From Actinomycetota bacterium (GTDB lineage: Bacteria > Actinomycetota > Acidimicrobiia > Acidimicrobiales > JAJPHD01): a stretch of 64,000 nt of DNA. A program made the position numbers and the translations under genes. The DNA is taken from NCBI GenBank assembly GCA_021325455.1, contig JAJPHD010000010.1, forward strand, positions 62,001 through 126,000, written 5' to 3'. Under the pieces are notes generated by a model that saw only the letters and a list, made by a program, of their open reading frames with translations, made no database searches and was not told the origin of the DNA. Position 1 is the first letter of the stretch; the number at the start of each line of letters is the position of its first letter. Shown here in pieces: positions 1 to 64,000 of this stretch.

Positions 1-576
1 CGGGAGGGCGGCCCCATCGACCTCCTGTGCTGCAACGCGGGCATCGCCATAGGCGGCGGGCCCGAGACCCCCGACGAGGACTGGCAGCGCATCTGGGAGG
101 TCAACGTGATGGCTCATGTGCGTGCCGTGCGGGCCGTGCTCCCCGCCATGCTCGACAGAGGCCACGGCTACCTCCTGCACACGGCGTCGGCCGCCGGCCT
201 GCTCACCAACCTGGGCGCCGCTCCCTACACCGTGACCAAGCACGCCGTGGTGGCGCTGGCCGAGTGGCTCTCTGTCACCTATGCCGACGCCGGCATCAAG
301 GTCTCCTGCCTGTGCCCTCAGGGCGTCAACACCCCCATGCTCAGGGACGCCCTTGCCAGCCAAGGGATAGCCGGGGCCGCCGTACGGGCGGCCGGTGACG
401 TCCTGGAGCCCGAGCAGGTGGCCGAGGCCACCGTCGCCGGCCTGCGGGACGAGCGGTTCCTGATCCTCCCCCATCCTCAGGTAGCCGATCTCATGGTGCG
501 ACGAGCCGCCCAGATGGGTCCCTGGCTGGACAGCCTTCGCCGTCTGCAGGCCCGGTTGAGCGGGGCCGGATCGTGA
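1..576 (+). CDS. SDR family oxidoreductase (5' truncated by window edge)
   Basis: C-terminal 191 residues of a short-chain dehydrogenase/reductase, an NAD(P)-dependent Rossmann enzyme of unknown substrate. The visible part has the CNAG motif (residues 11-14 of the fragment), the structural Asn in WEVN, and the catalytic Ser62, Tyr75 and Lys79 (S-x12-Y-x3-K). A CPQGVNTPM segment replaces the usual PG loop after the active site. The N-terminal glycine-rich cofactor motif lies before the window. Its TGA stop overlaps the GTG of the next gene (GTGA), which suggests coupled translation with the RibD-like reductase. The substrate cannot be inferred. Confidence 0.9.
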   Translation, partial: REGGPIDLLCCNAGIAIGGGPETPDEDWQRIWEVNVMAHVRAVRAVLPAMLDRGHGYLLHTASAAGLLTNLGAAPYTVTKHAVVALAEWLSVTYADAGIKVSCLCPQGVNTPMLRDALASQGIAGAAVRAAGDVLEPEQVAEATVAGLRDERFLILPHPQVADLMVRRAAQMGPWLDSLRRLQARLSGAGS

Positions 577-1394
577 GCCCCATGAGCGAGGAGAGCGCCG
601 GGAGCCGACCAGCGGTCCAGCGGGTGTTCCCCCCGGGAGCCGGGCAGGTGGACCTGGGCGCAGCGTACGCCCTACCACCGCCCACGACGGGCTCGGCCGT
701 CCACGTCCGGGCCAACTTCGTCACCGGCCTGGACGGGGCCACGACCATCGCCGGCCGGTCCGGTCCCCTGTCGGGCCCGGCCGACCGGGCCGTGTTCTCC
801 ACCTTGAGATCTCTTTGCGATGTGGTCCTGGTCGGCGCCGGCACCGTGCGCCAGGAGGGCTATGGCCCGGCCCGCCCCTCGGAGGCTCGTCAGTCGCTCC
901 GCCGGGGCCTCGGGCTGGCAGCCATCCCTCCCATCGCCGTGGTGAGCCGCTCCCTGCAACTGGACCTCGACTCACCCTTCTTCACCGAGGCCAGAGCCCG
1001 GCCCATCCTCTTCACCACCGAGGTCACGCCCAAGGAGCGGAGGATGGCGGCCAGCCAGCGAGCCGAGGTGGTGGTGGCCGGGGCCCGGACGGTTGACCCC
1101 GACCAGGCCCTCGCGGCCCTGGCCGCCAGGGGGCTCACCAGGGTCCTGTGCGAGGGGGGGCCGACCCTGTTCGGCCACCTGCTGGCCGCGGCCAGGGTGG
1201 ACGAGCTGTGCCTCTCCCTGAGCCCCACGGTGGCCGGGCCGACCAGCCACCACCTCGTGGTCCCTCCGGCCCGAAGCGGTCGCTGGCCGGTCGAGCTCGA
1301 GCTCGTGCACATTCTCACCGACGGGGCCAGCCTCTTCCTTCGCTACCGGCGGCGGGGACCCCAGCAGGAACCGGGGGGCACGACCCGTCCCTAG
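573..1394 (+). CDS. RibD C-terminal domain / pyrimidine reductase family protein
   Basis: A 273-residue single-domain member of the RibD C-terminal (dihydrofolate-reductase-like) family. It probably reduces a pteridine or pyrimidine-type substrate with NADPH. The NFVTGLDGA stretch near residue 49, the VLVGAGTVRQEGYGP segment and CEGGPTL near the C-terminus are typical of RibD_C folds. There is no deaminase domain, so it is not a complete RibD. The GTG start at 573 overlaps the stop of the SDR gene; an ATG four codons later is possible. Its TAG stop shares a CTAG with the stop of the convergent PHP gene. A true riboflavin role is unproven. Confidence 0.85.
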   Translation: MSPMSEESAGSRPAVQRVFPPGAGQVDLGAAYALPPPTTGSAVHVRANFVTGLDGATTIAGRSGPLSGPADRAVFSTLRSLCDVVLVGAGTVRQEGYGPARPSEARQSLRRGLGLAAIPPIAVVSRSLQLDLDSPFFTEARARPILFTTEVTPKERRMAASQRAEVVVAGARTVDPDQALAALAARGLTRVLCEGGPTLFGHLLAAARVDELCLSLSPTVAGPTSHHLVVPPARSGRWPVELELVHILTDGASLFLRYRRRGPQQEPGGTTRP

Positions 1395-2458
1395 CCCGGA
1401 CCCGCCACCTTTCCCTGCTCCCGGTGGCCCCTGGTCCAGGCCAGCAGCTCCTCCACGGGCCACGTGTTCGCCACCTGGCCTACAGACGAAGGCCCGAGCC
1501 CGCACTCGGCCACCCGGGCACAGCCCCAGGCCTGCCAGCCGAGCTGACCGGGGGCATGGGCGTCGGTGTCCACGGTGAGGAAGCACTTCGCCGCCACCGC
1601 CTCCCTCAGCAGCCGGCGGGGCGGGTCCAGGCGGTCTGGGCGGCAGTTGACCTCGATGGCCTTGCCCAGCTCAGCGGCCACCGAGAAGACCTCCCCGGGA
1701 TCGAACTCGGACTCCGGCCGGCCCCGGTGCCCGGCGGGGGCCAGGCGCCGCCCGGTGCAGTGCCCGAGGACGTCGACCGCCGGGTGGTGGAGGGCGGCGA
1801 CCATCCGCCTCGTCATGGCGTCCCTCTCCATGCGCAGCTTGGAGTGGACGCTCGCCACCACCAGGTCGAGGCTCCTCAGGAGGTCCTCCTCCTGGTCCAG
1901 GGAGCCGTCCTCCAAGATGTCCACCTCTATCCCGCGCAGCAGGCGGAATGGTGCCAGCTCCTCCCCCAGCCGGTCCACCACCTCCATCTGCCGGCGCAAC
2001 CGCTCGGGCGACAGACCGTGGGCCACGGTGAGCCGGGGGGAGTGGTCGGTGAGCACCAGGTACTCGTGGCCCATGCGGGCAGCCGCCCGGGCCATCACTT
2101 CGATCGGGCTCCCGCCATCGGACCAGTCCGAGTGGCTGTGGCAGTCCCCCCGCAGGGCCTCCAGGAGCCAGGCCCCTTGACCGGCGTCGGGCGGCTCCCG
2201 GGCCTCCAGGCGGGCCAGCTCGGCGGGGACCTCTCCCGCCAGGGCTGCGCTCACGATGGCCGCCGTCTTGTCCCCCACCCCGGCCAGCTCGGTCAGCCGT
2301 CCCTGGCGGGCCAGCTCGGCCACCCGGCCGGGGCCCTGCTCCGCCAGTGCCGCGGCCGCACGGCGGAAAGCCCGCACCCTCCAGGTGGGCTCCTGCTCCC
2401 TCTCGCACAGCCAGGCGATGCGCTCCAGCGCCTCGACCGGGCCCAACCCCTCGCTCAT
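1391..2458 (-). CDS. PHP domain protein with helix-hairpin-helix (PolX-like, no polymerase domain)
   Basis: A 355-residue protein. An N-terminal helix-hairpin-helix (LAGVGDKTAAIV, residues 58-69) precedes a PHP metal-dependent hydrolase domain with GDCHSHSDWSDG (104-115), LTDHS (136-140) and a later DTDAHAPG motif. This is the arrangement of the 8-kDa plus PHP regions of family X DNA polymerases without the nucleotidyltransferase palm, so it is probably a phosphoesterase or nuclease rather than a polymerase. It is divergent from the NADH dehydrogenase, with only 28 bp between the two starts. Confidence 0.85.
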   Translation of the reverse strand: MSEGLGPVEALERIAWLCEREQEPTWRVRAFRRAAAALAEQGPGRVAELARQGRLTELAGVGDKTAAIVSAALAGEVPAELARLEAREPPDAGQGAWLLEALRGDCHSHSDWSDGGSPIEVMARAAARMGHEYLVLTDHSPRLTVAHGLSPERLRRQMEVVDRLGEELAPFRLLRGIEVDILEDGSLDQEEDLLRSLDLVVASVHSKLRMERDAMTRRMVAALHHPAVDVLGHCTGRRLAPAGHRGRPESEFDPGEVFSVAAELGKAIEVNCRPDRLDPPRRLLREAVAAKCFLTVDTDAHAPGQLGWQAWGCARVAECGLGPSSVGQVANTWPVEELLAWTRGHREQGKVAGPG

Positions 2459-2473
2459 ATCGCTCGGGAAGGC

Positions 2474-2479
2474 TAGGGT
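2474..2479 (+). promoter_or_regulatory. -10-like hexamer for leaderless NADH dehydrogenase start
   Basis: TAGGGT, then 7 nt, then GTG at 2487. There is no good Shine-Dalgarno at the preferred spacing, and the geometry matches many other genes in the window. This supports the 2487 start. It lies inside the 28-bp divergent spacer. Confidence 0.45.
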
Positions 2480-2486
2480 CCGACAG

Positions 2487-3809
2487 GTGCAGCACCGCTA
2501 CCAGGAGCACGTGGACGTGCTGATAGTGGGCGGCGGCTTCGGCGGCTTCTATGCCGCCCGCCAGCTGGAGCGGTCCCTGAGCGGCCGCCAGCGCCACCGG
2601 GTGCTCCTGGTCGCCGAGGAGAACTTCTTCCTGTTCTCCCCCCTGCTGGCCGAGGCGGCCTCGGGCACGCTGGAGCCCCGGCACGCCGTCATCCCGCTGC
2701 GCTCCCAGCTCCACTCCACCGAGGTCGTCGCCGGCCGGGTCAGCGAGATCGACCTGGACCGGCGCCTCGCCAGGGTCCTGGACAAGGCCGGCCAGGAGCA
2801 GGAGGTGCTCTTTCGCTCGGTGGTCCTGGCCCCTGGCTCGGTGCCGTCCACCCTCCCCGTGCCCGGCCTGGCCGAGGAGGCCGTCAGCTTCAAGTCCCTG
2901 CCCGACGCCATCTGGCTGCGCAACCGGGTACTGGCCCAGATGGAGGCGGCCGAGGCCAGCCATGACCCGGCTGCCCGGCGGGAGCTTCTCACCTTCACGT
3001 TCGTGGGCGGGGGCTACGCCGGCGTCGAGGCCCTGGCCGAGCTGGAGTCGCTGGCCCAGGTCGCCGCCCGTCACTACCACCGGCTGCTCCCCGAGGACAT
3101 GCGATGGGTGCTGGTGGAAGCCACCCACACCTTGCTGCCTGGCATCAGCAAGCGCCTGGCTCGCTACACCGAGCGCCAGCTCCGCCTCCGGGGGATCGAG
3201 CTGCACCTGTCCAGCCGGCTGAAGAGCTGCGTGGACGGCTGGATCGAGCTCGACGACGGCACGCCCCGGTACCGCTCGGGAACCCTGGTGTGGACCACGG
3301 GGCAGCGAGCCAGCCCCCTCGTGGCGTCGGCCGGGCTACCCCTCGACGAGCGGGGGCGGGTCATCGTGGACGACCACCTGCGGGTCAAGGGGCACGCTGA
3401 CACCTACGCCGTGGGTGATTGCGCAGCCGTCCCCGACCCCACCGGCGGCATCTGCCCGGCGACGGCCCAGCACGCCATGAGGCAGGGCTCGCTGGCGGGG
3501 CGGAACGTGGCCTCCGACTACGGGATGGGGGAGCCGGCCCCCTTCACCTATCGCACCCGGGGCATGGCGGTGACGCTGGGCAACGGCAAGGGAACGGCCC
3601 AGGTCGGCCCGGCCACCTTCACCGGCCCCCTGGCCTGGTGGATGGGCCGCTCCTACCACCTGCTGATGATGCCGGGGGCGGCCCGGCGGGCCCGCATAGT
3701 AAGCGACTGGACCCTCGGGGTCCTCTTCCCCCGGGACATCTCCCAGCTGGGTGCCCTGGGCCGGCCCACCCCGCTCCCCTCTCCTCGCCCCTCGACAGGG
3801 GCCGGGTAG
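2487..3809 (+). CDS. ndh: Type II NADH dehydrogenase-like FAD/NAD(P) oxidoreductase
   Basis: A 440-residue pyridine nucleotide-disulfide oxidoreductase of the NDH-2 type, which passes electrons from NADH to quinone at the membrane without proton pumping. The first dinucleotide motif VLIVGGGFGGFYAA binds FAD. The second, TFVGGGYAGVEALAELE, binds NADH. YAVGDCAAVPD completes the FAD site. A C-terminal hydrophobic stretch (LAWWMGRSYHLLMMPG) fits the amphipathic membrane anchor of NDH-2. The frame is open far upstream, but GTG 2487 lies just before the first beta strand and follows a TAGGGT hexamer. GTG 2511 after AGGAG is the alternative. Confidence 0.88.
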   Translation: MQHRYQEHVDVLIVGGGFGGFYAARQLERSLSGRQRHRVLLVAEENFFLFSPLLAEAASGTLEPRHAVIPLRSQLHSTEVVAGRVSEIDLDRRLARVLDKAGQEQEVLFRSVVLAPGSVPSTLPVPGLAEEAVSFKSLPDAIWLRNRVLAQMEAAEASHDPAARRELLTFTFVGGGYAGVEALAELESLAQVAARHYHRLLPEDMRWVLVEATHTLLPGISKRLARYTERQLRLRGIELHLSSRLKSCVDGWIELDDGTPRYRSGTLVWTTGQRASPLVASAGLPLDERGRVIVDDHLRVKGHADTYAVGDCAAVPDPTGGICPATAQHAMRQGSLAGRNVASDYGMGEPAPFTYRTRGMAVTLGNGKGTAQVGPATFTGPLAWWMGRSYHLLMMPGAARRARIVSDWTLGVLFPRDISQLGALGRPTPLPSPRPSTGAG

Positions 3810-3851
3810 ACCTCAGCCCCTCGCCCCCGTTGCCCTCCGTGTTGCCAGGCC

Positions 3852-4670
3852 CTACTCCGGCCCGGCGGCCCTGTCGCCGGAGGCCAGCTGGCCCCCGGGG
3901 GCCAGCTTGGCCAGCTCCTTGACCGCCGGCAGCAGCTCTATGGGGATGGGGAAGATCAGCGTCGAGTTGTGCTCGGTCGCCACCTCGGCCAGCGTCTGGA
4001 GGGTCCGCAGCTGCAGGGCACCGGGGCTCCCGGCCAGCCGGTCGGCCGCCTCGGCCAGCTCCCGGCTGGCCTCGAGCTCGGCAGTCGCGCCGATGACCTT
4101 GGCCCGCCGCTCCCGCTCTGCCTCCGCCTGGCGGGCCATGGCCCGGAGAAGCTCCTGGGGGAGGCTCACGTCCCTGATCTCCACCTGGCGGACCTCCACC
4201 CCCCAGCTGGCGGTGGACTGGGCGATGGTGGCCCGCAGCTCGGTGTTCACCTTGTCCCGGTGGGCCAGGACGTCGTCAAGCTGGTGGCGGCCGATGATCG
4301 AGCGCAGGCTGGTCATGGCCACCCGCTGGCTGGCCACGCGGAAGTTGTCCACGCCGATGATGGCCTTCACGGGCTCGATCACCTGGAAGTAGACCACGGC
4401 GTCCACCGAAACCGTCACGTTGTCGGCCGTGATCACGGCCTGGGGCGGGATGTCCACCACCTCGATACGCAGATTCACCTTGACCACCCGGTCGACGAAG
4501 GGGACCCGGGTCACCAGCCCCGGGCCCTTGGCCTCGGGCCTCACCCGACCGAAGCGGAAGAAGACGGCCCGCTCGTACTCGGTCACCACCCGCACCACGG
4601 AGGGGATGAACATGAGCGAGACCACCACCACGAAGGCAATCACGATCCCCACCACAGCACCTGGGCTCAT
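3852..4670 (-). CDS. Slipin / stomatin-like SPFH (Band 7) membrane protein
   Basis: A 272-residue prohibitin-superfamily protein. A single N-terminal membrane segment (about residues 4-25) is followed by the Band 7/SPFH domain (YERAVFFRFGRV, GPGLVTRVPFVDRVVKVNLR) and an alanine/glutamate-rich coiled region (MARQAEAERERRAKVIGA). Members form oligomeric scaffolds that organise membrane microdomains or regulate membrane proteases. No NfeD partner is adjacent here. The start at 4670 was chosen over the longer open frame because AGGAGG sits about 9 nt upstream and the membrane segment then begins at once. It converges with the NADH dehydrogenase gene. Confidence 0.92.
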   Translation of the reverse strand: MSPGAVVGIVIAFVVVVSLMFIPSVVRVVTEYERAVFFRFGRVRPEAKGPGLVTRVPFVDRVVKVNLRIEVVDIPPQAVITADNVTVSVDAVVYFQVIEPVKAIIGVDNFRVASQRVAMTSLRSIIGRHQLDDVLAHRDKVNTELRATIAQSTASWGVEVRQVEIRDVSLPQELLRAMARQAEAERERRAKVIGATAELEASRELAEAADRLAGSPGALQLRTLQTLAEVATEHNSTLIFPIPIELLPAVKELAKLAPGGQLASGDRAAGPE

Positions 4671-4707
4671 GACCCACGACCTCCTCGCTACGGTGCTGGC
4701 AGCACCC

Positions 4708-5685
4708 TCACGGCTCCATTGTCCCACCCCCGGGGGGCAACGGTGGGGCGAGGTCGGCGATGGCCTGGCCAAGGTCCACCCCCCAGGGCAGGAGGGCTAT
4801 CACCGGGGTGGTCACCCCGTTGTCCACATAGCGCTGGAGCTGGGCCCGGCACCGGTCGGGAGCTCCATGGACGATCAGGTCATCGACCACCTGGTCCGGA
4901 ACCGATGCCGCCGCTCCGGCCCGGTCGCCGGCGCTCCAGGCCTTCCACAGTCCCTCCAGCAACGGGCCCCTCCCCAGCCAGCGGTGGAAGGCGGCATAGA
5001 CCCCGACGGTCAGGTAGGCGGCGACCAGGCGCCGGCCCTTGGCCCTCACGAGATCGGCGTCCTCTGTGGGGCACACGAATATGCGGGCCACGATCTCCTT
5101 GCCCTCCCCCACCTCGGGCACCACCCGGGCCACGTCGTCGGCAGAGAGCCAGTTGATGACGGCTCCGTCCCCCTCCCGTCCCGCCAGGTGCAGCATCCCC
5201 GGCCTCAGGGCGGCCACCACTATCGGGGGCGGCTGGGGCACGGGCCGCTCCAGGCGGAACCCCCGAACCGAGAAGGTGTCGAAGTCCGCCGAGACCTTCT
5301 CGCCCGCCAGGGCCGCCCGCAGGAACCTGATCACGTCCCTGGTGCGCCGGTACGGCTCCTCGAAGGGGATCCCGTTCCACGACCGCACGATCACGTCGGA
5401 CGAGGACCCGATGCCCAGGACGAAGCGGCCCGGGGCCGCCTCGGCCATGGCCGCCGCCGTCATGGCCAGCAGCGCCGGCCCCCGGGTGAAGGCGGGGACG
5501 ATGGCCGTCCCCAGCCGGAGGCGGGGTTCCCAGGCGGCAGCCAGAGCCAACGGGGTGAGAGCGTCCGTGCCGGCGGCCTCGCTGGACCAGGCATCGGTGT
5601 AGCCGAGGCGGGCCAGCTCCTCGATCCAGGGACGGTGCTCACCGAGGGGGATGCCGTCGAAGGGGATGCTCATGCCGTAGCCCAT
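4708..5685 (-). CDS. LLM class F420-dependent-type oxidoreductase
   Basis: A 325-residue luciferase-like monooxygenase superfamily protein. The ITLE-style barrel start (PLGEHRPWIEELARLGYTDAWSSE), the LGTAIVPAFTRGP segment and the FVLGIGSSSDVIVRSWNG segment are typical of the F420-dependent branch in actinobacteria. It probably uses reduced or oxidised F420 on an unknown substrate; CofC in the same window shows that F420 is made. ATG 5685 and ATG 5673 are both possible starts, and the longer frame upstream is low-complexity. It is divergent from a small ORF. Confidence 0.88.
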   Translation of the reverse strand: MGYGMSIPFDGIPLGEHRPWIEELARLGYTDAWSSEAAGTDALTPLALAAAWEPRLRLGTAIVPAFTRGPALLAMTAAAMAEAAPGRFVLGIGSSSDVIVRSWNGIPFEEPYRRTRDVIRFLRAALAGEKVSADFDTFSVRGFRLERPVPQPPPIVVAALRPGMLHLAGREGDGAVINWLSADDVARVVPEVGEGKEIVARIFVCPTEDADLVRAKGRRLVAAYLTVGVYAAFHRWLGRGPLLEGLWKAWSAGDRAGAAASVPDQVVDDLIVHGAPDRCRAQLQRYVDNGVTTPVIALLPWGVDLGQAIADLAPPLPPGGGTMEP

Positions 5686-5721
5686 GGCACAACTGTTACA
5701 CCCCCCCGTCAGACTTATCTC

Positions 5722-5859
5722 ATGGACCGCCAACTGGTGCTGATAGAGGTCGAGGACCGGGACCAGGACTGGCGCCTCGACGAGGAGACCCGCCAGACCG
5801 GCCTGCGCGGCGTGGCAGCCGCCCGTGAGGCGCTGCGCCGGTCCGGTCGGGCGGCCTGA
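5722..5859 (+). CDS. Small conserved-looking hypothetical protein (45 aa)
   Basis: A 45-residue charged ORF starting MDRQLVLIEVEDRDQDWRLD and ending in an Ala/Arg-rich helix (GVAAAREALRRSGRAA). From memory of the family pattern, actinobacteria carry short proteins with a WRLDE-x(6-9)-GVAxARxAL core, so this is probably real, but no function is known. It begins 36 bp from the divergent LLM gene. TTATCT just before the ATG could be part of a promoter. There is no Shine-Dalgarno. Confidence 0.5.
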   Translation: MDRQLVLIEVEDRDQDWRLDEETRQTGLRGVAAAREALRRSGRAA

Positions 5860-5880
5860 GCAAAGGCACGCCGACGTGGG

Positions 5881-5909
5881 CAGCCGCCGGTGTGACAGCC
5901 GCCGGTGTG
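5881..5909 (+). repeat. Two-copy tandem 15-bp repeat
   Basis: CAGCCGCCGGTGTG occurs at 5881-5894 and again at 5896-5909, a period of 15. It lies in the 187-bp gap before the deacetylase gene. No function is evident. The rest of the gap holds only the TACGCT hexamer listed separately. Confidence 0.7.
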
Positions 5910-6032
5910 GGCCTGCCGGGCTCGGCCCGCAGGGTCGAGCCCGGCAAGGCCCCTTCGACACCGGCCCGAGGCGCCCGTTCCGTCCAGGAAGCCGGCTTCC
6001 GCTTCAACAGGGGCCCGGCGGGGCGGCGTCAC

Positions 6033-6038
6033 TACGCT
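6033..6038 (+). promoter_or_regulatory. -10-like hexamer for leaderless deacetylase start
   Basis: TACGCT, 8 nt, then GTG 6047. No Shine-Dalgarno is visible before this start. Confidence 0.4.
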
Positions 6039-6046
6039 GCTGAGCC

Positions 6047-6895
6047 GTGGCTGGCGGCGTCCCCACCCTGGCCGAGCGTCTGGGCTATCCCCCCGACGCC
6101 CGCCTGCTCATCGTGTGCTGCGACGACCTCGGGTCCAGCCACGCCGCCAACGTGGGCGTCTACGACTCCCTCCGCCGGGGCCTGGCCACCACCGCCAGCC
6201 TCATCGTGCCCGCCCCCTGGGCCCGGGAGGCCGCCTGGCGCTATCGGGGGGAGGACGTGGGAGTCCACCTCACGCTCAACGCCGAGCACGACCTTTACCG
6301 GTGGGGGCCGATCACCCACTCGCCTTCCCTCCTCGACGGCGACGGTGGCTTCCCCCGCACCGTCACCGACGTGTGGGAGCACGCCGACCTGGACGAGGTG
6401 CGCCGCGAGTGCCGGGCCCAGCTGGAGCGGGCCATCTACTGGGGGTTCGATGTCAGCCACCTCGACTCCCACCTGGGGGCCATGGTCCTGCGGCCGGAGT
6501 TCTTCATGGTGTACCTGGAGCTGGCCCTCGACTTCCGCCTGCCCATACGCCTCCCCGGGCCTTCGGCCCAGCGGATCGCCGGGTTCCCCTTCCGGCGGCT
6601 GGCGGCCGAGGAGGGTGCGGTCTTCCCCGATCACCTCGTGGTGCCCCACCAGGGCGGCGGTCGGCGGGCCCTGGAGCGGGCCCTCTCCGATCCCCGCCCC
6701 GGTGTCACGGAGGTGGAGCTGCGCCCGGCCGCCGACACCCCCGAGCTGAGGGCCCTCGACCCCCGGTGGCCAAACCGGGTGGACGACACCGACCTCCTGT
6801 GCCACGACCGCTCGCTGCCCGCCCTGGCCGAGCGGGCCGGGTTCGTGCTCATCGGCTACCGGGAGCTGCGCCAGCTGGCCCGGGACGGAGGCTGA
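6047..6895 (+). CDS. ChbG/HpnK (YdjC) family carbohydrate deacetylase
   Basis: A 282-residue protein of the YdjC/ChbG deacetylase family, metal-dependent enzymes that remove acetyl groups from N-acetylated sugars or hopanoid sugars. The family Asp-Asp pair is seen in CCDDLGSSHAANVG (about residues 24-37), GVHLTLNAEH follows, and metal histidines lie in SHLDSHLGAM. Near the C-terminus DDTDLLCHDRSLPALAERAGF matches the closing part of the fold. The substrate is unknown, since no chitobiose or hopanoid genes are adjacent. The GTG start follows a TACGCT hexamer by 8 nt. Confidence 0.85.
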   Translation: MAGGVPTLAERLGYPPDARLLIVCCDDLGSSHAANVGVYDSLRRGLATTASLIVPAPWAREAAWRYRGEDVGVHLTLNAEHDLYRWGPITHSPSLLDGDGGFPRTVTDVWEHADLDEVRRECRAQLERAIYWGFDVSHLDSHLGAMVLRPEFFMVYLELALDFRLPIRLPGPSAQRIAGFPFRRLAAEEGAVFPDHLVVPHQGGGRRALERALSDPRPGVTEVELRPAADTPELRALDPRWPNRVDDTDLLCHDRSLPALAERAGFVLIGYRELRQLARDGG

Positions 6896-7063
6896 CCGAG
6901 GGTCGGGGCGCCCCGAGGGCGCTGGCCCCGCCCTCACCTCGGGAAGGCCGCTGCCCTTGGCCCCTGGGGGCTATTAGTAGGCTCCGGCCGGGCGGCGCTA
7001 CCATCCGTCCTCAAGCCGGTGCTGCGCCGCCCGGCGACCCTTGCCCGGAAAGGAGAGCCTCTG

Positions 7064-7549
7064 GTGCCACGGATCAAGCGCGCCCTGGCTGTTGGGCTGG
7101 CCATGCCCGCCCTGGCCGTGGGACTCACCGCCTGCTCCCAGAAGTCCGTTGCCCCAGGCCCCCCGGCCAGCCGCAAGTACGCCACCACTGCCCCCCCGTC
7201 GTCCAGCACCAGCGTCCCCTCCCCCTTCTCCTCCTCCACGGCGCCCACGCCCTCATCAGCTCCCCCTAGCTCAGCCGGGGCCGTGGCCCCCCCCACCAGG
7301 GCCAAGGCGACGATCGTGATCCGCTCCTTCGCCTACCATCCCGCCACTCTGAAGGTGGCGCCCGGCACCCGCATAACCGTGGTGAACAAGGACCAGATCG
7401 ACCACACCGTGACCGATCAGGGGGTCTTCAACACCAGCCTCATCCCGGGCGGGGGGACGAAGACGTTCACCGCCCCCACCAAGCCGGGCCGGTACCCCTA
7501 CACCTGCACCATCCACCCCTTCATGCACGGGGTCCTCATCGTCCGCTGA
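7064..7549 (+). CDS. Amicyanin-like type 1 copper lipoprotein
   Basis: A 161-residue secreted cupredoxin. The start GTG 7064 has AAAGGAG 8 nt upstream, so the longer open frame is not used. A signal peptide ends in a lipobox LTAC (Cys24), then a Ser/Thr/Pro-rich linker to about residue 80, then a cupredoxin domain. All four type 1 ligands are visible: His114 (IDHTVT), then Cys148, His151 and Met154 in TCTIHPFMHG, the short C-x2-H-x2-M loop of amicyanin. It should be an outer-face electron carrier tethered to the membrane. A paralogue lacking two ligands lies at 40.1 kb. Confidence 0.9.
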   Translation: MPRIKRALAVGLAMPALAVGLTACSQKSVAPGPPASRKYATTAPPSSSTSVPSPFSSSTAPTPSSAPPSSAGAVAPPTRAKATIVIRSFAYHPATLKVAPGTRITVVNKDQIDHTVTDQGVFNTSLIPGGGTKTFTAPTKPGRYPYTCTIHPFMHGVLIVR

Positions 7550-7594
7550 CGGCGGGCTCGCCCGGCAGGGTCCGCCGGCCCGCCCTCTCCCCGG

Positions 7595-7981
7595 TCAGTA
7601 CTCCGTGATGGCGGCGATGTCTGCCTGGAGCCTCTTGTACTCCGGCGAGTTGGTGATGGGGAGCAACGTCATGAGCTTGCCCATGTTCCCCGTCACCTTG
7701 ACCCGGCCCTGCATGAAGGCGGCGTTGGGGTCCAGCTCATCCTTCTGTATGAGCATGGCATCGTCCCAGGTCTGCGTGAGGGTGACCTCGGCGTCAGGCA
7801 GCTCGCCCAGCTTGGACTCCACCAGCTTGCCGTTCTCCAGCACCCAGTAGTACTTGACGTCACCTTGGGGCCCACCCGTCACCACGTACTGCATGCGGGC
7901 GCTGGCCCCGGGCCGCTCGGGCTGGCCCTCGGCCATCTGGCGGGTCTCGTCCAGCCACTCCTGCGTCAGCCACTTGGACAT
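7595..7981 (-). CDS. SCP2 sterol-binding domain protein
   Basis: A 128-residue single-domain SCP2-like protein. The WVLENGKL-VESKLGELPDAEVTLTQTWDD segment, the NAAFMQGRVKVTGNMGKLM segment and the final helix are standard for SCP2 domains. These bind fatty acyl-CoA or other hydrophobic ligands in a cytoplasmic tunnel. The start ATG 7981 has GGGAG upstream. It stands alone between convergent and co-directional neighbours, and its ligand is unknown. Acyl-CoA dehydrogenase and box genes elsewhere in the window make acyl-CoA a reasonable guess. Confidence 0.88.
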   Translation of the reverse strand: MSKWLTQEWLDETRQMAEGQPERPGASARMQYVVTGGPQGDVKYYWVLENGKLVESKLGELPDAEVTLTQTWDDAMLIQKDELDPNAAFMQGRVKVTGNMGKLMTLLPITNSPEYKRLQADIAAITEY

Positions 7982-8105
7982 TGTGGACTCCCTGTCGTCG
8001 GATGCCGGGACCCCGGCAGCCTATCCGCGCCGCGGCAGGCCTCCCCTGCCCCGTGCCCCGGACCCCGGCCGGGCCGGCAGGGGTCCAGGGGAAAGGCCCT
8101 CCTCC

Positions 8106-8996
8106 TCAGGAGGCGACTCGGTCCCGCACCCCGGCGAAGAGGTCGTCCTCGTACCCCTCCGCCCCCCCTGCCCCGCCCTTGCCACCGGTGAGGTCCCGGG
8201 CCAGGGTGTAGTCCTCGAAGGGATGGATGCCGCGAGCCACCTCCCGGGGAAGGCCGAACCACCGGCGCGAGTTGGGGTCCACCTGAGTGCGGTGGGCCAG
8301 CAGGGCGTCCATCCGCACGTCCGCCCACGGCCCGATGTCGATCCTGGTCGTGATGGCCTCGTCCTGAGATGGCCGCTCCAACCACTCGGGGCCAAAGGGC
8401 GACTCCATCCCCAGCTCGATGAACTTCTCGTGCATGGCCACCATCCGGGCCCGGGACCAGATCGAGTAGTAGAGCTTGAGCGGCTGCCATGGCTCCCCCG
8501 CCTCGGGGTAGGCGTCGGGGTCGCCGGCGGCCTCGAAGGCGCCCACGCTCACCTCGTGCACCCGCAGGTGGTCCGGGTGGGGGTAGCTGGACTGGTTCTC
8601 CGGGTAGGTGACCATGACCTGGGGGCGCTCACGGCGCACGACGGCCACCAGCCTCCCCACCGCCTCCTCCAGGGGAGCTTGGGCGAAGGACCTCGGGTCC
8701 TCGTTGGCCGGCGTCCCGGGCATCCCGGAGTCCCGGTAGCCGAGCATGACCACCTCGTCGTAGCCGATCAGCCGGGTGGCCTCGGCCAGCTCCTCCCGCC
8801 TGATCTGGACCAGGCGCTCCCGCACCTCCGGGCGGTCCATGGCCGGGTTGAGGATGTCCCCCTCCTCGCCCCCGGTGGCGCACACCAGCACCGTGCGCAC
8901 GCCCTCGGCGTGGTACTTGGCCACGGTCGCCGGTCCTTTGGATGACTCGTCATCGGGATGGGCGTGGACCGTGAGGAGGCAGAGGGGCTCGTCCAT
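8106..8996 (-). CDS. mca: Mycothiol S-conjugate amidase
   Basis: A 296-residue PIG-L superfamily zinc amidase. It cleaves mycothiol S-conjugates of electrophiles, releasing a mercapturic acid and GlcN-Ins. The N-terminal HAHPDDESSKGPAT motif gives the zinc ligands, and the ESSKG form separates Mca from general PIG-L deacetylases. GGEEGDILNPAMDRPEV and PENQSSYPHPDHLRVHEV are also Mca signatures. ATG 8996 is chosen because a TAGCGT hexamer on the minus strand lies 7 nt before it; GTG 9005 falls inside that hexamer region. It is an actinobacterial marker and implies that mycothiol is made. Confidence 0.92.
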   Translation of the reverse strand: MDEPLCLLTVHAHPDDESSKGPATVAKYHAEGVRTVLVCATGGEEGDILNPAMDRPEVRERLVQIRREELAEATRLIGYDEVVMLGYRDSGMPGTPANEDPRSFAQAPLEEAVGRLVAVVRRERPQVMVTYPENQSSYPHPDHLRVHEVSVGAFEAAGDPDAYPEAGEPWQPLKLYYSIWSRARMVAMHEKFIELGMESPFGPEWLERPSQDEAITTRIDIGPWADVRMDALLAHRTQVDPNSRRWFGLPREVARGIHPFEDYTLARDLTGGKGGAGGAEGYEDDLFAGVRDRVAS

Positions 8997-9003
8997 CGCC
9001 GCC

Positions 9004-9009
9004 ACGCTA
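9004..9009 (-). promoter_or_regulatory. -10-like hexamer for leaderless mca
   Basis: TAGCGT on the minus strand, 7 nt, then ATG 8996. It argues against the GTG at 9005 as start. Confidence 0.4.
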
Positions 9010-9041
9010 CCGGCGGCCGGCCCTGACCGGTCCGCTGGGAG

Positions 9042-9320
9042 CTACTCCAGCCCGTCGATGGCCCGGGCCAGGTCCAGGTCCGCCTGCGTGATCCCCCCGG
9101 CGGAGTGGGTGGACAGCCGGAGGGTGACGGTGTCCCAGCGGATGTCGATGTCGGGATGGTGGTCGGCCCTCTCGGCCAGGTCGCCAACCCTGTTCACGTA
9201 GTCCAAGGCGGCCCTGAAACCGGACCCCTTGTGCACCTTGACCAGCTCGGGGCCCTGACGGTCCCAGGCCAGTCCGGCCAGCCCGGCTGCGATGGCCTCG
9301 TCGCCCAGCACCTCCGCCAT
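9042..9320 (-). CDS. 4a-hydroxytetrahydrobiopterin dehydratase (PCD/DCoH family)
   Basis: A 92-residue pterin-4a-carbinolamine dehydratase. It dehydrates the 4a-hydroxypterin formed by pterin-dependent hydroxylases. The catalytic signature is clear: RADHHPDIDIRWDTVTLRLSTH contains the H-H-P dyad and the later His, then GGITQADLDLARAID closes the fold. Length is normal. No aromatic amino acid hydroxylase is next to it, so it may serve another pterin or molybdopterin-related role, as is common in bacteria. A TAGGGT hexamer lies 6 nt before the ATG. Confidence 0.92.
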   Translation of the reverse strand: MAEVLGDEAIAAGLAGLAWDRQGPELVKVHKGSGFRAALDYVNRVGDLAERADHHPDIDIRWDTVTLRLSTHSAGGITQADLDLARAIDGLE

Positions 9321-9326
9321 GCCCCC

Positions 9327-9332
9327 ACCCTA
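9327..9332 (-). promoter_or_regulatory. -10-like hexamer for leaderless pterin dehydratase
   Basis: TAGGGT on the minus strand, 6 nt, then ATG 9320. Confidence 0.35.
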
Positions 9333-9406
9333 CCGCCGGCGCCCATGACCGGGGGCATCGGCCCGGGGGGGCCGAGGGCCTGTCGCCCCTCCGGGGACGA
9401 GGAGCC

Positions 9407-10696
9407 CTAGGACGAGGCCTCGAGGAGGTGCGCGAAGCGCCGCTCGGCGTCCGCTCTCCGGGTGGGGACGTGCTCGGTGGGGACCTCGACGGGCAGGTAG
9501 CCCTTGAGGACCTGGCGGGCCACCGTGACCCGGTGCACCTCGTCGGGACCGTCATAGAGGCGGGCAGCGCGGGCTGCCCGGTACATGCGCTCCAGGGGAA
9601 GGTCGGCCGAGAAGCCCAACGACCCATGGACCTGGATGGCGCGGTCGATGACGTTGTAGAGGACCCGGGCACCCCAGAACTTGATCATGGCTATCTCGGT
9701 CCTGGCTGCGGGGGCCCCTTCGCGGTCCATCTTCCAGGCCGCGTGCAGCGTCATGAGGCGGGCAGCGGTCATCTCGGCCAGGGAATCGGCCACCCAGTTC
9801 TGGACGGTCTGCTTGTCGGCCAGGTACGAGCCGTGGGCGTAGCGGGATACCGCCCGCTCGCACATCATGTCGAAGGCCCGCCGGGACTGACCCAGCCACC
9901 GCATGCAGTGGTGGATGCGGCCCGGGCCCAGCCGCTGCTGGGCCAGGCGGAACCCTGTCCCTTCCTTTCCCACCAGGTTCTCGTAGGGCACCCGCACCTC
10001 GTGGTAGACGATCTCAGCGTGCCCCCCGTACTCGCCGAAGTGGGGCTCGGGCCGCTCCATGGTGGGGATGTCCCTCACGACGTTCACCCCCGGCGTGCCG
10101 GCCGGCACGATGATCATGGAGGTCCCCTCGTAGGGGTGGACGTCGGGGTTGGTCACCGCCATGACGATCAGGAAGTCGGCCACCGAGCCGTTGGTGGTGA
10201 ACCACTTGTGCCCGTTGATCACCCACTCGCCCCCCTGCCTCACCGCCCTGGTCCTGATCATGGTGGGGTCGGCGCCGGCCCCCGGCTCGGTCATGGAGAA
10301 GGCGCTGTGCAGCTCACCGGCCAGCAGCGGCTCCAGCCACCTCGCTCTCTGCTCCTCCCGCCCGCTCTCGTCGATTCCTATGGCCAGCAGCTCGGCATTG
10401 CCGGAGTCGGGGGCATTGTTGCCGAAGACGAAGGGCGCGTAGGGCGACTGGCCCAGGATCTCGTGCATGAGGCCGAGACGAACCTGCCCGAACCCCCCGC
10501 CGCCCAGCTCCGGCGGCAGGTGGGCGGCCCACAGCCCCCGCTCCTTCACCTGCTCCTGTAAGGGCCTGGCGGCGGCGAGGAACGTCTCGTGGTCCAGGTC
10601 CAGGGTCTCCAGCGGGAAGATCTCCTCACGCACGAAGGACCGCATCCAGTCCAGCTGCTCCTCGAAGTCCGCCTCGGTGGAGAAGTCCCACGCCAT
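9407..10696 (-). CDS. Acyl-CoA dehydrogenase (ACAD10/11-like)
   Basis: A 429-residue FAD acyl-CoA dehydrogenase. FSMTEPGAGADPTMIRTRAV is the flavin-binding consensus and INGHKWFTTNGSVADFLIVM follows as in the family. The C-terminal ARLYDGPDEVHRVTVARQVL is the DGPDEVH variant seen in the ACAD10/11-like branch of actinobacteria. It oxidises an acyl-CoA to the enoyl-CoA and passes electrons to ETF; chain length and branching cannot be read. The start ATG 10696 was chosen over a longer frame because TAGGCT lies 8 nt before it and the protein begins at the usual first helix. Confidence 0.93.
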   Translation of the reverse strand: MAWDFSTEADFEEQLDWMRSFVREEIFPLETLDLDHETFLAAARPLQEQVKERGLWAAHLPPELGGGGFGQVRLGLMHEILGQSPYAPFVFGNNAPDSGNAELLAIGIDESGREEQRARWLEPLLAGELHSAFSMTEPGAGADPTMIRTRAVRQGGEWVINGHKWFTTNGSVADFLIVMAVTNPDVHPYEGTSMIIVPAGTPGVNVVRDIPTMERPEPHFGEYGGHAEIVYHEVRVPYENLVGKEGTGFRLAQQRLGPGRIHHCMRWLGQSRRAFDMMCERAVSRYAHGSYLADKQTVQNWVADSLAEMTAARLMTLHAAWKMDREGAPAARTEIAMIKFWGARVLYNVIDRAIQVHGSLGFSADLPLERMYRAARAARLYDGPDEVHRVTVARQVLKGYLPVEVPTEHVPTRRADAERRFAHLLEASS

Positions 10697-10704
10697 GGGC
10701 GCAG

Positions 10705-10710
10705 AGCCTA
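10705..10710 (-). promoter_or_regulatory. -10-like hexamer for leaderless acyl-CoA dehydrogenase
   Basis: TAGGCT on the minus strand inside TTAGTAGGCT, 8 nt, then ATG 10696. A closely similar TTAGTAGCTT precedes the RpiB-like gene. Confidence 0.45.
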
Positions 10711-10790
10711 CTAAGGGGCGGGATGGGGCCTCGGGGGGCCGGGCCGGAGGAGCCCCAGCTCCTTGGCCCCGGCCCCGTGGCCTGCTCCCG

Positions 10791-14072
<3,282 letters not shown>

Positions 14073-14076
<4 letters not shown>

Positions 14077-14939
14077 CGGCCCTCTCCTGGGGTAGGCGCT
14101 ACCTCATGTGCCGCCCGGAGCACTTCGAGGTCCTCTACGAGATCAACCCGTGGATGCATGCCGAGGTGCGCCCCGATCCCGACCGGGCCCTGGCCCAGCA
14201 CGAGAGGCTGATGGCCACCCTCCGGGACGCCGGGGCCCAGATCGAGCTGGAGGACCCCGCCGAGGGGCTGCCCGACCTCGTGTTCACCGCCAACGCCGGT
14301 GTGGTCAACGGCGGCCAGTTCGTGCCCGCTCACTTCCGCCACCCGGAGCGCCAGGGGGAGACCCCCCACGACATCGCCTGGTTCCAGTCCCACGGCTGGC
14401 GGGTGGACCGCCTGCCGGGTGACGTCGTGCACGAGGGTGCCGGCGACGCCCTGCCCTTCGATCCCGAGGGCGGGGAGGGCCCGGTACTGGTGTCGGGCTA
14501 CCGAATGCGCTCCGACGCCGCCTCGCACACGCACCTGTCCCGCCTCACGGGGGCCCCGGTGCGCTCGGTCGAGCTGGTGGACGAGCGGCTCTACCACCTG
14601 GACCTCACCTTCTGCCCCCTGGACAACCGGAGGGCGATGGTCGCTCCCCTCGGTCTGGACCCCTACGGCCGCAAGGTCCTGAAGGCCCTGGTTCCCGAAC
14701 CCCTCGTGCTGGAGGACGAGGAGGCCCTCTCCTTCGCAGCCAACTCCGTCGTGGTCGGCACCAACATCGTCATGCCCGCCTGCCCGCCCCGGGTGGGACG
14801 CCAGCTCGAGGCCTGGGGGTTCTCGGTCGCCGTGGCTCCCGTCGACGAGTTCCAAAAGGCCGGGGGCGGCTGCCGGTGCCTCACGCTGGCCCTGGACGTG
14901 GTGCTCTCGGACCTGGGGCGCGAGCTTCTGCCCGCCTGA
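14073..14939 (+). CDS. Arginine dihydrolase-like amidinotransferase-fold protein (GME family)
   Basis: A 288-residue guanidine-modifying enzyme resembling the N-terminal catalytic half of cyanobacterial ArgZ/AgrE, which hydrolyses arginine to ornithine, two ammonia and CO2. PDLVFTANAGVV, the HEGAGDALPF substrate loop, YHLDLTFCPLD with the catalytic His, and the nucleophilic Cys in GGGCRCLTL near the end are seen. The ATG overlaps the TGA of the cyclodeaminase gene. The pair should convert arginine to proline, with ornithine passed between them. A DDAH-type activity on methylated arginine is an alternative reading. Confidence 0.85.
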
Positions 14940-14964
14940 GGGACCGGCAAGCGGAGCCGGATGG

Positions 14965-14988
14965 TAGGGGCGGGGCCGCCCCGGCCTA
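14965..14988. terminator. Hairpin between convergent arginine dihydrolase and rnhB
   Basis: Arms TAGG-GG-CGGGG (14965-14975) and CCCCG-G-CCTA (14979-14988) pair with a small internal loop and a 3-nt tip. It lacks a U tract and overlaps the rnhB stop codon. It is a plausible bidirectional terminator only. Confidence 0.3.
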
Positions 14989-15684
14989 CTCGGCCTCCGG
15001 TGGGCGGACCACGCGGCCGCCCCAGACCAGATGGTCCATGAACACCCAGCTCCGGCGGTGGATGGAGGTGGGGCCCCAGGCCCGGAGGGCCATCTTGTGG
15101 CGGGGGCAGGGATAGCCCTTGTTGAGGTCGAAGTCGTAGCCGGGAAAGTGCTCGGCCTCGGCCCGCATCAGGCGGTCCCTCGTGACCTTGGCCAGGACCG
15201 AGGCCGTGGCGATGGAGAGGCAGGTGGCGTCACCCTTCACGATCCTGTGGACAGCGGGGCCGGGCACCCCCGGGGGGGTGACGAAATCCCAGCGCCCGTC
15301 CACCAGCACCCGGTCGGGCACCACCCCCAGCGCCTCCAGGGCCCTCTTGGCCGCCAGGCGCTGGGCCGCCGACATCCCCAGGGAGTCGCACTCCGCCGGG
15401 CTGGCGTGCCCCACCGCCCAGGCCCGGCACCAGTTCACCAGGCGGGAGTAGAGGCGCTCCCGCTCCGCCTCCGTCAGGGCCTTGGAGTCCCGAACCCGGT
15501 ACACGCGCCGGTCCCGGGGCAGGACCGCCATCCCCACCGTCAAGGGCCCCGCCCAGGCTCCCCGGCCCACCTCGTCCACCCCCACGACAACCTCGGCCCC
15601 ATCAGCCCACAGGGCCCGCTCCACGGCCAGGGTCGGCGCCGGCCCGGGGCGGGCGGTCGTCCTCACGCCAGGCCCCGTCCTCAC
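14986..15684 (-). CDS. rnhB: Ribonuclease HII
   Basis: A 232-residue RNase HII that removes ribonucleotides and RNA primers from RNA-DNA hybrids. The VVGVDEVGRGAWAGPL motif carries the Asp-Glu metal ligands and the GRG ribonucleotide-recognition loop, followed by DSKALTEAERERL, the VLVDGRWDF Asp, and SIATASVLAKVTRDRLM. The GTG at 15684 overlaps the TGA of the RpiB-like gene (GTGA), so translation is probably coupled; GTG 15666 is the other candidate. The family usually sits near rpsP-rplS or signal peptidase genes, so this context is unusual. Confidence 0.95.
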   Translation of the reverse strand: MRTGPGVRTTARPGPAPTLAVERALWADGAEVVVGVDEVGRGAWAGPLTVGMAVLPRDRRVYRVRDSKALTEAERERLYSRLVNWCRAWAVGHASPAECDSLGMSAAQRLAAKRALEALGVVPDRVLVDGRWDFVTPPGVPGPAVHRIVKGDATCLSIATASVLAKVTRDRLMRAEAEHFPGYDFDLNKGYPCPRHKMALRAWGPTSIHRRSWVFMDHLVWGGRVVRPPEAE

Positions 15685-16088
15685 CCCAGCTTGGCGATGT
15701 TGCTCGTCTCCTCGGGGTCGGGGTCGGTCCCCAGGAAGGCATCGATCATCTCCCGGGCCAGCTCCCTCGAGGTGAGCCGCAGGCCCAGCGCCAGGATGTT
15801 GGCATCGTTCCAGCGCCTGGCCCCCCGGGCCGTCTCCGCATCGGTGCACAGGGCGGCCCGCACGCCCGGCACCCGGTTGGCGGCCATGGACACCCCCGTA
15901 CCCGTCCAGCAGCACACCACGCCCCGGTCGGCCTGGCCGGACGCCACGCTCTCTCCCACTCGCCTGCCGACGTCGGGCCACGGGTCACCTGCCGCCAGCA
16001 CCTGGACCTCGTGGCCCCGCTCGACCAGGCTGGCCACCACCTCGGTGGTGAGGTCCGTCTCCTCGTCGGTCCCGAAGGCGATACGCAC
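15681..16088 (-). CDS. RpiB/LacAB family sugar-phosphate isomerase
   Basis: A 135-residue Rossmann-like protein of the RpiB/LacA/LacB family, aldose-ketose isomerases of five- and six-carbon sugar phosphates. VCCWTGTGVSMAANRVPGVRAALC contains the GTG-S-A-N phosphate loop, and RRWNDANILALGLRL is the second signature. The usual catalytic Cys-Gly-Thr-Gly appears here as CCWTGTG, so the Cys is shifted by one residue and the exact substrate is uncertain. GTG 16088 follows TAGCTT by 8 nt. It is translationally coupled to rnhB. Confidence 0.85.
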   Translation of the reverse strand: MRIAFGTDEETDLTTEVVASLVERGHEVQVLAAGDPWPDVGRRVGESVASGQADRGVVCCWTGTGVSMAANRVPGVRAALCTDAETARGARRWNDANILALGLRLTSRELAREMIDAFLGTDPDPEETSNIAKLG

Positions 16089-16096
16089 CGCCCCCG

Positions 16097-16102
16097 AAGC
16101 TA
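16097..16102 (-). promoter_or_regulatory. -10-like hexamer for leaderless RpiB-like gene
   Basis: TAGCTT on the minus strand within GTTAGTAGCTT, 8 nt, then GTG 16088. Confidence 0.4.
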
Positions 16103-16143
16103 CTAACGCCGGTGCTGGCCCGCCAAGGCTCGGCGCCCGCACC

Positions 16144-17283
16144 TCAGCGGTCCCGGCGGCGCCTCAGCCGGTAGAGGCGCACCCTCCCCAGGTCCTTGAG
16201 GGTCCTGGGGCGGAGGGGCGAGAAGGACAGGCCCTCCCTGCCCGCCAGGGCGCCATGGACGCTCTCGGACACGAGGACCGACCCGGGCAGGGCGATACCC
16301 ACGATGCGGCTGGCCAGGTTCACCACGGTGCCGTAGCAGTCCCCGTCACGGGTGAGGACCGGCCCGTAGGCCACGCCCACCCGGAGGTCCGAGAGGAGCT
16401 CGTCGCCAGAGCAGGCCTCCGACAGGGCCAAGCCCGTCTCCACCCCCTGGCCCACGTCGTCCACGGCGTACATGACCTCGTCCCCGATCATCTTCACCAC
16501 CCGGCCTCCCTGGCGGGCGACCGTGTCGTGCGCCAGGGCTTCGAAACGGCCGATCAGTCTGGACAGCTCGCCCGCGCTCAGCTCCTGGCTCATGCGGGTG
16601 AACCCGACCAGGTCGGCGAACCCGATGGTCAGGTCCACCTGGGCCGAGGCGGGCCCGTGCCTGCCCCGGGCCAGCATGGCCCGCCGGGCCGCGGCCCGCA
16701 GGTGTCGCCGCCAGGCGTACTCGAGGAGGCGGGCGATGCCAGGGAGGGTGGCGTCGGCACTGAGGGCGAACAGCTCGGCCATGGAGGCCGGGTCAGCCTC
16801 TCCCCTCGCCACCGGCGTGGTGCTGATCTGGGCTTCGGCTATGCGGGCCATGCACGAGCCGATGACCCGGGTCAGCTGCACCGCCACCTCGTCGTCCATC
16901 ATCCGGAGCAGCAGCAGCCCCTCGAGGGTGGTGGCCGCCTCGACGTCCATCTCCGTGAAGACGGGGTCGTCGTCGCCCACATCGGGCAGGCCAAGGGCCA
17001 GCCAGAGGCGGCGGAGCTCATCAGGCGGGATGCCGGTCAGGTCCGACACCTCGAGGGCCGTGTAACGGCGCCCGTCGGGGAAGAGGATGCAGTCCACCAC
17101 TAGGAGGTCGAGGCGGTCCTCCCTGCGGGCCAGCTCCACCTCGGCCGGGTCAGCCCCGAGGGCCAGGAGGAAGCCCGCCACCCGCTCGGCCGGACCCGCC
17201 CCGTCGGGAAGCCTCCCTTCGGCCACAGCCCGGGCGGCCATGGCCTTGGCGGCATCCGACGGGCCTCGGCTCGGGGCACCCAC
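16144..17283 (-). CDS. Adenylate/guanylate cyclase with N-terminal regulatory domain
   Basis: A 379-residue class III nucleotide cyclase. The first 180 residues resemble the actinobacterial adenylate cyclase regulatory domain (DLLVVDCILFPDGRRYTALEVSDLTG with a MerR-like helix, then LLLLRMMDDEVAVQLTRVIG). The catalytic domain starts at VDLTIGFADLVGFTRMSQELS, whose Asp is a metal ligand, followed by VVKMIGDEVMYAV with the second metal Asp, VGVAYGPVLTRDGDCYGTVVNLASR, and VLVSE. It has no membrane segment, so it is cytoplasmic. Substrate residues suggest ATP but were not modelled. GTG 17283 follows TAGACT by 10 nt. Confidence 0.9.
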   Translation of the reverse strand: MGAPSRGPSDAAKAMAARAVAEGRLPDGAGPAERVAGFLLALGADPAEVELARREDRLDLLVVDCILFPDGRRYTALEVSDLTGIPPDELRRLWLALGLPDVGDDDPVFTEMDVEAATTLEGLLLLRMMDDEVAVQLTRVIGSCMARIAEAQISTTPVARGEADPASMAELFALSADATLPGIARLLEYAWRRHLRAAARRAMLARGRHGPASAQVDLTIGFADLVGFTRMSQELSAGELSRLIGRFEALAHDTVARQGGRVVKMIGDEVMYAVDDVGQGVETGLALSEACSGDELLSDLRVGVAYGPVLTRDGDCYGTVVNLASRIVGIALPGSVLVSESVHGALAGREGLSFSPLRPRTLKDLGRVRLYRLRRRRDR

Positions 17284-17293
17284 GGGTCGGGGG

Positions 17294-17299
17294 AGTCTA
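17294..17299 (-). promoter_or_regulatory. -10-like hexamer upstream of cyclase gene
   Basis: TAGACT on the minus strand, 10 nt, then GTG 17283. The same hexamer drives the opposite direction at 17425. Confidence 0.35.
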
Positions 17300-17424
17300 C
17301 CGGAGCCTCCCCGAGGCCGGCGATCCGCCCCGGTGACTGCCCCTCGGCGCCGGGGGCCCGAAGGCGGTGACCGCAGCCCCCCGGCCGGCTCCGTCGCCAA
17401 GGGACCATGGGGCGTCCTTGTCCG

Positions 17425-17430
17425 TAGACT
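17425..17430 (+). promoter_or_regulatory. -10-like hexamer upstream of cofC leader ORF
   Basis: TAGACT, 9 nt, then ATG 17440 of a ten-codon ORF that overlaps the likely cofC start. Confidence 0.35.
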
Positions 17431-17439
17431 GGCGGCCCG

Positions 17440-17472
17440 ATGCGTCCCGGCCCCGGCACTCCGTCCTGGTGA
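17440..17472 (+). CDS. Possible 10-residue leader peptide ahead of cofC
   Basis: ATG 17440 opens MRPGPGTPSW and stops at TGA 17470-17472. It lies 9 nt behind a TAGACT hexamer, the same geometry as the leaderless genes here. Its stop overlaps GTG 17469, which is in frame with cofC. The Pro/Gly content and the terminal Trp could slow ribosomes, but this is only inferred from position. Confidence 0.25.
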   Translation: MRPGPGTPSW

Positions 17473-18146
17473 GCTCCCCGGGGATGACCAACCGTGGCGA
17501 GCGGAAGATGGGGCCTCACGCCGTGCTGGTCCCGGTGAAGGCCTTCCACCAGGCCAAGGTGCGCCTGGCCCCTGCTCTTCCTCCCCCCGAGCGGGCCGCG
17601 CTGGCCCGCGCCATGGGCGAGAGGGTGCTGGCTGCCGCCGCCCCCTTGCCGGTGGCGGTGGTGTGCGACGACCCCGGCGTGGCCACCTGGGCCACCTCCC
17701 TGGGAGCCCTGGTGATCTGGGGACCGGGGCAGGGCCTCAACCGTGCCGTGGGTGCCGGCGTGGAGCACCTGGCCGGCCTGGGGGTCCGGCGAGTGACCGT
17801 GGCCCACGCCGACCTGCCGATGGCGAGCGACCTCCCCTCCGTCGCCAGCCCACTGGGGCACGGCGACGATCGCCGGGTGGTGCTGGTCCCCGACCGCAGG
17901 AGGGACGGGACGAACGTGATCAGCGTGCCCACATCGGCACCGTTTCCGTTCTCCTACGGCCCCGGCTCCTACGAGCGCCATGTCGTCACCGCCCTGGGCC
18001 TCGGGTTGGCCACCGAGGTGCTCGAGGTCCCCGTCCTGGCATGGGACGTGGACTGGCCGGAGGACCTGGCCGGTGTGGGGGAGATGGCCTCGCTCGGCGG
18101 TGCCTGGCCCCTTCCCTCCCTCACCGATGCCCTGGCCCGCCCTTGA
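17469..18146 (+). CDS. cofC: 2-phospho-L-lactate guanylyltransferase (F420 biosynthesis)
   Basis: About 225 residues of a CofC-type nucleotidyltransferase. It activates 2-phospholactate or phosphoenolpyruvate with GTP for coenzyme F420 assembly. VLVPVKAFHQAKVRLAPALP is the N-terminal GTP-binding block, GPGQGLNRAVGAGVEHL and VTVAHADLPMA hold the metal-binding Asp, and DGTNVISVPTSAPFPFSYGPGSYERH is the acceptor-site signature. GTG 17469, ATG 17484 and ATG 17508 are all possible starts. GTG 17469 is preferred because it overlaps the stop of a leader ORF. It links to the LLM-type oxidoreductase at 4.7 kb. Confidence 0.9.
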   Translation: MSSPGMTNRGERKMGPHAVLVPVKAFHQAKVRLAPALPPPERAALARAMGERVLAAAAPLPVAVVCDDPGVATWATSLGALVIWGPGQGLNRAVGAGVEHLAGLGVRRVTVAHADLPMASDLPSVASPLGHGDDRRVVLVPDRRRDGTNVISVPTSAPFPFSYGPGSYERHVVTALGLGLATEVLEVPVLAWDVDWPEDLAGVGEMASLGGAWPLPSLTDALARP

Positions 18147-18216
18147 GCACCGGGCCACGACGCCTTCCGCCCCAGACCATGGACAAGACGCCTGACCCAG
18201 GAGCGTGACGAGACCC

Positions 18217-18951
18217 ATGAGCCCCGCCAGCACGAACCTGCCCACACCGGCCCGAGCCCTGGCCGTGGGGGCCCACCCCGACGACATCGAGTTCGGGTGC
18301 GGCGGGACCCTGGCCAAGTGGGCGCAAGCCGGCTGCCGCATCCACCACCTCGTCTGCACCGACGGGTCCAAGGGCTCCTGGGACCCCGACGAGGACATCG
18401 CCACCTTGGTCCTCACCCGCCAGGAGGAGCAAAGGGCAGCTTCCAGAGCCCTCGGGGGCCGGGGAGACGTTGTCTTCCTCGGCTGGCCCGATGGCGAGCT
18501 GGAGGCCGGGCTGCGCCAGCGCTGGCAGCTGTGCTCCTGGATCAGGACCCTGCGACCCGATGTGGTGCTTGGCCATGACCCGTGGAAGCGCTACCGCCTG
18601 CACCCCGACCACCGTCAGGCCGGCTACCTCCTGCTCGATGCCGTGGTGGCCGCCCGCGATCCCCACTTCTTCCCCGAGCAGAGGGCCAGCGCCCACCGCC
18701 CCTCGGCCATCCTCCTGTGGGAGGCCGACGAGGCCGACCATGTGGAGGACGTGAGCGGCTTCGTGGATCACAAGATGACGGCCCTGCTCGCCCATCGCAG
18801 CCAGTTCCGCTCCACCATGCAGATCGAGGACCCTCAGTCGGCCGAGCAGGCCGAGCGCTTCCGCCAGCGGGTGGTCGAGCGCCTGACCGAGCACGGGAGC
18901 CTGGCCGGGCTGGAGCAGGGGGAGGCCTTCAAGCTCATCGACCGGGTCTGA
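18217..18951 (+). CDS. PIG-L family deacetylase
   Basis: A 244-residue zinc-dependent deacetylase of the LmbE/PIG-L family. The N-terminal AVGAHPDDIEFGCGGTLAKW motif carries the zinc His and Asp residues, and HPDHRQAGYLLLDAVV supplies the third ligand. Its DIEFGCGG form is the general GlcNAc-type deacetylase pattern rather than Mca. The substrate could be GlcNAc-Ins of mycothiol or an unrelated N-acetyl sugar. AGGAG lies 13 nt before ATG 18217; GTG 18205 is in frame but too close to it. It converges with the HU gene across a strong hairpin. Confidence 0.88.
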   Translation: MSPASTNLPTPARALAVGAHPDDIEFGCGGTLAKWAQAGCRIHHLVCTDGSKGSWDPDEDIATLVLTRQEEQRAASRALGGRGDVVFLGWPDGELEAGLRQRWQLCSWIRTLRPDVVLGHDPWKRYRLHPDHRQAGYLLLDAVVAARDPHFFPEQRASAHRPSAILLWEADEADHVEDVSGFVDHKMTALLAHRSQFRSTMQIEDPQSAEQAERFRQRVVERLTEHGSLAGLEQGEAFKLIDRV

Positions 18952-19036
18952 GGCGGGCCACAACGGGCCTGGGCCCCGAGCCCCGGTTCCGGTCCCCGGG
19001 GCGGCCCCGCAGCCCCGGCTCTGGCGGGGCGCGCAG

Positions 19037-19069
19037 CAACGCCCCGGGGCCGGCGTCCCCGGGGCGTTG
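19037..19069. terminator. Perfect 13-bp hairpin between convergent PIG-L and HU genes
   Basis: CAACGCCCCGGGG (19037-19049) pairs perfectly with CCCCGGGGCGTTG (19057-19069) across a 7-nt loop. It lies between two stop codons of convergent genes. There is no U tract, as is common in high-GC actinobacteria, so it is a likely bidirectional terminator. Confidence 0.75.
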
Positions 19070-19087
19070 TGGGCGAGGCTCAGCCTG

Positions 19088-19603
19088 TTAGCGCCTCCGG
19101 CCCGCGGTGCGGGCAGTGGTGCGGCTCGGCGTGGAGCTGCTGGCGGCCCGAGCGGTCCGGGTGCTGGTGGCCCTGGCCGTGCTGGCCTTGCTCGTGCCGG
19201 CCTTGGCCGTCTGGCGGCTGGTCTTGGTGGCCTTGGTGGCCTTGGCCGTCGACTTGGCGCTCGACTTGGCCGCTGCCTTGGACCCGGACTTGGCCGTGGC
19301 CTTGGAGGCCGCCTTCTTCACGCTCCCCCTGCTGTTGAGAGCGGTCTTGAAGGTGGAGCCGGGCGAGAAGGCCACGCTCTTGGACGCCTTCACGCGGACC
19401 GGTTCCCCAGTGCGCGGGTTGCGGCCCACCCGGGCGCTTCGGGACTTGGGTGTGAAGGTCCCGAAGCCCACCAGGGTGACCTTGTTCCCTCCTCTCACCT
19501 CACTGACGACCGTGTCGAGGAAGGCACCAACGGCCCGCTCCGCGGACCGCTTGTCCAGCCCCGCAGTGGTCCCCACCGCCTCGATGAGCTCTGACTTGTT
19601 CAC
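19088..19603 (-). CDS. HU-like nucleoid protein with long basic C-terminal tail
   Basis: A 171-residue histone-like protein. Residues 1-90 are a normal HU domain: NKSELIEAVGTTAGLDKRSAERAV, then VGFGTFTPKSRSARVGRNPRTGEPVRV with the DNA-intercalating Pro arm. The remaining 80 residues are almost only Ala, Lys, Ser, Thr and Arg, a disordered basic tail like that of mycobacterial HupB but with irregular AK/TK repeats instead of PAKK. It should compact DNA and may be modified on lysine. The start GTG 19603 has AGGAGG 6 nt upstream, so the longer frame is rejected. Confidence 0.95.
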   Translation of the reverse strand: MNKSELIEAVGTTAGLDKRSAERAVGAFLDTVVSEVRGGNKVTLVGFGTFTPKSRSARVGRNPRTGEPVRVKASKSVAFSPGSTFKTALNSRGSVKKAASKATAKSGSKAAAKSSAKSTAKATKATKTSRQTAKAGTSKASTARATSTRTARAASSSTPSRTTARTAGRRR

Positions 19604-19636
19604 CGCCACCTCCTGGAGTTGGGGAAGTTGCTTGCA

Positions 19637-19665
19637 ATCAAAGAGCTTTTTCGCCCTCAGGTCAA
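19637..19665 (-). promoter_or_regulatory. Candidate promoter of the HU gene
   Basis: On the minus strand TTGACC (19660-19665), a 17-nt spacer and TTTGAT (19637-19642) lie in an unusually AT-rich 100-bp stretch upstream of the HU Shine-Dalgarno. A second TTGACG occurs about 19 nt further upstream. This is consensus matching only. Confidence 0.35.
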
Positions 19666-19706
19666 GTGTTTCCTTCCCCGTCAAGGCTTTTTCCCCCGCA
19701 AAGTCC

Positions 19707-20237
19707 CTATGCGAGGCCCTCCAGGAGGGTCAGCATGTCGTCGGCGTGCTCCTCCTCCACGGCCAGGATCTCCTCCATCAGGCGCCGCGTGGTCGGGTCC
19801 TTGTCTCCCAACCAGCGGGCGATCTCCTGGTACGAGGCGACGGCTACCCGCTCGGCCACGAGGTCCTCCCTCACCATGTCCACCAGCCCTTCGCCTTCCA
19901 CGTACTCCGAGTGGCTGCGGGCCGTCAGGGTGGCCGGGTTGAAGTCGGGCCGCCCCTGGAGCTGGGCGATGCGCCCTGCGATCCGGTCAGCGTGGCCCAT
20001 CTCCTCGTTGGCGTGCTGCAGGAACTCCTCAGCGACCGGCCCCGCCTCGAGGCCCTGGGCGGTGAAGTAGTGGCGCCGGTAGCGCAGCGTGCAGACGAGC
20101 TCGGTCGCCAGGGCCTGGTTGAGGACCTCCACCACACGGTCGCGGTCGGCACCGTAGGCGTCGGTGATTGGCCCCCTCTCCATCTGCTCCCTCGCCCGCT
20201 TCCGGAGCGTCTCGATGTCGGTGAGGAACTCGCCCAT
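19707..20237 (-). CDS. Ferritin-like diiron protein (bacterioferritin/DPS-type)
   Basis: A 176-residue four-helix ferritin-like protein. Iron-binding Glu and E-x2-H patterns are seen in NQALATELVCTLRYRRHYFTA, EEFLQHANEEMGHADRIAGRI and EDLVAERVAVASYQEIARWLG, with EEILAVEEEHADDMLTLL closing the site. This is the full set for a diiron centre. It probably stores iron or detoxifies peroxide. GGAAGGAGAAGGCC precedes the ATG. The divergent gap to the hydroxyacid dehydrogenase (177 bp) shows no recognisable operator. Confidence 0.88.
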   Translation of the reverse strand: MGEFLTDIETLRKRAREQMERGPITDAYGADRDRVVEVLNQALATELVCTLRYRRHYFTAQGLEAGPVAEEFLQHANEEMGHADRIAGRIAQLQGRPDFNPATLTARSHSEYVEGEGLVDMVREDLVAERVAVASYQEIARWLGDKDPTTRRLMEEILAVEEEHADDMLTLLEGLA

Positions 20238-20414
20238 GGCCTTCTCCCTTCCTGTGGGTGCTCGTGTGGCGGCGCCAGCCCTTGGCCGTGCTGATGCCGG
20301 GGACGTCGTACCCAGGAGCGGGGAGACCGACGCCGCCGCCCCCGGCTTGAGCTAGCACCTGCCTTCGGGTGAGGATGGCATGACGACAAGGGACAGTGCG
20401 GCCACAGGAGGCAC

Positions 20415-21476
20415 GTGACGAGGATGAGGGCGGAGCAGGGCATCGTGGTGGCTGGGCCTCCTGGTATCGACTCGGCCCTGGAGCGCCTGTCCGCATCGGG
20501 CCAGATCGGCTTCCCGGTGGAGCCCCTGGTGATCGAGGTGGGTGGCGGCCACCAGGCCGGCTCGGGCGCCCACGGCGGTGCCGAGCCGGACCTCCCTCAC
20601 CCTGCGCCTGCCGACCCCATCCCGAGGCACGAGGGGGTGCGGGTCCTGTGGCGCCGGGGCTCGGCACCGAGAGGCTGGATCCATCGGGCCTTGGCCGCTC
20701 TCCCCGACCTGGCCTGGATGCACTCCGATTTCGTCGGCATGGACACCGTGCCCCTGGACGAGCTGGCCGCCCGCCACGTCGTGGTCACCAACGGCGTGGG
20801 GAACTATTCCCGGCCCATGGCCGAGTGGGTCGTTCTGGCCATGCTCGCCGGTGCCAAGCGGCTGGCCCATTTCGTGCGCCAGTCGGACGCCGGCGTCTGG
20901 GACCCCACCCCGCAGCTGGACGAGCTGGAGGGGTCCACGGCCCTGTTCCTCGGCCTGGGCTCGGTCGGTGCCCTGGCGGCGCCCATGGCGGCCGCCCTGG
21001 GCGTGCAGGTGGTGGGTGTGGCCCGGGCCCCGCGTCCCGAGCCGCCTCCCGGCGTGACCCGGATGGTGGCTGCGGACCGGTGGAGAACGGAGCTGCCAGG
21101 AGCGGACTTCGTGATCTGCGCCCTCCCCCTCACCAAGGAGACCGCAGGCATGATCGACGCCGCTGCCCTGTCGGCCATGAAGCCCTCGGCCTGGCTCATC
21201 AACGTGGCGCGGGGAGGCCTTGTCGACGAGGAGGCCCTCGTCAAGGCCCTCGATGCGGGCGAGATCGGTGGAGCGGTCCTCGACGCCTTCGTGAAGGAGC
21301 CCCTCCCCCCTGGCCATCCCTTGTGGGGGCGGCCCAACGTGCTGGTCGTCCCCCACTACACGTGGGCCTCACCGCGGATCATGGCCCGCAAGGACTCACT
21401 GTTCGCCGAGCAGTTGCGGGCCTGGGTCGAGGGGCGGCCCCTGGCCAACCAGGTCGACCTGGCTGCCGGGTACTGA
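20415..21476 (+). CDS. D-2-hydroxyacid dehydrogenase
   Basis: A 353-residue NAD-dependent D-isomer-specific 2-hydroxyacid dehydrogenase. The Rossmann motif is LGLGSVGALAAPMA, the catalytic Arg sits in NVARGGLVDEEAL, the Glu in DAFVKEPLPPGHPLW and the catalytic His in VPHYTWASP. N-terminal substrate-domain features (LPDLAWMHSDFVGMD) are present. It interconverts a 2-oxoacid and a D-2-hydroxyacid of unknown identity. AGGAGG lies 3 nt before GTG 20415 and 12 nt before the in-frame ATG 20424, so the ATG is an equally good start. Confidence 0.9.
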   Translation: MTRMRAEQGIVVAGPPGIDSALERLSASGQIGFPVEPLVIEVGGGHQAGSGAHGGAEPDLPHPAPADPIPRHEGVRVLWRRGSAPRGWIHRALAALPDLAWMHSDFVGMDTVPLDELAARHVVVTNGVGNYSRPMAEWVVLAMLAGAKRLAHFVRQSDAGVWDPTPQLDELEGSTALFLGLGSVGALAAPMAAALGVQVVGVARAPRPEPPPGVTRMVAADRWRTELPGADFVICALPLTKETAGMIDAAALSAMKPSAWLINVARGGLVDEEALVKALDAGEIGGAVLDAFVKEPLPPGHPLWGRPNVLVVPHYTWASPRIMARKDSLFAEQLRAWVEGRPLANQVDLAAGY

Positions 21477-21486
21477 GGAGACCGGG

Positions 21487-23106
21487 TTGCCCGCCCCCTG
21501 CAGGCCGCCCCGGAGGGGCGCACCCTTGTCCCCTGGCCGCAGGGCGCCCCGGTGGCGCCTCCCGGCCGGCCTGGTGGCCCTGGCCCTGGTGTCGGCCGCC
21601 TGCTCGACGGGGCCGTCCCGGCACCGGCCCACCGCCAGCAGCCGGCCTCCTGCCTCCACCGCCCCCGCCAGCTCCGCCCCCAGTAGAGCCAGTACCACGG
21701 CCCGGGGCTCGACCACCACGGCGCCCCCGGCCGCGCTGCGCTGGACCCCCTGCCACGGTCACTTCCAGTGCGCCACCGTCCCCGTTCCCCTCGATTACTC
21801 GCACCCCCACGGCCGCACCATCAACCTGGCCCTGGTCCGGCTCCCCGCCGGCCAGCCGAAGCAGCGGATCGGGGCCCTGCTGGTGAACCCGGGGGGGCCG
21901 GGAGCGTCCGGCGTGCAGTTCGTGGTCCAGCAGTACACGCTGTTCTCCCCGGCCTTGCGGGCCCACTTCGACATAGTGGGCTTCGACCCGAGAGGCGTGG
22001 GCCAGAGCGACCCCGTGCGCTGCGAGAACGGTGCCGCCCTCAGCCGCTACATCAACGTGAACCCGGCGCCCCGGGGGCCCTCGGGGGTGAAGGCCCTCGT
22101 GACCTCGAGCCGGCAGTTCGCCAGGAGCTGCACCAAGGACAGTGGCAAGGAGCTGCTGGCCAACGTGGGCACCGTGGACGCGGCGAGGGACATGGACCGC
22201 ATCCGGGCCGCCCTCGGAGAGCCCAAGCTCAACTACCTCGGCTTCTCCTACGGCACCTTCCTCGGTGCCACCTATGCCCAGATGTTTCCCACCCACATCC
22301 GGGCCATGGTCCTGGACGGGGCCCTCAACCCCGACCTCGGGACCCAGGCCCTCGACCTCCAGCAGGGGGAGGGCTTCGAGAGGGACCTCGACGACTTCCT
22401 CGCCAACTGCCAGTCCAGCCCCACCTGCCCTCTGCGCAGGGAGCCGGGCGGGGCCAAGGGGGCCTTTGACCGGCTGGTGGCCCGCATCCGCTCCGGACGG
22501 TCCATCCCCACCGGCACGTCCCGGGCCCTCCACGCCGGGGAGGGGTACCTCGGGATCGTGGCGGCCCTGTACAGCCGCAGCACCTGGCCCTTCCTGGCCC
22601 AGGGCGTCTACCAGGCCCTGCACGGCAACGCACGGATCCTGCTGGCCCTCTCCGACGCCTACACGGAGCGGCGGCCCAACGGCACCTACTCCAACACCTT
22701 GGCCGCCAACACCGCCATCAACTGCGTGGACCGGCCTTCCCCCTCCAAGCTCTCCACCTACGAGAAGGCGGCCAGGCGGTTCGAGAAGGCGGCCCCGGTG
22801 TTCGGCGAGCTGGAGGACTACTCCCCCCTCACCTGCGTGTACTGGCCCGTCCCGCCCACCGACCACCCCCGTCCGCTGCACGCCAGAGGGGCTCCCCCCA
22901 TACTCGTGGTGGGGACCACCGCCGACCCTGCCACTCCCTACGCCTGGGCCAAGGCGCTGGCTCACCAGCTCTCCTCGGGGGTGCTCCTCACCCATGTGGG
23001 AGTGGGCCATACGGCCTACGGTGACAGCTCCTGCGTGCGCCGCATCGCCGACGCCTACCTCATCTCGCTCAAGGTGCCCAAGTCCGGCACCGTCTGCCAT
23101 CACTAG
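21487..23106 (+). CDS. TAP-like alpha/beta-hydrolase lipoprotein (tripeptidyl aminopeptidase family)
   Basis: A 539-residue secreted serine hydrolase. The signal peptide ends in a lipobox VSAAC (Cys39), and a Ser/Thr/Ala linker runs to about residue 85. The alpha/beta-hydrolase domain has NPGGPGASGV oxyanion loop, nucleophile Ser in GFSYGTFLG, Asp in TTADPATPY and His in GVGHTAYG. The C-terminal TAP-like domain is complete. Relatives in Streptomyces are aminopeptidases or lipases acting outside the cell. The TTG start lies 10 nt after the previous stop. Confidence 0.88.
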   Translation: MPAPCRPPRRGAPLSPGRRAPRWRLPAGLVALALVSAACSTGPSRHRPTASSRPPASTAPASSAPSRASTTARGSTTTAPPAALRWTPCHGHFQCATVPVPLDYSHPHGRTINLALVRLPAGQPKQRIGALLVNPGGPGASGVQFVVQQYTLFSPALRAHFDIVGFDPRGVGQSDPVRCENGAALSRYINVNPAPRGPSGVKALVTSSRQFARSCTKDSGKELLANVGTVDAARDMDRIRAALGEPKLNYLGFSYGTFLGATYAQMFPTHIRAMVLDGALNPDLGTQALDLQQGEGFERDLDDFLANCQSSPTCPLRREPGGAKGAFDRLVARIRSGRSIPTGTSRALHAGEGYLGIVAALYSRSTWPFLAQGVYQALHGNARILLALSDAYTERRPNGTYSNTLAANTAINCVDRPSPSKLSTYEKAARRFEKAAPVFGELEDYSPLTCVYWPVPPTDHPRPLHARGAPPILVVGTTADPATPYAWAKALAHQLSSGVLLTHVGVGHTAYGDSSCVRRIADAYLISLKVPKSGTVCHH

Positions 23107-23130
23107 ACGACGAAAGGGAGGAACGGAACC

Positions 23131-24150
23131 ATGGCGGAGGACCTGACCGCGAAGGTGCCCGCCGAGATCCCGGCGTTCGTGACCGAACGCCAGGGGGACC
23201 AGGTGAGCAGAGGTGCCGCCACCATAGCCAGGGACGGCCTGGGGGAGGGAGAGGTGGTCATCAAGGTGGCCTGGTCCAGCGTCAACTACAAAGACGCCCT
23301 GGCCACCGTGCCCAACGGCCGGGTGGCACGCGTCTCGCCCCTGGTGCCGGGGGTGGACCTGGCCGGAGAGGTGGTGTCGAGCGCCGACCCAGGCGTGAGG
23401 CCAGGCACCGCCGTGGTGGCCCACGGCTACGACCTCGGGGTGGCCCATCACGGGGGTTACGCGGCCTATGCCCGGGTCCCGGCCGGCTGGGTGGTGCCGC
23501 TCCCGCCCGGCCTCAGCCCCCGCCAGGCCATGATCATTGGCACCGCCGGCTACACCGCGGCCCTTTCCGTGGACCAGCTGGAGCGCCGGGGGCTGGAGCC
23601 GGGCTCGGGGCCGGTCCTCGTCACGGGGGCGTCAGGGGGCGTGGGGAGCATGGCCGTCGGCATCCTGGCCGCCAGGGGCTACGAGGTGGTAGCCAGCACG
23701 GGCAAGCAGGCCGAGCACGCCTGGCTGCGCCGGCACGGGGCCGCCGAGGTCATAGACAGGCGGGAGCTGTCCGAGCCCAGCGGCCGGCCCCTGGACAAGG
23801 AGCGCTGGGCGGCTGCTGTCGACTGCGTGGGCGGCACCACCCTGGCCAGCGTGATCGCCGGCCTGCGCCAGGACGGGGCGGTGGCAGCCAGCGGGCTCAC
23901 GGGCGGAGCGGAGCTGTCCACGACGGTGTTCCCGTTCATCCTGCGGGGAGTGGCCCTGCTCGGGGTGGACTCGGTGCAGACACCGATCGAGAGGCGCCGG
24001 GCCATCTGGGAGCGCCTGGCCACCGATCTGCGCCCCCGAGACCTCGACGGCCTGGCCGCCGGCGAGGTCGGCCTGGACGGCCTCGAGCCGGTGCTGGACG
24101 CCATCCTGGCGGGCCAGCTGAAGGGCCGGACCCTGGTCCGCCCGGGATGA
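23131..24150 (+). CDS. MDR oxidoreductase, acrylyl-CoA reductase AcuI/YhdH-like
   Basis: A 339-residue zinc-independent medium-chain reductase. SSVNYKDALA, LVPGVDLAGEVVSS, IIGTAGYTAALSVDQLE, VLVTGASGGVGSMAVGILAARGYEV and LRGVALLGVDSVQTPIERR match the YhdH/AcuI group, which reduces acryloyl-CoA to propionyl-CoA with NADPH. GGGAGG lies upstream of the ATG at good spacing. It follows the hydrolase by 24 bp and may share its transcript. The propionyl-CoA link is interesting beside the carboxyltransferase at 33.7 kb but remains an inference. Confidence 0.9.
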   Translation: MAEDLTAKVPAEIPAFVTERQGDQVSRGAATIARDGLGEGEVVIKVAWSSVNYKDALATVPNGRVARVSPLVPGVDLAGEVVSSADPGVRPGTAVVAHGYDLGVAHHGGYAAYARVPAGWVVPLPPGLSPRQAMIIGTAGYTAALSVDQLERRGLEPGSGPVLVTGASGGVGSMAVGILAARGYEVVASTGKQAEHAWLRRHGAAEVIDRRELSEPSGRPLDKERWAAAVDCVGGTTLASVIAGLRQDGAVAASGLTGGAELSTTVFPFILRGVALLGVDSVQTPIERRRAIWERLATDLRPRDLDGLAAGEVGLDGLEPVLDAILAGQLKGRTLVRPG

Positions 24151-24192
24151 GGGGCCCAAGGGCCACGTCCCTCTCCGCCCCCCTCTGGCCAC

Positions 24193-26931
24193 TCACGCCA
24201 GGCGCCCGACGGCCATCCCCAGGTGGCGGCCCATCCCTCGCTCCCTGCCGAGGCGGCGGGCCGCCTCGGCCAGGGCCCGCTCCGCCTGGCGCCGATGCGC
24301 CCTCTGCGCCTGGCCCATGGGGTCCTCCCGGCCCAGGGCCCACTCCGGGTCCTTGACCCTCCACCTGTCGCGGTAGGACTCCACGGCCACCGCCCCCTCC
24401 CTCCAGCGCCGGCGCTCCACCAGGCCCGTCGGCCGGGGCCCGAGCGCCTCGACCAGGTGGCTTGGTTGCAGGACCTCGGCTGCTCTCACCAGGGCTGCCT
24501 GTCTGCGCTCCTCCCAGGCGCCCAGAGCCCCGTAGCGGGCCAGGTCGGGGGCCCTTGCCGCCACCCAGGCCGCCCGCTCCCGGCTGGGCTGGCCCGCCCG
24601 TCCGGGGAGGGCGGCCGCCACCAGCCGGGAGCGCAGCCACTCCCGCGCGGCGGCGGTGTCGGCCAGGGTGAGAGCCGGGTCCCAGGGGCAGGCCCCGGGC
24701 CCGCCGGCCTCGGCGACCAGAGCCAGCACCGGGTCGGAACGGGCCATGGCCCGCCTCCACGCCGGAGCGTCGGGCGTGGCCAGCACCGCGAACCAGGCCG
24801 GCTCGGGACGGGGAGCGCCCGGGGGCAGCGCCTCCGGCCCGCCCCAGACCACGACCGGGCCCCTGGCCCGGCCGTGGTCCACGTCCGCCGGCGTGAGGGC
24901 GTAGGCATAGCCCACCTGGCCCGCCCTCAGCGACCCCACCGGGAGGCGGGCCTCCGGCCCCCCTCCCGGGCCCCTCACCACCAGGTCCCCCCCTTCCCGT
25001 CCCACCACCTCGATCTCCCCGGCCCCCACGGCGCCCCCCTCCGGCGCCCACCGCAGCCACGCCCGCTCCCCCACCGCCAGCTCCGGGACCCCCCTCCCCC
25101 CCGCCTCCACGACCGGCCCCAGCCGACCGGCGGCGGCCAGGCGCCCCCGGGCCCCGGCGTTCAGCTCCCGGGCCTCCGACGGTCCCGGGGCCACCATCGC
25201 CATCCCATCCCCCCTCCCCCGCCACCACCTGTCCACCACCGCCCGGCGCAGGGCGCCGGCGCTCTCCGCCACCAGCACCCCTCCCCCGGCGGTCCCGCTC
25301 ACCTCCAACCACCGTCCCGGCTCCTCCCGGGCCAGCCCCTCTCCCGCCTCCAGGGCCCCCACCCGCCTCATCACCTCCTCCACCGCCCCCGCTCCCGGGC
25401 CATCTCCCCCCGGTGCCGCCACCAGGACCACCTTGGCGGCCGGGAAGCGCCGAGCCGCGTCCCGCAGCACCTCCGCCTCCACCGCCGCCGCACCGGCCAC
25501 CACGATCACCACCCCCCGACCGTCCCCCGGGCCCGCCGCCTCCTCCAACCTCCCCGGCTCCACCCCCTCGATCCCCGTGGCCGCCTCCAGCCGGGCCAGG
25601 TCCCGGCTGGAGGCGGCCACCCCCACCACCCGCTGGCCTCCTGCCTGCCAGGCCGCCCGGGCCCCCTCCAGCACCCCGGGGCCGGCCGAGCCGGCCCCGG
25701 GGTGCAGGACCTCCACCCCCTTCCCCGAGGAGGTGAGCCCCTCCACGGCCCGACCCTGGGACTCGGACAGCCCGGGCCGCTCCGCCCTCACCTCCGCCAC
25801 CCGGGCCGGGTCCACCCTGCCCACCCCGCCCCCGGCCCGCTCCCCCGCCCAGGCACCCAGCTCCTCCTCGGCCGCCGCCCGGGCCGGCGTGGTCCAGCAC
25901 CGCTCCCCCCGCCATGCCGGGCGGGCCACGACGGCCCCCGACCTCCCCATCGCCGCCGCCCTGGCCTCCACCTCCGCCACCGGCGCTCCCTCCGGCAGCG
26001 ACGCCGCCACCTCCTGGAGGAGCTGGCGATGGGTGAGCCGGCCCAGCCGCCCCAGGTCCGGGGCACCTCCGTGGCCACCGGGGCGGCCCCGTCCCACCAC
26101 CCGGTCGAGGTCCAACCCCAGGTCCTGGGCCCGCTCGGCCCACTCCTCCCTGGCCCACCCGGCCCCGGAACGGGGCCGGGTGGACAGCGCCGCCATCTGG
26201 GCCGCCTGGGGCGACGAGACGCCCCAGGCGGCCAACCTGTCCTCCACCTGGGCCCGGCGGCGGGAGAAGGCCACCAGCACCTCCCGCTCCACTCCCTCGA
26301 GGTTGGCCACCCCGTTCACCACCGGCCCCCAGCGCACCTCCAGGCGGCGGCACAGCTCGTGGCGCAAGCGGGCCTGGTACAGGTACCCGGCGGTGCACGC
26401 ATGCCGGTAGAGGGCCCGGGCGTCGAGGGCGCTCCAACGCCCGTCCTCCCCCTCCACCAGATTCGCCAAGACGACGTGGTCGTGCAGGTGCGGGTCACCG
26501 GCCCGGCTGGTGCCGTGGGGGAACCCCGCCGCCACCAGGCCCTCCGTCCCCACTTGAAAGCGGCTCCCGTCCCGGGTCCGGCTGGCACGGGCGGCGTTCC
26601 GCTCGAGGTAGCCCAGGGCGTCGGCGACCGCGGCCTCGTGGCCCGCCAGCACCTGCCCCGCCACCGGGGCGCTCCCCAGGCCGCAGAGCAGGGAGACCGA
26701 CTTGGGGGCGCCCAGCGTCAGGTCGAAGCCCGCCACCCGCACGCGGCGCCGGCTCGGGTGCAGCACCTCCCCGCTCACCGGGTGGCAGCCGGCCAGCACG
26801 GCGCCGAGCTCCTCGGCGCCGACGGGGCCCACCAGTCCCAGCCTCCGGGGCGCCCGCCCCCACCAGCTTCCCTCTCCGCCCCCGCCCACGTAGTAAGCCG
26901 GGTCCCTCGAATGCAGCTTGGTAATCCTCAT
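24193..26931 (-). CDS. MobF-type relaxase with apparently inactive helicase domain
   Basis: A 912-residue TrwC/TraI-like protein. Residues 1-270 form the relaxase: the Tyr13-Tyr14 pair as possible nicking residues, GFDLTLGAPKSVSLL at 68-82, the three-His metal site H148-L-H150-D-H152, and GRWSALDARALYRHACTAGYLYQ. From about residue 385 a RecD/TraI-type helicase homologue starts (PGLSESQGRAVEGL), but the Walker A region at 411-419 reads PGAGSAGPG without Lys-Thr, and the Walker B region near 474-484 has no Asp-Glu. No other transfer gene is nearby. TAACAT lies 8 nt before the ATG. Confidence 0.88.
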   Translation of the reverse strand: MRITKLHSRDPAYYVGGGGEGSWWGRAPRRLGLVGPVGAEELGAVLAGCHPVSGEVLHPSRRRVRVAGFDLTLGAPKSVSLLCGLGSAPVAGQVLAGHEAAVADALGYLERNAARASRTRDGSRFQVGTEGLVAAGFPHGTSRAGDPHLHDHVVLANLVEGEDGRWSALDARALYRHACTAGYLYQARLRHELCRRLEVRWGPVVNGVANLEGVEREVLVAFSRRRAQVEDRLAAWGVSSPQAAQMAALSTRPRSGAGWAREEWAERAQDLGLDLDRVVGRGRPGGHGGAPDLGRLGRLTHRQLLQEVAASLPEGAPVAEVEARAAAMGRSGAVVARPAWRGERCWTTPARAAAEEELGAWAGERAGGGVGRVDPARVAEVRAERPGLSESQGRAVEGLTSSGKGVEVLHPGAGSAGPGVLEGARAAWQAGGQRVVGVAASSRDLARLEAATGIEGVEPGRLEEAAGPGDGRGVVIVVAGAAAVEAEVLRDAARRFPAAKVVLVAAPGGDGPGAGAVEEVMRRVGALEAGEGLAREEPGRWLEVSGTAGGGVLVAESAGALRRAVVDRWWRGRGDGMAMVAPGPSEARELNAGARGRLAAAGRLGPVVEAGGRGVPELAVGERAWLRWAPEGGAVGAGEIEVVGREGGDLVVRGPGGGPEARLPVGSLRAGQVGYAYALTPADVDHGRARGPVVVWGGPEALPPGAPRPEPAWFAVLATPDAPAWRRAMARSDPVLALVAEAGGPGACPWDPALTLADTAAAREWLRSRLVAAALPGRAGQPSRERAAWVAARAPDLARYGALGAWEERRQAALVRAAEVLQPSHLVEALGPRPTGLVERRRWREGAVAVESYRDRWRVKDPEWALGREDPMGQAQRAHRRQAERALAEAARRLGRERGMGRHLGMAVGRLA

Positions 26932-26939
26932 GTCTTTTC

Positions 26940-26945
26940 ATGTTA
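26940..26945 (-). promoter_or_regulatory. -10-like hexamer for leaderless relaxase gene
   Basis: TAACAT on the minus strand, 8 nt, then ATG 26931. It lies in the AT-rich 72-bp divergent spacer shared with boxC. Confidence 0.35.
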
Positions 26946-26968
26946 GCCAACCCTGCTTCTACAAGCGG

Positions 26969-26996
26969 TTGACGTATATTGACCAAGATGTAGAAT
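26969..26996 (+). promoter_or_regulatory. Promoter of the boxC-boxB operon
   Basis: TTGACG (26969-26974), a 16-nt spacer, TAGAAT (26991-26996), then 7 nt to ATG 27004. Both boxes fit a housekeeping promoter, and the spacing would put transcription start at or next to the ATG. A second TTGACC at 26979-26984 could be part of an operator. Confidence 0.6.
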
Positions 26997-27003
26997 GAGA
27001 TGG

Positions 27004-28674
27004 ATGGACGCCGTGGTCTCCTTCGGCACCTGCCCCGAGCGCTACCGGCACTGGAGGCTGGACCTCGAGGGGGACCTGGCCTGGCTGCGCCTCGACGTGC
27101 AGGAGGACGGCGGGCTGGTCCCCGGCTACGAGCTCAAGCTCAACACCTACGACCTCGGGGTGGACATCGAGCTCTACGACGCCACCCAGCGCCTTCGCTT
27201 CGAGCACCCCGAGGTGCGGGTCGTGGTGGTCACGGGCACCGAGGGGCTCTTCAGCGCCGGGGCCAACATCCACATGCTGGCAAGGTCCAGCCATCCCTGG
27301 AAGGTCAACTTCTGCAAGTTCACCAACGAGACCCGCTGCGCCATGGAGGACGCCAGCGCCCACTCCGGCCAGGTCTACGTGGCCGCTGTCAACGGCCCGG
27401 CCGCCGGCGGAGGCTACGAGCTGGCCCTGGCCTGTGAGCGCATCCTCCTCGTGGACGACAACAGCACGGCCGTCTCCCTCCCCGAGGCCCCGCTCCTCGG
27501 GGTGCTGCCCGGCACGGGTGGGCTGACGAGGCTGGTCGACAAGCGCCATGTCCGCCGTGACCTGGCTGACGCCTTCGTCACCACCCCCGAGGGGGTGAGG
27601 GGAGCCCGGGCCGTGCACTGGGGGCTCGTCGACGAGGTGATCCCCCGCCACGACTTCGAGAAGCTGGTGGGCGAGCGGGCCCGGGAGCTGGGCGCCCCGT
27701 CCCGGCGCCCCCGGGACGCCGAGGGGGTGGCCCTGACCCCGCTGGAGCGTGAGGTCTCCCCCGACGCCGTCGTCTACCAGCACGTGCGGGCCGACCTGGA
27801 CCGCCAGGGGCGTACGGCAACCATCACCGTCCGGGGCCCCGAGGGAGACGTGCCCGAGAGCCTGGAGCGCATACATGCCCTGGGGGCCGCCTTCTGGCCC
27901 CTGGCCATGACGAGGGAGCTCGAGGACCTCATCCTGCACCTGAGGACCAACGAGGCCGAGATCGGGACCTGGGTGGTGAAGACCCGAGGACAGATCGAGG
28001 GGGCGCTCGCCTTCGAGCGGGTCATCGCCCGCCACAGCAGCTCGGACTGGCTGGTCAACGAGGTCCGCCACTACTTCAAGCGGGTGCTCAAGCGTCTCGA
28101 CGTGACGAGCCGCAGCCTGGTGGCCCTCATCGAGCCGGGGAGCTGCTTCGCCGGCGCCCTGCTGGAGCTGGCCCTGGCCTGCGACCGCCAGTACATGCTC
28201 GACGGGGTCCTGGAGGACGACGAGGCCGGAGAGGAGGGCGAGGCGGCCCGCATAGTGGTATCAGAGAGCAACTTCGGGGCCTTCCCCATGGCCAATGGCC
28301 TCACGCGCCTCGGGGCCCGCTTCTTCGGCCACGAGGAGCGGGAGGAGGCGGCCCGCCAACGGCTGAACCAGCCTCTTTCTGCCGAGGAAGCCCTGGAGCT
28401 GGGGCTCGTCACCTTCACCCCCGACGACCTGGACTGGGAGGAGGAGGTCCGGATCGCCTTGGAGGAGCGAGCCTCGCTCAGCCCCGATGCCCTCACCGGC
28501 ATGGAGGCCAACCTGCGGTTCGTGGGCCCCGAGACCATGGAGACCAAGATCTTCGGGCGCCTCTCGGCCTGGCAGAACTGGGTGTTCAGCCGTGACAACG
28601 CCGCTGGCCCCGAGGGTGCGCTGCGCCGCTACGGCACCGGCCAGTGGCCCGCTTTCGACAGGAGGCGAACCTGA
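27004..28674 (+). CDS. boxC: 2,3-epoxybenzoyl-CoA dihydrolase BoxC
   Basis: A 556-residue enoyl-CoA hydratase-fold enzyme of the aerobic box benzoate pathway. It opens the ring of 2,3-epoxybenzoyl-CoA by hydrolysis, giving a dialdehyde-type product and formate. VVVVTGTEGLFSAGANIHML is the first oxyanion loop, NGPAAGGGYELALACERILLVDD the second. The second half (VALIEPGSCFAGALLELALACDRQYML) is the BoxC-specific duplicated domain. Length equals that of known BoxC. ATG 27004 is chosen from the promoter geometry; ATG 26995 overlaps the -10. It is followed after 4 bp by boxB. Confidence 0.95.
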   Translation: MDAVVSFGTCPERYRHWRLDLEGDLAWLRLDVQEDGGLVPGYELKLNTYDLGVDIELYDATQRLRFEHPEVRVVVVTGTEGLFSAGANIHMLARSSHPWKVNFCKFTNETRCAMEDASAHSGQVYVAAVNGPAAGGGYELALACERILLVDDNSTAVSLPEAPLLGVLPGTGGLTRLVDKRHVRRDLADAFVTTPEGVRGARAVHWGLVDEVIPRHDFEKLVGERARELGAPSRRPRDAEGVALTPLEREVSPDAVVYQHVRADLDRQGRTATITVRGPEGDVPESLERIHALGAAFWPLAMTRELEDLILHLRTNEAEIGTWVVKTRGQIEGALAFERVIARHSSSDWLVNEVRHYFKRVLKRLDVTSRSLVALIEPGSCFAGALLELALACDRQYMLDGVLEDDEAGEEGEAARIVVSESNFGAFPMANGLTRLGARFFGHEEREEAARQRLNQPLSAEEALELGLVTFTPDDLDWEEEVRIALEERASLSPDALTGMEANLRFVGPETMETKIFGRLSAWQNWVFSRDNAAGPEGALRRYGTGQWPAFDRRRT

Positions 28675-28678
28675 CACC

Positions 28679-30097
28679 ATGACGGCGACCATCGACTACA
28701 CCGAGCGCATCCCCAACAACGTGGACCTGGCCTCCGATCGGCGGCTGCAGCGGGCCCTCGAGGCCTGGCAGCCCAGGTTCCTCCAGTGGTGGCAGGACAT
28801 GGGGCCGGCCCTCCCCACCCGGGATGTCTACCTGCGCACGGCGGTGTCGGTGGGCCATGAGGGGTGGGCCCATTTCGGCCACGTGCCGCTTCCCGACTAC
28901 CGCTGGGGCATATTCCTGGCGGAGCGGGACTCGGACCGGGTGGCCGCCTTCGGCGCCCACAAGGGAGAGCCGGTCTGGCAGGCGGTGCCCGGTGAGCACC
29001 GGGCCGACCTCCAGCGCCTCATCGTGGTGCAAGGCGACACGGAGCCGGCCTCGGTGGAGCAGCAGCGCCATCTGGGCAGCACCGCTCCCAGCCTCTACGA
29101 CCTGCGCAACCTCTTCCAGGTGAACGTGGAGGAGGGCCGCCACCTCTGGGCCATGGTGTACCTGCTCCATGCCCACTTCGCCCGGGCCGGGCGGGAGGAG
29201 GCGGAGGCCCTGCTGGAGCGCAGCTCCGGGAGCCAGGACGCGCCCCGCATCCTGGGTGCCTTCAACGAGCCCACCCCCGACTGGCTGTCGTTCTTCATGT
29301 TCACCTACTTCACCGACCGCGACGGCAAGTACCAGCTGGGCACCCTGCGGGAGAGCGCCTTCGACCCCCTGTCGCGCACCTGCGAGTTCATGCTGAAGGA
29401 GGAGGCCCACCACATGTTCGTGGGCACCACCGGCATCGACCGGGTGGTCCGCCGCACCGCCCAGCTCATGGTCGAGAACGATGCCGAGGACATCCGTGAG
29501 TGGGGGGGAATCCCCCTGGACATGGTCCAGCGCTACCTCAACTTCCACTACAGCGTCTCGCTGGACCTTTTCGGCAGCGAGATGTCGACCAACGTGGCCA
29601 ACTACTACACCGCCGGCCTCAAGGGACGCTGGCGCGAGGAGCAGCGGGGCGACGACCACATCCTGGCCGACGCCGTCTCGACCGTCGAGGTGGTGGCCGA
29701 TGACCAGATCGTGGAGGTGGAGGCCCCCGCTCTGGTCGCCCTCAACCAGGACCTGCGCGACGAGTACGTTGCCGACTGCCGCAACGGCCTCAACCGCTGG
29801 AACCGCATCCTGGAGGAAGCCGGCATCGACATCAGGCTGGCCCTGCCCCACCACGGGTTCAACCGGCGGGTGGGTGCCTTTGCCGGGCACCACATCTCCC
29901 CTTCGGGGAAGGTGATCGGGGCCGAGGAGTGGGAGCGCTCGGCGCCGGGTTGGCTGCCCACCGAGGAGGACCGGGCCTACGTGGCCTCCCTCATGCAGCC
30001 GGTCCTGGAGCCGGGCCGGATCGCCTCCTGGATCGCTCCGCCCACCAAGGGGATCAACGGCCAGCCCTTCGAGTACGAGTACGTGCACCTGGCCTAG
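28679..30097 (+). CDS. boxB: Benzoyl-CoA 2,3-epoxidase subunit BoxB
   Basis: A 472-residue diiron monooxygenase that epoxidises benzoyl-CoA. The start ERIPNNVDLASDRRLQRALE and LPTRDVYLRTAVSVG are BoxB signatures. Iron ligands are expected in NVEEGRHLWAMVYLL, EFMLKEEAHHMFVG and ENDAEDIREWGG, all conserved in appearance. It needs the BoxA reductase, which is not in the window, so electrons must come from a distant gene. AGGAGG lies about 13 nt before the ATG. The stop codon sits at the centre of a 24-bp palindrome that could end the transcript. Confidence 0.95.
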   Translation: MTATIDYTERIPNNVDLASDRRLQRALEAWQPRFLQWWQDMGPALPTRDVYLRTAVSVGHEGWAHFGHVPLPDYRWGIFLAERDSDRVAAFGAHKGEPVWQAVPGEHRADLQRLIVVQGDTEPASVEQQRHLGSTAPSLYDLRNLFQVNVEEGRHLWAMVYLLHAHFARAGREEAEALLERSSGSQDAPRILGAFNEPTPDWLSFFMFTYFTDRDGKYQLGTLRESAFDPLSRTCEFMLKEEAHHMFVGTTGIDRVVRRTAQLMVENDAEDIREWGGIPLDMVQRYLNFHYSVSLDLFGSEMSTNVANYYTAGLKGRWREEQRGDDHILADAVSTVEVVADDQIVEVEAPALVALNQDLRDEYVADCRNGLNRWNRILEEAGIDIRLALPHHGFNRRVGAFAGHHISPSGKVIGAEEWERSAPGWLPTEEDRAYVASLMQPVLEPGRIASWIAPPTKGINGQPFEYEYVHLA

Positions 30098-30107
30098 GCC
30101 AGGTGCA
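30084..30107. terminator. 24-bp perfect palindrome spanning the boxB stop codon
   Basis: TGCACCTGGCCT (30084-30095) is followed directly by its reverse complement AGGCCAGGTGCA (30096-30107). As RNA it gives a 10-bp stem with a CTAG loop, and the TAG stop (30095-30097) lies at the tip. It may be a terminator without U tract, or a protein-binding dyad. Confidence 0.55.
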
Positions 30108-30176
30108 GCCCCTTGGGCCCGGCGGCGCGCTCGGGGAGCCGTGCCGGCCATCCCCGCCCCCGTCACACCGGGAGCC

Positions 30177-30182
30177 TAGGGT
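30177..30182 (+). promoter_or_regulatory. -10-like hexamer for leaderless exonuclease gene
   Basis: TAGGGT, 8 nt, then ATG 30191. Confidence 0.4.
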
Positions 30183-30190
30183 CTTGGCCC

Positions 30191-31015
30191 ATGGGCGTCC
30201 TGGACCCGGCTCTGGCACCCCCACCGGGCGGGGGACCCCGCACCAACGGGGCCGCCGTGGTGGCGCAGGGCTGGGAGATAGTGGCCCTCGACATCGAGAC
30301 GACGGGGCTCGACCCCCGAGCCGACCGCATCATCTCGGTGGCCGTCTACCCCTCCGAGCAGGAGGCTGAGGTGTTCCTCGGAGGCGACGAGGCCGGGATC
30401 ATCGGCAGGCTCCAGGACTGGCTGGCCGGCCGGCCCCCCTCGGTGATCGTGGGGTGGGGCTCCAGCCGCTTCGACTGCCCCGTCCTGCGCCAGCGGGCCG
30501 ACCTGCTCGGCCTCGGGCTGGACCTCCGCCTCGGGCCCGGGGGCGGCGCCGACGGCGGGGGCTGCTGGCCCCTGGGCGCCGATGGGACCCGGTTCGGTCG
30601 CCACCCCCACCTCGACCTCTCCTGCCGCTGGCGCCAGTGGGCCAACGCCAGTGGGCTGTCGGCTGCCCTCAAGACCCTGGCCGGCACGTTCGGCATCCCC
30701 GTCATCGAGGTGGACCGGGCCCGGATGTCCAGGCTGAGCCCGGCCCAGCTGGCCGCATACAACCTCTCGGACGTGAGGGCCACCCACCGGCTGGCCCTCA
30801 TGCTGGGCGACCTGGCCGGCCTGGCCCGCCAGGGCCGGCCGCCCACTGCGGACGCCGGGCCCACCAGCTCGGCGGTCATCGGTAGCGGGCCAGCAGCCGG
30901 GCCGCCGCCTCCTTCCCCACATCCCTCAGCTCGGCCGGGTCCAGCACCCTGGCGTCGGGCCCCAGGCGCAGGAGGAGGCGCTCCAGCCATGCCCGGCCCC
31001 CGACCCCCAGCGTGA
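30191..31015 (+). CDS. DnaQ/PolB-like DEDDy 3'-5' exonuclease
   Basis: A 274-residue predicted exonuclease. Motif I is ALDIETTGLDP (Asp and Glu), motif II lies in WGSSRFDCPVLRQRADLLGL, and motif III is AYNLSDVRATHRLAL with the Tyr-x3-Asp of the DEDDy class. It resembles the stand-alone exonuclease domain related to family B polymerases (YprB-like). The last 45 residues are Pro/Gly-rich and overlap the convergent WYL gene by 140 bp, so the true end may be less important than the domain. DNA repair is likely, given the PafC-like neighbour. Confidence 0.8.
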   Translation: MGVLDPALAPPPGGGPRTNGAAVVAQGWEIVALDIETTGLDPRADRIISVAVYPSEQEAEVFLGGDEAGIIGRLQDWLAGRPPSVIVGWGSSRFDCPVLRQRADLLGLGLDLRLGPGGGADGGGCWPLGADGTRFGRHPHLDLSCRWRQWANASGLSAALKTLAGTFGIPVIEVDRARMSRLSPAQLAAYNLSDVRATHRLALMLGDLAGLARQGRPPTADAGPTSSAVIGSGPAAGPPPPSPHPSARPGPAPWRRAPGAGGGAPAMPGPRPPA

Positions 31016-31811
31016 CCCGCAGCCTGCCGCCGGGCAGCTCCTCCACCTCCTCGGTGGGGTAGCTCTCTGCCACCCAGCGCCCGCCGGGACCCGTCTCGAT
31101 GGTGACCAGCCGGGTCTCGGGACCGGGCACGAAGGTCTCGGGGACGTCCCGGGACGAAGGACCGGGGGCGGGATGTGGATCCTCGGCCTGGTCCACCACC
31201 CGGGCCTCCCGTACCCGGTCCACCCGGAACAGGCGCCGGCCGCCGGCGAGGTGGCACCACCCGTCCAGGTACCAGTGGCCGTCCCGGGCGAACACGTTCC
31301 AGGCGTCCACCTGCCGGGTGCTCACCTCGTCCCGGGATGCCGAGTAGTACTCGATGCGCAGGGACTGGCCCCGGCCGGCAGCCTGGCGCACCAGCTCCAG
31401 GAGGGGCGGCTCGTCCAGGCCCACATCGACCCTCGTCCCCAGCACCCCGTCCAGCTTGGCCAGGGCCCGGGCCAGAGCGCCCCCGGGGTCAGCTCCGGGC
31501 ACGGCCAGGATGGCCCGGGCCGAGGCCGCCAACGTGAAGCCCTCGGCCGGGGTCAGCCGGCGGGGACGCGAGAGGTGCGGGCCCAGCCTGGCCTCCACCC
31601 ACCCGTCGGACACGATGAGCTCCATGAGCTGGTCGGGGGTGTAGGGAGGAAGGCCGCAGCAGGCGGCCAGCTCCAGCATGGAGACAACCTCGGGCTCGCT
31701 GATGCCGAAGCGTTGGGCCAGCTCGGCCGTCGAGGCCCCGCCCCTTGCGGCCAGCCAGGGCAGCATGGCCAGGAGCCGGCGCAGGCGCTCCCCGACCTCA
31801 ACCCGTGGCAC
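30876..31811 (-). CDS. pafC: WYL-domain regulator, PafC-like
   Basis: A 311-residue helix-turn-helix plus WYL protein. RLLAMLPWLAARGGASTAELAQRFGISEPEVVSMLELAACCGLPPYTPDQLMEL matches the PafC N-terminal region in order, and the WYL domain reads LRIEYYSASRDEVSTRQVDAW with GHWYLDGWCHLAGGRRLFRVDR. In mycobacteria PafB and PafC form a dimer that activates LexA-independent DNA-damage genes, sensing single-stranded DNA through WYL. GTG 31811 overlaps the upstream partner by 14 bp. The long frame further upstream is antisense to nothing but reads through the partner gene and is rejected. Confidence 0.8.
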   Translation of the reverse strand: MPRVEVGERLRRLLAMLPWLAARGGASTAELAQRFGISEPEVVSMLELAACCGLPPYTPDQLMELIVSDGWVEARLGPHLSRPRRLTPAEGFTLAASARAILAVPGADPGGALARALAKLDGVLGTRVDVGLDEPPLLELVRQAAGRGQSLRIEYYSASRDEVSTRQVDAWNVFARDGHWYLDGWCHLAGGRRLFRVDRVREARVVDQAEDPHPAPGPSSRDVPETFVPGPETRLVTIETGPGGRWVAESYPTEEVEELPGGRLRVTLGVGGRAWLERLLLRLGPDARVLDPAELRDVGKEAAARLLARYR

Positions 31812-32757
31812 CGGCTCTCCACCCGCCCACCATGGCCGCCAGCCAGTCCACAACGGCCGCCCGCAGCGGCTCCGGCCCGAGGACGGTGGCATGGTCGAGA
31901 AGGCCCAGCACGAAGGACCGGAAGGCGCCCACGTTGGCCACCTCCATCTCCACCACGACCGAGCCGTCGGGGTGCCTCTCGACCACCGCCTCGGACCCGA
32001 GGTAGCCCTCCACGTCCGAGGCCAGGACGGCGTCCACCAGGACCCGGGCCACCCCAGCTTCCTCCTGTCCCATGCGCCAGGGCCCTTCGTCGAGCAGGGC
32101 CCCCGGGTCGAAGGCCTCGGGGCTGGTGGCGCTTCCCGGCGGCCCGGCCAGCTCCACGGTGGACATCCGGTCCACCCTGTAGGTCCGGCGCTCGGCCACC
32201 TCCCGGTCGTGCCCCACCAGGTACCACCAGCCCCGGCGGAAGGCAACCGCCCAGGGGTCGATCACCCTCCTGCGCCCCCGGTAGTCGAACGCCAGCACAG
32301 CATGGTCCCGGATGGCCTGGTGCACCGTCGGCAGCTGGGGCAACGAGGGCAAGGCGGCCAGGGCGGCAGGTCCGTCCCGCTCCATCCCTCCCAGCTTGAG
32401 CAGGGCGCCCTGGCCCGCACCCTGGTCCAGGTGCACGCCCGCCAGAGCCAGGTTCAAGGCCGCCTGCTCGTCCTCGGTCAGCCCCAGGTCGGGCAGGTAG
32501 TAGTCGTCGGGGCGGATGCAATAGCCCACCTGCCCCGGCTGACCCGGGAGGGGCTCGACGCTTACCACTATCCCCTCCTCCCGCAGGAGGCGCTTGTCCC
32601 TCTCGAAGGCCTGGCGACAGGCTTGCTCCCCCTCGGGGTACCCCACCACCGACCCGGCGATCTCGGCCAGGGTGAGGGGGCGCCTCGTGTCCAGCAGGAC
32701 CAGCACCAGGTCGGTCAGCCTCTCCAGGCGGTCCACCCGCTCCACCTCGCCGACCAT
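31798..32757 (-). CDS. pafB: WYL-domain regulator, PafB-like
   Basis: A 319-residue protein with an N-terminal HTH (RLERLTDLVLVLLDTRRPLTLAEIA, then EQACRQAFERDKRLLREEGI) and a WYL domain (AIRDHAVLAFDYRGRRRVIDPWAV, then RGWWYLVGHDREVAERRTYRVDRM) plus the WCX C-terminal part. Pairing with the overlapping PafC-like gene is the actinobacterial pafBC arrangement. The usual neighbours pafA and tatAC are absent. ATG 32757 was chosen because the longer frame has no HTH character. It is divergent from the methyltransferase gene. Confidence 0.8.
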   Translation of the reverse strand: MVGEVERVDRLERLTDLVLVLLDTRRPLTLAEIAGSVVGYPEGEQACRQAFERDKRLLREEGIVVSVEPLPGQPGQVGYCIRPDDYYLPDLGLTEDEQAALNLALAGVHLDQGAGQGALLKLGGMERDGPAALAALPSLPQLPTVHQAIRDHAVLAFDYRGRRRVIDPWAVAFRRGWWYLVGHDREVAERRTYRVDRMSTVELAGPPGSATSPEAFDPGALLDEGPWRMGQEEAGVARVLVDAVLASDVEGYLGSEAVVERHPDGSVVVEMEVANVGAFRSFVLGLLDHATVLGPEPLRAAVVDWLAAMVGGWRAGATG

Positions 32758-32857
32758 ACCGCCGGCTCGGGCCAGGCGCCCCGGGACACCGGACCGGCCA
32801 GCGCCGGGAGGCCCCGGCCTCGAGCCCTCGCCGCGCCCAGAGGCTGGCCCTTCCGCC

Positions 32858-33706
32858 ATGGCCGTCTTGGCCGAGGTGGCCAGGCCGGGCCAGGATGGCA
32901 GGGTGATCGAGCAGCACGAGCCATCCCGACCGCAGCCAGCGGGCGGCCCGCAGGGTGCCCCCAGCCCTCCTCCCGACCTCCACGAGCGGGTGGCCAGCTT
33001 CTGGGACCTGGACGCCGCCACCTACGACCAGGGAAGCGACCACGTCCCTCGCTCTCCAGCCGAGCGGGCCGCCTGGACCGCCGCCCTGGCCCGCCACCTG
33101 CCGCCGACTCCCGCCCCAGTGCTCGACGTGGGCGCCGGCACTGGCTTCCTCTCGCTCACGATGGCCCGCATGGGCTACCAGGTGACCGCCCTCGACCTGT
33201 CGGCGGGCATGCTGGGGCAGCTCAAGGCCTCCGCCGCCGGCCAGGGCCTGGACGTGGCCACGGTCCAGGGCCGGGCTGACCAGCCCCCGGACGGGCCCTT
33301 CGCGGCCGTGGTCGAGCGCCATCTCCTCTGGACCCTCCCCGACCCCGGAGGAGCACTCGCCGCCTGGCGCAGGGTCGCCCCCGAGGGCCGTCTCGTCCTC
33401 TTCGAGGGCCTGTGGGGGAGGGCTGACAGGGCCGAAGCCCTCCGGGCCCGGGCCCGCAAGCAGCTGCGCCGGCTGCGGGGGACGCCGAGCGGGCACCACG
33501 GGCATTACGACCCCGGCCTGCTCTCCCATCTACCCCTGGCCGAGGGCACCACTCCGGACCAGGTGGTCGAGGCCGTGGAGGCCGCCGGGTGGGGCCCGGC
33601 CCGGATCGAGCAGCTGAGCGACGTGGCCTGGGCCCGCCTCCTCCAGCGCCCCGTCTGGGAGCGAGTCCTCGGGGAGACCCCTCACTTCGCCGTCACTGCC
33701 GGCTGA
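32858..33706 (+). CDS. Class I SAM-dependent methyltransferase
   Basis: A 282-residue methyltransferase. SAM-binding motif I is VLDVGAGTGFLSLTMA, motif II VTALDLSAGML, and the post-I region FAAVVERHLLWTLPDPGGALAAWRRV fits small-molecule methyltransferases of the UbiE/COQ5 type. About 50 N-terminal residues before HERVASFWDLDAATYD are low-complexity, so GTG 32903 is also possible as start. The substrate is unknown. Its end lies 4 bp before the carboxyltransferase GTG, so the two are probably co-transcribed. Confidence 0.85.
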   Translation: MAVLAEVARPGQDGRVIEQHEPSRPQPAGGPQGAPSPPPDLHERVASFWDLDAATYDQGSDHVPRSPAERAAWTAALARHLPPTPAPVLDVGAGTGFLSLTMARMGYQVTALDLSAGMLGQLKASAAGQGLDVATVQGRADQPPDGPFAAVVERHLLWTLPDPGGALAAWRRVAPEGRLVLFEGLWGRADRAEALRARARKQLRRLRGTPSGHHGHYDPGLLSHLPLAEGTTPDQVVEAVEAAGWGPARIEQLSDVAWARLLQRPVWERVLGETPHFAVTAG

Positions 33707-33710
33707 CGCC

Positions 33711-35069
33711 GTGTCCACAGCCAGCCCCCCTGCCCTCCGCCTGCGGGGCCATGTCCCGGGCAGCCTGGCCTGCACCATCGAGGAGCTGGGCGGGCGCTCG
33801 GTGGTCATGGTGGCCAGCGACCCCTCCCGCCGCCGGGGAGCCCTCACCCAGGATGACGGCCCCACCCTGGCGGCTGCCGCCGGCCTGGCCCTGGAATCCC
33901 ACATCCCCTTGGTAGCGGTGCTGTCGACGAGCGGGGCCTCGGTGGGCGACGGCGTCGCCGCCCTCCACAGCTGGGGCACCGCGGCCCGGGCCCTGTCCGC
34001 CTGCTCCGGGGTGGTGCCGACGATCGTGGTGGTGGCGGGACCGGCCCTGTCCGGCCCGGCCCTCCTCCTCGGGCTGGCCGACCTGGCCGTGATGACCTCC
34101 GACTCCTTCGCCTTCGTGTCAGGCCCGAACATGGTTGCCCAGTTCACCGGGGTCCAGGTGACCCTGGCCGGCCTGGGCGGCACCGAGGTCCACTCCCGAA
34201 GCACGGGCCTGGCGGCCCTCGAGGCCAAGGATGCTGACCACGCCCTGGACCTCGTCGCCCAGGTGCTCTCGTACCTGCCCTCCAGCACCGATGAGGAGCC
34301 GCCCTTCCTGCCCTCCGACGACCCGGCCGACCGGCCCACACCGGAGCTGAGGGACCTGCTGCCCAGCTCCGAAAGGGGCTCCTATGACGTCCGCGGGGCC
34401 ATAGAGGCCCTGGCCGACGGGGGCGAGCAGCTGGAGCTGCGGCCCCGGTGGGCACCCCAGCTGGTGACGGCGCTGGCCCGCATAGGGGGCCAGCCCGTGG
34501 GGGTGGTGGCCAACCAGCCCCAGACCCTGGCTGGCACCTTGGACATCGCTGCCTCGCAGAAGGGCGCCCGCTTCGTCGCCTGGTGCGACGCCTTCAACCT
34601 GCCTTTGGTGACCCTGGTGGACACGCCGGGGTTCCTGCCCGGCAAGGACCTCGAGTGGCGGGGCATGATCCGCCACGGTGCCCAGCTGGCCTTTGCCTAT
34701 GCCCGGGCCAGCGTGCCCAGGGTGTCGGTCGTGCTGCGCAAGGCCTACGGCGGGGCCTACATAGTGATGGACTCCAGGGGGATGGGGTCCGACCTCTGCC
34801 TGGCCTGGCCCAGCGCCGAGATAGCCGTGATGGGGGCCAAGGGGGCAGCCCAGGTCCTCTACCGGCGCCAGGACGCCAAGACCCGGGCCAGGCGGGAGGA
34901 GGAGTACCGGGAGGCCTTCCTGACGCCGTGGGTGGCCGCCGACCGGGGCCTGGTCGACGCCGTCATCGACCCGGCCCAGACCCGGTCCGTGGTGGCGGCC
35001 GGCCTGGCCACCCTGGCCAGCAAACGAGAGCAGCTGAGGCCCCGCAAGCACGACAACGGCCCTCTCTGA
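33711..35069 (+). CDS. Acyl-CoA carboxylase carboxyltransferase (beta) subunit
   Basis: A 452-residue crotonase-fold carboxyltransferase of the AccD/PccB/methylmalonyl-CoA decarboxylase family. It moves CO2 from carboxybiotin to an acyl-CoA. The C-terminal half is clear: VDTPGFLPGKDLEWRGMIRHGAQL, RKAYGGAYIVMDSRGMGSDLCLAWPSAEIAVMGAKGAA. The N-terminal half is shorter than the usual 510-residue family members and starts at the first beta strands. No biotin carboxylase or biotin carrier is adjacent. Acetyl-, propionyl- or another acyl-CoA could be the substrate. Confidence 0.88.
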   Translation: MSTASPPALRLRGHVPGSLACTIEELGGRSVVMVASDPSRRRGALTQDDGPTLAAAAGLALESHIPLVAVLSTSGASVGDGVAALHSWGTAARALSACSGVVPTIVVVAGPALSGPALLLGLADLAVMTSDSFAFVSGPNMVAQFTGVQVTLAGLGGTEVHSRSTGLAALEAKDADHALDLVAQVLSYLPSSTDEEPPFLPSDDPADRPTPELRDLLPSSERGSYDVRGAIEALADGGEQLELRPRWAPQLVTALARIGGQPVGVVANQPQTLAGTLDIAASQKGARFVAWCDAFNLPLVTLVDTPGFLPGKDLEWRGMIRHGAQLAFAYARASVPRVSVVLRKAYGGAYIVMDSRGMGSDLCLAWPSAEIAVMGAKGAAQVLYRRQDAKTRARREEEYREAFLTPWVAADRGLVDAVIDPAQTRSVVAAGLATLASKREQLRPRKHDNGPL

Positions 35070-35078
35070 GGACGCCGG

Positions 35079-35825
35079 ATGGAACCCGTAGCGGATCTGG
35101 GGGGTCGAAGGGGCGTGCGACGCTCAGTAAACATCTGCCTTCCGATCGTGCTTGGTGCCGCTGGCCTGGGCCTGGCTGCATGCGGCGGCGCCACAGGGCC
35201 CCTGTCCTCCTCGGTGCCCAGCTCGTCGGTGGCCAGCTCCACCCCTTCCTCGGCGCCCGCCAGCACCGCCCAGGCCGGGACGACCAGTACCACCAAGGCC
35301 AAGGCAACCACCACGACCAAGGCTGCAGTCACCACGACCACCTCCGGGCAGCCCACCACCACGACCTCAGCAGCGGGAGCCCTGGGGCGCTGCCACACCT
35401 CCCAGCTGGCCGCCCGGGTGGTGCGCACGGGAGCGGCAACAGGAAGCGTGGGGCAGACCATCGCCTTCACCAACGACTCTTCGAGCGCCTGCACCCTCTA
35501 CGGCTACCCGGGCCTGCTCATGCTCAACACCAAGGGCCAGCCCCTCCCCACCGAGGTCCACCGCGGCTCCAGCGCCACCGTTCAGCCCGAGACCCCCACC
35601 ACCGTGACCCTGGACCCCGGGCACTCCGCCTCCTTCGCCCTCGGCTATGCCGATGCCACCGGCTTCCCGGGCCAGTCCTGCCCCACCTCGGCCCGGCTGG
35701 AGATCACCCCCCCCAACACCTTCCACCAGCTCGTCATCTCGGACCAGCTGAACCCCTTCGGCCCCTGTGGCAAGATCACCGTCTCGCCCGTGTACCCCGG
35801 GACGGGCCGCCAGCCGGGCACCTGA
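35079..35825 (+). CDS. DUF4232 domain lipoprotein
   Basis: A 248-residue secreted protein. Its signal peptide has a lipobox LAAC (Cys35), then a long Ser/Thr linker with repeated TTTT-type runs to about residue 100, then a DUF4232 domain (CHTSQLAARV, IAFTNDSSSACTLYGYPGL, with a paired Cys further on). DUF4232 domains are frequent in actinobacterial lipoproteins and have no known function; a structural or adhesion role on the cell surface is possible. GAGGA precedes the ATG. It lies 9 bp behind the carboxyltransferase. Confidence 0.88.
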   Translation: MEPVADLGGRRGVRRSVNICLPIVLGAAGLGLAACGGATGPLSSSVPSSSVASSTPSSAPASTAQAGTTSTTKAKATTTTKAAVTTTTSGQPTTTTSAAGALGRCHTSQLAARVVRTGAATGSVGQTIAFTNDSSSACTLYGYPGLLMLNTKGQPLPTEVHRGSSATVQPETPTTVTLDPGHSASFALGYADATGFPGQSCPTSARLEITPPNTFHQLVISDQLNPFGPCGKITVSPVYPGTGRQPGT

Positions 35826-35869
35826 CCCCCAAGGGGCGGAGCCCCCGGCGGCAACCCAGGGCAGGGGGC

Positions 35870-36709
35870 TCAGATGACGAAGTCCAGCTGGTCCACGACG
35901 GCCTTCCCCAGAGCCAGGTCCCCCTGGACGGCCACCCTCCCGTCGGATAGGGCCGGCCCCGGAGGCCATCGCCCGGCTGCCAGGGCCATGAATGGCTCGA
36001 ACTCGGCCAGGACGGTGGCGGTGGGGTGGTGGAGGTCGGCAGCGGGTCGGCCCCTGCCCCCCATGACCTCGACGCCGAAGCGGCGCTCGGTGGGCCCTCT
36101 GATCTCGAAGACCACCTTCGTCCCCTCGGGGGCGGCCGCCTTCTTGGCCACGACATAGGGCATGGCCCGCTGCACCTGGTCGAGGGAGCGCTCGGCGGCG
36201 GGGCCCGACAGGTGGCCGGGATGCCCGAGGGCCCGGCGGATGTCCTGCTCGTGGACCCAGCAATCGAAGACACGTATCACCATCAGGTCGCGGTAGGTGC
36301 CCGGGCCCGCCGGGGTCCAGGATGGGGCGGACAGCTCCTCGTCCGGCATGCGCCGCAGCCGGTCCAGCCGTGCCGCCGTGACCTCCTCGAACTCGGCCAG
36401 CAACTCCTCTCCCGGCACCCGGCGCCGGGACCTCACCCAACGCTCGTTGGCCTCACCGATGGGGTTGCGGACATAAGGGGGCATGGGCTCCCCGCCTGGG
36501 TCAGGCACCGGCCGGCCGAGGAGCTGGGACTCGGTGCCCACCATGTGGGCCAGGATGTCGTGGACGGTCCACCCCGGGCAGTCAGTGGGCCGTGCCCAGC
36601 AGTTGGGGGTCAGGCTGGTGCACACGTGGACCGTGGCCCCCCAGGTCTCGGCCAGCTCGCCGGCTAGCGTCTCTCCGGACGGCAGGAGGGGCGAGGCATG
36701 CTCGGGCAC
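35870..36709 (-). CDS. Mycothiol-dependent maleylpyruvate isomerase family protein (DinB fold)
   Basis: A 279-residue DinB-superfamily protein. The N-terminal region has the metal-site pattern CPGWTVHDILAHMVGTESQLLG with a further His pair in RVFDCWVHEQDIRRALGHPG, as in mycothiol-dependent maleylpyruvate isomerase and its many actinobacterial relatives. The C-terminal domain resembles the SCP2-like/MDMPI_C part. The real substrate is unknown, since no gentisate genes are present. GTG 36709 leaves 7 bp to the upstream gene; ATG 36748 would overlap it by 32 bp. Confidence 0.88.
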   Translation of the reverse strand: MPEHASPLLPSGETLAGELAETWGATVHVCTSLTPNCWARPTDCPGWTVHDILAHMVGTESQLLGRPVPDPGGEPMPPYVRNPIGEANERWVRSRRRVPGEELLAEFEEVTAARLDRLRRMPDEELSAPSWTPAGPGTYRDLMVIRVFDCWVHEQDIRRALGHPGHLSGPAAERSLDQVQRAMPYVVAKKAAAPEGTKVVFEIRGPTERRFGVEVMGGRGRPAADLHHPTATVLAEFEPFMALAAGRWPPGPALSDGRVAVQGDLALGKAVVDQLDFVI

Positions 36710-36716
36710 CGGCGGA

Positions 36717-37871
36717 TCATAGGCCGCCGGCGGGCCGGGAAGGCCCATCCCGGGGTACCGGAGCACCTCCCGGGTCCGTCCCGGGCTCCCTGGCAACGCC
36801 GGGTGGCACCGTCTCGTGCTCCCCTCCCCGGAGCTGGCCCGGCTGCCCCGTGGCCTCCGCCGGCCTGGACGCCGGGGCGGCGGCACGAGCCCCCTCCCCG
36901 GACCCTGCCCCGTCGCCCTCCTCGAAGGCCACCTCGATGTGCTGCTGGGGCAGCTGGCGACGCTCCTCCGCCAGGGCGGTAAGCACGGTGCGGTCAGCCT
37001 CGGTGAGCGGGGGCGCGGTCAGGCTGCGCGGCCACAGGCGCCGGGCCTTGACCACGTTGGCCTCGGCGGCGTAGAGGGTGACCTGAGCGGCGGTGTAGAG
37101 GAAGGCCAGCAGGCCCAGCACCGAGGCGAAATAGCCATAGATCTGATGTGAGTGCTTGAGCTCGTGGCCCACCAGGAAGGTCCCCACGTACTGGAGGATG
37201 GCCCAGGCCACGCCGGCCAGCACCGCCCCCAGCACCAGGTCCCGGGTGGGGACGGCACCGGGGGTGAGGATACGGAAGGCGAGCACGTAGAGGCCCACGT
37301 CGACCAGGACGGTGAGTATCCCCGCCCCCAGCCGGGCGTACCACAGGCTCCCCCCGAACGTCGTTATCCCCGCCAGCACCGTGGTGGCCACCACGTCGAG
37401 CAGGAGCACGGTCAGGAAGGCGAAGCTGCGCAGGAGCCGGAATATGTAGTTGGGACGCTCCAGCTGGGGGACGTTCCAGACCCGGGCCATGGCATTCTGT
37501 GCCGCCTGGCAGATGCCGGTCGAGCCCCAGATCAGCCCCAGGACGCCGATTATGAGGCCGACCAGGCTGCCCTCCTTCAGGGCATGGATGCCCCCTGGCC
37601 CCGTGAGCTGGTTCCCCACGATCGGGAACTGGGCTATTGCCGAGTGGACCACCCGGTGCTGCAGTTGGGGGGTGACGACGAGGCCGAGGATGGTGACCAG
37701 CACCAGCAGCAGCGGGAAGAGCGACAGGAAGCCGTAGTAGGCGACCAGGGCGGCCAGGGAGCCGGCTTGGTCGTTGCCGAACTTCTTCACCACGGCCCAC
37801 AGGAAGGCCACCGGCGGGGTGCGGCGCTGAGCGTGGTCCACGGCACGGATGGTGCGCTGGATGGGGTTCAT
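36717..37871 (-). CDS. YihY/BrkB family membrane protein
   Basis: A 384-residue integral membrane protein with six predicted transmembrane helices between residues 35 and 275. LAALVAYYGFLSLFPLLLVLVTILGL is the first conserved block, IWGSTGICQAAQNAMARVWNVP the second and FVGHELKHSHQIYGYFASVLGLLAFLY the third, with the last helix ending in ANVVKARRLWPR. The 90-residue C-terminal tail is charged and disordered. The family function is unresolved; the old RNase BN assignment is wrong. The mycothiol-dependent gene follows closely on the same strand. Confidence 0.93.
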   Translation of the reverse strand: MNPIQRTIRAVDHAQRRTPPVAFLWAVVKKFGNDQAGSLAALVAYYGFLSLFPLLLVLVTILGLVVTPQLQHRVVHSAIAQFPIVGNQLTGPGGIHALKEGSLVGLIIGVLGLIWGSTGICQAAQNAMARVWNVPQLERPNYIFRLLRSFAFLTVLLLDVVATTVLAGITTFGGSLWYARLGAGILTVLVDVGLYVLAFRILTPGAVPTRDLVLGAVLAGVAWAILQYVGTFLVGHELKHSHQIYGYFASVLGLLAFLYTAAQVTLYAAEANVVKARRLWPRSLTAPPLTEADRTVLTALAEERRQLPQQHIEVAFEEGDGAGSGEGARAAAPASRPAEATGQPGQLRGGEHETVPPGVAREPGTDPGGAPVPRDGPSRPAGGL

Positions 37872-37950
37872 AGTCAGGCCGACACTCTTACCCTCCCCAC
37901 GCCTCCGCTACCCCTGTGGCCGCCCCCCGGGAGCAGGACCAGGCCGCCGG

Positions 37951-37956
37951 TATCCT
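37951..37956 (+). promoter_or_regulatory. -10-like hexamer for leaderless map
   Basis: TATCCT, 7 nt, then GTG 37964. No Shine-Dalgarno is visible. Confidence 0.45.
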
Positions 37957-37963
37957 GGCCCCG

Positions 37964-38899
37964 GTGAGCAGCCAGACCGTGACCCGAGCGAACGACCCCT
38001 GCTGGTGCGGCAGCGGCCGCAAGTACAAGCGCTGCCACCGGGCCAGCACGGACCGGGTCCGGCCCGGCCAGATAGGACCGCGGCGGCGCGTGCCCGAGGG
38101 CATCTGCCAGCCCGATTATGCCCGCACGGGGAATCCCGGGACCGAGGACGAGCCCATGGTCAAGCCCCCCGAGGTGCTGGCCGCCATGCGGCGGGCGGGC
38201 CGGGCCGCAGCCGAGGTGCTCCAGGTGGTCGGTGCTGCTGTGGCGCCCGGCGTGACCACCGACGAGCTCGACTCCCTGGCCCACGAAGAGTGCATCAGGA
38301 GGGGGGGGTACCCGAGCCCCCTCAACTACATGGGCTATCCCAAGTCCCTCTGCACCTCGGTGAACGAGGTCATCTGCCACGGCATACCCGACAGCCGACC
38401 CCTTCGGGACGGTGACATCGTCAACCTCGACGTGACGATCTACCTGGACGGGGTGCACGGCGACACCAACGCCACCTTCTACGTGGGACAGGTGGACGAG
38501 GCCTCCCGCCACCTGGTGGAGGTGACCCGGGAGTGCCTGGAGCTGGGCATCGCCGCCGTGCGCCCGGGGCGGCCCTTGTCGGACATCGGCCTGGCCATAG
38601 AGACCCACGCCTCCCGCAACCGCCTCGGAGTGGTGCGAGCCTTCGTGGGCCACGGGATCGGCACCGCCTTCCACTCCCGGCCCACCGTCCTTCACTACTT
38701 CGACCCCTCGGCCACCACGCTCATGGTGCCGGGGATGACGTTCACCATCGAGCCCATGATCACCCAGGGCGACTGGCGCCATATCACCTGGGACGACGGC
38801 TGGACCGCCGTCACCGCCGACGGCAGCCGCAGCGCCCAGTTCGAGCACACGCTGGCCGTCACGGAGGACGGGGCGGAGGTCCTCACCAGCCTGGCCTGA
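37964..38899 (+). CDS. map: Type I methionine aminopeptidase with SEC-C zinc motif
   Basis: A 311-residue methionine aminopeptidase that removes initiator Met from nascent proteins. An N-terminal SEC-C motif (CWCGSGRKYKRCH, about residues 13-25) should bind zinc and perhaps the ribosome. The peptidase domain shows HEECIRRGGYPSPLNYMGYPKS, the metal Asp in VNLDVTIYLDGVHGDTNATF, His in GHGIGTAFHSRP and Glu in FTIEPMI and the last strand. All five metal ligands appear present. GTG 37964 is the start in view of the TATCCT box; it is divergent from yihY. Confidence 0.95.
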   Translation: MSSQTVTRANDPCWCGSGRKYKRCHRASTDRVRPGQIGPRRRVPEGICQPDYARTGNPGTEDEPMVKPPEVLAAMRRAGRAAAEVLQVVGAAVAPGVTTDELDSLAHEECIRRGGYPSPLNYMGYPKSLCTSVNEVICHGIPDSRPLRDGDIVNLDVTIYLDGVHGDTNATFYVGQVDEASRHLVEVTRECLELGIAAVRPGRPLSDIGLAIETHASRNRLGVVRAFVGHGIGTAFHSRPTVLHYFDPSATTLMVPGMTFTIEPMITQGDWRHITWDDGWTAVTADGSRSAQFEHTLAVTEDGAEVLTSLA

Positions 38900-38911
38900 G
38901 CAGGCCCTCGG

Positions 38912-38935
38912 GCAAGGGCCCTGGCCCGGCCTTGC
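38912..38935. terminator. Weak hairpin between convergent map and antiporter
   Basis: GCAAGG(G)CC and GGCCTTGC pair with one bulged G. A second small hairpin (GGGCC-TTC-GGCCC) lies at 38943-38955. A terminator is possible. Confidence 0.3.
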
Positions 38936-38967
38936 TGGCCCTGGGCCTTCGGCCCCGGGGCATCGCC

Positions 38968-39969
38968 TCACCCCAGCACCAGGAGCCCGACGAAGGCCAG
39001 GTAGGAAGCGATCACGGCCAGGCCCTCGCCCCGCCTCAGCCCACCCTTCCTCCCGGTGAGGACCAGGCAGCCCAGGGTCATGGCCAGCAGCCACCACACC
39101 GAGAGCCTGGTCAGCGAGCTGGCCTGCCCCACCCCGAGGACCAGCGCCGGCAGGGCTATGCCCACCACCAGGTTGATGGTGTTGCTGTTGAGCGACTCGC
39201 TGACCACGGCCGACCCGCGCCGGCGCAACGCCAGGCGCACGGCGGCGATGACGTTGGGTATGCCGGTGACGCTGGCCAGCACCAGGGTCCCGATCAGGAC
39301 CTGGGCCACCCCCCACCGGCCGCCCAGCACCACCGAGGCCCGCACCATTCCCACGCTGGCCAGCACCACGCACACGAGGGAGGGCACCAGCGTGAGCAGG
39401 TCGTGACGGGTGGCCCGGGGGGCGGTCTCACCGGTGCGCACATCCCTGGTGACATCCGCCAGGGCCGACACCAGGAGCACCTGGGGAGAATGACCTCCGG
39501 CCGCCGCGGCCCGCTCCACCTGGGCCGGCCGCAGCGAGGAGAGGAAGACGTAGGGGACCAGGACGGCGGCGATAAGGCCCAGCGTGGCCGGTGGGCTGAG
39601 GAGGCCCAGCACCAGCACGGACACGAGGGCCGTGGTCGCCATCACGACCGCCCCCTCCCACACCAGGCCGGCCCGGTGTATGCGGACCTGACCGGCGACG
39701 GCCGCGGACAACCCGAGCAGGGCGGCCAGGTTGAATATGTTCGAGCCGAGAACGACCCCGAAGCCCAGGCTGGCGCGTCCCCCCTGGATGGCGGTGACCG
39801 CCGCCGAGATCTCGGGAGCGTCAGCCCCCAGGGCCGTGAGGATGCCGAGCAGCCCCTCGGACACACCCAGGCGGCTCCCCAGCCGGTCGATGGCCTCGGC
39901 CAGCACCAGGCTGGACACGATCGAAAGGGCCAGACTGGCCAGGAAGAGCAGGACGGGGCCGATTACCAA
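38968..39969 (-). CDS. Sodium/calcium exchanger family antiporter (CaCA)
   Basis: A 333-residue membrane protein with about ten transmembrane segments. The two inverted alpha repeats of the CaCA family are seen: GILTALGADAPEISAAVTA (alpha-1, where the usual TS-P-E reads AD-APE) and LASVTGIPNVIAAVRLALRRRGSAVVSE-LNSNTINL (alpha-2, again without the second acidic residue in the P-E position, reading P-N). It probably exchanges calcium or another cation for Na+ or H+, but the alpha-2 change makes ion choice uncertain. TTG 39969 is the likely start. Confidence 0.85.
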   Translation of the reverse strand: MVIGPVLLFLASLALSIVSSLVLAEAIDRLGSRLGVSEGLLGILTALGADAPEISAAVTAIQGGRASLGFGVVLGSNIFNLAALLGLSAAVAGQVRIHRAGLVWEGAVVMATTALVSVLVLGLLSPPATLGLIAAVLVPYVFLSSLRPAQVERAAAAGGHSPQVLLVSALADVTRDVRTGETAPRATRHDLLTLVPSLVCVVLASVGMVRASVVLGGRWGVAQVLIGTLVLASVTGIPNVIAAVRLALRRRGSAVVSESLNSNTINLVVGIALPALVLGVGQASSLTRLSVWWLLAMTLGCLVLTGRKGGLRRGEGLAVIASYLAFVGLLVLG

Positions 39970-40083
39970 GCGCGGCCTCTCAGGCCCGGGGACCCCGTGG
40001 CGGCCCCCCGATCCGACAGCGGGACCGAGTCGCCACTATCTTCCCCACACGTCAGGCACCAAGAAGGAGGACGGCTGCCCGCC

Positions 40084-40590
40084 ATGACCACGCCCCCGAC
40101 ACCACCCCTCGACCACGACGACCCGGGGGCGTCGGGTGCTGCCGCCCGCCGGCACCTCGCCCTGGCCGTTGCGGGCGCCGCCCGCCGGCACCTCGTCCCG
40201 CTGGCCGTGGCCGCCGCCGGCGTGGCCAGTGCCGTGGGACTGAGCGCCTGCAGCCCCACCCCCGCCAACATGAGCCACGGCCCCCTCGGGGCCAGCGGGC
40301 TCGGCCCCGTGGGCCAGGAGCAGGCCGTGAGGGCCGCCCAGGCCGTCATCTACATCCGCAGCGAGCAGTACGTCCCTTCCACCCTGCACGTCAAGGCGGG
40401 GTCCAACATCCTGGTGGTCAACAACGACCGCGACAGCCATTCGGTCACGGCCACCAACGGCTCCTTCAACACCGGGGTCATCGCCGGCGGAGGGGACGAC
40501 GCCTCGTTCCGGGTCAAGAAGCCTGGCGTCTACCACTTCTACGACCAGATGGACCCGCTCATGCGCGGCATCATCTACGTGAGCCGCTGA
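40084..40590 (+). CDS. Cupredoxin-fold lipoprotein with substituted copper ligands
   Basis: A 168-residue paralogue of the amicyanin-like lipoprotein at 7.1 kb. A long Ala/Arg-rich leader ends in a lipobox LSAC (Cys56). The cupredoxin domain keeps His119 (DSHSVTA), the NTGVIAGGG turn and Met160. The positions of the ligand Cys and second His are Asp154 and Asp157 in YDQMDPLMRG, so a blue-copper site cannot form. It may bind another metal or serve structurally. AAGGAGG lies about 14 nt before the ATG, longer than ideal. Confidence 0.85.
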   Translation: MTTPPTPPLDHDDPGASGAAARRHLALAVAGAARRHLVPLAVAAAGVASAVGLSACSPTPANMSHGPLGASGLGPVGQEQAVRAAQAVIYIRSEQYVPSTLHVKAGSNILVVNNDRDSHSVTATNGSFNTGVIAGGGDDASFRVKKPGVYHFYDQMDPLMRGIIYVSR

Positions 40591-40612
40591 CAGAGGACCT
40601 TCGTCCTCCCGC

Positions 40613-41548
40613 TCAGGCAGGTCGCCGGCCCCAGCGCAGGACGGCGCTGCCCCACGTCATGCCGGCACCGAACCCGGACATCAGCACCAGGTCCCCCTCG
40701 CTCAGGCGCCCTTCCTCCACCGCCTCGGCCAACGCCACCGGGATGGAGGCCGAGGAGGTGTTGCCCGTGCGCTCCACGATCAGCATGCTGCGCTCCATGG
40801 GCAGACCCAGTCGCTGGCACACGGCCTCGATGATGCGGAGGTTGGCCTGGTGAGGGATGAAGAGGGCCACCTCGCTCACATCCACCTTGGCCCGCTCCAG
40901 GGCGGCCTGGGCTGAGGCGGCAGTGGCCCGCACCGCCCGGCGGAACACCTCGCGCCCGTCCATGTACACGTAGCCGCCCCGGGGCTGGTACAGGAGAGAG
41001 GCAGCCCCACCGTCAGCGCCCAGGTCCCAACCGAGCAGCATGGGCTCGCCGGGGACGGCCTCCAGCACCACCGACCCGGCGGCATCGCCGAACAGGACGG
41101 CCGTCGAGCGGTCCTCCGGGTCCACGATGCGAGAGACCGTGTCCGAGGCCGTGACCACCACCCGCTCCAGGCCCGTGGCGATGGCGCCGTTGGCCAGCAC
41201 CAGGGCGTACACGAAGCCGGAGCAGCCCGAGTTGACATCCATGGCCCCCCCGGCCAGGCCCAGCTCCCCCTGCACGAGGGAGGCCGTGGCCGGGACGGGC
41301 TGGTCAGGGGTGTTGGTGGACACTATGAGCAGGTCCACCACTGCGGGGTCCATGCCGGCCCGGGACAGGGCCTGGCGGGTCGCCTGGACGGCAAGGCCGG
41401 TGGTGGTCCCGCCCACCCGGCGCTCCCGGATCCCGGTCCGCTCCACGATCCAGCGGTCGGAGGTGTCCAGCCGGGCCTCCAGGTCGGCGTTGGTGAGGAC
41501 CTGGTCCGGCAGGGCGGCACCCCACCCCGTTATGGCTGCGCAGGGCAT
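40613..41548 (-). CDS. fabH: Beta-ketoacyl-ACP synthase III
   Basis: A 311-residue KAS III that condenses an acyl-CoA primer with malonyl-ACP to start fatty acid synthesis. The catalytic triad is complete: Cys in VNSGCSGFVYAL, His in FIPHQANLRIIEAV and Asn in ERTGNTSSASIPVAL. RTGIRERR near residue 40 is the CoA-binding signature. The ATG at 41548 is preferred to a longer frame because TACCGT lies 6 nt before it. No other fab gene is adjacent, so a role in a special primer or polyketide-like chain cannot be excluded. Confidence 0.93.
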   Translation of the reverse strand: MPCAAITGWGAALPDQVLTNADLEARLDTSDRWIVERTGIRERRVGGTTTGLAVQATRQALSRAGMDPAVVDLLIVSTNTPDQPVPATASLVQGELGLAGGAMDVNSGCSGFVYALVLANGAIATGLERVVVTASDTVSRIVDPEDRSTAVLFGDAAGSVVLEAVPGEPMLLGWDLGADGGAASLLYQPRGGYVYMDGREVFRRAVRATAASAQAALERAKVDVSEVALFIPHQANLRIIEAVCQRLGLPMERSMLIVERTGNTSSASIPVALAEAVEEGRLSEGDLVLMSGFGAGMTWGSAVLRWGRRPA

Positions 41549-41554
41549 CCCCCG

Positions 41555-41560
41555 ACGGTA
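41555..41560 (-). promoter_or_regulatory. -10-like hexamer for leaderless fabH
   Basis: TACCGT on the minus strand, 6 nt, then ATG 41548. Confidence 0.35.
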
Positions 41561-41570
41561 CACGGCAGGG

Positions 41571-41589
41571 GGGTGGCGGTGTGCCACCC
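41571..41589. repeat. Inverted repeat in the fabH/CBS divergent spacer
   Basis: GGGTGGC (41571-41577) and GCCACCC (41583-41589) flank a 5-nt loop. It could be an operator between the two leaderless promoters. No regulator is known. Confidence 0.4.
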
Positions 41590-41651
41590 GGCCCCATCGC
41601 CCTGCGGCGGCCAACGGCTCGTCCCGCCGAGCACGCCCCGCCGGGCCCCGT

Positions 41652-41657
41652 TAGGCT
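41652..41657 (+). promoter_or_regulatory. -10-like hexamer for leaderless cystathionine beta-synthase start
   Basis: TAGGCT, 9 nt, then GTG 41667. It supports the start that includes the N-terminal extension. Confidence 0.4.
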
Positions 41658-41666
41658 CGCCGCTTC

Positions 41667-43361
41667 GTGGACGTCCTCGTCGTGGTGGGCAGCCAGCCCC
41701 CGCCCGCTCGCTTGGCCGACCGGGCGCTGCACCAGCTCCGCCTGCCCGGGGGGGAGGTGCTACCCGGCACGGTCGCCGACCTCCGGGCCCGCATCCCCCG
41801 CCAGGTGGCCGTGACGGGGCCGTACGGGGATGCAGCCCGGGTGGCCACCGCCCTTCACCAGGCGGGCCTGCCCGTGGTCCTCTACACGGTGAGGCCACCG
41901 GCCCCCGGCCAGCCGGGCCCGGGCCAGCCAGCCGAGGGGGCGCCGCCCCCGGGCGGCATCGAGGTGCGCTTCTTGGACGAGGGGCCCGAGATGGACACGG
42001 TGGACTCCGTCCTCGACCTCATAGGCAACACCCCCTTGGTGCGCCTGGACCGCACTGCCAGGCACCTGTCCTGCCACCTGCTGGCCAAGCTGGAGTCCCT
42101 GAACCCCGGCGGGAGCGTCAAGGACCGCCCGGCCGTGGCCATGATCGAGGCGGCCGAGGCCGCCGGCCTCCTCCAGCCGGGAGGCACCATCGTGGAGCCC
42201 ACCTCGGGGAACACCGGGGTGGGGCTGGCCCTGGTCGCCGCCCGCCGTCGGTACCGCTGCGTGTTCACCATGCCCGACAAGATCTCGGCCGAGAAGATCC
42301 AGCTCCTGCGGGCCTACGGGGCCGAGGTGGTGGTGTGCCCCACCACGGTGGCCCCCGAGCACCCGGAGTCCTACTACTCGGTAGCCAACCGCCTGGCCGA
42401 GGAGATCCCCGGCGCCTTCCAGCCCAACCAGTACCGCAACCAGGCCAACCCGGCCGCCCACGAGGCCTCCACGGGGCCAGAGATATGGCGCCAGACCAAC
42501 GGCCGGGTCACCCACCTCGTGGCCAGCATCGGGACGGGCGGGACCATCACCGGCACCGGTCGCTACCTCAAGTCCCGCAATCCCGCCATCCAGGTCATCG
42601 GGGCCGACCCCGAGGGCTCCGTGTACTCCGGGGGGGGAGGCAGGCCCTACCTGGTGGAGGGGATCGGGGAGGACTTCTGGCCCGATACCTACGACCCGAG
42701 CGTCCCCGACCGCATCGTGAGCGTGAGCGACCGGGACTCCTTCCTCACCGCCCGCCGTCTCACCAGGGAGGAGGGGATCCTGGCCGGCGGGTCCTGTGGG
42801 ACGGCAGTATGGGCCGCCCTGGAGGTGGGCAAGGACCTGGGCCCCGAGGACGTGGTGGTGGTTCTCCTCCCCGACTCGGGCCGGGGCTACCTGTCGAAGC
42901 TCTACAACGACGAGTGGATGGCGGACTTCGGGTTCCTCCGGGTGGGCAACCGCACCGCCGGCGAGGTGCTGGCCGCCAAGCGCAACTCGCTCCCGCCCCT
43001 CGTCCACATCCACCCCCAGGAGACGGTCCGCACCGCCATAACCGTGCTGGACGAGTTCGGGGTCTCCCAGCTCCCGGTCCTGCAGGCCGAGCCCCCCCTG
43101 AACGTGGCCGAGGTGGTGGGGTCGGTGAGCGACCGCCAGCTCCTCGAGGCCACCTTCGCCGACACCGGTGTCCTGGACGCCGAGGTGTCCAAGGTCATGG
43201 GCCCCCCCCTCCCCACGGTGGGCACGGGCGACAGCATCGACCGCGCCGTCACCCGCCTGGAAGGGGCCCCGGCGGTGGTGGTGCTGGACGCAGGTCACCC
43301 CGTGGGCATCCTCACCCGCTCGGACCTCCTCGACCACCTCTCCCGAACCAGCCGGCCGTGA
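41667..43361 (+). CDS. Cystathionine beta-synthase with N-terminal extension
   Basis: A 564-residue PLP enzyme joining serine and homocysteine to cystathionine. Residues 109 onward are a normal CBS: VDSVLDLIGNTPLVRLD, the PLP Lys in NPGGSVKDRPA, EPTSGNTGVGLALV, the GTGGTITGTG phosphate loop and GGSCGTAVWAA, then two C-terminal CBS domains (about 440-560). The first 108 residues are extra: a small Rossmann-like VDVLVVVGSQPP, VAVTGPYGDAARVATAL, VVLYTV pattern then a Pro/Gly linker. The alternative start ATG 41991 has GAGGGG 7 nt upstream. It overlaps metB by GTGA. Confidence 0.92.
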   Translation: MDVLVVVGSQPPPARLADRALHQLRLPGGEVLPGTVADLRARIPRQVAVTGPYGDAARVATALHQAGLPVVLYTVRPPAPGQPGPGQPAEGAPPPGGIEVRFLDEGPEMDTVDSVLDLIGNTPLVRLDRTARHLSCHLLAKLESLNPGGSVKDRPAVAMIEAAEAAGLLQPGGTIVEPTSGNTGVGLALVAARRRYRCVFTMPDKISAEKIQLLRAYGAEVVVCPTTVAPEHPESYYSVANRLAEEIPGAFQPNQYRNQANPAAHEASTGPEIWRQTNGRVTHLVASIGTGGTITGTGRYLKSRNPAIQVIGADPEGSVYSGGGGRPYLVEGIGEDFWPDTYDPSVPDRIVSVSDRDSFLTARRLTREEGILAGGSCGTAVWAALEVGKDLGPEDVVVVLLPDSGRGYLSKLYNDEWMADFGFLRVGNRTAGEVLAAKRNSLPPLVHIHPQETVRTAITVLDEFGVSQLPVLQAEPPLNVAEVVGSVSDRQLLEATFADTGVLDAEVSKVMGPPLPTVGTGDSIDRAVTRLEGAPAVVVLDAGHPVGILTRSDLLDHLSRTSRP

Positions 43362-44560
43362 GCGGCCAGGGCGAGTGGAAGGGGCACCCCGGGGGGGCCG
43401 AGGGCCACCTTGACCGTTACGGGTTCGAGACGAGAGCCATACACGCCGGCCAGCCCGCCGACCCCACCACCGGGGCGGTGGTCACGCCCATATACCAGAC
43501 CTCTACCTATGCCCAGGAGGAGGTGGGCCGCCACCGGGGCTACGAGTACAGCCGCAGCGCCAACCCCACCCGCACCGCCCTGCAGGAGTGCCTGGCCTCC
43601 CTGGAGGGAGCGGCCCATGGGCTGGCCTTCGCCAGCGGCCTGGCCGCCGAGGACGCCGTGCTGCGCCTGCTGCCCCCCCGGGTCCATGCCATCATCCCCG
43701 ACGACGCCTACGGGGGCACCTATCGCCTGGTGGCCAGGGTCCATGCCGCCGCCGGCCTGCAGTTCACCCCCGTGGCCCTGGACGACCTCGGGGCGGTGGA
43801 GGAGGCCTGGCGACCGGAGACGGCTCTCGTATGGGTGGAGACGCCCTCCAACCCCAGGCTGCGGGTGGTGGACATCGCCGCCCTTTCCGCCCTGGCCCGG
43901 GAGCGGGGGGCCCTGTGCGTGGTGGACAACACCTTCGCCACCCCCTACCTCCAGCAGCCGCTCTCCCTCGGCGCCCACATCGTGGTCCATTCCTCCACCA
44001 AGTACCTGGGCGGGCACTCCGACGTGGTGGGGGGCTTCCTGGCCACCGGCGACAGCGAGACGGCCGAGCGCCTGGCCTTCCTGCAGAATGCCGCTGGTGC
44101 CGTGCCCGGCCCCTTCGACTGCTTCCTGACGCTGCGGGGCGCCAAGACCCTCGCCGTGCGCATGGAGCGCCACTGCGACAACGCCGAGGCGGTGGCAGGC
44201 ATGCTCTCCTCCCACCCCGCCGTGGCCGCCGTCCACTACCCCGGGCTGCCCCGCCATCCCGGCCACGACCTGGCCTGCCGCCAGATGCGCCGCTTCGGGG
44301 GCATGGTCTCCTTCACCCTGGCCGGCGGGGAGGCGGCTGCCCTGGAGGTGGCCCGCTCCACCCGCCTGTTCACCCTGGCCGAGTCGCTGGGAGCCGTCGA
44401 GTCCCTGATCGAGCACCCCGCCCGCATGACCCACGCCTCTGCGGCAGGCACCCCCCTGTCGGTGGACCCCGGGCTGTTGCGCCTGTCCGTGGGCCTGGAG
44501 GCCGCCGAGGACCTGCTGGAGGACCTTTCCACCGCCCTGGACCGGGTGCGGGCGCAATAG
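43358..44560 (+). CDS. metB: Cystathionine gamma-synthase/lyase family PLP enzyme
   Basis: A 400-residue Cys/Met metabolism PLP enzyme. It begins FETRAIHAGQPADPTTGAVVTPIYQTSTYAQ, with YEYSRSANPTRTALQECLASLEG, DDAYGGTYRLV, VWVETPSNPRLRVVDI and the PLP Lys in HSSTKYLGGHSDVVGG. The mycobacterial enzyme of this type makes cystathionine from O-acyl-homoserine, but lyase activity cannot be excluded from sequence. The GTG overlaps the CBS stop. CBS plus this enzyme make a transsulfuration module between Cys and Met; if both run as named they would work in opposite directions, so lyase use is quite plausible. Confidence 0.93.
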   Translation: MSGQGEWKGHPGGAEGHLDRYGFETRAIHAGQPADPTTGAVVTPIYQTSTYAQEEVGRHRGYEYSRSANPTRTALQECLASLEGAAHGLAFASGLAAEDAVLRLLPPRVHAIIPDDAYGGTYRLVARVHAAAGLQFTPVALDDLGAVEEAWRPETALVWVETPSNPRLRVVDIAALSALARERGALCVVDNTFATPYLQQPLSLGAHIVVHSSTKYLGGHSDVVGGFLATGDSETAERLAFLQNAAGAVPGPFDCFLTLRGAKTLAVRMERHCDNAEAVAGMLSSHPAVAAVHYPGLPRHPGHDLACRQMRRFGGMVSFTLAGGEAAALEVARSTRLFTLAESLGAVESLIEHPARMTHASAAGTPLSVDPGLLRLSVGLEAAEDLLEDLSTALDRVRAQ

Positions 44561-44569
44561 CCACCGTCC

Positions 44570-44600
44570 CCGGGGTGGGGTGGGGCCACTTCCACCCCGG
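44570..44600. terminator. Hairpin between convergent metB and GNAT genes
   Basis: CCGGGGTGG (44570-44578) pairs perfectly with CCACCCCGG (44592-44600) across a 13-nt loop, between the two stop codons. There is no U tract. Confidence 0.5.
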
Positions 44601-44609
44601 AGACAGGGC

Positions 44610-45161
44610 TCAGCCGGCGGGCGGGGCGCCCCACTCGCCGGCCAGGGCGGCGTACAGGGCCAGGTCGTCCCAGCGCTCCCCCACCCGGTGCTCCCGACGC
44701 AAGATCCCCTCCAGGCGGAAGCCCAGCCGCTCCGCCACCGCCCGGCTCCTCCTGTTGTCGGCGGAGGTCCGCAGCTCGACCCGTTGCAGGCCCCTCTCGG
44801 TGAAGCCCACCCCCACCAGCGCCCGGGCCGCTCTCGTGACCAGGCCCCGGCCCTGGTGATCGGCTGCGATCCAGTAGCCGACCTCCCCGGTCAGCTGGGC
44901 CAGGTCGATGCGAAGGCTGCACCGCCCCACGGGCCGCCCCCCCGCCACGATGAGGGTCGGGATCTGGGAGCCAGCCGCGAACCCCTCCAGCTGGGACCGG
45001 ATGAAGGACCGGGTCCCCTCCAGGCCCTCGTCCCTGGCCGCCCACCCTTCCCAGCGGGCCAGGTAGGCCCGGTTGGCCCGGACCAGGTGGTACACGGCCT
45101 CGGCGTGGATGGGCTCGACCAGGGCCAGGCAAAGCTCGTCGTCCACCCTCAGGCCGAACAC
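44610..45161 (-). CDS. RimJ/RimL-type GNAT N-acetyltransferase
   Basis: A 183-residue acetyl-CoA-dependent N-acetyltransferase. GEVGYWIAADHQGRGLVTRAARALVGVGF contains the Q-x2-G-x-G/A pyrophosphate loop of acetyl-CoA (QGRGLVT), and ELRTSADNRRSRAVAERLGFRLEGILRR is the C-terminal signature of the RimL group, which acetylates ribosomal protein N-termini or small amines. The acceptor is unknown. The GTG start follows TAACGT by 9 nt. It is divergent from the monooxygenase gene. Confidence 0.92.
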   Translation of the reverse strand: MFGLRVDDELCLALVEPIHAEAVYHLVRANRAYLARWEGWAARDEGLEGTRSFIRSQLEGFAAGSQIPTLIVAGGRPVGRCSLRIDLAQLTGEVGYWIAADHQGRGLVTRAARALVGVGFTERGLQRVELRTSADNRRSRAVAERLGFRLEGILRREHRVGERWDDLALYAALAGEWGAPPAG

Positions 45162-45170
45162 GGGTCCGGC

Positions 45171-45176
45171 ACGTTA
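45171..45176 (-). promoter_or_regulatory. -10-like hexamer for leaderless GNAT gene
   Basis: TAACGT on the minus strand, 9 nt, then GTG 45161. Confidence 0.4.
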
Positions 45177-45208
45177 GCGGATGCCTTGGGGGCTGGTACA
45201 AAGGTTGC

Positions 45209-46639
45209 ATGGACGCCCCGCGGGTGGCGATCATCGGGGCCGGTGCCTCCGGCCTGTGCATGGCCATGCAGCTGAAGCGGGCGGGCCTCACGAGCTTCAC
45301 CATCTACGAGAGGGGGGCGGACCTCGGGGGCACCTGGAGGGACAACACCTACCCGGGGGCCGGCTGCGACATCCCCTCCCACCTCTACTCCTACTCGTTC
45401 GCCCCCAAGCACGACTGGCCCCGCAAGTACGCCAGCCAGGCGGAGATCCTCTCCTATCTCCGGGGCTGCGCGCAGCGCTACGGGCTGGGTGGGCACCTGC
45501 GTCTTGGAGCCGAGGTGGTGCGGGCGGAGTGGATAGGGAGGGGATGGCGCCTCTCCCTGGCGGATGGCGAGCAGGCCGAGGCCCAGTTCGTGGTGGCAGC
45601 AACGGGACAGTTGAGCGAGCCCAGCGTCCCCGAGCTGCCTGGGCTCGGTGGGTTCCGGGGGGCCAGCTTCCACTCGGCCCGCTGGGACCACGGCCACGAC
45701 CTCGAGGGCCAGGACGTGGCAGTGGTGGGCACCGGGGCCAGCGCCATACAGCTGGTCCCCGAGCTGGCCCGGGTGTCCCGTTCCCTCACCATCTACCAAC
45801 GCACGCCGAACTGGGTGCTGCCCAAGCCGGACCGGGAGTTCAGCCGGCTCGAGAAGGCGGCCTTCGCCGCCGTCCCGGGGGCCGAGCGGCTCTACCGATG
45901 GCTCGTCTACTGGACATACGAGACGCGCTTCGTGGCCTTCCGGCACCCCCGGGTGGGCCGGGTCCTGGTCGGGGCGCCGGCCGCCCTGGCGGCCCGCTCC
46001 CGGGCCGGGCCCCCTCCGCCCCGGCCCGACTACCCGGTGGGCTGCAAGCGGATCCTGATCTCCAACGACTGGTTCCGCGTCCTCGAGCGGCCGTCGGTGG
46101 AGCTGGTCACCGACCCCATCGAGGAGGTGACGGCCCATGCCGTGGTGGCCGGGGGTCGGGTCCGGCGGGCTGACGCCATCATCTTTGCCACCGGCTTCCG
46201 CTCGACCGCCTTCCTCGGGGGGATGGAAGTCGTCGGCAAGGAGGGGCGCACCCTCGCCGAGGTGTGGCAGGGGGGTGCCTGGGCCTACCTCGGTGTGGCG
46301 GTGCCGGGGTTCCCCAACCTGTTCCTCCTGTACGGGCCCAACACCAACCTGGGCCACAGTTCCATCCTGTTCATGGTGGAGCGCCAGGTGGCGTGGGCCC
46401 TCAGGCGTATCCGGGCCGGGGTGCAGGTGGACGTGGACCCGGCCGCAGCCACCCGCTACCAGGCCGGGGTGGAGCGCCGAATGGGGGGCACGGTGTGGTC
46501 AGCAGGCTGCCGGAGCTGGTACAAGACGCCAGAGGGCAGGGTGACCAACAACTGGCCCAGCTACACGGTGAGGTACTGGTGGGAGACCAAGCGGCCCCGC
46601 CCGGGCTCCCTCCGGCTCGCCGGGAAGGAGGAGCTATGA
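45209..46639 (+). CDS. Flavin-containing monooxygenase, Baeyer-Villiger type
   Basis: A 476-residue class B flavoprotein monooxygenase. FAD motif VAIIGAGASGLCMAMQL at the N-terminus, the fingerprint FRGASFHSARWDH (F-x-G-x3-H-x3-W-D) and the NADPH motif VAVVGTGASAIQLVPEL identify Baeyer-Villiger monooxygenases. DLGGTWRDNTYPGAGCDIPSHLYSYSF is also typical. It inserts oxygen next to a carbonyl of an unknown ketone or steroid-like substrate. AAAGG precedes the ATG at 4-5 nt spacing. Its stop overlaps the ATG of the next ORF (ATGA). Confidence 0.92.
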   Translation: MDAPRVAIIGAGASGLCMAMQLKRAGLTSFTIYERGADLGGTWRDNTYPGAGCDIPSHLYSYSFAPKHDWPRKYASQAEILSYLRGCAQRYGLGGHLRLGAEVVRAEWIGRGWRLSLADGEQAEAQFVVAATGQLSEPSVPELPGLGGFRGASFHSARWDHGHDLEGQDVAVVGTGASAIQLVPELARVSRSLTIYQRTPNWVLPKPDREFSRLEKAAFAAVPGAERLYRWLVYWTYETRFVAFRHPRVGRVLVGAPAALAARSRAGPPPPRPDYPVGCKRILISNDWFRVLERPSVELVTDPIEEVTAHAVVAGGRVRRADAIIFATGFRSTAFLGGMEVVGKEGRTLAEVWQGGAWAYLGVAVPGFPNLFLLYGPNTNLGHSSILFMVERQVAWALRRIRAGVQVDVDPAAATRYQAGVERRMGGTVWSAGCRSWYKTPEGRVTNNWPSYTVRYWWETKRPRPGSLRLAGKEEL

Positions 46640-47325
46640 GGCTCGGGACCGGCCCCCGCTCGGGAGAGGGCTCGCCTGCCAATCCCCTGACCCCTCTGGT
46701 CGGGGCGCTCTCCCCGCTGGCCCGGGAGGCGGTGCGGACGGCCGCCACCACCTGGACCCTGCAGCGGGGGACGTGGGACCGCTGCGCCGTGAACCGGGCC
46801 GCCGCCGTGGTGGGCAGCCCGGTCCGCAGCTTCGGGCGAGCGGCCAAGGTGCTCCAGACCCGCCGGAGGGCCATCGTGCGCTTCGTGAACGCCTGGGACC
46901 GGCTCCCGGGCACCGACGCCGCCTGTACCCGCCTCCTCCTCGAGGCTCTGGAGGAGGTGGACGCAGGGCCAGGCAGCCCGCCCCCGGGGCCTGGGACCGC
47001 CCCCCCGGCCGGCGGCCGGGACCTGACCGCCACGGGCCGGGCGGTGGCCCGGCCGACCCGTCAGCCGGCCAGGGCCGCCCAGGTCCCGGGGTCCAGCTCC
47101 AGGAGCGAGCCCAGCACCAGGTCGGCCTCCCGGTACCCAGGGTCCCCCGCTACCGCCCTGTCCGGCACGGCCACGCACCGCATGCCCGCCGCCTTGGCCG
47201 CCCTCACGCCGGCCAGGGAGTCCTCGATGGCCACGCACCGGCCCGGGTCCACCCCCAGCTTGGCCGCCGTCGTCAGGTACACGCCCGGGTCGGGCTTGCC
47301 GCAAGGCTCCTCCTCGGCCGAGTAG
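46636..47325 (+). CDS. Hypothetical protein coupled to the monooxygenase
   Basis: A 229-residue ORF whose ATG overlaps the monooxygenase stop. Residues 15-110 look structured (LVGALSPLAREAVRTAATTW, WDRCAVNRAAAVVGSPVRSFGRAAKVL, IVRFVNAWDRLPGTDAACTRLLLEALEEV), with an all-helical pattern. The remaining half is Pro/Gly/Arg-rich and lies antisense to the HAD gene for 265 bp. It is not recognised. The helical part is likely coding; the tail may only reflect the lack of stop codons in high-GC antisense frames. Confidence 0.45.
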   Translation: MRLGTGPRSGEGSPANPLTPLVGALSPLAREAVRTAATTWTLQRGTWDRCAVNRAAAVVGSPVRSFGRAAKVLQTRRRAIVRFVNAWDRLPGTDAACTRLLLEALEEVDAGPGSPPPGPGTAPPAGGRDLTATGRAVARPTRQPARAAQVPGSSSRSEPSTRSASRYPGSPATALSGTATHRMPAALAALTPARESSMATHRPGSTPSLAAVVRYTPGSGLPQGSSSAE

Positions 47326-47723
47326 ACCACCTCGAACCTCCCTCCCAGGCCCAGGCGGTCGAGCACCGCCTGGATCAGCACGTAGGAGGAGGAGGACGCC
47401 AAGGCCAGCCGCAACCGCCGGCCCTCGAAGAAGTCCAGGGCCCCCACCACCCCGGGGAGGGCCTCGCCCCGCTCCCTCACCAGCTCCACGACCCTGCCCA
47501 CGATGGCCTCCTCCACCTCCGGGAGGGAAGGGCCGGCCCAGGGGTGCTGGGCGTGGCGGAGGGCCACCACCTGGTCGACCCGCATGCCCATGGTCCGCCG
47601 ACAATCCTCCCGGGTCAGATGGAGCCCCAAACGGCCGAACACCTCGATCTCGGCGTCCTGCCAATAGGGCTCGGAGTCGAGGAGCACGCCGTCCATGTCG
47701 AAGATGACGGCTTCAGCGGGCAC
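47061..47723 (-). CDS. HAD-superfamily phosphatase, hexitol phosphatase/beta-PGM-like
   Basis: A 220-residue haloacid dehalogenase-like hydrolase of subfamily IA. Motif I FDMDGVLLDSEPYW holds the nucleophile Asp and acid Asp, motif II is LALASSSSYVLI, the motif III Lys is in GKPDPGVYL and motif IV in CVAIEDSLAGVRAAKAAGM. The DSEP-YWQDAEI start resembles YniC (HxpB) hexitol phosphatases and phosphatases cleaning 2-deoxyglucose-6-phosphate. The substrate is uncertain. It is the last gene of the minus-strand one-carbon cluster, 27 bp behind the methyltransferase. Confidence 0.92.
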   Translation of the reverse strand: MPAEAVIFDMDGVLLDSEPYWQDAEIEVFGRLGLHLTREDCRRTMGMRVDQVVALRHAQHPWAGPSLPEVEEAIVGRVVELVRERGEALPGVVGALDFFEGRRLRLALASSSSYVLIQAVLDRLGLGGRFEVVYSAEEEPCGKPDPGVYLTTAAKLGVDPGRCVAIEDSLAGVRAAKAAGMRCVAVPDRAVAGDPGYREADLVLGSLLELDPGTWAALAG

Positions 47724-47750
47724 GGGCCCTGCCCCCCCGGCGCATCGGCA

Positions 47751-48485
47751 TCAGGCCTCCAGCGGGACGCCCCGGAGGGGGACCTCGTAGCAGATGGCAG
47801 GCCATTCGGGCTCCGCCGGTACCAGGTCGCAGATGGCCCGGGATGCCGGCTCTCCCGGGGGCACCGGGACGAGCCGGCCCACTTCGAACCCGCAGGACGC
47901 CAGCATGTCGGCAAGCGCCGTGGTGGTGGGGGCCCACCAGTTGGACCCGTCACCGGACAGCTCGTCGCGGCGGTAGAACCTCACCACCGGCTGGCCGGGG
48001 TCCACCTCCCGGTCGGCCACCGCCGTCTCCAGCGAGCAGCGGGCCCCCGTGAGCCGGCGGAGGGCGTCCAGGCCGAGCAGGGGATGGCGCAGATGGTAGA
48101 GCACCCCCCAGCACAGGACCAGGTCGAAGCGGCGTCCCAGCACCTCGGGCAACTCGTAGAGGGAGGCCTGGACGAACCGGACGCGCGAGTCGAGCAGCTC
48201 GATCAGCCGGTCCATGCCGAACCACGACGGCGGGTAGATGTCCACGGCCACCACGTCTGACGCCCCCCGCCGCTCGGCCATGAAGGCAGCCCCGCCGTTG
48301 GCCGTGCCTATGTCCAGCACGCTGGTCCCCGAGAGGTCCTGGGGCAGCCCGGCGGCGCCGGCCAGCCAGCCTATGTCCGAGACCCCGGGGGTGATCACGC
48401 CGGGTGCCAGCTCCATCTTGTGGAACCACACGAAACGGGAGGAGTCGATGAACTGCCTGGCCTCTGCCGGGTCGGGGGTGCGCAC
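47751..48485 (-). CDS. SAM-dependent methyltransferase, CmoB/DUF1698-like
   Basis: A 244-residue class I methyltransferase. The N-terminal WFHKMELAPGVITPG matches the CmoB/DUF1698 family start, motif I is VLDIGTANGGAAFMAERRGA, VVAVDIYPP follows and FDLVLCWGVLYHLRHPLLGLDALRRL is the family block after it. CmoB modifies wobble uridine of tRNA in gammaproteobacteria, but actinobacterial members are uncharacterised. It starts 10 bp behind fchA, so it should be in the one-carbon operon, whose folate products feed methionine and SAM. Confidence 0.85.
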   Translation of the reverse strand: MRTPDPAEARQFIDSSRFVWFHKMELAPGVITPGVSDIGWLAGAAGLPQDLSGTSVLDIGTANGGAAFMAERRGASDVVAVDIYPPSWFGMDRLIELLDSRVRFVQASLYELPEVLGRRFDLVLCWGVLYHLRHPLLGLDALRRLTGARCSLETAVADREVDPGQPVVRFYRRDELSGDGSNWWAPTTTALADMLASCGFEVGRLVPVPPGEPASRAICDLVPAEPEWPAICYEVPLRGVPLEA

Positions 48486-48495
48486 GGCCCCCCAG

Positions 48496-49116
48496 TCAAC
48501 CAGGAGCCCGTGCCGCGGCCTGTAGGACCCGCTCCAGGGCCGGGCGGGCCTCCCCGGCCAGGTCCTGGGCCCGGGCCCGCGTCTCGGCTACGTAGGCGCC
48601 GTCGGCGATGAGCCCGAGGTTCGCCCCCACGTTCACCCATGCCCCCTCGAGGGCCGCCCTCACCAGCAGGGAGCCCACGGCCAGGTCTCCCGCCGCCGTG
48701 GGGTTCACCTTGCCCTGGGCCCTCTCCAGCAGGGAGGCCAGCTCGGCCGCCAGCCCCATGAGGCGCAGGGGCACGGCCGTGGCCCCCTTCAGGGCCTCCT
48801 GCACCCGGGCGGTGCGGGCGCGGCGCTCCTCCTCCCCGCCCTTCGGGAGGGCCAGGGCGTCCACCACCGCCTGGTACGCCCGGCTGTCCTCGTCGGCCAG
48901 CGACAGGGCCTCGCCCCGGGCCCGGTCGGCCTGGGCCAGCACGGCCGCCACCTCCTCCTGGTAGGCCTCGTAGCGGTGCCGGCCCACCGTGAGGCGGCAC
49001 ACCATGGCGAGGAGGGCGGCCCCCAGGCCAGCGCTCACGGCGCTGGCCGATCCCCCGCCCGGGGTGGGGCGGCCGGAGGCAAGGTTGTCCAGGTAGGCCT
49101 CCAGGCCGGTGGTCAT
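48496..49116 (-). CDS. fchA: Cyclodeaminase/cyclohydrolase family protein (methenyl-THF cyclohydrolase FchA)
   Basis: A 206-residue FTCD cyclodeaminase-like protein. The N-terminal LDNLASGRPTPGGGSASAVSAGLGAALLAMV is the folate-binding glycine-rich signature, and GKVNPTAAGDLAVGSLLVRAALEGAWVNVGANL is the second block. Family members hydrolyse 5,10-methenyl-THF to 10-formyl-THF or deaminate formimino-THF. Its ATG overlaps the folD stop (ATGA), which ties the two reactions together. Because the FolD neighbour has lost its cyclohydrolase residues, the hydrolase role is the natural one here. Confidence 0.92.
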   Translation of the reverse strand: MTTGLEAYLDNLASGRPTPGGGSASAVSAGLGAALLAMVCRLTVGRHRYEAYQEEVAAVLAQADRARGEALSLADEDSRAYQAVVDALALPKGGEEERRARTARVQEALKGATAVPLRLMGLAAELASLLERAQGKVNPTAAGDLAVGSLLVRAALEGAWVNVGANLGLIADGAYVAETRARAQDLAGEARPALERVLQAAARAPG

Positions 49117-50063
49117 GGCCGGAGCCTCGGCTTCCGGGGGGGCAGGGGTGATGCCGGTGCGTCCAGGCCGGCTGCCATCCTGGCCGCCAGGACGGTGTTG
49201 TGCACGAGCCAGGCATCGGTCACCGGCCCCACCCCCCCCGGCACCGGGGAGAGGGCCTCGGCCTTGGGGGCCACGCTCTGGGCGTCGACGTCGCCCACCA
49301 GGCGCACCCGCCCGCTGCCGGGGTCCTTCACGGGGTTTATGCCCACGTCGATCACGATGGCCCCCTCCCGGACCATGTCCCCGCTGATCAGGCCGGCCAC
49401 CCCCGCGGCGACCACCAGCACGTCGCCCTGGGCGGTGTACTCGGCCAGCCGGCCGGCGGCAAAGGTGTGCTCATCGCAGGAGATGGCCGTCAGGTTGCGG
49501 GCCAGGGCCAGCAGCATCGCCGGCTTGCCCACGTTGTTCGACCGGCCCACGAACACTGCCGTGCGCCCCTGGTAGAAGGCGCCGGGGTCCCGCCCCGAGG
49601 CCTCCAGGTAGGAGTCGAGGAGGTAGAAGCAGGAGCCGGGGGTGGACGGCACGAAGCGCGGGCGGCCCAGGGACAGCAGGCCGGCGTTGGCGGGGTGCAC
49701 CGCCTCCACGTCCTTCAAGGGGTCCAAGATGGCGTACATGGCCAGCTCCGACACCTGGGGGGGAAGGGGGCGCAGCACGAGGATCCCGGATATGCGGGGG
49801 TCGGCGTTGAGCTTCCCCACGGCGGCCAGGGCGTCGGCCTGCTCGGCGTCGGCGGGGAGGTGCTCGGCCGCGTACCTGCACCCCACCGCCTCGGCCAGGC
49901 GCCGCAGGCGGCGCTCGTAGGCCGAGGCCGCGTAGTCCTCGCCCACCAGGACCGTCCCCAGGCCGGCCCGGGCCCCGGCGGCCCCTATGGCCCTCACCTC
50001 CTCGGCCAGCCAGGCCTTGAGGCCGTCGGCCAGGGCCACGCCGTCGATACGGGCCGCCGCCAT
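49113..50063 (-). CDS. folD: FolD-like methylene-THF dehydrogenase lacking cyclohydrolase residues
   Basis: A 316-residue FolD homologue. The NADP site (AVFVGRSNNVGKPAMLLALA, then VIDVGINPVKD) and the PVPGGVGPVT C-terminal motif are intact, so oxidation of 5,10-methylene-THF should work. Against E. coli and human FolD, the catalytic Tyr is kept (Tyr49), but the Lys four residues on is Leu53, the Gln of LVQLPLP is Leu97 (LVLRPLP) and the Asp of KDVDG is Glu120 (KDVEA). These residues drive the cyclohydrolase step, so the enzyme is probably dehydrogenase-only. An 82-bp gap separates it from fhs. Confidence 0.92.
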   Translation of the reverse strand: MAAARIDGVALADGLKAWLAEEVRAIGAAGARAGLGTVLVGEDYAASAYERRLRRLAEAVGCRYAAEHLPADAEQADALAAVGKLNADPRISGILVLRPLPPQVSELAMYAILDPLKDVEAVHPANAGLLSLGRPRFVPSTPGSCFYLLDSYLEASGRDPGAFYQGRTAVFVGRSNNVGKPAMLLALARNLTAISCDEHTFAAGRLAEYTAQGDVLVVAAGVAGLISGDMVREGAIVIDVGINPVKDPGSGRVRLVGDVDAQSVAPKAEALSPVPGGVGPVTDAWLVHNTVLAARMAAGLDAPASPLPPRKPRLRP

Positions 50064-50145
50064 CAGGCCGTCGCCACCCGCCGGCCCGGGCCCGGCGCCC
50101 CCCGCCCGCCGCCCCGCCGAGCCTCCCGCAGTCGGGACCCCCCGC

Positions 50146-51843
50146 TCATGCCAGCCCGACTATCTCCCCGTGCTCGTCGATGTCGATGTGCATGGCAGCA
50201 GGATCGGAGCCGAGGCCGGGCATGGTGCGCATGTCACCACTGATGAGGTAGATGAACCCCGCCCCCACCGAGGCCCTGGCCTCCCTCACCGGGAGCCGCC
50301 AGCCCGTGGGGGCGCCCTTCAGCGAGGGGTCGGAGGAGATGGACAGGTGGGTCTTGGCTATGCACACGGGCAGCCCACCGAACCCGGCCCGCTCGTACAT
50401 GTCCAGCTGCCGGGACGCCAGAGGCAGGTAGTCCACGCCGTCGGCCCCGTAGACGCGGGTGGCGACGGTCTCGATCTTCTCCCGCAGCGGCGCCGATGAC
50501 TCGTAGGCGAAGCGGAACTCCCCCGGCTCCTCAGCGGCCTCGGCCACGGCCTCGGCCAGCTCCACGGCCCCCCTCCCCCCGTCGGTGAAGTGCGTGCACA
50601 CCGCCGAGCGCACCCCCAGGGAGGAAGCTATCTCCTCGATGGCCCGGTGCTCGGAGGGGAAGTCGTCGGGGAAGGCGTTGACCGCCACCACCGGGGTGAC
50701 GCCGTGCAGGCGGATGTTCTCTATCTGCTTGCGCAGGTTGGCCCCGCCGATGAGCACCTCGTCGGGGTTCTCCTCGAGGAGGGCGGGGGGCAGGGGGCGG
50801 CCGGCCACGATGCGGTGGCGCCCGGAATGGGCCTTGAGCGCCCGCACGGTCGTCACCACCACGGCGGCGTCAGGCACCAGGCCCGAGGTCCGGCACTTGA
50901 TGTTGAAGAAGCGCTCGGCCCCCATGTCGGCTCCGAAGCCCGACTCGGTGATCAGGTAGTCCCCCCCGTGGATGCCGATGAGGTCGGCCACCACCGAGGA
51001 GTTGCCGTGGGCGATGTTCCCGAACGGCCCGGCGTGAACCAGCACGGGAGTGCCCTCGAGCGACTGGAGCAGGTTGGGCTTGATGGCGTCCCGCATGATC
51101 ACCGTCATGGAGCCGGCCCCGTGCAGCTGCTCGGCGGTCACCGGCTCGCCCCCGGAGGTGTAGCCCACCACGATGCGGCCCATGCGGGCCCTCATGTCCT
51201 GCAGCGAGGTCGCCAGGGCCAGGATGGCCATGACCTCGGAGGCAGCCGTTATGTCGAAACCGGTCTGGCGGGGTATGCCGTCGGCCTTGGTGCCGAGGCC
51301 CACCACGATGTTCCTGAGCACCCGGTCGTTCACGTCCAGCACCCGCCGCCAGGTGATGGCGTGCTGGTCGAGGCCCAGGGCATTGCCCTTGTCCAGGTGG
51401 TTGTCGACCATGGCCGACAGCAGGTTGTGGGCGGCCGTGACGGCGTGCATGTCGCCGGTGAGGTGCAGGTTGAGGCTCTCGAAGGGCACCACCTGGGAGT
51501 ACCCCCCGCCGGCCGCTCCCCCCTTGATCCCGAAGGTGGGGCCCATGGAGGCCTGGCGGATGGCCACGGTGGCCACCTTGTCGATGTGGGCGAAGGCCTG
51601 CCCCAGGCCGACGGTCGTCGTGGTCTTGCCCTCCCCGAGGGGGGTGGGGGTGACGGCCGTGGTCACCACGTACTTGGCCCGGGGGCGGTCGGCCAGCTCC
51701 TGTATGGCCGAGAGCTTGATCTTGGCGACATGCTCGCCGTAGTGCTCGAGGAGGTGGTCGCCGATGCCCAGCCGGGCAGCGACGGAGGAGATCGGCTCCA
51801 GCTTGGCCTGGCGGGCGATCTCCAGAGCCGTGGGGAAGGCCAT
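50146..51843 (-). CDS. fhs: Formate-tetrahydrofolate ligase
   Basis: A 565-residue ATP-dependent enzyme joining formate and THF, reversible toward ATP formation from 10-formyl-THF. TPTPLGEGKTTTTVGLGQAFA is the P-loop, followed by PTFGIKGGAAGGGYSQVVP, HLTGDMHAVTAAHNLLSA, TRVYGADGV near the C-terminus and ISGDMRTMPGL. Length is normal. AAAGGAG lies about 12 nt before ATG 51843. It starts 5 bp behind soxG, so in this operon it most likely drains one-carbon units from sarcosine as formate with ATP gain. Confidence 0.97.
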   Translation of the reverse strand: MAFPTALEIARQAKLEPISSVAARLGIGDHLLEHYGEHVAKIKLSAIQELADRPRAKYVVTTAVTPTPLGEGKTTTTVGLGQAFAHIDKVATVAIRQASMGPTFGIKGGAAGGGYSQVVPFESLNLHLTGDMHAVTAAHNLLSAMVDNHLDKGNALGLDQHAITWRRVLDVNDRVLRNIVVGLGTKADGIPRQTGFDITAASEVMAILALATSLQDMRARMGRIVVGYTSGGEPVTAEQLHGAGSMTVIMRDAIKPNLLQSLEGTPVLVHAGPFGNIAHGNSSVVADLIGIHGGDYLITESGFGADMGAERFFNIKCRTSGLVPDAAVVVTTVRALKAHSGRHRIVAGRPLPPALLEENPDEVLIGGANLRKQIENIRLHGVTPVVAVNAFPDDFPSEHRAIEEIASSLGVRSAVCTHFTDGGRGAVELAEAVAEAAEEPGEFRFAYESSAPLREKIETVATRVYGADGVDYLPLASRQLDMYERAGFGGLPVCIAKTHLSISSDPSLKGAPTGWRLPVREARASVGAGFIYLISGDMRTMPGLGSDPAAMHIDIDEHGEIVGLA

Positions 51844-51848
51844 GTGGT

Positions 51849-52487
51849 TCAAGTCTCCTTTGCAGGCGGTGCGAACACTCCGGTTGGTTCGATACCCCAC
51901 TCCGCCCCGGCGTCGATCAGGACGTCGTAGAGGTACTGGCCCGAGGGCCGCTCACAGTGCAGCAGGTAGGAGCGGCTCCCGTCCAGATCGTCGCGCACCA
52001 CGTCCGTCGCCAAGTTGGCCAGGAAGGAGCGGAACGCCACCAGGTTGGGGCTCACCCGGTCCGAGAGGTCGACCGGGCACAGCTTGGCCAGGACCATGGG
52101 CGCAGTCGGCCCGGTCAGGCGAAGAAGGGCCCGCCCGTGGGTGAGGTCCACCACGGAGGCGAAGCCCTCCCCCCTCTCCACCTCCACCTCCCCGGCCAGG
52201 AGGGAGGCCGATCCCGGCGGGCCGACAAGCAGCCACTCCCCCGGCCCCGAGCCCACCACCAGGACCCCGTCCGCCCTCCGCCGGGCCCGCCCGTGGCCCA
52301 CACCGAGTCGGGCAGCCACGCCAGCTCCCGGCTCCGCCCTCACCAGCACCTTGGCAAGGGGTGACACGTCGGCCAGCCACAGGGAGGAGGTGCTCACCCG
52401 GGTGGACACCTCCCAGCCCCCCATGACCTGCGTGGGCCCCGGAGGGCGGACGGCGCTGCGGGCGAGAGGGGAGAGGGCCTCAGGCAC
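51849..52487 (-). CDS. soxG: Sarcosine oxidase gamma subunit
   Basis: A 212-residue SoxG. The GcvT-like small fold shows VGSGPGEWLLVGP, VDLTHGRALLRLTGPTAPMVLAKLCPVDL and the characteristic SYLLHCERPSGQYLYDVLIDAG near the end. SoxG lies close to the folate-binding alpha subunit in the heterotetramer. The GTG at 52487 overlaps the end of soxA by 8 bp. It occupies the expected last place in the sox gene order. Confidence 0.92.
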   Translation of the reverse strand: MPEALSPLARSAVRPPGPTQVMGGWEVSTRVSTSSLWLADVSPLAKVLVRAEPGAGVAARLGVGHGRARRRADGVLVVGSGPGEWLLVGPPGSASLLAGEVEVERGEGFASVVDLTHGRALLRLTGPTAPMVLAKLCPVDLSDRVSPNLVAFRSFLANLATDVVRDDLDGSRSYLLHCERPSGQYLYDVLIDAGAEWGIEPTGVFAPPAKET

Positions 52488-55377
52488 GGAGCCGCACGCC
52501 CTCGGGGTCGAAATGAGCCCGGTGCTCCATCACCCTTGCTCCCACCCTCGTCCGGTCCGGCAGCACCACCGTCACCACCGTTCCCGGCGTGGCCAGGTGG
52601 GGGGCCACCAGGCCCAGGCAAATCGAGCGGCCCAGGGTGGGTGAGCGCCGGGAGGAGGTGACCCGACCCGAGATGGTGGCCTCTCCCTCCACGATGAGGC
52701 AGGGTTCGGGGGGAACGAGGGCAGGGTCGAGGGGCTGGAGTCCCACCAGGCGCTGGTGCCCCCCGCCCCGTCCCGGCCCCACCAGCTCGGGCCGGCCTGC
52801 GAAGTCATGCTTGTCCAGCTCCACCAGCCAGTCGAGCGAGGCTGCGAAGGGGTGCGTCGACCCGTCGGTGTCCTGGCCCACCATGAGGTGGCCCTTCTCC
52901 AGGAGCAACACGCCCTGGGCCTCCACGCCGAAGGCCCCCACGCCGAGGTCCGCTCCCCTGTCCATGAGCGTCTCCCACACGAACAGGCCGTAGCTCGCCG
53001 GAACGTTCACCTCGTAGCCGAGCTCACCGGTGGAGCCGAGGCGCCACATGTAGCAGCCGGGTACGCCGCATACCGAGCCCCGCCGAACCTCCATGTGGGG
53101 AAAGGCCTCGGGCGAGAGGTCCACACCCTCCACCACCCTCTCCATGAGCTGGCGGGAGCGGGGGCCGGCCACGTCGATGCTGGCGAAGGCGGCGGTCAGG
53201 GGCGTGACGTGCACCTTCCATTCGGGGTGGGCGGTCTGCAGCCAGGACTCCAGCCACTCCCAGACCGTCGCCTCACCCGCCGGGGTCGTGGACATGAGGT
53301 AATGGGCCGGGCCCACACGGCCCGTCACCCCGTGGTCCAGGACCACCCCCTCCTCGGTGCACATGACGCCGTAGCCCACCGCCCCCTCGGCCCGGCCCGC
53401 CCACCTGTTGGCGTAGACCAGGTCGAGCAGCTTGGGCACGTCGGGCCCCTTCAGGTCCAGCTTGCCGCGGGGCGTGACGTCCATGAGCCCCACTGCGTGG
53501 CGCACCCCTAGCACCTCGGCCTCGGGGTCGCCGTAGTGGCCCGGGCGGACCCACTGGCCCTCCACGACGGGCTCGGCGCCGTGGGCCTCGTGCCAGGCCT
53601 GCATGGGCGAGCGCCGCACCGGCTCGTGCCTGGGCCCGGCCAGAGCGCCCAGGCTGATGGGGGCATAGGGGGGCCGCCACACCGTGGTGCCCGTCTCATC
53701 CATGGTCCTGCCCGTGGCCTCGGCCACCACGGCCACGGCATTGGCCACCTCCAGCTTCCCCTGGGACGGCCCCATGGTCGCCGTCGTGTACCGCTTGGCC
53801 AGCTCTATCGAGTCGTACCCTTCCCTCACCGCCGCCACGAGGTCCCTGGACGACACGTCTCCCGAGTAGTCGACCATGCCGTGGGTCGAGGAGCGGAAGA
53901 GGGCCGGGTGCCCTTCCCGAGGGCTGGCCGGGACCTCTCCTCGCTGGCCGGCCGCCAGCCTGCCGATGGCCCGGGCCTGCTCCACCATCTGGTCCAGGGG
54001 GCCGTCGCCGGCGATGCCCCCGGCGGCGAGCACTCCCTCGGCCAACCGGCCCCCGGGGAGGAACCGGGCCGCCCTCTCGTCGTAGAAGGGCCGGTCACCG
54101 GCCATGTCGAGCAGCGACGTGGGGGCGGTCCAGCCCACGGCCGTCACGAGCAGGTCGCACTCCAGGCGCTCACCCCCGGGCAGCTCCACTCCTCCCACCC
54201 CCCCGGCGCCACCGAGCAGGAGGACGGCCTCGAGGCCGCCGCCAAGGGCTTCCCGGGCCCGCTGGCGGCGGCTCCTGGCCGGGCCCAGCGCCCGCACGAT
54301 GCCGCCCCCCCGCCGGGCGTCCACCACCCGGACCACCTCCACCCCGGCCCGCTGGAGGTCGGCCACGGCCGCATCGCCGGAGGAGTTGGCGGTGAGCACC
54401 ACGGCCTCCTCTCCTGGTTTCACCGCCCAGAGGTTGATCAGCCGGCGGACGGCGGTGGAGAGCATCACCCCGGGCCTGTGGTTGCCCTCGAAGACGTAGG
54501 GCCGCTCGATGAGCCCGGGCGCCACCACGAGGGAGCGGGCCCGGGCCTTCACGAGCCGCTCCACCACGGCCTGGGGGCCGCCCGCCTCGATGGGCCCTCC
54601 CGGGGCGGGCCGCTGCACTATGGCCAGCCAGTTGCCCTCGTAGCGGCCCGTCACCACCGAGTTGGTGAGCACCTCGATCCCCGCCTCGGACTCCACCTCC
54701 ACCCTCAGCTGGGCCAAGGCGGCCAGCTCGTCGGGGCCTCCCCAGCGCAGGTGGCCACCCAGCTCGTACTCCTCCTCCACCAGCATCACCCCGGCGCCGG
54801 CCCGGGCGGCGGCGACGGCGGCGGCCATCCCCGCCGGACCCCCGCCCGCCACCACCACGTCGGGGTGCGCGTAGCGCTTGTCGTAGCAGGCAGGCCGGGG
54901 GTCGGCCGGGAGCCTGCCACCGTTGGCAAGGCGCTTCCGCACCTGCTGGTAGGCGGGCAGGAGGGCCACAGGCTTCATGAAGGTCTTGTACTGGGAGCCG
55001 GCTCCCATGAGGGGCCCCACCAGCTGGCTGACCGCCTTCAGGTCGACCCCGAGCGAGGGCCAGACCCCCTGGGGTGACACCACCATCCCGGGCTCCGCCC
55101 GGCGATGGGCCCCCCTCACGTTCGGCTCCCCACCGACCTGGACGGTGCATCCGGGGTCGTGGAAGCTGGCGGTGAGTATGCCTCTCGGCCGGTGGTACCT
55201 CGAGCTGCGGGAGAAGGCTCGCACACCCGAGGCGGCCAGGGCCGAAACGATGGTGTCGCCGGGGTAAGCGGGGAAGGGCCTCCCGCACCAGGTGATCTCG
55301 AACCGCCGGTCCCGGTCGATCACTTCCCCCGGCTGGCGGGGGAGGCGCCTGGCCTCCCGGCGGGCGGTCGCCGTCAC
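52480..55377 (-). CDS. soxA: Sarcosine oxidase alpha subunit
   Basis: A 965-residue SoxA. An N-terminal ferredoxin-like part without clear cluster cysteines (CGRPFPAYPGDTIVSALAASGV, SSRYHRPRGIL) is followed by an NAD-binding FAD-type module (DVVVAGGGPAGMAAAVAAARAGA, CDLLVTAVGWTAPTSLLD). From about residue 570 a GcvT-like tetrahydrofolate domain runs to the end (LMDVTPRGKLDLKGPDV, STGELGYEVNVP, VGAFGVEAQGVLLLEKGH). It takes the methyl carbon from the imine formed on SoxB and makes 5,10-methylene-THF. The GTG overlaps the soxD stop. Confidence 0.96.
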   Translation of the reverse strand: MTATARREARRLPRQPGEVIDRDRRFEITWCGRPFPAYPGDTIVSALAASGVRAFSRSSRYHRPRGILTASFHDPGCTVQVGGEPNVRGAHRRAEPGMVVSPQGVWPSLGVDLKAVSQLVGPLMGAGSQYKTFMKPVALLPAYQQVRKRLANGGRLPADPRPACYDKRYAHPDVVVAGGGPAGMAAAVAAARAGAGVMLVEEEYELGGHLRWGGPDELAALAQLRVEVESEAGIEVLTNSVVTGRYEGNWLAIVQRPAPGGPIEAGGPQAVVERLVKARARSLVVAPGLIERPYVFEGNHRPGVMLSTAVRRLINLWAVKPGEEAVVLTANSSGDAAVADLQRAGVEVVRVVDARRGGGIVRALGPARSRRQRAREALGGGLEAVLLLGGAGGVGGVELPGGERLECDLLVTAVGWTAPTSLLDMAGDRPFYDERAARFLPGGRLAEGVLAAGGIAGDGPLDQMVEQARAIGRLAAGQRGEVPASPREGHPALFRSSTHGMVDYSGDVSSRDLVAAVREGYDSIELAKRYTTATMGPSQGKLEVANAVAVVAEATGRTMDETGTTVWRPPYAPISLGALAGPRHEPVRRSPMQAWHEAHGAEPVVEGQWVRPGHYGDPEAEVLGVRHAVGLMDVTPRGKLDLKGPDVPKLLDLVYANRWAGRAEGAVGYGVMCTEEGVVLDHGVTGRVGPAHYLMSTTPAGEATVWEWLESWLQTAHPEWKVHVTPLTAAFASIDVAGPRSRQLMERVVEGVDLSPEAFPHMEVRRGSVCGVPGCYMWRLGSTGELGYEVNVPASYGLFVWETLMDRGADLGVGAFGVEAQGVLLLEKGHLMVGQDTDGSTHPFAASLDWLVELDKHDFAGRPELVGPGRGGGHQRLVGLQPLDPALVPPEPCLIVEGEATISGRVTSSRRSPTLGRSICLGLVAPHLATPGTVVTVVLPDRTRVGARVMEHRAHFDPEGVRLRA

Positions 55378-55634
55378 CTCTCCCCCCCCGCCGGGACCGC
55401 CCTGCGGACCTCGTTGGTGAGAGTGTGGCGCTCGACCGTCACGTACCGCCGGCACCCGGCCCGGTGGAACCACACCTCGGTGGTCCAGCCGCACGGGTTG
55501 GCGCGGTGGTAGAGGTAGGAACGCCACTCGGCCGGGCTGGCGCGGGCGGGATCGGGACGGGGCCGGTGCTCCCCCTTCCAGGCGAACTCCGAGGCGTTGC
55601 GGGGGCCGCAATGCGGGCAGGGGATGAGGATCAT
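55374..55634 (-). CDS. soxD: Sarcosine oxidase delta subunit
   Basis: An 86-residue SoxD. ILIPCPHCGPRNASEFAWKGE and the later CGWTTEVWFHRAGCRRYVTVERHT give the Cys-x2-Cys and His/Cys set that binds one structural zinc in the heterotetramer. The ATG at 55634 fits the normal length, and AGGAAGG lies upstream. It overlaps soxA by GTGA and is 31 bp behind soxB. Confidence 0.95.
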   Translation of the reverse strand: MILIPCPHCGPRNASEFAWKGEHRPRPDPARASPAEWRSYLYHRANPCGWTTEVWFHRAGCRRYVTVERHTLTNEVRRAVPAGGER

Positions 55635-55665
55635 GATGCCTTCCTCTCGGGGCTTGCGGTGTGCA

Positions 55666-56988
55666 TCAATGGCCCACGCCGGCGGCATCCCTCTCCTCGA
55701 CCAGGCGCCCCTCGGCGAAGCGGGCCAGGTCGAAGGCCGCCATGAGCTCGGGGGTCCTCGAGGTGGCCACCAGCTCCGCCATGGCCTGGCCCGCCGCCGG
55801 ACCGGCCATGAAGCCGTTCGTCCCCCAGCCGACGTCCACGAGGAACCCCTCCACCGGAGTGGGGCCCATGATGGGCGAGAGGTCAGGGGTGATGTCGCAC
55901 AGCCCGCTCCACTGGCGCAGCAGGCGCATGGGGGCGACCGAGGGCATCAGCTGGAGCACGCGACCGGCCACCTCCTCGGTGAACTCGAGTGAGCCCCTCA
56001 TGGAGTACGAGGCGAAGGGGTCCGGGCTGGCCCCGAGCACGAGCTCGCCGCGATCGGTCTGGCTCACCTGGACGTCCAGGGTCCCCGACACCACCACCGC
56101 GTCCAGGAGCACCTGCACCGGCTCGGTGACTGCGGCCTGGAGGGGACGGGTGATGATGGGCATGCTCAGCCCGACCATGTCGGATACCAGGCTGGCCCAG
56201 CCCGCCGTGCAGCTCACCACCACAGGCGTGGACACCTCTCCCCGGTTGGTCGTGACCCCGGTCACCCGGTCCCCGGCGGTGGAGATGGCCAGGACCTCGG
56301 TGCCCTGGTGGATCTCCACCCCCAGGGCGTCCGCCGCCCGGGCATAGCCCCAGTTGACGGCATCGTGGCGTACGGTCCCGCCCGAAGGGTGGTAGAGGGC
56401 CCCCATGATGGGGTAGCGGGCGCGCGAGGAGACGTCTGCCAAGGGGACCAGCCTCCTCACCTCCTCGGGGCCGACCACCTCGGAGTCCACCCCATGGAGC
56501 TTGCTCACCTCGGCCCGCCAGCGCATGGCTCGCAGCGAGGCGTCCGAGTGGGCCAAGGTCAGGTGCCCGCGGGGGGAGAACATGACGTTGAAGTTGAGCT
56601 CGCCCGAGAGCTCCCCGTACAGGCGCAAGGAGCGGTCGTAGAAGCGGACCCCCTCGGGCGTGAGGTAGTTCGACCACACGATGCCGCTGGTGCGCCCCGA
56701 GCTGCCCCCGCCCAGGTAGCCCTTGTCCAGCACTGCCACCTTCCTGACGCCGTGGTCCCTGGCCAGGTGGTAGGCGGTGGCCAGACCATGCACGCCGGCG
56801 CCCACGATCACGGCGTCGTACGTGCTGCCGAGCTCATGGTGGCGCCAGGCGGGCCTCCAGGGGCGCCCGGTGACCCCGTGGGCCACGAGGGCGCCGGCCG
56901 AGTACCGCCGGGGACGGGTCGCCTCCCCGACGGCGCGGGCCACCCTCCCGAGCCGCGCTCCCCTGCTCTCCGCCTTCGTCGAGCCCAC
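55666..56988 (-). CDS. soxB: Sarcosine oxidase beta subunit
   Basis: A 440-residue FAD subunit that oxidises sarcosine. The N-terminal YSAGALVAHGVTGRPWRPAWR block and YDAVIVGAGVHGLATAYHLA FAD motif are typical of SoxB, followed by GYLGGGSSGRTSGIVWSNYL. GGTVRHDAVNWGYARAAD contains the His expected to carry covalent FMN. MRLLRQWSGLCDITPDLSPIMG and WGTNGFMAGPAAGQAMAELV complete the fold. GTG 56988, with GAAGGA upstream, is preferred to the longer frame. It follows the KdpD N-terminal gene by 43 bp on the same strand. Confidence 0.95.
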   Translation of the reverse strand: MGSTKAESRGARLGRVARAVGEATRPRRYSAGALVAHGVTGRPWRPAWRHHELGSTYDAVIVGAGVHGLATAYHLARDHGVRKVAVLDKGYLGGGSSGRTSGIVWSNYLTPEGVRFYDRSLRLYGELSGELNFNVMFSPRGHLTLAHSDASLRAMRWRAEVSKLHGVDSEVVGPEEVRRLVPLADVSSRARYPIMGALYHPSGGTVRHDAVNWGYARAADALGVEIHQGTEVLAISTAGDRVTGVTTNRGEVSTPVVVSCTAGWASLVSDMVGLSMPIITRPLQAAVTEPVQVLLDAVVVSGTLDVQVSQTDRGELVLGASPDPFASYSMRGSLEFTEEVAGRVLQLMPSVAPMRLLRQWSGLCDITPDLSPIMGPTPVEGFLVDVGWGTNGFMAGPAAGQAMAELVATSRTPELMAAFDLARFAEGRLVEERDAAGVGH

Positions 56989-57031
56989 GCCGTCCTTCTC
57001 CCTCCCCCCGGTGCCTGTGAAACCCGTGGGC

Positions 57032-58213
57032 TCAGTCCACGCCGAGGAGGCGAGCGCCATCCGGCCCTTCCGGGGACCCGGAGAGGCTAGTCCCCGTGCG
57101 GGGGGAGATCACGTGGAGGTCGATCCCCGCTCTGCTGGTGGCCCGAAAGAGGGCCTGGACGACCGAGCCCCGCACCAGCTCCTCCCAGCGGCTCCTGTGG
57201 CTGGCCCCCACGACGATCTGGGTGACCTGGTGGTCACGGGCGAAGGCCAGGAGGGCCGAGGCGACGTCCTCACCCTCCACCTGGTGCCAGGAGCCGCCGA
57301 CGGCCGAGGTGAGCCGGCGCAGCTCCTCGACGGCGCGGCCCGAGCCGGGGCCCGAGCCGGTCACCACGTGCACCACGAACAGGTCGGCCTTGGCCCTGGC
57401 CGCCATCCGGGCCGCCCTGCGCACCACGTAGTCCCCCCCCGGCGCCCCGGCCACACCAGCCATGATCCGCTCCGTGGTCTCCCACACCTCGGAGCGGCCG
57501 TGGCTGCGGAGGAACTCGAGCAGCTCGTCCTCGGTCTCGTCGGCGACGAAGCGAAGGGCCAGCTCCCGCAGGGCGATCAGGTTCTCGGTCCGGAAGAAAT
57601 GGGCCAGGGCGTCGGGGACCTTGTCCGGTGGGTAGATGTTGCCATGCAGCATGCGGCGCCGCAGCTGGGCCGGCGAGGAGTCGATGAGCTCCAGCTGGTC
57701 CGCCCTCCGGACCACCCAGTCGGGGACCCTCTCCCTCACCGGCGCCCCGGTCATCTGCTCCACCGCATCAGCCAGGCTCTCCAGGTGCTGGATGTTGACG
57801 TTGGTGATCACGTCTATCCCGTGGTCCAACAGCACCAGGACGTCCTGCCAGCGCTTCTCGTTGCCCGACCCAGGGACGTTGGTGTGGGCCAGCTCGTCCA
57901 CCAGCGCCACCGCCGGCTGACGGTTCAGGACCGCATCGAGGTCCATCTCCTCGAACCGGGCCCCCCGATGGATGACGACCTTGCGGGGCACCACCTCCAG
58001 GTCCCGGATGAGCGAGGCGGGGTGCGCCCGCCCATGGGTCTCGACGAAGCCGATGACCACATCGGTCCCCCGCTGCCTGCGCCGCCATCCTTCGTCGAGC
58101 ATGGCCGAGGTCTTCCCCACCCCGGCCACGGCCCCCAGGTAGATCCGGAAGCGACCGGCCGGCTCGACGGCGGTCTCGGTCACCAGGTTGGCAGCAGCCG
58201 GGTCCTCGGGCAC
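57032..58213 (-). CDS. KdpD N-terminal half (sensor ATPase plus USP domain), stand-alone
   Basis: A 393-residue protein equal to the cytoplasmic N-terminal half of KdpD. The KdpD domain has a Walker A motif IYLGAVAGVGKTSAML, VVIGFVETHGR, the Walker B-like VALVDELAHTNVPGS and ITNVNIQHLESLADAV. A universal stress protein domain follows (RIMAGVAGAPGGDYVVRRAARMA, TQIVVGASHRSRWEELVRGSV). There is no membrane or kinase part; that half is divergent, 26 bp away. It presumably acts with that kinase in K+ sensing. It is co-directional with soxB. Confidence 0.92.
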   Translation of the reverse strand: MPEDPAAANLVTETAVEPAGRFRIYLGAVAGVGKTSAMLDEGWRRRQRGTDVVIGFVETHGRAHPASLIRDLEVVPRKVVIHRGARFEEMDLDAVLNRQPAVALVDELAHTNVPGSGNEKRWQDVLVLLDHGIDVITNVNIQHLESLADAVEQMTGAPVRERVPDWVVRRADQLELIDSSPAQLRRRMLHGNIYPPDKVPDALAHFFRTENLIALRELALRFVADETEDELLEFLRSHGRSEVWETTERIMAGVAGAPGGDYVVRRAARMAARAKADLFVVHVVTGSGPGSGRAVEELRRLTSAVGGSWHQVEGEDVASALLAFARDHQVTQIVVGASHRSRWEELVRGSVVQALFRATSRAGIDLHVISPRTGTSLSGSPEGPDGARLLGVD

Positions 58214-58239
58214 CCTCCCATTGTGCCCTCCTCGGTAGC

Positions 58240-59745
58240 ATGAGAGCCGTGAGGCGCCTGGGTCCGGTCCCTCCCGGCATGCGCATCTGGACCGGGGCGA
58301 TGGTGGCCATGGCCGGAGTGGCCGCCCTGAGCGGCGCCATGGTCCCCTTGCGGGCCCACCTGAGCGTGGCGACCACTGCCCTGGTCCTGGTCGTCCCCGT
58401 GGTGGCCGGCGTTGCCGTCGGAGGCCTGCCGGCAGGGGCCGTCGGGGTGGCGTGCGGCTTCCTCGCTTACGACTTCCTGTTCATCCCCCCCTACGGGACC
58501 CTTTCTGTCGGCGCCCTCCAGAACTGGGTGGCGCTCGGTGTGTACGTGGCGACCATGCTCCTCGTCTCCTGGGTGGTGGGTGGCCTCCACGCCGCCCGGG
58601 CCGTGGCCGGGGACCGGGAGAAGGAGGCGCGCCGTCTCTTCGAGATGTCCGATCTCCTGATCGCCCACCGGCCCCGGGACGAGCTGCTCAGGGCGGTGGC
58701 GGCCACGGTGCGGCAGGCCTTCGGAGCGGCTGGCGTGGCCCTCCTGCTGCCTTCGGGCGACAGGCTCGAGACGGCGGCGTCGGACGGAGAGCCCTTCCCG
58801 GCCGACCACCTGGTGGGCCTGGCCTCGGGGGGCGGCCCCCCCGTGCCCCTGTCGAGGAGGGAGGACGTGCGCACGGTGGTGCTGTCCGCCGGCGGCCACC
58901 CGGTGGGCCTTCTCAGCCTGGCCGGGGCGGGCCTGGACTCCCGCCAGGACCAGCTTCTGGTCACCTTCGCCAACCACGCCGCCCTCGCCGTGGAGAGAGC
59001 CCAGCTTCAGGACCAGGCGGTGCGGGCCGGGGTGCTGGAGGAGGTGGACCGTTGGCGCTCGGCGCTGTGGGCGTCGGTGTCCCACGACCTGCGCACGCCC
59101 CTGTTCTCCATCAAGACCGCGGTGTCGAACCTGGCCGATCCGGACCTCGACCTGGCGCCCGAGGACCGCTCCGAGCTGCTGGCCATGGTGGAGGCGGAGA
59201 CCGATCGGCTGGCCCGGCTGGTCACCGAGCTGCTGGACATGACCAGGATCGAGGCCGGCACCCTCCAGGCCCACCTCGAGGCCGTTGCCGTGCCCGACGT
59301 GGTGGAAGACGCCATCGGCCGTCTGGGGCGGCGCCAGCTGGCTGGCCGCCTCGAGGTCGAGGTGCCCGAGGACCTGCCCCTCATGACCGCTGACCCCGTC
59401 CTAACCGGCCAGGTCCTGGCCAACCTCCTGGACAACGCCGGGCAGCACACCGGGCCCTTTTCGCCGGTGCGGCTCCAGGCCCGCCGGCTCGGGGACCGGA
59501 TCGAGATGAGCGTGGCCGACACCGGGCCCGGCATAGCGCCCGAGCAGAGGGAGGCCATCTTCCAGGCCTTCCACCGGGTCAAGGGGGCAGCCTCACCTCC
59601 GGGGGGTGTGGGCCTGGGCCTGGCCATCGCCAAGGCCTTCGTGGAGGCCCAGGGCGGAAGGATCTGGGTGGCCGACCGCGAGGGGGGAGGCTCGGTCTTC
59701 ACCGTGTCCCTTCCTGTCTTCGAGCTGGCGCACAAGGTGGCCTAA
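58240..59745 (+). CDS. KdpD C-terminal half (DUF4118 membrane histidine kinase)
   Basis: A 501-residue sensor kinase equal to the C-terminal half of KdpD. Four close transmembrane helices (DUF4118; about residues 20-115, with GFLAYDFLFIPPYGTLSV) are followed by a GAF-like domain, the HisKA domain with the phosphoacceptor His282 in ASVSHDLRTPLFSIKTAV, and the ATPase domain with NLLDNAGQHT, VADTGPGIAPEQ and GGVGLGLAIAKAFVEAQGG. It lacks the KdpD/USP input half. It should phosphorylate KdpE, encoded 4 bp downstream. Confidence 0.94.
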   Translation: MRAVRRLGPVPPGMRIWTGAMVAMAGVAALSGAMVPLRAHLSVATTALVLVVPVVAGVAVGGLPAGAVGVACGFLAYDFLFIPPYGTLSVGALQNWVALGVYVATMLLVSWVVGGLHAARAVAGDREKEARRLFEMSDLLIAHRPRDELLRAVAATVRQAFGAAGVALLLPSGDRLETAASDGEPFPADHLVGLASGGGPPVPLSRREDVRTVVLSAGGHPVGLLSLAGAGLDSRQDQLLVTFANHAALAVERAQLQDQAVRAGVLEEVDRWRSALWASVSHDLRTPLFSIKTAVSNLADPDLDLAPEDRSELLAMVEAETDRLARLVTELLDMTRIEAGTLQAHLEAVAVPDVVEDAIGRLGRRQLAGRLEVEVPEDLPLMTADPVLTGQVLANLLDNAGQHTGPFSPVRLQARRLGDRIEMSVADTGPGIAPEQREAIFQAFHRVKGAASPPGGVGLGLAIAKAFVEAQGGRIWVADREGGGSVFTVSLPVFELAHKVA

Positions 59746-59749
59746 GCCC

Positions 59750-60439
59750 GTGGCCCGGCTGCTCGTCATCGACGACGAGAGGGCGGTGCTGCGCTCCCTC
59801 GCCATAGGCCTGCGAGCCAAGGGCTACGACGTCGTCACCGCCGATACCGGCGAGGCGGGCCTGTCGCAGGCCGCTCTGTGCGATCCCGACGTGGTGGTCC
59901 TGGACCTCGGCCTCCCTGACGTCGACGGGATCCAGGTCTGCCGGCTCATCCGCACCTGGAGCCAGGTTCCCATCCTCGTCCTCTCGGCCCACGGAGCCGA
60001 GCAGACCAAGGTGGAGGCTTTGGACTGCGGCGCGGACGATTTCGTCACCAAGCCCTTTGGCATGGACGAGCTCCAAGCCCGGCTGCGGGTGGCCCTCCGT
60101 CACGGCCGCCAGCGCCAGGACGAGCCGGCCGAGACCGTCCTGCGGGTGGGCCCCCTCGAGGTGGACCGGGCCCGCCGGGCCGTAGCCGTGTCCGGCCAGG
60201 CGGTCGACCTCACCCCCCGGGAGTTCGACTTCCTCGCCTATCTGGCCAGCCACGCCGGCAAGGTGGTGACCCATCGCACCCTCCTGCAGGCCGTCTGGGG
60301 TGAGGGCTACGGCAGCGAGACCCACTACCTGCGCATTTACGCCAGCCGCCTGCGCTCCAAGCTGGGAGACCCTCATGGGCGCCTCCTGCGCACCAGCCCC
60401 GGGGTCGGCTACCAGCTGGCCGAGGCGGACCCCGGTTAG
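59750..60439 (+). CDS. kdpE: KdpE response regulator (OmpR/PhoB type)
   Basis: A 229-residue regulator. The receiver has the acidic pair in LLVIDDERAVLR, the phosphorylated Asp52 in VVVLDLGLPDVDG, Ser/Thr in LVLSAHG and Lys in FVTKPFGMDELQARLRVAL. The winged helix shows VDLTPREFDFLAYLASHAGKVVTHRTLLQAVWG and ETHYLRIYASRLRSKLG. It activates kdp transcription when turgor or K+ falls. GTG 59750 begins 4 bp behind the kinase stop. TTTACG repeats just downstream are its probable sites. Confidence 0.95.
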   Translation: MARLLVIDDERAVLRSLAIGLRAKGYDVVTADTGEAGLSQAALCDPDVVVLDLGLPDVDGIQVCRLIRTWSQVPILVLSAHGAEQTKVEALDCGADDFVTKPFGMDELQARLRVALRHGRQRQDEPAETVLRVGPLEVDRARRAVAVSGQAVDLTPREFDFLAYLASHAGKVVTHRTLLQAVWGEGYGSETHYLRIYASRLRSKLGDPHGRLLRTSPGVGYQLAEADPG

Positions 60440-60462
60440 GCCAGGGGGAACCTCCCGAGGAA

Positions 60463-60500
60463 TTTACGGTCTCTTTACGGCGCCCGCCGCCGGGTTTACG
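60463..60500 (+). promoter_or_regulatory. KdpE-box-like direct repeats upstream of the kdp genes
   Basis: TTTACG occurs at 60463-60468, 60474-60479 and 60495-60500. The first two are 11 bp apart (TTTACG-N5-TTTACG), the third 21 bp further. The E. coli kdp operator is TTTATA-N5-TTTACA, the same half-sites and spacing, and GC-rich sequence follows in both. TTGACG at 60506-60511 could be a -35 element. Confidence 0.65.
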
Positions 60501-60533
60501 CCCTGTTGACGGCCCGGCGACCACCGTGGGGGC

Positions 60534-60617
60534 ATGGCTGATCTTTGGGCTGTGGTCGGCATCATCGCCTTCTTCGCCGCCATGGTGGCCTTTGCCGTCT
60601 CCCTGGAGCACCTGTGA
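60534..60617 (+). CDS. 27-residue single-pass membrane micro-protein before kdpF
   Basis: ATG 60534 opens a 27-residue ORF, MADLWAVVGIIAFFAAMVAF continuing AVSLEHL, with one hydrophobic helix of about 19 residues and an acidic then basic end. GTGGGGG lies just upstream. Its TGA overlaps the GTG of kdpF. It is not KdpF, which follows, but its size and place suggest a second small Kdp-associated subunit or a coupling ORF. Too short for standard gene finding. Confidence 0.6.
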   Translation: MADLWAVVGIIAFFAAMVAFAVSLEHL

Positions 60618-60703
60618 GCCCGCCCGACGCTGTCCTCCTGGCCCTGGCCGTGTGCCTCTTCGTGTACGTCGGGGTGGCCCTCGTGAAGCCCGAGCGGTTC
60701 TGA
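60614..60703 (+). CDS. kdpF: K+-transporting ATPase small subunit KdpF
   Basis: A 29-residue membrane peptide, MSPPDAVLLALAVCLFVYVG followed by VALVKPERF. The single helix and the ending A-L-x-K/R-P-E-x-F are the KdpF signature; KdpF stabilises the KdpABC complex at the KdpA interface. The GTG overlaps the previous micro-ORF stop, and kdpA starts 4 bp after its TGA. Confidence 0.9.
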   Translation: MSPPDAVLLALAVCLFVYVGVALVKPERF

Positions 60704-60707
60704 GGCC

Positions 60708-62402
60708 ATGGGCTACTTCCTCACCCTGGTGGTGATGGTGGCGGTCCTGGCCGTGGTATGGAGACTGCTCGGGGCCTACATGGTGGCGGTGTACGACGGT
60801 CGCACCCGCTGGCTGGCATTCGTCGAGCGGCCCCTCTACCGGCTCCTCGGGACCGATCCCAAGGTGGAGCAGACCTGGCGCCGCTATGCCGTCTCCCTGA
60901 TCGCCTTCTCCCTGGTCTCGGCCCTGCTCACCTACGCCATCCTCCGACTCCAGGGCCACCTCCCCCTCAACCCCGACCATCTGCACGGTGTCCCCCCGGC
61001 GCTGTCGTTCAACACCGCGGTGTCCTTCCTCACCAACACCAACTGGCAGAACTACCCGGGGGAGACGACCATGTCCTACCTCTCCCAGATGACGGCCCTG
61101 GCCGTCCAGAACTTCGTGAGCGCCTCGGTCGGCATGGCCGTGGCCGTGGCCCTCATCCGGGGCCTGTCCCGCAAGGGTTCCTCCACGATCGGCAACTTCT
61201 GGGTGGACCTCACCCGGGGGGTCCTCTACATCCTGCTGCCCATCTCCTTCTTGATGGCGATCGTGTTCGTCTCCCAGGGAGCGGTACAGACCCTGGCCGG
61301 CCCCGCCCACATCCATGACGCCCTGAACGGCGTGTCCCAGACCATACCGAGGGGGCCGGTCGCCTCCCAGGAGGTCATCAAGCAGCTGGGCACCAACGGC
61401 GGGGGGTTCTTCAACGCCAACGCCGCTCACCCCTTCGAGAACCCCGACGGCCTGACCAACCTGTTGGAGATCCTCCTCATCCTCTCCATACCCGTGGCCC
61501 TCACCTACACCTTCGGTCGCATGGTGGGCAGCGTGCGCCAGGGCGTGGCCGTTCTGGCTGCCATGACTCTGCTCTTCGGGGTGTGGCTGGGATCCACCTC
61601 CGTGGCCGAGCATGCCCCCAACCCGGCCGTGGCCGCCGCCGGTCTTGCCCACCAGCCCGGCGGCAACATGGTCGGCAAGGAGGCACGCTTCGGCGACACG
61701 TCATCGGCCTTGTTCAACGTGGTGTCCACCCAGACCTCGACCGGCTCGGTCGACTCCTCCATGGACTCCTACAACCCCCTGGGCGGGATGGGCACCATGA
61801 CGGGCATGATGCTGGGGGAGGTCTCGCCCGGAGGGGTGGGGAGCGGACTCTACACCATGCTGTGCTTCGCCCTCCTGGCGGTGTTCATAGGGGGGCTCAT
61901 GGTGGGCCGGACGCCGGAGTACCTCGGCAAGAAGATCCAGGCCCGGGAGGTCAAGCTGGCGGCCATTGCCATCCTGGTGATGCCCGTGACGGTGCTGGTG
62001 CTGGCCGGCCTGGCGTCTGTCCTGCCCGCCGGGACGTCACCCACGTTGAACGCCGGTCCCCATGGGTTCTCCGAGATCCTCTACGCCTTCACGTCCCAGG
62101 CCAACAACAACGGCTCGGCTTTCGCCGGGTTGTCCAGCAACACCGTCTTCTACAACGTCTTGGGCGGGTTGGCGATGCTCGTCGGACGGTTCGTGATCAT
62201 CATCCCCGTGCTGGCCCTGGCCGGGGCTCTGGCCGCCAAGGAGATGGTGCCGGCCGGGGCGGGCACCTTCCGGACCGACACCGCCCTCTTTGCCGGGCTC
62301 CTCGTGGCCGTCGTGCTCATCGTCGGCGGGCTCACCTTCTTCCCGGCCGTGTCCCTGGGCCCGGTGGTCGAGGCCCTGTCCCATGGGAGGTTCTTCGGTT
62401 GA
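60708..62402 (+). CDS. kdpA: K+-transporting ATPase subunit KdpA
   Basis: A 564-residue potassium-binding channel-like subunit of the KdpFABC P-type pump. Four repeated pore segments are visible: [58 protein letters not shown] (here DSYNPLGG) and [23 protein letters not shown], all matching the KdpA selectivity filter regions. About ten membrane helices. Its TGA overlaps the TTG of kdpB. Regulated by the split KdpD and KdpE upstream. Confidence 0.97.
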
Positions 62403-64000
62403 GCGCCCAGCCCCGTTCCTCCGATCAGCGGGCCCCCGAGTCACCTGCCGAGGCCGTCGACACCGACCGCTCCTCTCCTGCCCAGGCTGAGCGGGAGCCG
62501 AGGAGGGCCGCCCAGCCCCGGGGGCTCTTCGACCCCAGCATCCTGGTCCCCGCCCTGGGGGAAGCCTTCAAAAAGCTCGATCCGAGGGTCCAGGCTCGCA
62601 ACCCGGTGATGTTCGTCGTGCTGGTGGGGACCGTCGTCACCCTGGCCGAGGCGGTGGCCCGTCCGAGCGCCTTCTCCTGGTCGGTCACCGTCTTCCTCTT
62701 CCTCACGGTGGTCTTCGCCAACTTCGCCGAGGCCATGGCGGAGGGCAGGGGAAAGGCCCAGGCGGCCACCCTCAGGCGCATGCGCACCACCACCGAGGCC
62801 CGCCGCCTGCGAGAGGGGGAGGAAGAGAGGGTGGCGGCCACGGAGCTGTCCCGAGGGGACCTGGTCGTGTGCGAGCCGGGGGACCTGATCCCATCGGACG
62901 GGGAGGTGGTCGAAGGGGTGGCCTCGGTGGACGAGTCCGCCATCACCGGCGAGTCCGCCCCTGTCATAAGGGAGGCCGGCGGGGACAGGTCGGCGGTGAC
63001 GGGAGGCACGAAGGTCCTGTCGGACCGCATAGTGGTGCGGATCAGCGCCGAGCCCGGGCAAACCTTCATGGACAGGATGATCAGCCTGGTGGAGGGGGCC
63101 AGCCGCCAGAAGACCCCCAACGAGGTGGCTCTCACCATCTTGCTGTCGGCCCTCACTCTCGTCTTCCTGCCCGTGGTGGTGGTCCTCGAGCCCTTCGCTC
63201 ACTACGCCCGGGGCTCCGTCCCCATCGTGTCGCTGGTGGCCCTGCTCGTCGCCCTCATCCCCACCACCATCGGCGCCCTCCTCTCTGCCATCGGGATCGC
63301 AGGCATGGACCGCCTCGTTCAGCGGAACGTGCTGGCCATGAGCGGCCGGGCCGTCGAGGCCGCTGGCGACGTGAGCACCCTGCTGTTGGACAAGACGGGG
63401 ACCATAACCCTCGGCAACCGGATGGCGTCCGCCTTTCTCCCCGTGGGCGGCCACCAGGAAGCGGAGCTGGCCGATGCCGCCCAGCTGGCCTCACTTGCCG
63501 ACGAGACCCCGGAGGGCCGCTCCATCGTCGTCCTGGCCAAGCAACGCTTCGACCTGCGGGGAAGGGAGATGGCCGCCGGCTACTCGTTCGTGCCCTTCTC
63601 GGCCCAGACCCGCATGTCGGGGTTGGACGTCGCCGGCCGGCACATACGCAAGGGGGCGGCGGAGGCCGTGCGCCACTGGGTGGTCGAGCAGGGGGGCCAG
63701 GTGCCCGACGAGCTGGACAGCATCGTCACCCGCACCGCCAAGGCGGGCTCGACGCCGCTGGTGGTGGCGGACGGCGGTGAGGTGCTGGGCGTGGTGGAGC
63801 TCAAGGACGTGGTGAAGACGGGGATCCAAGAGCGATTCGACCAATTGCGGGCCATGGGCATCCGCACCGTCATGATCACGGGGGACAACCCCCTCACGGC
63901 GGCGGCCATCGCCTCGGAAGCCGGTGTGGACGACTACCTGGCCGAGGCCACTCCCGAGGCCAAGATGGACCTGATCCGCTCGGAGCAGGAGGGGGGCCGG
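62399..64000 (+). CDS. kdpB: K+-transporting ATPase subunit KdpB (3' truncated by window edge)
   Basis: The first 534 codons of the P-type ATPase subunit. It starts at TTG 62399 inside the kdpA stop (TTGA). A charged N-terminal 45 residues precede [21 protein letters not shown]. The actuator motif is [19 protein letters not shown], the phosphorylated Asp331 lies in [13 protein letters not shown], the nucleotide domain has [14 protein letters not shown] and the hinge begins [23 protein letters not shown]. The C-terminal helices and kdpC lie beyond the window. All catalytic motifs seen are normal. Confidence 0.96.

Follow-up and report, generated by a model that had tools for sequence, protein, structure and literature searches.

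The window, by which we mean the whole 64,000-nucleotide stretch of DNA that was analysed, carries what is quite probably a catabolic one-carbon operon in which a FolD predicted to act only as a dehydrogenase is paired with a separate candidate cyclohydrolase, FchA, and FolDs that lack the lysine equivalent to Lys54 of E. coli FolD would likewise come with another candidate cyclohydrolase. All seven open reading frames of the minus-strand cluster proposed in the first-pass annotation (soxB-D-A-G, fhs, folD and fchA) were found, with the close spacing described there: folD shares 4 bases with fchA, and gaps of 82 bp (fhs-folD) and 5 bp (soxG-fhs) were measured. The features are as follows:

48496..49116, minus strand: fchA homologue, predicted methenyl-THF cyclohydrolase (PF04961, 193 bits, cut-off 24.5)
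49113..49116, minus strand: ATGA overlap of the folD stop and the fchA start, read from the sequence
49113..50063, minus strand: folD homologue, predicted dehydrogenase-only and NAD-type (316 aa; PF00763 and PF02882)
49467..49478, minus strand: Cys196-Asp197-Glu198-His199 of FolD (Cys-His-Ser-Arg/Lys in canonical FolDs)
49704..49706, minus strand: codon of Glu120 (E. coli Asp121, by alignment)
49773..49775, minus strand: codon of Leu97 (E. coli Gln98, by alignment)
49905..49907, minus strand: codon of Leu53 (E. coli Lys54, by alignment)
50146..51843, minus strand: fhs, formate-tetrahydrofolate ligase (NF010030, 781.5 bits, above the cut-off of 652)
51849..52487, minus strand: soxG-like, gamma subunit (TIGR01375, 57.3 bits, cut-off 144; PF01571, 2.6e-9)
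52480..~55377, minus strand: soxA-like, alpha subunit (TIGR01372, 754 bits, cut-off 1164)
55374..55634 or 55688, minus strand: soxD-like, delta subunit (TIGR01374, 97.4 bits, cut-off 116.5; PF04267)
55666..56988, minus strand: soxB-like, beta subunit, FAD amine oxidase (TIGR01373, 467.6 bits, cut-off 529; PF01266)

The Sox-like genes lie in the B-D-A-G order of heterotetrameric sarcosine oxidase, and none of the four subunits reaches its curated cut-off (TIGR01372-01375). The likely start of the soxB-like gene is the GTG at 56988, which is preceded by an RBS-like GGAGGGAGAAGGA in a frame that stays open up to an ATG at 57060; the soxD-like frame is open to the ATG at 55688, with an RBS-like sequence favouring the ATG at 55634; and the soxA-like gene, likely to start at the GTG at 55377, encodes Fer2_4, FAD/NAD, A3 and GcvT folate domains along its length. 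The FchA homologue (206 aa) has PF04961 as its only domain, without a formiminotransferase domain, and is the one PF04961 protein of the genome.

The FolD homologue is a full-length member of the FolD/MTHFD family, covered from end to end by the THF_DHG_CYH and THF_DHG_CYH_C domains, and its AlphaFold2 model (mean pLDDT 93.2) matched only FolD/MTHFD structures among the best 38 entries (Z 34.9-39.8). It shares the fold, the family, the Tyr50 equivalent (Tyr49) and the dinucleotide loop with the bifunctional FolDs of E. coli and P. aeruginosa and differs from them in its acidic 2'-phosphate pocket and in the change of Lys/Gln/Asp to Leu/Leu/Glu. The alignment bears out these three substitutions as originally claimed (Leu53, Leu97 and Glu120 against E. 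coli Lys54, Gln98 and Asp121), so that the Tyr50/Lys54/Gln98/Asp121 set of bifunctional FolDs reads Y/L/L/E. All 25 NCBIfam models listed of the 30 matched bear a bifunctional name, and none of these 25 reached its cut-off, the best scoring 233.5 bits against 396. The methylene-THF dehydrogenase of Saccharomyces cerevisiae (1edz) is NAD-dependent and is called monofunctional in the title of a cited reference; it has the FolD fold (Z 29.9, 2.4 A over 276 residues), but it is eukaryotic and shares 21% identity, and other FolDs are nearer in both sequence and structure. Searching the genome for a second canonical folD, we found none; the genome is 96% complete, so one could be missing, and with a sole FolD found a separate cyclohydrolase seems necessary. 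The roles of K54, Q98 and D121 are described in PMC3338484, where the available text assigns to Gln98 the positioning of the lysine. According to proposals reported in the available part of PMC6443876, lysine and glutamine jointly set up hydride transfer and the dehydrogenase is affected when the aspartate is changed; the first step of this FolD could therefore suffer as well.

The first-pass annotation had also called the NADP site intact. This holds for the loop GRSNNVGKP (residues 173-181) but not for the 2'-phosphate pocket, where C196-T200 reads C-D-E-H-T against C-H-S-R/K-T in canonical FolDs, so that Glu-His, after Cys-Asp, replaces the Ser-Arg/Lys which we take to bind NADP. Among 101 canonical sequences the conservation of the pocket histidine is 93% or more, and the same position holds Asp in 29 and His in 7 of 36 xLE-type sequences. 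In Rossmann folds an acid here usually means NAD, and because the pocket reads Cys-Asp-Glu-His we predict that the window's FolD uses NAD rather than NADP. Monofunctionality alone does not point to NAD, since the monofunctional bacterial enzyme of Peptostreptococcus productus uses NADP according to the available part of PMC6443876.

To relate the substitutions to an fchA neighbourhood, we collected 226 unique FolDs, comprising 108 with the lysine, 117 with another residue and one fragment gapped at the site, which adjoins an FchA. The 108 came from a related-loci search (32), genome searches (27+2), loci L284-L310 (27), hand-picked among the FolD matches listed in a genome search, and loci L311-L330 (20), FolD matches without an adjoining PF04961 match; loci L191-L283 entered the sample because of their PF04961 matches, and the lysine state of the sampled loci was unknown when they were chosen. 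The association count took in FolD matches of 200 residues or more, and the independent-pairs test described below those of 250 or more. Flanks of genome-search loci were 1.5 kb, so an FchA farther off would be missed. The expected co-variation was found: an FchA-type domain occurred anywhere in the fetched stretch for 0 of 108 lysine-bearing FolDs, whereas of the 117 lysine-less ones 88 had a same-strand FchA no more than 600 bp away, two had it farther off and 27 had none in the stretch, counts that are not a significance test since the losses fall in about three lineages. Read from the other side, the lysine was absent from 88/88 readable FolDs beside FchA in this set and from 35/35 in a further set from Omnitrophota. 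The latter sample (38 genomes, 36 FolDs) lacked the lysine throughout (36/36) and had FchA within 600 bp, again on the same strand, in 35/36 cases; the residue at the Gln98 position varies there (Q, S, H, A, G, L, M, T, P, F), whereas Tyr50 is retained. Lysine-less FolDs beside FchA were seen in many Actinomycetota families. No FolD lay within reach of another 60 loci with FchA, 7 of which were flagged as fusions; the genome's FolD was read for a minority of these 60.

Whole-genome searches covered 23 genomes with a window-type FolD: FchA was present in 10, a lysine-bearing FolD adjoined the window-type one without any FchA in 7, and the only other FolD lay elsewhere in 6. The other FolD copies read in these genomes carried YKQD in 15 of 16 cases, the remaining copy (Nocardia carnea, L399) being itself lysine-less in a genome that has FchA. 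PF04961 was matched in all 7 further genomes (Omnitrophota, Planctomycetota and Methanomicrobia) and in neither of two clade members, G306 and G380. In wholly searched genomes, lysine-less FolDs would thus be accompanied by FchA, by a distant canonical FolD or by an adjoining Lys/Gln/Asp paralogue.

On the FolD tree, the window's sequence falls in a supported clade of 36 in which Leu, Val or Ile replaces the lysine (36/36), Glu the aspartate (36/36) and Leu the glutamine (35/36, one Met), a pattern that we read from the sequences as more than chance; the tree was a quick LG+G4 inference, whose support values deserve less trust. The lysine state changed 3 times along this tree and FchA adjacency 7 times, and an independent-pairs sign test had 4 usable pairs (p = 1). 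Treating the 88-to-0 association as 88 independent events was rejected in view of the three lysine-state changes, as was a loss peculiar to the window's genome, the substitutions being common to the clade of 36. A separate origin in Omnitrophota was likewise rejected, since the YQQE sequences (six, five of them from Omnitrophota) join the window's larger clade. In the FchA tree (147 sequences), the window's protein has a long branch with weak support for its own placement, apart from the FchAs beside L007, L132-L135 and L144-L146, and we rejected it as the original partner of the clade. The lysine-less FolD would accordingly be an old inherited state, its lysine loss inherited clade-wide, and the cyclohydrolase partner appears to vary, because the window's FchA does not group, on weak support, with those adjoining other members. 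Of the suggestion that the neighbour compensates for the lost FolD activity, the complementation is supported (one FolD, one PF04961 protein, and no lysine in any readable FolD found beside FchA), but the clade-wide substitutions do not fit a local event compensated by the window's fchA.

The adjoining paralogue of the seven relatives, which we call FolD-K, keeps Lys/Gln/Asp beside an xLE FolD and has altered cofactor motifs: in 7/7 loci the cofactor-loop glycine is changed (VG to VA), the 2'-phosphate-pocket His is Asp and a conserved Ala is Asp. From four of these genomes, which are draft MAGs, the searches returned these two FolDs only and no FchA. All seven frames are open and pN/pS is 0.40, and we rejected a decaying gene. 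Using FolD-K as a query (E<=1e-45), we obtained matches in 181 of 296 genomes; ten new loci among the matches listed were left unread, and the best among the matches listed was the FolD of G071 (= L303), with YKQD and an ordinary loop. The chances seem to us about even that the bifunctional enzyme has here been divided, with the xLE FolD as dehydrogenase and FolD-K as Lys/Gln/Asp cyclohydrolase; the partner would then be interchangeable, since an unrelated FchA fills the slot in the window. Against this division, pN/pS of FolD-K is no higher in the cofactor part (0.38) than in the catalytic part (0.42), the new Asp could point to NAD as cofactor rather than to a lost dehydrogenase, and xLE FolDs have lost nearly as many near-invariant cofactor-domain residues (3/26) as FolD-K (4/26).

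From the gene families, we propose that SoxBDAG would demethylate an N-methyl amino acid onto THF, giving 5,10-methylene-THF, which FolD would oxidise to methenyl-THF, probably with NAD. FolD would stop there, because the general acid/base lysine and its positioning glutamine are both Leu, and FchA would hydrolyse methenyl-THF to 10-formyl-THF, from which Fhs could free formate with ATP, or work in reverse. No PurU was found in the genome over the cut-off of 285.95 bits (the best of three weak matches scored 58.6), leaving Fhs as the only formate-releasing candidate found, and formate and ATP production via Fhs is plausible. Two formate-dehydrogenase-like genes, both under the cut-off of the model, may encode enzymes that burn the formate. 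With a sole FolD found, FolD and FchA would also have to provide the 10-formyl-THF that purine synthesis requires, unless it is made from formate by Fhs.

Sarcosine is the most likely substrate given these families; action on another N-methyl amino acid, as by an N-methylglutamate dehydrogenase type, is a less likely alternative that retains real weight. All four subunits scored under their cut-offs, and in the available part of PMC3160333 workers on SAR11 could not distinguish operons of this kind from N-methylglutamate dehydrogenase, the two functions being inseparable by sequence; against it, visual inspection of the ORFs in 45000-60500 turned up no recognisable N-methylglutamate synthase, which is not firm. 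It is somewhat more doubtful that Fhs runs forward, capturing formate with ATP so that the operon feeds methylene-THF synthesis. The enzyme is reversible (available part of PMC5023230) and its direction cannot be read from sequence, but soxBDAG, located upstream in this cluster, would itself supply methylene-THF, and both the lack of a PurU over the cut-off and the formate dehydrogenase-like genes speak for formate release.

The dehydrogenase-only reading of FolD would also fail if lysine-less FolDs still hydrolysed methenyl-THF through another residue or water, FchA only boosting flux during heavy one-carbon oxidation. The six genomes that have this FolD type without FchA or an adjoining FolD-K, and only a canonical FolD elsewhere, fit this idea and indicate that lysine-less folD and fchA need not travel together; the contrast between 0/108 and 88/117 and the free drift of the lysine-positioning Gln98 in Omnitrophota make it improbable. 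Slightly more improbable still is a reading of the PF04961 protein as a formimino-THF cyclodeaminase, with no dedicated cyclohydrolase in the operon: PF04961 covers both activities, the protein scored 151.9 bits against the NF045657 equivalog cut-off of 275, and its tree branch is long and weakly supported, but among solved structures its best relative, 7vg4, is a methenyl-THF cyclohydrolase (118 bits, against 91 for FTCD) and its start overlaps the folD stop.

A division of labour between FolD and FchA is as such already known from Clostridium perfringens, whose FolD, found together with FchA and Fhs, is reportedly a monofunctional dehydrogenase, as Aluri et al. are said to have described in 2016; the likeness extends to the separate FchA cyclohydrolase and Fhs, and presumably no sox operon lies beside these genes. 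In Arthrobacter sp. 31Y, according to the available part of PMC5023230, a cluster holds a second FolD, a non-homologous methenyl-H4F cyclohydrolase, PurU and an aminomethyltransferase; like the window, it sets an actinobacterial folD next to a distinct cyclohydrolase within a cluster for C1 transfer, but it has PurU in place of Fhs, and a lost lysine goes unmentioned in that text. The soxBDAG genes of SAR11 (SAR11_1281-1284) adjoin fhs (SAR11_1285), and THF-linked oxidation with Fhs and formate dehydrogenase was proposed to give reduced nucleotides and ATP; there, in contrast, FolD is described as bifunctional and located elsewhere, and FchA is absent from the table (available part of PMC3160333). 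Our search of the open-access literature found no statement of a K54/FchA rule, which may be in print, and no paper joining sarcosine oxidase, formate-tetrahydrofolate ligase and cyclohydrolase.

A two-step folate enzyme thus seems to be kept for its first step only, with an unrelated neighbour doing the second, a pattern that appears to recur in many other bacteria. FolDs are routinely named bifunctional, a name that lysine-less FolDs would make wrong for whole groups; a one-residue test at K54 could let annotation separate the two kinds. Lysine-less FolDs beside FchA would alter how folate flux and NAD(P)H balance are modelled, and FchA would be suggested as essential in groups with such a FolD. 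The pair of xLE FolD and FolD-K, if true, would offer a clear-cut natural example of duplication followed by the splitting of a two-step active site.

The genes from soxB (start at about 56988) to fchA (end at 48496) form one minus-strand cluster of seven overlapping or narrowly spaced genes, as the first-pass annotation had proposed. Alignment with E. coli FolD also bore out the three substitutions it had described: the FolD of the window (316 aa) carries Leu53, Leu97 and Glu120 in place of Lys54, Gln98 and Asp121, and its Tyr49 corresponds to Tyr50. We write the residues at these four E. coli positions as a motif (canonical YKQD) and refer to FolDs of the window's type, with a non-Lys residue, Leu and Glu at the last three, as xLE. 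In P. aeruginosa FolD, the lysine is described as the acid/base of the cyclohydrolase step, the glutamine as positioning the lysine and the aspartate as binding the pterin, and the catalytic residues as strictly conserved among orthologues (PMC3338484). The predicted structure of the window's FolD is an ordinary FolD fold (mean pLDDT 93.2), and a structure search using this model gave Z scores of 34.9-39.8 across the first 38 entries. A whole-genome search returned one FolD and one protein of the separate cyclohydrolase family FchA (PF04961), and no second, canonical folD was found. Upstream of soxB (window 57032-60439), ORFs resembling a KdpD-like sensor and a response regulator were recognised by eye.

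To relate lysine state to the FchA neighbourhood, we combined a related-locus search with the window (54 loci) and a sample of 396 Actinomycetota genomes, with FolD matches (E-value ≤1e-55) in 63 and PF04961 matches in 130 (128 over the cut-off), yielding 226 unique FolDs after fetching neighbourhoods. Of the 117 lysine-less FolDs, 88 had a same-strand FchA no more than 600 bp away (counted without the fusion filter; 85 with it), and an FchA-type domain occurred in the fetched stretch of none of the 108 lysine-bearing ones, a contrast drawn from three lineages and not a significance test. Two further lysine-less FolDs had FchA at a greater distance (L016, L021); for the other 27 the fetched stretch contained no FchA. 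The one sequence left, a fragment gapped at the lysine site, adjoins FchA. Motifs beside FchA were YVLD, YAFD, YALD, YQQE, YIQD, YLLE, YVLE, YILE, YAMD, YILD, YIFD and YLFD. In a phylum-wide sample of 38 Omnitrophota genomes (one, G255, common to both sets), FolD was found in 36 (L352-L387), always without Lys54 and with FchA within 600 bp in 35; at the site of Gln98 there is free variation, 20/36 having S, H, A, G, L, M, T, P or F.

On a quick tree of 225 FolD sequences, built without the trait columns, lysine state changes only three times. One lysine-less clade holds the xLE, YLME, YVLD and YQQE sequences (n=67, SH-aLRT 90), a second, nested among canonical FolDs, the YAFD-type, xLD and YIQD sequences (n=48, SH-aLRT 99), and the third lineage is a single archaeal sequence. 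FchA is present in at least part of the genomes of each, so that the link is three for three lineages.

We also searched 23 genomes with xLE FolDs in full. FchA was present somewhere in 10, a lysine-bearing FolD (FolD-K) directly adjoined the xLE FolD, FchA being absent, in 7, and 6 had only a FolD elsewhere. Fifteen of the 16 other FolD copies read were YKQD, and one was YLQD (Nocardia carnea, in a genome with FchA). In four genomes (G235, G236, G237, G245) the xLE FolD and its adjoining FolD were the only ones found. In 7 loci FolD-K is flanked by fhs on one side and by the xLE FolD on the other; its predicted structure shows a complete FolD fold (mean pLDDT 95.6, TM 0.93 to 4b4u). Using near-invariant residues from 101 canonical FolDs and a domain border of our own, we counted losses of 1/19 (catalytic) and 4/26 (cofactor) in FolD-K, versus 6/19 (including Lys, Gln and Asp) and 3/26 in xLE FolDs. 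The FolD-K loop reads, for example, GTGSMVARP or GRGPLVALP versus the usual GRSxxVGxP; its Ser to Gly change is common to many lysine-bearing FolDs of the class, and its Gly to Ala change is not. Since relaxed selection was not found in the cofactor part of FolD-K, we offer only as a proposal that it may have lost dehydrogenase activity.

The NADP site, annotated as intact, is so in its loop (GRSNNVGKP) but not at the canonical C-H-S-R/K-T, which is replaced by C-D-E-H-T. The His of this motif is at least 93% conserved in the 101 canonical FolDs; at the same position, 36 xLE-type FolDs have Asp (29) or His (7). An acidic residue at this place in a Rossmann fold usually means NAD, which is therefore the better cofactor prediction for the window's FolD. 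The yeast NAD-dependent methylene-THF dehydrogenase (1edz) is a structural match, but a more distant one (Z 29.9). An odd cofactor loop, for example GRGLTIGRP, occurs in many FolDs of the window's class that retain the lysine (L284-L288, L290-L294, L388-L390 and others), which also carry PRIGGVGPMT in place of PVPGGVGPMT.

Among 20 related loci (L002-L021, some short), sox genes accompany xLE FolD in L002, L003, L010, L012 and L015; the FolD type is therefore not tied to sarcosine oxidase. Unrelated genes surround it in Aciditerrimonas (L009) and L013. A neighbour scan found a GcvT-like protein near xLE FolD together with a formyl-transferase-type protein in Prauserella, with an MTHFR-like protein in Amycolatopsis, and with both in Nocardia, where the formyl-transferase-type protein has an ACT domain, as PurU does. 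These settings look like THF-dependent demethylation followed by oxidation. GcvT-like genes lie beside lysine-less FolDs at L020:6655-11805, L021:7749-10897 and L016:7642-12467, with MTHFR-like genes at L020 and L021 and formyl transferase genes at L020 and L016; these sets likewise suggest THF-dependent demethylation. G300 has two copies of the fchA-folD pair (C1:1588892-1590325 and 2531014-2532450). Prauserella has a further lysine-less FolD, YIQD and unlike its first, next to another FchA (G249:C2:506789-508254, L117), and Nocardia carnea has two lysine-less FolDs, YILE and YLQD (L399).

The C. perfringens FolD is reportedly monofunctional (Aluri et al. 2016). A separate FchA is already known (PMC7219735, which cites that study), and a second FolD clustered with a non-homologous cyclohydrolase and PurU is described in Arthrobacter 31Y (PMC5023230). 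In SAR11, as in the window, sox genes adjoin fhs; the route proposed there is THF-linked and gains ATP (PMC3160333). In the open-access literature searched, we did not meet the residue-to-partner rule across phyla, the NAD-type signature of the window's FolD clade, the switching of partners or the complementary FolD pair.

Apart from the cofactor, the first-pass observation holds, and comparison supports well a dehydrogenase-only FolD completed by FchA. We consider it quite probable that the window's FolD acts as a dehydrogenase only, the second step being carried out by FchA; our confidence is slightly reduced because lysine and glutamine are also proposed to aid hydride transfer, as reported in PMC6443876. 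In the window's genome no PurU match over the cut-off was found, and two Fdh-alpha-like genes were detected, each under the model's cut-off:

C18:107127-108995 (L344), Fdh-alpha-like gene with an in-frame TGA
C26:35999-37927 (L345), Fdh-alpha-like gene with an in-frame TGA

The TGA contexts, NRT*HAPSVAGL and QARI*HSSTVPSLG, resemble the catalytic selenocysteine site of formate dehydrogenases. Because these two genes are present, formate made by Fhs could undergo further oxidation.

What the first reader, a model, noticed from the sequence alone, without database searches (positions are those of the whole stretch)
57032..59745. KdpD split into two divergently transcribed genes
The KdpD-domain plus USP half (57032-58213, minus) and the DUF4118-GAF-HisKA-HATPase half (58240-59745, plus) are separate full-length proteins in opposite directions, 26 bp apart. 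In most bacteria KdpD is one polypeptide in which the cytoplasmic N-terminal half tunes the kinase. Here the ratio of sensor to kinase can vary and the sensor half is free to act on other targets. Both halves keep their motifs (Walker A, His282), so this is not decay.
Basis: partly seen in the sequence, partly recalled or inferred. Interest (0 to 1): 0.7.

Follow-up and report, generated by a model that had tools for sequence, protein, structure and literature searches.

The report
Split KdpD, two kinases head-to-head
In this actinobacterium the regulator of the Kdp potassium pump is made as two proteins instead of one, a small kinase predicted to shut the pump off and a membrane kinase predicted to turn its genes on, from genes lying head to head; the split itself is already known from other bacteria, so this is a well-supported new case rather than a discovery.

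Summary
A KdpD+Usp protein (57032-58213, minus) and a DUF4118-(weak GAF)-HisKA-HATPase protein (58240-59745, plus) are intact and head to head; kdpE, kdpF, kdpA, kdpB and kdpC follow the second. It is neither an artefact nor a recent break: the same divergent pair occurs in eight other actinobacterial loci, one in a single-contig genome, and both halves and KdpA form clades apart from the fused-KdpD systems of the same order. The kinase half does not nest among actinobacterial fused KdpDs, which argues against local fission of a resident gene. The split itself is published: Silberberg et al. 2024 show that the KdpD domain is an atypical serine kinase phosphorylating KdpB Ser162, and name KdpD/Usp plus TM/GAF/DHpCA as the commonest two-chain combination; Deinococcus has a two-chain system. 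So the N-terminal protein is best read as a pump-inhibiting serine kinase, not a 'sensor half'. Its catalytic motifs, the KdpB target motif and a diadenylate cyclase gene are present. What is added here: the head-to-head layout (published cases keep the serine kinase downstream of the pump), putative KdpE boxes only before kdpF, and hybrid loci. New member of a known kind; modest interest.

The parts
57032..58213 (-). kdpD-N: KdpD (atypical serine kinase) domain plus Usp domain, 393 aa
   Evidence: ORF; PF02702 and PF00582; Walker A, Walker B D106/E107, R187 kept; fold matches 2r8r and 7ji4
58214..58239 (.). 26-bp divergent junction; CACAAT at 58225-58220 (minus), six bases before the kdpD-N start, is repeated in L040 and L054; TAGCAT at 58236-58241 (plus) is a possible -10 for a kinase start at GTG 58249
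   Evidence: comparison of junctions; promoter function is inference, the sigma-70 scan found none
58240..59745 (+). membrane histidine kinase, C-terminal half of KdpD: DUF4118, weak GAF, HisKA (His282), HATPase_c, 501 aa
59750..60439 (+). kdpE, OmpR-type response regulator
   Evidence: best NCBIfam match KdpE, 209 bits, below its cut-off of 325; Response_reg and Trans_reg_C
60463..60478 (+). putative KdpE box 1, TTTACGGTCTCTTTAC
   Evidence: only two matches in the window, none expected; family of sites near kdpA starts
60495..60510 (+). putative KdpE box 2, TTTACGCCCTGTTGAC
60534..60617 (+). 27-aa transmembrane ORF whose stop overlaps the kdpF start
60614..60703 (+). kdpF, 29 aa
   Evidence: PF09604 above cut-off; coordinates
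60708..62402 (+). kdpA
   Evidence: TIGR00680, 722 bits
62399..64000 (+). kdpB, runs past the window end; start read by hand as TTG overlapping the kdpA stop; keeps the ITGESAPV motif targeted by KdpD in E. coli; kdpC follows at L043:12017-12547

Best explanation
A two-chain KdpD of an old actinobacterial lineage of Kdp systems. The membrane protein (DUF4118-GAF-HisKA-HATPase) is the K+-responsive histidine kinase/phosphatase that works through KdpE, probably on the boxes in front of kdpF, to switch on kdpFABC. The KdpD+Usp protein is a stand-alone atypical serine kinase that, when K+ is plentiful, phosphorylates the TGES serine of KdpB and stops the pump; its Usp domain carries the control input, perhaps c-di-AMP. 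Shown here: architecture, motifs, conservation, lineage, repeat sites, presence of the target motif and of a diadenylate cyclase gene. Inferred from work on E. coli and Deinococcus geothermalis: both enzyme activities, the target and the ligand.
For: Domain content. Walker A, D106/E107 and R187 kept; KdpB ITGESAPV kept. Kinase H, N and G boxes kept. In E. coli the isolated KdpD domain phosphorylates KdpB Ser162, and KdpD/Usp plus TM/GAF/DHpCA is the commonest published two-chain combination (PMC11018627). The pair is conserved across genera and forms its own clade for both halves and for KdpA. Diadenylate cyclase domain in the genome; nearest solved fold of the Usp domain is KdpD Usp with c-di-AMP, 7ji4. 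KdpE-box-like repeats before kdpF only.
Against: The Trp of the adenine-binding W39/R190 pair is Ser here and F, Y, C or V in most relatives. The S. aureus c-di-AMP motif SXS-X20-FTAXY is absent. Cyclase presence does not track the split: 5 of 7 split and 6 of 10 fused genomes have one. No activity was measured.
Confidence: 0.75

Rival explanations
2. A recent break of a fused kdpD in this genome, by inversion of its 5' half, or an assembly inversion.
For: In L036 the order kdpA-B-C, inverted kdpD-N, kinase, kdpE looks like kdpABCDE with the 5' half of kdpD flipped; fused kdpD exists in the same order.
Against: Same divergent pair in eight other loci, one in a single-contig genome, G014. The split kinase is separated 100/100 from all fused C halves, and actinobacterial fused ones form their own clade 100/99; the KdpD-N clade is 100/99. 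Layouts differ between loci.
Confidence: 0.03

Closest known systems
Two-chain KdpD: KdpD/Usp serine kinase plus TM/GAF/DHpCA histidine kinase (Silberberg et al. 2024, PMC11018627)
   Same: Same domain content of both chains, same catalytic motifs, KdpE present.
   Different: There the serine-kinase gene is described as kept downstream of the pump with the kinase elsewhere; here it is divergent from the kinase and outside the pump operon.
Deinococcus radiodurans kdp locus, kdpD-N (DR_B0088), kinase (DR_B0082), regulator (DR_B0081) (Dani et al. 2017, PMC5716572)
   Same: KdpD/Usp protein and kinase-regulator pair as separate genes in opposite orientation.
   Different: kdpD-N is last in the kdpBAC operon; its kinase is annotated as a HAMP-type kinase; its KdpD-N and KdpA fall outside the actinobacterial split clades.
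One-chain KdpD of E. coli and most actinobacteria
   Same: The two proteins together cover the same model, 7-360 and 424-882 of 895.
   Different: Two genes on opposite strands; separate clades for both halves.
NCBIfam NF038185, KdpD-like non-kinase potassium sensor
   Same: Best NCBIfam match of kdpD-N over nearly its whole length, 369.7 bits.
   Different: Below the curated cut-off of 550; 'non-kinase' refers to the missing histidine kinase and does not take the serine-kinase activity into account.

Membership tests
KdpD atypical serine kinase (KdpD domain) | PF02702 over its curated cut-off | tested here: met
   299.5 bits against 26.1
KdpD atypical serine kinase (KdpD domain) | Walker A (G36 K37 T38 in E. 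coli) and Walker B D109/E110 | tested here: met
   GKT and D106/E107 aligned with E. coli KdpD
KdpD atypical serine kinase (KdpD domain) | W39/R190 adenine pair | tested here: inconclusive
   Arg kept, Trp is Ser; most relatives, fused ones included, also lack Trp
KdpD atypical serine kinase (KdpD domain) | Phosphorylates KdpB at the TGES serine | not testable with these tools
   Target motif ITGESAPV is present in KdpB; activity needs an assay
c-di-AMP-controlled KdpD | SXS-X20-FTAXY motif of the S. aureus type Usp domain | tested here: not met
   Absent, as also in D. radiodurans
c-di-AMP-controlled KdpD | Diadenylate cyclase in the genome | tested here: met
   PF02457, E 6.5e-25, contig C17
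c-di-AMP-controlled KdpD | c-di-AMP binds and stimulates the serine kinase | not testable with these tools
   Fold match to 7ji4 is suggestive only
KdpD-type histidine kinase chain | DUF4118 membrane part with HisKA and HATPase_c | tested here: met
   All three over cut-off; best NCBIfam match is KdpD, 209.7 bits, over 424-882
KdpD-type histidine kinase chain | GAF domain between membrane part and HisKA | tested here: inconclusive
   Below cut-off in this protein, found in 9 of 11 relatives; GAF-like block in the model
KdpD-type histidine kinase chain | Over the KdpD equivalog cut-off of NCBIfam | tested here: not met
   Neither half alone can reach the full-length cut-off of 1123
Published two-chain KdpD with the serine kinase in the pump operon | kdpD-N downstream of kdpABC | tested here: not met
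   kdpD-N is divergent from kinase-kdpE-kdpFABC; L058 and L059 of the same clade do have it downstream of kdpC
NF038185 KdpD-like non-kinase potassium sensor | Score over the curated cut-off of 550 | tested here: not met
   369.7 bits

The most novel reading that the evidence does not exclude
The head-to-head junction is a conserved regulatory device: overlapping, leaderless divergent promoters couple or oppose expression of the pump-inhibiting serine kinase and the pump-inducing histidine kinase, outside KdpE control, in place of the read-through expression proposed for other two-chain systems.
Probability: 0.2. Interest if true: 0.45.

Novelty: new member of a known kind. Interest (0 to 1): 0.3.

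Why it matters
It extends two-chain KdpD to an actinobacterial lineage that coexists with fused-KdpD systems in the same order, which gives a clean comparison of the two designs. The two kinase activities are naturally separated, so pump inhibition and gene control could be tested apart. The layout is an exception to the suggestion that the serine kinase is kept downstream of the pump for read-through expression.

Tried and rejected
Restricting the relatives search to the family gave only the window's own genome, so the class was used. A viral-contig search found no relative. Centring a genome search on the Chloroflexota locus L124 is not possible, so Chloroflexota are represented by one sequence. 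Recent fission and assembly error were rejected on the trees and on the single-contig genome G014. A simple tie between split KdpD and a diadenylate cyclase was not found. The sigma-70 promoter scan found nothing at the junction. Literature searches for a described actinobacterial split or for the ORF before kdpF gave nothing direct. Searches failed on input format.

Full report
What is there. The window holds a KdpD+Usp protein on the minus strand (57032-58213, 393 aa) and, 26 bp away on the plus strand, a membrane histidine kinase (58240-59745, 501 aa), then kdpE (59750-60439), a 27-aa ORF (60534-60617), kdpF (60614-60703), kdpA (60708-62402), kdpB and kdpC. The first protein has PF02702 and Usp only; the second has DUF4118, HisKA and HATPase_c, with GAF below cut-off but found in 9 of 11 relatives. 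The model of the second shows N-terminal helices fit for the membrane, a GAF-like block, DHp and CA (pLDDT 79, pTM 0.44, so the relative placement of domains is not reliable). Against the full-length KdpD model the two proteins match positions 7-360 and 424-882.

It is conserved. Of 247 genomes sampled from the class, 49 have PF02702 over its cut-off. By my reading, seven of them, from seven genera and all in the window's order, carry the split type: the window's genome, G014, G059, G063, G173, G214 and G242. In six of the seven the KdpD and DUF4118 genes are divergent neighbours; in G059 they lie on different contigs. Among named public assemblies of Actinomycetota, L054, L056 and L060 show the same divergent pair, L057 has the two genes in tandem, and L058 has kdpE-kinase divergent from kdpABC-kdpD-N. 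So 9 of 11 loci that hold both genes are head to head, while the pump genes lie in different places around them. Start-to-start gaps are about 26 bp (window), 18 (G014), 20 (G063), 33 (G173), 101 (L054), 177 (G242) and 492 (G214). G014 is one contig, so the layout is not an assembly effect there.

It is an old lineage. In the KdpD-domain tree sixteen actinobacterial split proteins form one clade (100/99) apart from fused proteins of the same order. In the kinase-half tree thirteen split kinases are separated from 25 fused C halves with 100/100, and the 22 actinobacterial fused ones are a clade of their own (100/99), so the split kinase did not come from a resident actinobacterial fused KdpD. 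KdpA gives the same grouping (quick method). The trees are unrooted, so they do not say whether separate chains or the fusion came first; Silberberg et al. argue for later fusion.

How it most likely works. Silberberg et al. 2024 (PMC11018627) showed that the KdpD domain is an atypical serine kinase: Walker A, Walker B D109/E110 and the W39/R190 pair are needed, the isolated domain phosphorylates KdpB Ser162, and this stops the pump at high K+. They report that some species have the two activities on separate chains, most often KdpD/Usp plus TM/GAF/DHpCA, which is this architecture. A short Deinococcus geothermalis KdpD was stimulated by c-di-AMP and not by K+. In the window, Walker A, D106/E107 and R187 are kept while the Trp position is Ser (F, Y, C or V in most relatives); the KdpB target motif ITGESAPV is kept; and the genome has a diadenylate cyclase domain. 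The Usp domain's nearest solved fold is the KdpD Usp-c-di-AMP complex 7ji4, but the S. aureus SXS-X20-FTAXY motif (PMC4686210) is missing, as it is in D. radiodurans, so the ligand is open. The kinase keeps its H, N and G boxes and should serve KdpE.

Regulation. Two direct repeats, TTTACGGTCTCTTTAC and TTTACGCCCTGTTGAC, lie upstream of kdpF and nowhere else in the window. Their 11-base period equals that of the E. coli KdpE half-sites TTTATA and TTTACA with a 5-bp spacer (PMC3264566). TTNAC-N6-TTNAC occurs near the kdpA start in 20 of 65 loci, on either strand, and at 0 of 140 kdpB and kdpE starts of the non-split loci. In the split loci it is absent from all 13 kdpD-N starts and 12 kdpE starts; the single kinase-start hit (L038) and kdpB-start hit (L040) are those loci's kdpF sites seen from over-long ORFs. 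So KdpE probably drives the pump genes and not the junction. At the junction, CACAAT six bases before the kdpD-N start is repeated in L040 and L054, which would fit leaderless transcription and supports GTG 58213; TAGCAT on the other strand would fit a kinase start at GTG 58249. These promoter readings are inference.

Novelty. The split is published, including in Deinococcus radiodurans (PMC5716572). What this adds is an actinobacterial lineage, the head-to-head layout (published cases keep the serine kinase downstream of the pump), and loci such as L067 where a fused KdpD with a degenerate ATPase region sits beside an intact separate kinase. I rate it a new member of a known kind, of modest interest.

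Noticed in passing
window 60534-60617 (+): A 27-aa transmembrane ORF (MADLWAVVGIIAFFAAMVAFAVSLEHL) whose stop overlaps the kdpF start by 4 bases. A similar small ORF precedes kdpF in most actinobacterial kdp loci examined and in the Chloroflexota locus L124; it has no Pfam match and only a weak chance-level NCBIfam match. Possibly an undescribed small Kdp subunit or leader peptide.
   Followed up: partly
own genome contig C16: L002:1429-2604 (L047:8342-9517): A second KdpD+Usp protein directly after a gene that looks like a ClC-type chloride channel with CBS-like tail (identified by eye); its Walker B glutamate is Asn (VDNLAH), so it may be catalytically dead.
   Followed up: partly
L067:7992-10487 and 987-2570; L114:3083-5611: Hybrid loci: L067 has a split-type separate kinase plus a fused KdpD whose HATPase region is degenerate; L114's fused KdpD shows the same degeneration.
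   Followed up: partly
L040:10950-11645: A further short KdpD-like protein of 231 aa, KdpD domain without Usp, between kdpE and kdpC in G242, besides the full-length kdpD-N.
   Followed up: no
L053:4280-5725 and L055:7797-9089: KdpD+Usp genes of the split clade with no other kdp gene detected in the fetched flanks.
   Followed up: no
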